Assembly (NCBI GenBank): GCA_003663535.1
Contig: QMUE01000006.1
Location: 1 to 14,306 of the forward strand
Length of the DNA stretch: 14,306 nucleotides
Direction of reading: 5' to 3'
Origin: Thermococci archaeon
GTDB lineage: Archaea > Methanobacteriota_B > Thermococci > Thermococcales > Thermococcaceae
This document shows, in pieces, positions 1 to 14,306 of this stretch; the first letter of the stretch is position 1; each line of letters begins with the position of its first letter. The translations under genes were made by a program, and so were the position numbers. The notes under the pieces were generated by a model. That model had not been told where the DNA came from and searched no databases. It saw only the letters and a list, made by a program, of their open reading frames with translations.

Positions 1-1
1 C

Positions 2-1174
2 CTTCATAGAGTTCATTCTTCTCATGGCGCACTAATTGTAGAAAACGGTCACCGTGGATATGCAACAGAAGAGGAACTTGAAAAGGTAAGTGCAGAGACT
101 ATTCTCAAATATCATGTCAAGGGAAGATCCTGTTATCTCTGTCCAATAGCCTGTACAAGATCAATATATATGGAAAGCAAAAAATATGGAGTGATAAAAG
201 GCAGAGGCCCAGAATACTACTCAATACAGTCTCTTACTTACAGGGCCGGTGGATGGGATACAGAAGCGGGTATATACCTGAACAAACTTTGTGACGCATA
301 CGGAATTGATGCAACAACATTACCATCCAACATTGCCTTTGCAATAGACCTATATGAAAATGGAATAATAACAAAAGAACAGGTTGGAGGGTTAGAACTC
401 ACTTGGGGGAACTTTGATGCTATGGAGGAGATCATCAAAAGTGTAGCCTACAGAAAGGGCAAGATCGGCGAACTCTTTGCAAAAAGTACAAAAGAACTAA
501 TAAAGGAATTTGGACCTGAGAGCGAGTGGTATGCATTAGAGGTGAAAGGACTAACAATGCCTTCAAACGATCCAAGAGCTGGAAACGTGTATAATATGAG
601 ATACGCTATCGCTACCAGAGGCGCTGATCACTTGAGAGTCTCCGTATTGAGCAGTGGAAGGTCTCTAAAATGGGATGAATTACCAGAGTACGAAGCGATG
701 AAAGTATTTGTTAACTTTGAGACATATGTAACGTTGGTAAACCTCTTCAACGTTTGTAATTGGGCCTATTCTTCTTACACATCTACACCTGAAATGGCAG
801 AAATAAAAGAAAAAGGAATGTTTAAGGTATACAACGCTGCTACTGGCCTTAACTTAACTCCGGAAGATTTTGCCAAAGCTGCACATAGAACCATTGTAAC
901 TGAAAGAGCTGAGAACGTTAGGTACGGTCTTCGCAGAGAACACGACTACCTCCCAAGAAGAGTTTTCGAAGAACCCTTGCCCGTAAATGAGAAAGGGGAT
1001 ACTAAGATCTTCCCACGTGAAAAATTTGAAAAACTGCTTGATGCATACTATGCGCTCAGAGGCCTTGATCCAAAAACAACAGTGCCCAAACCTTCAGTTC
1101 TGAGAGAGTTAGGACTCTCCAAAATTGAGGAAGATCTCAAACGAAGGGGCCTTATTAAGGAGGGAGAACAATGA
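2..1174 (+). CDS. Aldehyde:ferredoxin oxidoreductase (AOR) family protein, C-terminal part (5' end outside window)
   Basis: The reading frame is open from base 2, so an ATG at 170 is internal and the gene enters from the left. The visible 390 residues are the domain 2/3 part of a tungsten-bispyranopterin oxidoreductase, a family that oxidises aldehydes and passes electrons to ferredoxin. The first three [4Fe-4S] cysteines lie in CYLCPIAC (codons at 131, 140 and 152). The fourth is the Cys at 755-757. The first pterin loop is present as DAYGID, and ATRGADH matches the conserved active-site stretch. The second pterin loop, normally D-x-x-G-L-C, reads NLFNVC, so the usual Asp is Asn and the Gly is lost. 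Its substrate may therefore differ from the second AOR in this operon. Its stop overlaps the next start (ATGA), which implies translational coupling with the ferredoxin-like subunit. The family call is firm; the substrate is unknown. Confidence 0.93.
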   Translation, partial: LHRVHSSHGALIVENGHRGYATEEELEKVSAETILKYHVKGRSCYLCPIACTRSIYMESKKYGVIKGRGPEYYSIQSLTYRAGGWDTEAGIYLNKLCDAYGIDATTLPSNIAFAIDLYENGIITKEQVGGLELTWGNFDAMEEIIKSVAYRKGKIGELFAKSTKELIKEFGPESEWYALEVKGLTMPSNDPRAGNVYNMRYAIATRGADHLRVSVLSSGRSLKWDELPEYEAMKVFVNFETYVTLVNLFNVCNWAYSSYTSTPEMAEIKEKGMFKVYNAATGLNLTPEDFAKAAHRTIVTERAENVRYGLRREHDYLPRRVFEEPLPVNEKGDTKIFPREKFEKLLDAYYALRGLDPKTTVPKPSVLRELGLSKIEEDLKRRGLIKEGEQ

Positions 1175-1653
1175 AAGGAATGTTAGTTTTCTATCCGGAA
1201 AAATGCTCTGGATGTAATGTGTGCTCTACAGTATGCTCAGCATATCACTTAGGTGTTGTAAATCCTGACAGAAGTAGGATTAGAGTTCTAAGAAAAGAAC
1301 AAGAAAACTTAGATGTTGTAAATGTGTGCGTCCAGTGTGAGGAGAAATTCTGCATTCAAGCTTGTCCCTTTGGTGCACTATCTGTAAATCCAGAAACAGG
1401 AGCTACTGTTGTAGATCATGAGAAATGTACTCGTTGTAGACTCTGTATAAAAGCTTGCCCATACAACGGCATTATCCTGGACCCAATACTTAACCAGATC
1501 ACCATATGTGATTTATGTGATGGGGATCCCCAGTGCGCTAAGTACTGCCCTACAGAAGCTATCCAATTTGTGCACCCACTAGCCAGTAAAGTAGCCCACG
1601 AACAAAACAAAACAATAATCACACTGACGAAGGAAATTATTGAAGACCCTTGA
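1171..1653 (+). CDS. Ferredoxin-like electron-transfer subunit with four [4Fe-4S] motifs
   Basis: This 160-residue soluble protein has exactly 16 cysteines in four sets: 12/15/18/22, 53/56/61/65, 86/89/92/96 and 113/116/122/126. The last three sets end in the CP of classical ferredoxin motifs. This is the HycB/DmsB-like polyferredoxin fold that serves as the electron-transfer subunit of many molybdenum and tungsten enzymes, including some AOR-family complexes (a WOR5-type partner, or the BamC-like partner of the AOR-type benzoyl-CoA reductase BamB). It should carry electrons between an AOR and soluble ferredoxin or another carrier. The start codon overlaps the stop of the preceding AOR, and AAGGAGGGA lies just upstream, so it most likely pairs with that AOR. 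No signal peptide is seen, so a cytoplasmic location is inferred. Confidence 0.95.
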   Translation: MKGMLVFYPEKCSGCNVCSTVCSAYHLGVVNPDRSRIRVLRKEQENLDVVNVCVQCEEKFCIQACPFGALSVNPETGATVVDHEKCTRCRLCIKACPYNGIILDPILNQITICDLCDGDPQCAKYCPTEAIQFVHPLASKVAHEQNKTIITLTKEIIEDP

Positions 1654-1657
1654 TATT

Positions 1658-1676
1658 TTAACTTTTGTTTTTTAAT
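1658..1676 (+). terminator. T-rich stretch between the ferredoxin and AOR genes
   Basis: Runs of T (TTTTGTTTTTT) follow the ferredoxin stop and precede the ribosome binding site of the next gene. Archaeal RNA polymerase can terminate at T-runs without a hairpin, so this may reduce read-through inside the operon. It is weak evidence because the region is only 43 bases long and generally AT-rich. Confidence 0.3.
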
Positions 1677-1696
1677 CCATTAATGAGGTGAAGACA

Positions 1697-3499
1697 ATGG
1701 AATGGTTTGGATATACCGGGAAAATACTGAATGTTGATTTGAGTGAGAACAAACTCGAGATTTTAGAGGCTAACCCCAAAGTCTACGATAAATACATGGG
1801 TGGAGTTGGATACGCTGTCCATGTAATACACCAAGAACTTAAAAAAATTAAAAGTCCTGAAGATGAATCCAATATAATGGTTTTTGCTGTTGGACCTTTA
1901 ACTATCGACGGAATTCCAAATGGAGGAAGGGTTACCGTTGGTTCCATCTCCCCAGAGACTGGAGTATGGGGTGAAACTCATATTGGAACCAGATTTGCAA
2001 TAGAGATGAAAAAAGCAGGATTTGATGCGGTAATAGTGAGAGGAAAGGCTGAGAAGCCTGTATATCTCTACCTCAACGATGGAAAAGCAGAGATCAGAGA
2101 CGCAAGCAAATACTGGGGGAAAGATATACATGAAACTATAAACTCCCTCAGAAGCGATCTGAATGATCCAACCGTGAAGGCCCTAGCAATAGGACCTGCT
2201 GGAGAAAAGAAGGTCAAGATTTCTATCATAGCAAATGAAGAAGGATTCGGCGGAAGGTGTGGTCTTGGTGCAGTAATGGGATCCAAGAATCTTAAAGCTG
2301 TAGTAGCAAAAGGAACACAGAAAATACCTGTAGCTCATCCAGAAGAACTAAAGGAATTCCTTAAAGATCTTATGAAGAAACTAACAAAAGGTGGAACCGG
2401 ACTAAGAAACTATGGAAGTGCTGGAGGGGTAAAAGCATACCATGCGCTTGGAAACTTACCCATTAGAAACTTCCTTTGGGGCAAATGGGATGACGAAAAA
2501 GTCGCCAAAATCAGTGGAGACACTATGACAGAGAAATACCTCAAGAGTCCCTTTGCATGTACTCTGTGTCCAATTGCATGTAAGAGACTTGTAGAAGTGA
2601 AAAATGGAAAGTACTTTAAAGAATTCACCGGGCTAGGGCCGGAATATGAGACAGTGGGGCTTTTAGGATCAAACCTGTTAGTAGATGACTTAGAGGCAAT
2701 CATTAAGGCAAACAACATATGTGATAGACTAGGATTGGACACCATTTCAGCAGGAAATGTCATTGGATTCCTATTTGATGCAGCCGAAAAGGGAATAATC
2801 GATAAGAATATTGAAGGTCTAAACCTAGAGTGGGGAGACGCAGAAACAGTTCATAAATTGCTCGAAAAAATTGCATACAGAGAAGGTATTGGAGATATCC
2901 TAGCGGAAGGCGTTAGGAAGGCCGCTCAAAAGCTAGGCGCACCGGAACTCGCAGTGGAAATAAAAGGCCTAGAAATGCCTGCCCACGATGGTAGGGCCTA
3001 CTGGTCTCATGGGTTAAGCCATGCAACCATGAACCGTGGAGCTGATCATTTAGGATGGCCCCACATGCCATTCAAGGGAGTTTCTGTACCTGAACTTGGC
3101 ATAACTGCCTTTGAAAACAGGTATATAGACGGTGACGAATTGATCGAGACTGTTATAAAAATGCAAAACCTGATAATCTACGACTCGTTGATTCTCTGTA
3201 AGTATGCGTTTGCCGCCGGTTTGACTGTAACAGACATAATAAAACTCCTCTACTTTGTCACAGGAAAAGAATACACTCCCGAGAAACTGATGGAAATCGG
3301 AAACAGAATATGGAAGACACAGAGAAAGATAAACAATGAGTTGGGATTAACTTCCAAAGATGACAAACTACCTCCAAGGATGGCATCACCCCATGCTAAC
3401 AGAGATGATACCAAAGTACCGCCTGTAGAAAAGTGGCTACCAAGATACTACGAATTAAGAGGAATAAACCCGGATGGAACAGTAGATAAAATCGATTAG
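1697..3499 (+). CDS. Aldehyde:ferredoxin oxidoreductase (tungsten, complete)
   Basis: This complete 600-residue AOR-family enzyme is about the length of Pyrococcus furiosus AOR. It should contain a tungsten-bispyranopterin cofactor and one [4Fe-4S] cluster and oxidise an aldehyde to its acid (or run in reverse) with ferredoxin. Visible signatures are the N-terminal GYTGKILNVDLS, a glycine-rich first domain (GPLTIDGIPNGGR), cluster cysteines 288, 291 and 295 in CTLCPIAC, and GPEYET near 314-319. The first pterin loop is DRLGLD (343-348), HATMNRGADH is near 442-451, and the second loop is DSLILC with Asp496 and Cys501. The ATG at 1697 is chosen because GAGGTGA sits five bases before it; a GTG at 1688 falls inside that site. 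It lies 43 bases after the ferredoxin gene. Its pterin-binding residues are closer to consensus than those of the upstream AOR. Substrate preference cannot be read from sequence. Confidence 0.97.
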   Translation: MEWFGYTGKILNVDLSENKLEILEANPKVYDKYMGGVGYAVHVIHQELKKIKSPEDESNIMVFAVGPLTIDGIPNGGRVTVGSISPETGVWGETHIGTRFAIEMKKAGFDAVIVRGKAEKPVYLYLNDGKAEIRDASKYWGKDIHETINSLRSDLNDPTVKALAIGPAGEKKVKISIIANEEGFGGRCGLGAVMGSKNLKAVVAKGTQKIPVAHPEELKEFLKDLMKKLTKGGTGLRNYGSAGGVKAYHALGNLPIRNFLWGKWDDEKVAKISGDTMTEKYLKSPFACTLCPIACKRLVEVKNGKYFKEFTGLGPEYETVGLLGSNLLVDDLEAIIKANNICDRLGLDTISAGNVIGFLFDAAEKGIIDKNIEGLNLEWGDAETVHKLLEKIAYREGIGDILAEGVRKAAQKLGAPELAVEIKGLEMPAHDGRAYWSHGLSHATMNRGADHLGWPHMPFKGVSVPELGITAFENRYIDGDELIETVIKMQNLIIYDSLILCKYAFAAGLTVTDIIKLLYFVTGKEYTPEKLMEIGNRIWKTQRKINNELGLTSKDDKLPPRMASPHANRDDTKVPPVEKWLPRYYELRGINPDGTVDKID

Positions 3500-3520
3500 T
3501 CTTTCAATTTTTATTTATTT
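3500..3520 (+). terminator. T-rich intergenic run after the second AOR
   Basis: Directly after the AOR stop the plus strand reads as T-clusters (TTTCAATTTTTATTTATTT) up to the GGAG of the next gene. It could be a partial archaeal terminator. It could equally be an AT-rich spacer, since the next gene follows at once. Confidence 0.25.
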
Positions 3521-3533
3521 GGAGATGAGAGAA

Positions 3534-4295
3534 ATGGATATAAAAGGAATCTCAGACGAAATTGAATATCGAATTAAGCCTAAAGGAGCCCCTATAGCTT
3601 TCAAAATGGTTGAGAAGGACAAGATTCCCGAGTACAAAAATATTAAAAAAATGAGACGAAGGCTTACTTTATGTCAAGTACTGAAACTTGTAGCAATACA
3701 TGAAAAAACTTACAGAGTTGATAGCAAAAGCTTAGCTGGGTGTGTTTTTGGACCCTATATTCTTGGATTTGAAGAACTTCCTGAAAAATTAAAAGCAAAA
3801 TGGCTTTCAGGCAAGGAATATACCGAAGAAGGATATGAAAAGATGATACAAGATATCGTTCATCTTCCCCAGGGAAAATATCAAGAAGCTATTTTTGGAC
3901 CATTGAAAGATTTCCACGAACTCAAAATAGATCCTGACGGGATCATACTCATTGTCAACCCCACTCAGGCATATTTACTTCTGGGTGGCTACTATGACTC
4001 AGAGTTCAAAAAACCCTATTCTAATTTTAACGGTCACGCTGCATGTGAGATCGTGGCAACATTAAGTCTAGGAAATCACCCATGGCTAAACATCCCATGT
4101 GGAGGAGCAAGAGCCATGGCCCATGTCCAAGATGATGAAATATGGCTGGGAATGGACGTTGAGGAGCTAGAAAAAGCCCTGACAAGAATGAAAGAGATTG
4201 GAGCAAAGTATCCTCCTCAAGTATACCCACTACTCACAGCTGGCCCTCATCCACGTCATCCGTGGACAAAGCTACTTGGAAAAGATGAAGATTAA
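3534..4295 (+). CDS. DUF169 family protein
   Basis: The 253-residue product matches the DUF169 pattern. A first half carries LTLCQVLKLVA and LAGCVFGPYILGF. A second half carries NGHAACEIVATL and IPCGGARAMAHVQDDEIWLGM, followed by a helix (EELEKALTRM). Four cysteines (47, 70, 171, 189) lie in the most conserved-looking segments, which would suit metal or Fe-S binding, though that is only an inference. The biochemical role of DUF169 is not established; members occur in anaerobic archaea and bacteria. The ATG at 3534 has GGAGATGA five bases upstream. Earlier in-frame TTG (3519) and ATG (3525) overlap that site and are less likely. Its place between a tungsten oxidoreductase and a carbon-carbon lyase/synthase points to a dedicated part in the same pathway. 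No signal peptide or membrane span is visible. Confidence 0.85.
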   Translation: MDIKGISDEIEYRIKPKGAPIAFKMVEKDKIPEYKNIKKMRRRLTLCQVLKLVAIHEKTYRVDSKSLAGCVFGPYILGFEELPEKLKAKWLSGKEYTEEGYEKMIQDIVHLPQGKYQEAIFGPLKDFHELKIDPDGIILIVNPTQAYLLLGGYYDSEFKKPYSNFNGHAACEIVATLSLGNHPWLNIPCGGARAMAHVQDDEIWLGMDVEELEKALTRMKEIGAKYPPQVYPLLTAGPHPRHPWTKLLGKDED

Positions 4296-4318
4296 ATTGT
4301 ATTATGGAGGTGGTAAGG

Positions 4319-5560
4319 TTGGATTTACCAAACAAAGAAAAATGGGATACTGAAAGATATTGGTTAACTCCCTACAATTGGATTGATGAAGTGCGCTCCA
4401 AAATAAGCCCTCCAGAAAGAGTGGTACTCCATGATGCCACAATAAGAGAAGGACAACAGATGCCTGGAATGGCATTCAAGAGAGATGAGATAGTAATGAT
4501 TGCAAAGGCCCTAGATGAACTCGGCATAGATAGAATAGAACTAATCCCATTCCTATCTAAGGATGATGAAGAAGCCGCAAAGGAATTAGTTGATATGGGC
4601 CTTAATGCAAAACTTCTCTCTTTCGTAAGCTGGAAAAAGGAAGACACGGACTTGGCCCTAAAACTAGATTTAGAGGGCGTTGTTCTAGATTTCGTTGGAA
4701 ACCCATGGCAAGGAAAAGTATTCTGGAATTTAAAGCCAGAAGAGATAATCGAACGTGGAGTTAATGCTGCATTATATGCAAAAGATCATGGGCTTTACGT
4801 AGTTGCAATGCCTTGGGATGACTTCAAAGCCCCCTTAGAGTTTGTAGAGCAGAATGTGAAGACGTTAACAGAGGCCCATGTGGACAGAATTACTATATGT
4901 GATACCTATGGAGATGCCCTTCCATGGGCAATGGAATACGTTATGAAGCGCCTTAAGAAAGCAGCTGGCAAAACACCATTAGAGTTGCACATACACAATG
5001 ACTTTGGTCTAGCGACTGCTGGGGCCCTAGTTGCCGTAGCCTCTGGAGTAGAAGGTCTCCATGTGACCGTGAACGGTCTTGGAGAGAGAGTTGGCCTGTT
5101 ATCTCTTGAAGAGATAGCAGTTGCATTGGAGTTTCTACTAGGTGTAAAGACCAGCATAAACTTAGAAAAACTATACGAGGTCTCAAAAGTCGTCGAAGAA
5201 ATATCAAAAGTAAAAGTTGCAGTGAACAAGCCCATTGTTGGTGCAAACCAGTTCAAATACACAGCAGGGTGGATTACCTGGATGCACAGAAAAGCAAGAG
5301 AAGCAGGCAAACTTACAGGCATGCTACCATTTATGCCAGGGGCCGTAGGAAGACAATTGGAGTATGTGGTCTCAAAGGGAAGTGGGGCCTCATTTGTGGC
5401 AGAGAAACTAGCTGAGCTTGGAATTACTGTAGAAGACCCAGAAACAATGAAGAGAATAGCCCGCAAAGTCAAAGAGACCGCTAATACTCTAAAAAGCACT
5501 GTGCCTGATTCCTTGTTAATAAAAATAGCAAGAGAAATTTTAGAAAAGGAGGGAAGATAG
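4319..5560 (+). CDS. HMGL-like (DRE-TIM) enzyme: homocitrate synthase / HMG-CoA lyase / Re-citrate synthase relative
   Basis: This is a TIM-barrel metalloenzyme of the DRE-TIM superfamily, which makes or breaks C-C bonds in Claisen-type reactions of 2-oxoacids and acyl-CoAs. With the start at TTG 4319 (GGAGGTG six bases upstream), the signature DATIREGQQ gives catalytic Arg43 and metal ligand Glu44. HIHND gives His224 and His226 as the other metal ligands. NGLGERVG near 252-259 is the usual glycine-rich loop. An Arg-Glu pair, not Arg-Asp, is the homocitrate-synthase type. The remaining 140 residues are the subdomain/C-terminal part and show no LeuA-type regulatory domain. An ATG at 4304 would add five residues but has no Shine-Dalgarno of its own. 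It abuts the next gene. The actual substrates are unknown; homocitrate, citrate (Re-type) or a lyase reaction are all possible. Confidence 0.88.
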   Translation: MDLPNKEKWDTERYWLTPYNWIDEVRSKISPPERVVLHDATIREGQQMPGMAFKRDEIVMIAKALDELGIDRIELIPFLSKDDEEAAKELVDMGLNAKLLSFVSWKKEDTDLALKLDLEGVVLDFVGNPWQGKVFWNLKPEEIIERGVNAALYAKDHGLYVVAMPWDDFKAPLEFVEQNVKTLTEAHVDRITICDTYGDALPWAMEYVMKRLKKAAGKTPLELHIHNDFGLATAGALVAVASGVEGLHVTVNGLGERVGLLSLEEIAVALEFLLGVKTSINLEKLYEVSKVVEEISKVKVAVNKPIVGANQFKYTAGWITWMHRKAREAGKLTGMLPFMPGAVGRQLEYVVSKGSGASFVAEKLAELGITVEDPETMKRIARKVKETANTLKSTVPDSLLIKIAREILEKEGR

Positions 5561-6451
5561 ATGGAAGTTAAAATTCGTGAATTTGAAACTGCAGGAGTTA
5601 GATTAAGGATAGATATAATATCAAAGAGCCAAGAGGATTTAATTGGGGATCTAAGCTTTATTCAGTATAGATTAGGGGGGTTGAAGGAAGTCCAAGATAC
5701 AAAAGAACCGCAACCAGATATAATCTGGTATGCAGATACGGAAAAAATAGATATCAGCTACAACCCCAATGGAAAAGTTTTGATGCTATACGGACAACTG
5801 CCCCCGGGAGACATACAGAAGCTAATGCTCGCAATGCTCGTTAGGAAACTCCAAGAACATGGCATATACAACTTCCACTCCACGGCTGTAAATTACAAGG
5901 GAAAGAATATACTCTTCATGGCAGGAGAAGAAAACCATGGGAAGACTATGAGTTTGATTGAAACCATTAGAAGGGGTGGAGCAATTATCGGGACAGAAAG
6001 CGTCCTGGTTAATGAGAACCTAGAGGTAGTAGAAGGGAGCAGGGATGTTTTCATAACAAAGAGAGTGAAAGGTACAGAAAGATCTGACTTACCTCCTGCC
6101 ACTCACGGAGTTTGGAAATTCTTTGATGAACTTCCAGAGTGGAAGTGGGTAGAAGAATTCGGAAAGCTGGACTTAATAATAATTCCAGATATTGACGGCA
6201 ATTTTGACACATTTGTCACAAAACTAGATACATACGAGAAAATGTATCAAACTTTCATATGCCTAACAGAGACTTATTTCATGGCCCATTACATGCTTTC
6301 CAGCAAGAGGCCATTCCCACTCATAGACTACCAAGAACTAAGAGAAAGAAGATTGAAATTCGTTAAGAAGGTTGCGGATGAGCTTGATATATACCTCATC
6401 CGTGCAAAGAACCCCCAGATTATTATGGATGAGATTGAAAAAATTATTTGA
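5561..6451 (+). CDS. HPr kinase-like P-loop protein (putative)
   Basis: This 296-residue protein starts immediately after the preceding stop codon, with GGAGG in the end of that gene. Residues 104-129 read like the core of the HPr-kinase/PEP-carboxykinase-type P-loop fold: FHSTAVNYKGKNILFMAG leads into a Walker A motif GEENHGKT (122-129). RRGGAIIGTESVLV (137-150) stands where HprK-like proteins carry their second metal-binding acidic site. LDLIIIPDID (near 204-213) could act as a Walker B-like strand. There is no PTS gene nearby and archaea of this kind rarely have HPr, so another phosphoacceptor or a small-molecule role is likely. The acidic, asparagine-containing P-loop is atypical. Homology to HprK is inferred from motif order only. 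Its position between an HMGL enzyme and a cupin suggests control or cofactor work in the pathway. Confidence 0.65.
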   Translation: MEVKIREFETAGVRLRIDIISKSQEDLIGDLSFIQYRLGGLKEVQDTKEPQPDIIWYADTEKIDISYNPNGKVLMLYGQLPPGDIQKLMLAMLVRKLQEHGIYNFHSTAVNYKGKNILFMAGEENHGKTMSLIETIRRGGAIIGTESVLVNENLEVVEGSRDVFITKRVKGTERSDLPPATHGVWKFFDELPEWKWVEEFGKLDLIIIPDIDGNFDTFVTKLDTYEKMYQTFICLTETYFMAHYMLSSKRPFPLIDYQELRERRLKFVKKVADELDIYLIRAKNPQIIMDEIEKII

Positions 6452-6465
6452 AGGAGGTATGTGGT

Positions 6466-6867
6466 ATGGCAGCTATAAAAATTTGGGAAGTCCCTGGAGT
6501 AACCGTTCCAAAACCAAATGAAAGAGTGCTAAAAGTGCTCTTTTCCCCAAATGTAGGAAACAAGGAGCTTACACTACTGGTATCTCTAATATACCCACAC
6601 AGTACTACTGGACTTCACACCCACGATGTGGACGAATACATGTATATTGCCTCAGGCCACGGTGTAGCAATCTCTGAAGATGGAGAAGAAGTAGAAGTTC
6701 ACCCCGATATGCTAGTATACGCTCCAGCAGGAGTTAAGCATGAAATGAAAAATACCGGCGATGAGACACTTAAACTAATTTGTGTATACGTCCCAGCCCT
6801 TAAAGCATCGGGATATTTTGAAGAAGCAGAAAAGAAAGCTAAGGAATTCCTTAGCGGCAAAATTTGA
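6466..6867 (+). CDS. Cupin-domain protein
   Basis: This single-domain cupin of 133 residues has both classical motifs. Motif 1 reads GLHTHDVDEYMYIASGHG and gives metal ligands His51, His53 and Glu57. Motif 2 reads PAGVKHEMKN and gives His92. Such small beta-barrel proteins bind a divalent metal and act as isomerases, dioxygenases, epimerases or ligand sensors, so no reaction can be assigned. The ATG at 6466 has GGAGGT seven bases before it; a TTG at 6448 would overlap the preceding gene by four bases but has no suitable site. It is the last gene of the operon and is followed by a T-rich run. The sequence has no signal peptide. The cupin fold is certain; the substrate is open. Confidence 0.95.
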   Translation: MAAIKIWEVPGVTVPKPNERVLKVLFSPNVGNKELTLLVSLIYPHSTTGLHTHDVDEYMYIASGHGVAISEDGEEVEVHPDMLVYAPAGVKHEMKNTGDETLKLICVYVPALKASGYFEEAEKKAKEFLSGKI

Positions 6868-6870
6868 TCC

Positions 6871-6887
6871 TTTATTTTTTCTTTCTT
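6871..6887 (+). terminator. Poly-T terminator of the AOR/HMGL operon
   Basis: TTTATTTTTTCTTTCTT lies just downstream of the cupin stop on the plus strand. It sits in the short gap before the convergent malate dehydrogenase 3' end. No hairpin precedes it, which fits archaeal T-run termination. Confidence 0.5.
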
Positions 6888-7773
6888 AGTATCCAAGTTC
6901 TTTTAATCTTTCTTTTAGTAAGTTGACCGAATTTCTTAAGTTTTCCATATCTTGTGGATCAAGAGAATACTCGACAATCTTCTCCACACCATTTTTACCA
7001 ATGATAGCAGGAACACCTACTGAAACATCACTAAAGCCAAATTCCCCTTTTAATATTACACTAGCAGACATTTCTTCCTTAGTATTGTTTAGAACAGCGT
7101 TTATCATTCTATAAGCTGCTATTGCAGGCCCATAAAATGTGGCCCCTTTTCTTTTTATTACTTCAGCGGCAACAAATCTAACCTCAGATAGAACCTTATC
7201 CAACTCTAGAACATTTTCAGCATCTATGAGAGTCCTTGAAATAAACATGCTATCTCCATGCTCCCCAAGAATCCAAGCTTTATTTATGTTTTTAACCCCT
7301 AATTCACGAAGGGTTCTCTTAAGACGCATCGAATCCAGCATATTACCCATTCCAAAAACTTCATTCCTAGGCTTTCCACTCTCTTTCCACATTACGTAAG
7401 TCATTAGATCAACAGGATTTGTTATTACCAATATCTTACTTTTAGGAGAACTTTCCATTATTTTCCCCGCTACATCCTTGATAATACCTGCATTTTTCAT
7501 TGCCAAATCCAATCTACTCATGCCAGGCTTTCTCGCAGAGCCAGCGGTCACAACTACTATGTCACTTCCTTCAAGAATGGAATAGTCACTTCCCCCCACA
7601 ATTTCTGGATATTTTCCAAGGCCCGCTGCTGCATGGGCCAAGTCCATAGCTTCGCCGATTGCTAAATTCTCCATGATATCTACAAGCGCGATCTCCTCCA
7701 CATCTAATTGCTGGAGACACGTAAATGCTATTGTTGATCCAACTCTCCCCGCACCTACAAAGCCAATCTTCAT
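6886..7773 (-). CDS. mdh: Malate dehydrogenase (LDH-like family)
   Basis: This 295-residue NAD(P)-dependent dehydrogenase interconverts malate and oxaloacetate. The N-terminal Rossmann motif is GAGRVG (7-12), and an Asp at 32 ends beta-2, which favours NAD. Substrate residues are Arg81 in ARKPGMSR, Arg87, Asn119 in TNP, Asp147/Arg150 in LDSMR and catalytic His172 in GEHGD. Arg at 81, where lactate dehydrogenases have Gln, marks malate specificity. The overall sequence closely resembles the Archaeoglobus fulgidus enzyme as I remember it. The start MKIGFVG at 7773 has GAGGTGG a few bases upstream; a longer open frame to 7815 adds 14 residues that do not look like MDH. It is transcribed alone, convergent to the cupin and divergent from the UPF0261 gene. 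It could supply oxaloacetate to the HMGL enzyme if that one uses oxaloacetate. Confidence 0.96.
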   Translation of the reverse strand: MKIGFVGAGRVGSTIAFTCLQQLDVEEIALVDIMENLAIGEAMDLAHAAAGLGKYPEIVGGSDYSILEGSDIVVVTAGSARKPGMSRLDLAMKNAGIIKDVAGKIMESSPKSKILVITNPVDLMTYVMWKESGKPRNEVFGMGNMLDSMRLKRTLRELGVKNINKAWILGEHGDSMFISRTLIDAENVLELDKVLSEVRFVAAEVIKRKGATFYGPAIAAYRMINAVLNNTKEEMSASVILKGEFGFSDVSVGVPAIIGKNGVEKIVEYSLDPQDMENLRNSVNLLKERLKELGY

Positions 7774-7820
7774 TTTAACCACCTCACTTTGTTGTTTGAC
7801 AAAATTAAAATACAAAGAAA

Positions 7821-7838
7821 AGTATTTAAATGTTTCTT
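7821..7838. promoter_or_regulatory. Bidirectional archaeal promoter (shared TATA-like box)
   Basis: The palindromic octamer ATTTAAAT (7824-7831) sits about midway between the divergent MDH (ATG at 7773) and UPF0261 (ATG at 7885) starts. On each strand it is preceded by purine-rich sequence (AAGAAAAG on plus, AAGAAAC on minus) like a BRE element. Starts about 25 bases away would give leaders of roughly 30 bases in both directions. A second AT-rich candidate, TAATAATATATTT (7838-7850), could serve the plus-strand gene alone. Confidence 0.5.
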
Positions 7839-7884
7839 AATAATATATTTTTGATATTATTTTATTACAGAGGTGACAAATGTT

Positions 7885-9321
7885 ATGGAAATGAATAGGA
7901 CAACGGTATGTATCATGGGCACATTTGACACAAAAGGCATTGAAGCCAAATATCTGAAAGAGAAAATAGAACTTTATGGTGGAACACCTTTTCTAATTGA
8001 TATTTCTCTTAGGAAATACATTCACACTATAATAACCCCTGATGTCCCCAACCATATCGTGGCTCAGGAAGGAGGTAGCACAATTGAAGAAGTCTCTAAG
8101 AAAAATCGAAAAGAGGCCCAAGAAACCATGATTAAAGGCGCAATAAAGATACTGAGTAACCTCTTAACTGAAAAGAAGCTAGGAGGTATTATTGCATTTG
8201 GAGGGTCTGTAGGAAGTGGGATGGCCGTTAGGATATTAAAAACACTGCCCCTATTTGTTCCCAAATACTTGATAAGTACTTTACCCCAAGAAGTCTCTCC
8301 TATAATAGCCGGGAGTGACATTAAGGTATGGTGGTCTATTTCAGATATGGCAGGTGGAAATAAGATAAATAGCATAGAAGCCACTGTTCTTAACCAAATT
8401 GCAGCAGCCATTATGGGGGAGTTAAAGGCTAAGCCTGTAAATATGTCCAAAAAACCTATTATCGTAGCAACACAATTTGGAACTACTACCCCTCATTTGC
8501 TGATGAGCAAGGAAATCCTAGAAAACAAAGGTTTTGAAGTAATTTCTTTTCATGCGGTAGGTCTCTCAGGTGGTTATACTATGGAAGAATTCGTTAGAAG
8601 TGAAGAAAGAGTAGTCGGGGTTTATGATCTAACTACCCACGAAATAGTGGACGAAGTTGCTGGTGGCGTTTTAATAGCAAGTCATGAGGGAAAACTAAGG
8701 CTCAGAGCAGCCATTGAAAGAAAAATCCCCCACATAATACTCCCTGGTGGGCTTGATCAAGTTGTTTTTGGGCCTCCAGAGACCATTCCCAAAAAATATA
8801 AAAAACGCCTTTTTTATGAACACAGTAAAGGAATGGTAACTCTAATGCGATCAAATAAAAAAGAAATGTATCAATCTGGAAAACTAATTGCAGAACGAAT
8901 TAATGATGCCGAGAGTCCTGTGATAATCATAATACCAATACACGGATTCAGTACCTATGATAAAAACCCTCTTCTCTCAGATTCTTCCGGAGTGTATTGT
9001 CAAGTGATTAAAAATGGCAAACTAGAGATGACTGATATACCATGGTGGGATCCTTCTGCAGATATGATGTTATGGAAAGGAATACAAGAACATGTAGATT
9101 TAACAAACCCAAATGTCACTATCATACCAGTAGATGCCCATATTAATGATCCAGAGCTTGTACATTTTGTTATACAGATACTGATCAAAGCCATAAAAGG
9201 TACATGGAAAAGAGAAATCTTGAGTGACAATAAGTTATATGTAGGGGACCCATATCTCAAGTTTCGAACATTGATATTATACTATAACGACTATTTTAAG
9301 GTGGCGAATAATAAAAAATGA
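7885..9321 (+). CDS. Tm-1-like ATP-binding domain protein (UPF0261 family)
   Basis: The 478-residue product follows the UPF0261 pattern along its whole length. FDTKG is at 14-18 and the nucleotide-type loop GGSVGSG at 106-112. ISDMAGGNKIN follows near 152-162. The second half starts at PIIVATQFGTTTPHL (191-205) and has FHAVGLSGG, GVYDLTTHEIVDEVAGG (245-261), ILPGGLDQVVFG and MVTLMR. This is a two-domain protein related to the ATP-binding domain of plant Tm-1; its bacterial and archaeal role is unknown. About 25 residues (near 362-386) stand between the conserved Asp of FSTYD and DPSAD, where relatives I recall have a short link, so it may carry an insertion. The ATG at 7885 follows GAGGTG; a GTG at 7873 is inside that site. 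It is transcribed alone and divergent from mdh. Confidence 0.88.
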   Translation: MEMNRTTVCIMGTFDTKGIEAKYLKEKIELYGGTPFLIDISLRKYIHTIITPDVPNHIVAQEGGSTIEEVSKKNRKEAQETMIKGAIKILSNLLTEKKLGGIIAFGGSVGSGMAVRILKTLPLFVPKYLISTLPQEVSPIIAGSDIKVWWSISDMAGGNKINSIEATVLNQIAAAIMGELKAKPVNMSKKPIIVATQFGTTTPHLLMSKEILENKGFEVISFHAVGLSGGYTMEEFVRSEERVVGVYDLTTHEIVDEVAGGVLIASHEGKLRLRAAIERKIPHIILPGGLDQVVFGPPETIPKKYKKRLFYEHSKGMVTLMRSNKKEMYQSGKLIAERINDAESPVIIIIPIHGFSTYDKNPLLSDSSGVYCQVIKNGKLEMTDIPWWDPSADMMLWKGIQEHVDLTNPNVTIIPVDAHINDPELVHFVIQILIKAIKGTWKREILSDNKLYVGDPYLKFRTLILYYNDYFKVANNKK

Positions 9322-9353
9322 TACATAAAGTTCAATTTTGGATTTGACTTGTG

Positions 9354-9384
9354 TATAAAATATATATACCACAAACTATTTAAG
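9354..9384 (+). promoter_or_regulatory. TATA-like promoter region of the swivel-domain gene
   Basis: Two candidate boxes lie in the 113-base gap before the gene: TATAAAATATATATA (9354-9368) and CTATTTAAG (9376-9384). Start sites about 25 bases downstream would leave leaders of about 45 and 30 bases before the ATG at 9435. The second box gives the more usual archaeal spacing. No operator repeat is evident. Confidence 0.45.
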
Positions 9385-9434
9385 TGTAAAGTGTGTTATT
9401 AATAATTGCAGAATAGCACTTGGAGGTGCATGTA

Positions 9435-11258
9435 ATGGGATTGTTTTCTAAGAAGGAGGAAAAAAAGGAGGAATATGCCCTCGGTTCCAAAGTTATTGAA
9501 AGGTTCCTAGGGGACGACTATTTCCCAGTAAAATGGGGCGAAGATTGGGACAAAGAACTAAATGTAGAATGGGTAACTGTTTTGAAGGAACATGAAAAAG
9601 ATTTACACTGGTGGAGAAGTGATCTACACAACCCGCATCCAGCTTTGCCCATAATGGAGCTCTTTACTTGGTGGGATGCAAAACTCATAAAGAGTTGTGA
9701 ATATATGTACAGGAGATTTTGGTCTCCTACTGGAAGAGCATGGACTGGAAAAGTAGTTAATGGGTATGCCTATACTACCGTAATTCCACGTACTGACCCT
9801 GACGAGCTAAGAATTTCTGGAAAATACTTTATGAAGATATTACCAGTATATGCCGACATCTTCTTAGATCAATGGGAGAAGAGATATGTCCCCGAGATTA
9901 AGAACAATCTAGGGTTCATATTCAATTATCCATACGAAGAGGCTTCATTAGGAGAACTAATGTGGCTATTGGAAGAAATGATCGATATCTATGACAGAAA
10001 TTGGAAGCTTCACTGGATACTGAACTTTGCTCAATTTGCATCGTTCTTGTTCTTCAAAGAAACAGTTCGCCAAGTTATTGGAGATGAAAAGTATAACACT
10101 CCTGAGGTTCAGGACTTAATTGCTAGGATATTGGTGTCTACAGACGACGTTAACTGGGATTCTCTGAAGGTATTATATGATATTAAAGAAATGATTAAAA
10201 CCAACCCAACTGTAAGAGAACTATTTGAATCCGCAAAAACTGATGAAGAAGTTTGGGAAGAACTACAAAAACTAGAAGAAGGTAAAGAGATATATGAGAA
10301 GATAGCCCAATTCTTGAAAGAGTACGGAAGAAAATCACTGTATGTGTATGAGTATGACCTCCCAACCTGGGAAGAGTACCCGCCAACTGTTATTGCCCAA
10401 CTAAGAACCTACCTTTCAATGGACTACGACTTCTACGCAGACAAAGAATGGATTGCCACAGACCAACAAGAGGCCATTGAAAAATTAATGGAAATGATAC
10501 CAGAAGATAAGAAAGAAGTAGTAAAAGAGCAAATGGAGAGAGCTATAAAAATGGCACCATTAACACCCAACCATCACTTCTACATCGACCAGCAAACAAA
10601 CGCTGCTGCTAAATACGTGCTTAGAGAACTAGGAAGGAAGTTCGTAAAAGAAGGATTGCTAGAAGAGCCCTATGACATACTCTATCTAAAGTATGATGAG
10701 ATAAGAACCCTATTCGCAGATCCTGCAGAAATTGATGCCAAAGCCTTAGTAGAACAAAGAAAAGCCGAAAGAGAAAAAGCCAACAAACTTGTCCCTGCTC
10801 CCTATGTGGGAACAATTACAGAATGGTCAATCAAAGACGAGCCATACAAGCAAGGCCTCTGGGGATGGAGCTTTGAGAAATTACAAGAAGAGAAAGAGGC
10901 ATATGAAGCTGCAAAGAGCGGTAAAGTCAAATTCATAAAAGGTCTTGCGGCTGGGGCACCAAAAGTCGTAGAGGGAGTTGTTAAGGTAGTAGAAGGGCCG
11001 CATGAATTTGACAAAGTCGAAGAAGGAGATATTCTCGTCTGTGACATAACAAGCCCAGCATGGATTTCAGTATATCCAAAGGTAAAAGGAGTCATCACAA
11101 ACAGTGGAGGCCTTTCATCACACCCAGCAATAGTTTCAAGAGAATTCGGTATCCCATGTATAGTAGGCACAAGAATTGCTACCAAGATGCTCAAAGACGG
11201 CATTAAAGTGCGCTTGGATGGAGTAAAAGGTATAGCGACTGTTTTGGAAGAGGAATGA
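9435..11258 (+). CDS. PEP-utilising (phosphohistidine swivel) protein, phenylphosphate synthase alpha-like
   Basis: This 607-residue protein ends in the mobile phosphohistidine domain of PEP synthase/pyruvate phosphate dikinase. GDILVCDITSPAW leads to NSGGLSSHPAIVSREFGIPC, where His563 is the expected phosphoryl-carrying residue, and then DGVKGIATVLEE. It lacks both the ATP-grasp N-terminal domain and the C-terminal PEP/pyruvate TIM barrel. The first 470 residues instead form an aromatic-rich helical domain (HNPHPALPIMELFTWWDAKL, FWSPTGRAW, NGYAYTT). Length, layout and His position match the large subunit of Thauera phenylphosphate synthase, which transfers phosphate from His to phenol. The partner ATP-grasp subunit is not in this window. 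GGAGGTG lies six bases before ATG 9435; a TTG at 9420 overlaps it. The acceptor may be a phenol, an enol or an alcohol. The domain call is firm; the phenol role is only by resemblance. Confidence 0.85.
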   Translation: MGLFSKKEEKKEEYALGSKVIERFLGDDYFPVKWGEDWDKELNVEWVTVLKEHEKDLHWWRSDLHNPHPALPIMELFTWWDAKLIKSCEYMYRRFWSPTGRAWTGKVVNGYAYTTVIPRTDPDELRISGKYFMKILPVYADIFLDQWEKRYVPEIKNNLGFIFNYPYEEASLGELMWLLEEMIDIYDRNWKLHWILNFAQFASFLFFKETVRQVIGDEKYNTPEVQDLIARILVSTDDVNWDSLKVLYDIKEMIKTNPTVRELFESAKTDEEVWEELQKLEEGKEIYEKIAQFLKEYGRKSLYVYEYDLPTWEEYPPTVIAQLRTYLSMDYDFYADKEWIATDQQEAIEKLMEMIPEDKKEVVKEQMERAIKMAPLTPNHHFYIDQQTNAAAKYVLRELGRKFVKEGLLEEPYDILYLKYDEIRTLFADPAEIDAKALVEQRKAEREKANKLVPAPYVGTITEWSIKDEPYKQGLWGWSFEKLQEEKEAYEAAKSGKVKFIKGLAAGAPKVVEGVVKVVEGPHEFDKVEEGDILVCDITSPAWISVYPKVKGVITNSGGLSSHPAIVSREFGIPCIVGTRIATKMLKDGIKVRLDGVKGIATVLEEE

Positions 11259-11290
11259 TTTTTTAAATTTTTAATTTTTATTTACTTTTA
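11259..11290 (+). terminator. T-rich run downstream of the swivel-domain gene
   Basis: TTTTTTAAATTTTTAATTTTTATTTACTTTTA begins right after the stop codon. It fits an archaeal terminator. The same stretch contains TTTAAAT-like sequence that might act as a promoter for the PPC gene 50 bases later, so the two genes may be transcribed together or separately. Confidence 0.4.
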
Positions 11291-11301
11291 GGGTTTTAGG
11301 G
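11286..11301 (+). repeat. Tandem 8-base repeat before the PPC gene
   Basis: The octamer TTTTAGGG occurs twice in perfect tandem and is extended by GG. It ends ten bases before the ATG at 11312, and the G-run probably acts as the ribosome binding site. Whether the duplication is functional is not evident. Confidence 0.5.
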
Positions 11302-11311
11302 GGTTTCTAAA

Positions 11312-11734
11312 ATGTATGCCAAAAGAGATAAAGAGCATATAGTAGCAAAACTAGAAAAAAATGAGGATCTTGTAGAAAAACTGACCCAATTGGCACAAGA
11401 AGAAAATATAAAAGCGGGCATGATAGTTTCAGGCATTGGAATGTTAAAAGATCCCGAGATAGGTTATTACACCGGCACAGGTTATGAGCAAAAGAAACTT
11501 GAAGGGGTTTATGAACTCGTCTCAATAACCGGGTACCTCCAAGAGACTACCCCAAGAGTCCATATTCACATAAGCATTGCTGATAAAAACAACAAAGTAT
11601 ATGGAGGACACTTGCTTAGTGGAAAATGCGACCCTTATGCAATAATAGCAGTTATTTCCTATGAAAAACTAAGCTTCAAGAGGGTTTATGTAGAAAAAGC
11701 AAAGCGAATGGAAACTGAGGTATATGAGGTCTAA
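11312..11734 (+). CDS. PPC/DUF296 domain protein
   Basis: This 140-residue protein covers one full PPC (plants and prokaryotes conserved, DUF296) domain. An N-terminal helical stretch (LVEKLTQLAQEENIKAGMIVSGIGML) is followed by GYYTGTGYEQKKLEGVYELVS. Then comes the hallmark PRVHIHISIAD and VYGGHLLSGKC, whose histidines bind metal in characterised structures. In plants the domain is joined to AT-hooks and oligomerises. The prokaryotic single-domain form has no settled function, although it is often labelled DNA-binding. No AT-hook is visible here. It starts with ATG at 11312 behind a G-rich site (AGGGGG). It follows the swivel-domain gene by 53 bases in the same direction, so a shared role or regulation is plausible. 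It ends before a short convergent gap. Confidence 0.9.
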   Translation: MYAKRDKEHIVAKLEKNEDLVEKLTQLAQEENIKAGMIVSGIGMLKDPEIGYYTGTGYEQKKLEGVYELVSITGYLQETTPRVHIHISIADKNNKVYGGHLLSGKCDPYAIIAVISYEKLSFKRVYVEKAKRMETEVYEV

Positions 11735-11808
11735 TTGAGATCCCATGTTGCATATTGCAGTTATTGAGATTTTTCCTACCCTACTGGTTCCCTCTTCTTA
11801 CTTCGATT

Positions 11809-11943
11809 TTAAGAGAGTTTCAGATGCTCGTCCACTATAATTTCAAAATCTCCAACCTTTGCAATTATTTTTGTTGGCAATTCTGTTTTTCTTTCAATGG
11901 AAAACTTAACATTAACTTCCTCCAACTTTTTACCCTTGCTCAC
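11809..11943 (-). CDS. Small ORF, 44 codons, possibly a truncated OsmC-like N-terminus
   Basis: A GTG start overlaps the TGA of the upstream DUF6506 gene (GTGA) and opens 44 codons to TAA at 11811-11809. The peptide begins MSKGKKLEEVNVKFSIERKT and ends DFEIIVDEHLKLS. It has a sensible beta-strand pattern and archaeal codon use (AAG, ATA, GAA), unlike a chance frame. The order 'charged strand, then KVGDFEIIVDE' resembles the first two strands of OsmC/Ohr-type proteins, which continue with a GG...P segment. Here a stop intervenes, and the in-frame sequence beyond includes REPVG before another stop. It may therefore be a decayed OsmC-like gene or a genuine small protein. There is no clear Shine-Dalgarno; translation would rely on coupling to the overlap. 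Confidence in expression is modest, and the OsmC link is tentative. Confidence 0.4.
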   Translation of the reverse strand: MSKGKKLEEVNVKFSIERKTELPTKIIAKVGDFEIIVDEHLKLS

Positions 11944-12248
11944 TTAAATATCTCATCTCCGCTTTTTCCCTCAAGCCCTGGATGGATGTCAAACCTAACC
12001 ACACCCACAGGAACTTTTCCTTCCACTGCTTCCACAATTTTTGCAACACCTTTATGACCAAAGCCACCACATAGTTCAATTACTCCTATACCATCATTTA
12101 CAAGTTCCTTTGCGATTTTGCATGCCTCTTCATAGTCTTTAACTCCAACCACGTGAAGCTCTACAACTGGCGTTGAAATAATTGCCCTATGCTTCTCAGG
12201 CTCCGCTTCGGGAGCCAAGAACATAAAAACTGCTTTAAGCTTTCCCAT
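11940..12248 (-). CDS. DUF6506 family protein
   Basis: This small protein of 102 residues has an alpha/beta pattern. It opens with MGKLKAVFMFLAPEAEPEKH, then STPVVELHVVGVKDYEEACKIAKEL, a glycine-rich VIELCGGFGHKGVAKIVEAV, and PVGVVRFDIHPGLEG. This matches my memory of the DUF6506 family; no function is known. The alternating beta and helix units with Cys-Gly-Gly-Phe-Gly-His suggest a small-ligand or dimer site, which is inference. The ATG at 12248 has GGAGATGA a few bases upstream and leaves 27 bases after the membrane-protein gene. An earlier in-frame ATG at 12275 would add nine residues overlapping that ribosome binding site. Its stop overlaps the start of the 44-codon ORF. Co-transcription with the membrane protein, VOC and E1 beta genes is likely. 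Confidence 0.8.
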   Translation of the reverse strand: MGKLKAVFMFLAPEAEPEKHRAIISTPVVELHVVGVKDYEEACKIAKELVNDGIGVIELCGGFGHKGVAKIVEAVEGKVPVGVVRFDIHPGLEGKSGDEIFK

Positions 12249-12275
12249 TATATCATCTCCTAAACTCCTCTTCAT

Positions 12276-13310
12276 TCAGTCTTCCCATGACCATGATTGC
12301 GGAAATCCCGTTCTCTTGGACGGGAAGCATAGAGGTATCGCGAATCCCCAATGAACACCAGCATATGCAAGTACAAATGCTTGCATTAAGTAGTAAGTAT
12401 CTTCCGGACTTGTGGGAGGCCAGATATGCTTTGTTATTGCAATACTCACAAGAACTGCAATTATTTGGATTATGATAACTCCGATGAAACCTACAATTGC
12501 TCCCAACGTAGGCGGCTTTATCTTTCTCCACGGCCATCCTTCGAATATTACGAAGACACTCCAGTTAAAGCTACATCCTGCTCCGAACCATATTAGGAAA
12601 TAAAGGGAGTAACCACTTGTCAGGGACGCATAAGGAGCATCCAGCGAGAAATTAAAATGGCCCAGCAACGATGCGATTCCAACTGCCAAGAACACCACTG
12701 CCATGTTTATGACCCAGAATGCTATTCCTCCCTCATATCCTTTCATATCCTTACTCCAGTATGCTATAATTCCCGAGCCTAGGAGCCATTGTGTTGGAAT
12801 AAACCACCACGCAGGCATGAGACCTGGCTTTGGGAGAGCTATTATGGTAATTAGAACTAGGGAATACCAGAGCATTAAATCCAGCACTGCCTTTTTAGGA
12901 GCAGGCGTCTCTCCCCATAGGTGGAAGGAAAAATCTGTGACTACCACCCAGAAGAACAGACCTGCCAGTATCGGGAATCCATAGGTTTGAAGGTCGACCA
13001 GCTTGCTTGCTAGATACCAGCATACTACACCCAATACCCATGAAACACCGAGGGTTGCAATTCCACGGCTCCACCAGTTTTCAACTTTGTTAAAGGGCCA
13101 ATACCCCCACACAACGAATGCAAAGACCCACCATAAAGCCCATAGATACGTTCCAACAATATCAAGCCATTCTGCCCCACATATGGAAACTCTAGTGAAT
13201 ATTAAGTGCCCAATCCACCAATTTAAAACGGAGGCTATGATAACGGCCAACATTACAGGCCAATGATAACCCCATTTCTGCTCCTCTTTCACTTCCTCAG
13301 GCGTTCTCAT
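12276..13310 (-). CDS. Tryptophan-rich multi-pass membrane protein, unknown family
   Basis: The 344-residue product has about ten hydrophobic segments separated by short charged loops, so it is an integral membrane protein. Tryptophan is remarkably common: I count about 30 (near 9 percent), many in WW pairs near segment ends, such as NWWIGH, ALWWVFAF, ENWWSRG and PAWWFIP. The tail is hydrophilic (PSKRTGFPQSWSWED). I do not recognise the family and see no ATPase, Fe-S or heme-binding motif. One Cys-containing segment (WFGAGCSFNW) and several membrane His (GHLIF, FHLWG, VHWGF) may line a pathway. It could be a transporter or channel for a substrate or product of the neighbouring enzymes. The start is ATG 13310, directly after AAGGTG; GTG 13313 is an alternative. 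It lies downstream of the VOC gene and upstream of DUF6506. Confidence 0.85.
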   Translation of the reverse strand: MRTPEEVKEEQKWGYHWPVMLAVIIASVLNWWIGHLIFTRVSICGAEWLDIVGTYLWALWWVFAFVVWGYWPFNKVENWWSRGIATLGVSWVLGVVCWYLASKLVDLQTYGFPILAGLFFWVVVTDFSFHLWGETPAPKKAVLDLMLWYSLVLITIIALPKPGLMPAWWFIPTQWLLGSGIIAYWSKDMKGYEGGIAFWVINMAVVFLAVGIASLLGHFNFSLDAPYASLTSGYSLYFLIWFGAGCSFNWSVFVIFEGWPWRKIKPPTLGAIVGFIGVIIIQIIAVLVSIAITKHIWPPTSPEDTYYLMQAFVLAYAGVHWGFAIPLCFPSKRTGFPQSWSWED

Positions 13311-13327
13311 CACCTTCTAAACATTCT

Positions 13328-13348
13328 CAAATTTAAAAAAAGAAACTT
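13328..13348 (-). promoter_or_regulatory. T-run / TATA-like element before the membrane-protein gene
   Basis: On the minus strand the 48-base gap after the VOC gene holds TTTCTTTTTTTAAATTTGAG. It can be read as a T-run terminator of the E1/VOC part or as a TATA-like box about 25-30 bases upstream of the membrane-protein start. The position and length fit either reading, so the operon may have an internal boundary here. Confidence 0.35.
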
Positions 13349-13358
13349 TGACCTTGCG

Positions 13359-13871
13359 TCAGCCTATCCAAGGGATTTTAGCCCCGGGCGGATATACTTC
13401 ATCAGGTTCTGGCCACTTGAAGCTCTCAGGTGGCTTGTAGATCTCAGCAATAACCTTTAAGTCTTCCTCAGTAGTTAAGTAAGTGTAGATGAAGTCACAC
13501 CATGTGCCACCTTGTAAAATTTTGTGACCCTTAGACCTGAAAAAGTTCATAGCTTCATCATAGTCTTCAACCCCAAAGGCTACATGGTGTAGCCCTTCGC
13601 CATGGGTGCGTAAAAATTCTGCGTAAATGCTTTTGTCATCTTTAGGTTCTATCAGTTCCCATTGGACTTTCCCAATGTTACATAGGGCGAGACGCATAGC
13701 ATAATCCTCTCTTTTATCTCTGATGATCATATCTTTCACTGTTTCTGGGTTAAATTCATATATTGCCCACGGGCCTATCCCATACTCGTCATAGTATATT
13801 TTTACAGCTTCATCTAAATTTTTCACAACAACAGCAACCTGAAGGACATCCGTAAATATAGGTTTTTCCAC
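13359..13871 (-). CDS. VOC (glyoxalase/methylmalonyl-CoA epimerase-like) protein
   Basis: This 170-residue protein holds two beta-alpha-beta-beta-beta modules of the vicinal-oxygen-chelate fold. The first begins LQVAVVVKNLDEAVKIYYDEYGIGPW. The second begins GLHHVAFGVEDYDEAMNFF. Candidate metal ligands are Glu72 in QWELIEP, His95/His96 and Glu143 in IAEIYKPP. The first ligand, usually His in the DHIGIAV-type motif, is Gln11 here, so the metal site may be altered. Relatives act as methylmalonyl-CoA epimerases, glyoxalases or dioxygenases; the tail PPESFKWPEPDEVYPPG is proline-rich. It starts with GTG at 13871 behind AAAGGAGGT. It follows the 2-oxoacid dehydrogenase E1 beta gene by 35 bases and probably acts on a related acyl or hydroxyketone compound. 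Confidence 0.9.
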   Translation of the reverse strand: MEKPIFTDVLQVAVVVKNLDEAVKIYYDEYGIGPWAIYEFNPETVKDMIIRDKREDYAMRLALCNIGKVQWELIEPKDDKSIYAEFLRTHGEGLHHVAFGVEDYDEAMNFFRSKGHKILQGGTWCDFIYTYLTTEEDLKVIAEIYKPPESFKWPEPDEVYPPGAKIPWIG

Positions 13872-13906
13872 AATCCTTACCTCCTTTTTCTAAAAAATTG
13901 GGAAGA

Positions 13907-14306
13907 TCAAAGGATCTCCCTAACAGCCTTCTCAATCTTCTCAGTGCTTGGTATCCACTCACTCTCAAGAGCAGGGCTGAAGGGAACAGGTGTTGCTGGT
14001 GGTGTCACTATCTTTACAGGAGCTTTTAAGCTATCAAAGGCCTTATTAACAGCTAAAGCCGCTACATCCGTGGCAAAGCCACACCTTGGATATCCCTCAT
14101 CAACCACAACAAGCTTTCCAGTCTTCTTTATGGAATTTATGATAGTGTCCACATCCAGTGGAATTATAGTCCTCGGATCAACAACCTCAACACTTATGCC
14201 GTCTTTCTCAAGCTTCTCTGCCACTTCTAAGGATTTGTGAACCATTGCTGCAGTTGCAACAATCGTAACATCTTTTCCTTCCCTCTTCACGTCCGCTTCC
14301 CCTAAG
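13907..14306 (-). CDS. 2-oxoacid (pyruvate/acetoin-type) dehydrogenase E1 component, beta subunit, C-terminal part
   Basis: The minus-strand frame is open to the window edge, so the gene is 5'-truncated; a GTG at 14290 is internal to LGEADVKREGKDVTIV. The 132 visible residues are the transketolase C-terminal domain of a ThDP-dependent E1 beta subunit. VDPRTIIPLD is the family's conserved loop, followed by VVVDEGYPRCGFATDVAALA and the closing PVPFSPALESEWIPSTEKIEKAVREI. With its alpha subunit it would decarboxylate a 2-oxoacid or cleave acetoin and pass the acyl group to a lipoyl E2 or another acceptor. The alpha subunit probably lies upstream, outside the window. It heads the visible part of an operon with the VOC, membrane and DUF6506 genes. 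The substrate is unknown; no E2/E3 gene is visible. Confidence 0.9.
   Translation of the reverse strand, partial: LGEADVKREGKDVTIVATAAMVHKSLEVAEKLEKDGISVEVVDPRTIIPLDVDTIINSIKKTGKLVVVDEGYPRCGFATDVAALAVNKAFDSLKAPVKIVTPPATPVPFSPALESEWIPSTEKIEKAVREIL

Follow-up and report, generated by a model that had tools for sequence, protein, structure and literature searches.

The locus studied here raises the question of which pathway could unite tungsten oxidoreductases, a DRE-TIM (HMGL-like) protein, a DUF169 protein, a P-loop protein and a cupin in one archaeal gene cluster. To describe the cluster and its relatives, we analyzed a stretch of 14,306 nucleotides, hereafter the window, together with related genomes from the same genus and from other phyla.

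Gene organization of the locus

The first seven genes of the window are co-oriented and encode AOR1, a four-cluster ferredoxin, AOR2, the DUF169 protein, the HMGL-like protein, the P-loop protein and the cupin (Table 1). From AOR1 to the cupin, the intergenic gaps are −4, 34, 19, 8, 0 and −4 bases. The co-orientation and tight spacing put forward in the original prediction are thus borne out, but the placing of all seven genes from position 1697 onwards is not: the region 1688–6867 holds five plus-strand genes (AOR2 to cupin), AOR1 and the ferredoxin precede it, and position 1697 is a later in-frame start of AOR2, which begins at 1688. The AOR1 gene is truncated by the contig start (its frame is open from base 2, with a listed ORF start at 170); the complete protein (639 aa) is encoded in a relative (locus L106), and its N-terminal part is found on another contig of the same genome (C194). 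AOR2 has both AFOR domains (AFOR_N and AFOR_C) and the CxxCxxxC cluster motif, and its closest solved relative is 1aor (E = 1.4e-112). The cysteines of the polyferredoxin form four C-x2-C-x2-5-C-x3-C groups, from which it is expected to carry four 4Fe-4S clusters; its best NCBIfam model is PadI-type, with 103 bits against a cut-off of 700.

Table 1. Features of the window, with the domain matches or motifs on which each assignment is based.
Feature	Position	Strand	Evidence
AOR1, tungsten aldehyde:ferredoxin oxidoreductase, C-terminal part	2..1174	+	open frame with CYLCPIAC; PF01314, E = 1.3e-78
Polyferredoxin	1171..1653	+	Fer4 matches; 16 Cys
AOR2, full-length tungsten aldehyde:ferredoxin oxidoreductase	1688..3499	+	PF02730 and PF01314
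DUF169 protein	3519..4295	+	PF02596, E = 4.9e-28
DRE-TIM (HMGL-like) protein	4304..5560	+	PF00682, E = 1.1e-48
PEPCK/HprK-like P-loop protein (GEENHGKT)	5561..6451	+	no Pfam or NCBIfam match
Small cupin	6448..6867	+	PF07883 (Cupin_2), E = 3.5e-17
Lactate/malate dehydrogenase family protein	6886..7815	−	PF00056/PF02866
UPF0261 (Tm-1-like) protein	7873..9321	+	PF06792 and PF23189
PEPut, presumed to supply the substrate-binding and phosphohistidine swivel parts of a two-component small-molecule dikinase	9420..11258	+	PF00391
PCC-domain protein	11312..11734	+	PF03479
2-Oxoacid/acetoin dehydrogenase E1-beta-like subunit, C-terminus	13907..14305	−	PF02780; frame open to contig end

The seven genes are only part of a larger unit, as they are adjoined by the genes for UPF0261 and PEPut. 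Between the two halves sits the lactate/malate dehydrogenase gene, a position kept in four relatives; its product passes the PRK06223 malate dehydrogenase model (300 bits, cut-off 283), and its membership of the pathway is uncertain. The PCC-domain gene lies 3′ of PEPut in all three relatives whose examined stretch extends that far, and the E1-beta-like gene, truncated by the contig end, is the start of a neighbouring E1b-E1a operon that is complete for both subunits in locus L106. Upstream of the module, in relatives and on contig C194, we found genes for an ATP-grasp protein, a MoaD/ThiS protein and a PF04199 cyclase. The original prediction did not include PEPut, UPF0261, the ATP-grasp protein or the cyclase, the last two of which are encoded outside the window.

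Conservation within the genus

The gene order from AOR1 to the cupin was found in 5 of 13 genomes of this Thermococcus-like genus, our own included, and is therefore not a peculiarity of one strain. HMGL, the P-loop protein, UPF0261 and a close cyclase are confined to the same five genomes. The identical order in these genomes, together with the presence of parts of the module in another archaeal phylum, argues against a chance arrangement, and the patchy distribution suggests that the module is probably horizontally mobile.

A presumed split dikinase

PEPut (612 aa) and the PPDK_N (PF01326) ATP-grasp protein are encoded by separate genes, the latter as a 349-aa ORF in a relative (L107) and as a truncated copy in our own genome (L186:3-938). 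The swivel domain of PEPut has the motif TNSGGLSSH at residues 560–568, ending in His568, which fits the pattern T/SxxGGxxxH that is present in 114 of the 120 PEPut homologues listed. Residues 252–609 align to residues 530–866 of rifampin phosphotransferase (RPH, 5fbs; E = 1.7e-28), a region that comprises part of the RIF-binding domain and the swivel domain. Matches to PEP synthases (8a8e, 9dae, 2ols) are restricted to residues 479–606, and residues 1–251 matched none of the solved structures. By these alignments, the substrate-binding domain of PEPut is homologous to that of RPH rather than to the TIM barrel of PEP synthases. The ATP-grasp protein aligns to the corresponding domains of both PEP synthase and RPH and scores higher with the former (302 versus 187 bits), which counts against the explanation we prefer below. 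Dikinases split over two components are described in PMC12167813, namely HpeHI, CreHI and PpsAB, and those characterized act on phenolics. Among the ORFs that were run through Pfam, none encoded a UbiD-like phenylphosphate carboxylase or a CoA ligase, nor did we recognize any known phosphorylated-phenol route in complete form; this, too, counts against the preferred explanation.

Linkage in Chloroflexota and Bathyarchaeia

Weak hits of the P-loop family, which represent partial matches, were excluded before counting (12 of 24 in the Chloroflexota scan and 20 of 21 in the scan of 398 genomes that includes G295). Strong hits remained in 12 of 301 Chloroflexota genomes. In all 12, PEPut is encoded upstream on the same strand, at a distance of 27–1083 bases in 11 of them and 3004 bases in one, and genes for the FAD and MoCo subunits of a molybdenum hydroxylase are located downstream; the cyclase lies inside the examined stretch in seven. 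The best models for the MoCo subunit are 4-hydroxybenzoyl-CoA reductase and xanthine dehydrogenase, all under their cut-offs. A close PEPut was present in 25 Chloroflexota genomes, in 13 of which the P-loop protein was not found, a point against the explanation preferred below; seven of these 13 loci were examined, and five combine PPDK_N with a molybdenum hydroxylase, four of them with the cyclase as well. Within the examined Chloroflexota stretches, to which the HMGL search was confined in this phylum, HMGL and DUF169 had no match and the cupin a single weak one (24%, L158). For this reason, the cross-phylum claim concerns the shared core only.

In the bathyarchaeote G295, AOR and HMGL genes directly adjoin each other in that order on one strand, with PEPut converging on them. 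Elsewhere in this genome the cyclase (61%) and P-loop genes are divergent neighbours, beside which the start of an AOR (45 residues matched) is found at the contig end. The pieces of the module are spread over three contigs, and within 20 kb of the UPF0261 gene (contig C8) no further gene of the module was matched, which weakens the case for the preferred explanation. Among 256 genomes scanned, G295 alone reached E ≤ 1e-90 with HMGL, and among 398 it alone had a strong P-loop hit. In different phyla, then, the P-loop protein and Mo/W oxidoreductases are repeatedly accompanied by PEPut, UPF0261, the ATP-grasp protein and the cyclase. The co-occurrence of DUF169, HMGL and AOR that had been proposed for checking is upheld in the five genus genomes and, for AOR and HMGL, in G295, but it does not extend to DUF169, which was found in none of the 12 P-loop-positive Chloroflexota genomes and not in the one bathyarchaeote. 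This distribution argues against DUF169 as a core part; in the module context it is restricted to the five genus genomes and is accessory.

These data bear on the possibility that the locus is a loose metabolic island, in which the AOR-cupin, UPF0261-PEPut and acetoin-dehydrogenase operons are neighbours without a common pathway. The genes do occupy two strands and several likely transcription units, and those for malate dehydrogenase, UPF0261 and the PCC-domain protein are less conserved between species than the AOR-cupin genes. However, the association of the P-loop protein, PEPut, the cyclase and a Mo/W oxidoreductase in Chloroflexota and, across separate contigs, in Bathyarchaeia makes a loose island very improbable.

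A pathway for carbohydrates or polyols, in which the dikinase would phosphorylate a sugar-like alcohol and the Mo/W enzymes would turn an aldose into an acid, was also considered. Genes for a transketolase N/C pair, a transaldolase, a gluconate-5-dehydrogenase-like SDR and an inosose/threonine-dehydrogenase-like ADH are located near the module in Chloroflexota loci L158 and L163, and in G295 an SDR gene (27% to that of L158) and the P-loop gene are about 3.4 kb apart. These genes are pointers to carbohydrates and count against our preferred explanation. Yet transaldolase and the Zn-ADH had no match in the Thermococcus and G295 stretches, where transketolase matched only distant E1 subunits (25–30%), and the characterized two-component dikinases act on phenolics (PMC12167813). 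We consider this pathway improbable.

The DRE-TIM protein

In the scheme of the original prediction, the HMGL-like protein would make or cleave a branched acid, here taken to be a 2-hydroxy acid, and AOR would interconvert the resulting aldehyde and acid. The PF00682 domain and the motifs REGQQ (R-[DE]-G-x-Q) and HIHND (the HxHND metal motif) are present, and HMGL is preceded by a co-oriented AOR both in Thermococcus, with DUF169 between them, and in G295. Alignment to 6ktq and 3rmj, however, revealed that the H-x-[SA]-G-I-H segment, whose histidine we take to be catalytic in LeuA, homocitrate and citramalate synthases, is replaced by KYTAGWIT. A tree with five outgroups and a motif table set the protein in a distinct clade that lacks this histidine motif, and its best NCBIfam score is 299.6 bits where 517 are needed; it is below the cut-off of every model in the 25 rows listed out of 27. 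By pattern, just 2 of the 120 HMGL homologues listed keep the segment, so that its loss extends beyond this clade. The branched-acid scheme, which also leaves the dikinase out of account, is accordingly weakly supported, and the motif loss combined with the missing match in the Chloroflexota stretches makes HMGL unlikely to be the defining step. Of the readings considered here, we regard this one as the least probable. The nearby malate dehydrogenase suggests Re-citrate synthase as a further, tentative candidate for the identity of the protein.

An alignment scan of genome contigs with HMGL returned at least 80 loci, all 29–37% identical and representing the wider LeuA/homocitrate-type family. 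These loci were uninformative as to gene context, but the five outgroups were drawn from them and they served as centres for later scans; the P-loop profile had no hit in the 20 genomes behind them. In Thermoplasmatota, a scan run without a positive control yielded HMGL at E ≤ 1e-90 in 0 of 194 genomes, and one clade member (P0019) is labelled Thermoplasmatota in the protein search.

P-loop protein, UPF0261, cupin and cyclase

The P-loop protein presumably resembles HPr kinase. Its family profile matches the ATP-dependent PEP carboxykinase 1j3b (E = 4e-4) over about 65 residues up to the P-loop, its AF2 model has a pLDDT of 91.6, and PF01293 is precomputed on 6 of the 120 homologues listed; judged by sequence, it is better named PEPCK/HprK-like. 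The protein might also act as a regulatory kinase on PEPut, targeting the residue two positions ahead of the catalytic His. As a general role this is unsupported, although conceivable: the residue is Ser in the window (GGLSSH), and in the P-loop-positive Chloroflexota loci it is Val or Ala in 8 of 12 and Thr in 4 of 12. The solved relatives of UPF0261 are 9mpy and Tm-1 (3wry). The best solved relative of the cupin reaches merely E = 1.6e-5.

A further alternative is a pathway that breaks down an N-heterocycle or a cyclic amide, in which a Mo/W enzyme would oxidize either an aldehyde or the ring itself, the dikinase would activate a lactim or enol hydroxyl, an isatin-hydrolase-like cyclase would open the ring, and an FmdA-type amidase would free ammonia from a small amide. 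Consistent with this, the nearest solved relatives of the PF04199 cyclase are isatin hydrolases (E = 7e-13), a gene for an FmdA-type acetamidase/formamidase (PF03069) is located upstream of DUF1097 in two relatives, the MoCo models named above are of a fitting type, and the cupin faintly resembles ureidoglycine aminohydrolase (E = 1.9e-7, far under the cut-off). On the other hand, FmdA had no match in the examined Chloroflexota and G295 stretches, the cyclase is only a distant relative of isatin hydrolase, and the cupin match is weak. We therefore consider N-heterocycle degradation unlikely. Members of the PF04199, cupin and AOR families have a wide range of functions, which counts against our preferred explanation as well.

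Proposed pathway

With a probability of about one half, the locus belongs to a catabolic module of patchy distribution, in which phosphorylation of a hydroxylated and perhaps aromatic compound precedes its W- or Mo-dependent oxidation. By homology, the ATP-grasp protein and PEPut would form a two-component dikinase, in which ATP would phosphorylate PEPut at His568 and the swivel domain would hand the β-phosphate to the hydroxyl of a small compound, probably one with an aromatic or heteroaromatic ring, with release of AMP and Pi. AOR1 and AOR2 would then oxidize an aldehyde-level group with the polyferredoxin as electron relay, a molybdenum hydroxylase taking their place in Chloroflexota. More speculatively, the cyclase may open a ring by hydrolysis and the HMGL-like protein may make or break a C-C bond, and fragments may feed the neighbouring 2-oxoacid/acetoin-dehydrogenase-like complex. 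The PEPCK/HprK-like protein could either carry out a second phosphotransfer, with the phosphorylated intermediate as its substrate, or have a regulatory function, and UPF0261 may take part in the same route. What we observe here is which genes are present, how they are ordered and conserved, and how their domains are arranged; the enzyme activities and the substrate class are predictions.

More tentatively, we propose that Thermococcus-like archaea, bathyarchaea and Chloroflexota might share one undescribed phosphorylation-first degradation route, in which the dikinase tags the substrate, a W enzyme (archaea) or Mo enzyme (bacteria) oxidizes it, and the PEPCK/HprK-like protein and UPF0261, in archaea along with the non-canonical DRE-TIM protein, complete the conversion. 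As originally predicted, the conserved co-oriented set matched no characterized pathway. We met no description of the cluster in the literature on UPF0261, Tm-1-like/PEP hydrolase, DUF169, DUF1097 and the T. sibiricus AOR, nor among the matches listed for dikinases, rifampin phosphotransferase, HpeHI/CreHI and phenylphosphate synthase, in both cases covered mostly below full text. If the proposal is true, UPF0261 and the P-loop family gain a metabolic role that we did not meet in the UPF0261 or Tm-1-like literature. This is important because several role-less proteins (UPF0261/Tm-1-like, PEPCK/HprK-like and the His-less DRE-TIM clade) are thereby placed in one testable module, centred on a type of enzyme with known chemistry in the catabolism of lignin and phenol. 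The exchange of AOR for Mo hydroxylase between archaea and bacteria provides a handle on the substrate class, and a dikinase substrate, if found, would make the pathway traceable by assay.

Comparison with known systems

Like the tungsten AORs of P. furiosus (1aor) and Aromatoleum (8c0z), AOR2 is full-length with CxxCxxxC and has a polyferredoxin partner; unlike them, it is accompanied by a paralogue of about 36% identity in the same operon. With 2-isopropylmalate, homocitrate and citramalate synthases (DRE-TIM, PF00682), the HMGL-like protein shares the TIM-barrel domain, the R-E-G-Q-Q start motif and HxHND, but its clade has x-x-S/A-G-W-I in place of H-x-S/A-G-I/V-H and an altered E-D-A-x-R region. 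The P-loop protein resembles ATP-dependent PEP carboxykinase in its profile match up to the 1j3b P-loop, and differs in its length (about 295 versus about 530 aa) and in the restriction of the match to some 65 residues. The window UPF0261 protein has both domains of Tm-1/UPF0261 proteins but, in contrast to Tm-1, no fused PF09370 TIM barrel; this barrel had no match in the examined Thermococcus stretches, and a PF09370 protein adjoins in Chloroflexota loci (for example L157, L165, L177 and L178). Compared by description, the presumed dikinase is like HpeHI, CreHI and PpsAB (phenylphosphate synthase) in distributing an ATP-grasp protein (about 349 aa) and a substrate-binding plus swivel protein over two polypeptides. 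As in PpsA and CreH according to PMC12167813, the T/SxxGGxxxH motif of PEPut has Ser before the His. Unlike these systems, the present one occurs in an archaeal hyperthermophile, alongside W/Mo oxidoreductases, UPF0261, the P-loop protein and the cyclase.

Organization and conservation of the module in the genus

Gene calls and Pfam matches bear out the genes named in the original prediction as real. On the forward strand they run from the AOR1 C-terminus through polyferredoxin (16 cysteines), AOR2, DUF169, the HMGL-like protein and the P-loop protein to a cupin, with successive gaps of −4, 34, 19, 8, 0 and −4 bases. The cupin gene is followed after 18 bases by a convergent gene for a lactate/malate dehydrogenase family protein (MDH), which a divergent gap of 57 bases separates from UPF0261; UPF0261, PEPut (the substrate-binding and swivel part of a presumed two-component dikinase) and a PCC-domain protein are all encoded on the forward strand. 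The window spans a whole contig of 14,306 bases from an assembly of 300 contigs (1.65 Mb, 78% complete; the family relatives searched have genomes of 1.2–2.4 Mb), and the AOR1 frame, open from base 2, is truncated by the contig start. The membrane-like and VOC/glyoxalase-like proteins of the window (Table) gave no tblastn match in the fetched stretches of four relatives.

The P-loop protein is present in 5 of the 13 genus genomes, our own included, with 92–97% identity in the four relatives, and was found in 0 of 24 other family genomes and 0 of 24 more distant genomes; three of the eight negative genus genomes are incomplete (61, 79 and 82%). The same five genomes hold the HMGL protein (at least 93% identity), UPF0261 and a PF04199 cyclase (at least 90%), weaker cyclase matches occurring in other genus genomes. 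The order from AOR1 through PCC is identical in the fetched relative stretches, one of which (L108) stops within PEPut. In three more distant genus relatives (L107–L109), identity to the window is 92–95% for AOR1, ferredoxin, HMGL, P-loop protein and cupin, 88–89% for AOR2, 87–89% for PEPut, 82% for DUF169 and 76–79% for MDH, UPF0261 and PCC. The DUF169 homologue of a module-free genus genome (G010) adjoins genes that by eye are of sugar-phosphate and nucleotidyltransferase type.

Genes flanking the module

Two relatives (G009 and G012) have, upstream of AOR1, genes for acetamidase/formamidase (PF03069), DUF1097, an ATP-grasp protein (PF01326, about 349 aa), ThiS/MoaD and the cyclase. Contig C194 of our own genome holds the ATP-grasp protein (cut), ThiS/MoaD, the cyclase and the first 428 residues of AOR1. 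Its end shares a stretch of at least 123 AOR1 residues (97.6% protein identity) with the window, up to about position 538 of the latter, so that C194 very probably adjoins the window upstream and derives from a slightly different strain; that the contigs remained unmerged at this identity suggests a strain mixture in the assembly. Further upstream genes of the relatives are listed in the Table.

Downstream of the module, the relatives carry E1-beta/E1-alpha on one strand, while the opposite strand encodes a lipoyl protein (recognised by eye), E2, Lin0512 and an NAD-kinase-like protein. This is an acetoin-dehydrogenase-like set, within which we presume a likeness to AcoX.

Related loci in Chloroflexota and a bathyarchaeote

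A P-loop profile search of 301 Chloroflexota genomes gave 24 matches; 12 are strong (E ≤ 1e-120), and the other 12, being partial and weak, were set aside. In all 12 strong genomes PEPut (33–39%, tblastn) lies upstream on the same strand, at 27–1083 bases in 11; in L157 the distance is 3004 bases, with a regulator gene and the PPDK-like gene in between. Mo-hydroxylase FAD and MoCo genes lie downstream of the P-loop gene (12/12 each). Several of these stretches are truncated; among the 12 we found a roughly 706-aa PPDK-like protein in 9, the cyclase in 7, PF09370 in 6 (3 by short matches only), UPF0261 in 4 and DUF1097 in 2. In L157, L165, L177 and L178, UPF0261 adjoins the gene for PF09370, a PEP-hydrolase-like TIM barrel, beside the dikinase; plant Tm-1-like proteins are reported to combine UPF0261 and a TIM-barrel domain in a single chain.

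PEPut occurs in 39 of the 301 genomes at E ≤ 1e-40, in 25 of them at 36% identity or more, and all 12 strong P-loop genomes fall within these 25. Under independence the co-occurrence has p of about 6e-15 (4e-12 with all 39), values that are only indicative because the 36% line was set after the list had been seen and the genomes are related. The P-loop protein was not found in the other 13 close-PEPut genomes, seven of which were fetched: four loci contain PEPut, PPDK_N (34–36%), cyclase (41–46%), Mo hydroxylase and a fumarylacetoacetate-hydrolase-family gene, a fifth contains PEPut, PPDK_N and Mo hydroxylase but not the cyclase, a sixth has Mo hydroxylase together with the PPDK-like protein, and in one short stretch PEPut was the sole match among the module query genes.

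The bathyarchaeote G295 gave the sole strong P-loop match among 398 genomes of its phylum (20 others were weak, partial and in longer frames), and it alone among 256 of its class has HMGL at E ≤ 1e-90. One of its contigs carries an AOR C-terminus and then HMGL (46%) on the same strand, with PEPut (48%) converging on HMGL. On a second, cyclase (61%) and P-loop protein (41%) are divergent neighbours; a dihydrolipoamide dehydrogenase gene comes after the cyclase, and the contig end holds the first 45 residues of an AOR. A nicotinamidase/isochorismatase-like ORF (by eye) also lies beside the dehydrogenase–cyclase pair. A third contig carries UPF0261 (about 40%), no other module gene being matched within the surrounding 20 kb, and DUF169 was not found in G295. 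In the homologue lists, contigs of equal size (HMGL/P-loop 7693; HMGL/PEPut 23022; P-loop/PEPut 8004, 8743, 14609, 52394 and 419624) hint that homologues of the paired proteins share contigs; a size of 3774 recurs as well, though from different sources.

Table. Coordinates of additional features in the window and in related stretches.
Stretch	Positions	Strand	Feature
Window	12276–13871	−	345-aa membrane-like protein (no Pfam match) and VOC/glyoxalase-like protein, between DUF6506 and E1-beta gene
L182 (G010)	8776–9519		DUF169 homologue (46%), away from any module gene
L172 (G012)	10028–12164		Another AOR-like gene (615 aa, by eye) and small MoaD-like gene, few kb upstream of module
L170 and L172 (two relatives)	5041–13167 and 1–6622		Large helicase-like and DNA-methylase/restriction-like genes upstream of module; variable defence-type region (by eye)
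L155 (G295)	5650–7236		SDR (27% to a Chloroflexota module SDR) and nicotinamidase/isochorismatase-like ORF (by eye), beside lipoamide dehydrogenase–cyclase pair
L158 (Chloroflexota)	15015–17135		706-aa PPDK-like protein (one of the 9): ATP-grasp and swivel domains, no other Pfam domain

The HMGL-like and P-loop proteins

The HMGL protein (PF00682) has REGQQ and HIHND motifs, and reads K-Y-T-A-G-W-I at the position of the H-x-S/A-G-I/V-H motif, which would supply the catalytic His of IPMS/homocitrate synthases. On account of this absence we file it as a DRE-TIM relative, not a LeuA-type synthase. In a tree of 78 sequences the query groups with 26 homologues, two copies from the genus and that of G295 in one clade of 30 (local support 0.94); by pattern only 2 of the 120 homologues listed retain the motif, so its loss extends past this clade.

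Neither Pfam nor NCBIfam has a model that matches the P-loop protein at 1e-3. Its family profile finds the ATP-PEPCK 1j3b (E 4e-4) over residues 64–128 only, and PF01293 is precomputed on 6 of the 120 homologues listed. The pattern GE.N.GK[ST] occurs in 108 of 111 near-full-length homologues, and AF2 models the protein with high confidence (pLDDT 91.6).

A proposed phosphorylation-first route and its presumed dikinase

The common denominator across the loci is the dikinase, P-loop protein, cyclase, UPF0261 and a W or Mo oxidoreductase, not all being present at every locus. The original prediction was right that the gene set looks like an undescribed pathway; DUF169 and a condensation by HMGL are unlikely to form its centre. 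We read the module as a catabolic route in which a hydroxylated small molecule is phosphorylated first. The substrate is likely aromatic, since phenolics are the substrates of known two-component dikinases and isatin hydrolases are the nearest solved relatives of the cyclase. Two other substrates may apply: a carbohydrate, in view of sugar-type genes near the Chloroflexota module and of the SDR of G295, and an N-heterocycle, in view of the amidase upstream of the module in two Thermococcus-like genomes.

The phosphorylation step would fall to PEPut, which carries the swivel domain PF00391, and its presumed ATP-grasp partner. Among the matches listed, the closest protein with a name comes from Thermococcus sp. 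MV5, a 'PEP-utilizing enzyme' that shares 90% identity with PEPut. Residues 252–609 of PEPut align with 530–866 of the rifampin phosphotransferase (RPH) 5fbs (E 1.7e-28), and PEP synthases match in the swivel part only; the ATP-grasp protein gives its best alignment, at 302 bits, to the ATP domains of PEP synthases, and one of 187 bits to that of RPH. PMC12167813 describes as two-polypeptide dikinases HpeHI (71.1 and 40.6 kDa), CreHI and PpsAB, which phosphorylate 4-hydroxyacetophenone/acetovanillone, 4-cresol and phenol, respectively, and gives for them the motif T/SxxGGxxxH, which reads TNSGGLSSH in the window PEPut and is found in 114 of the 120 homologues listed. Compared by that description, PEPut and the separate ATP-grasp protein share the two-polypeptide layout of HpeHI, CreHI and PpsAB.
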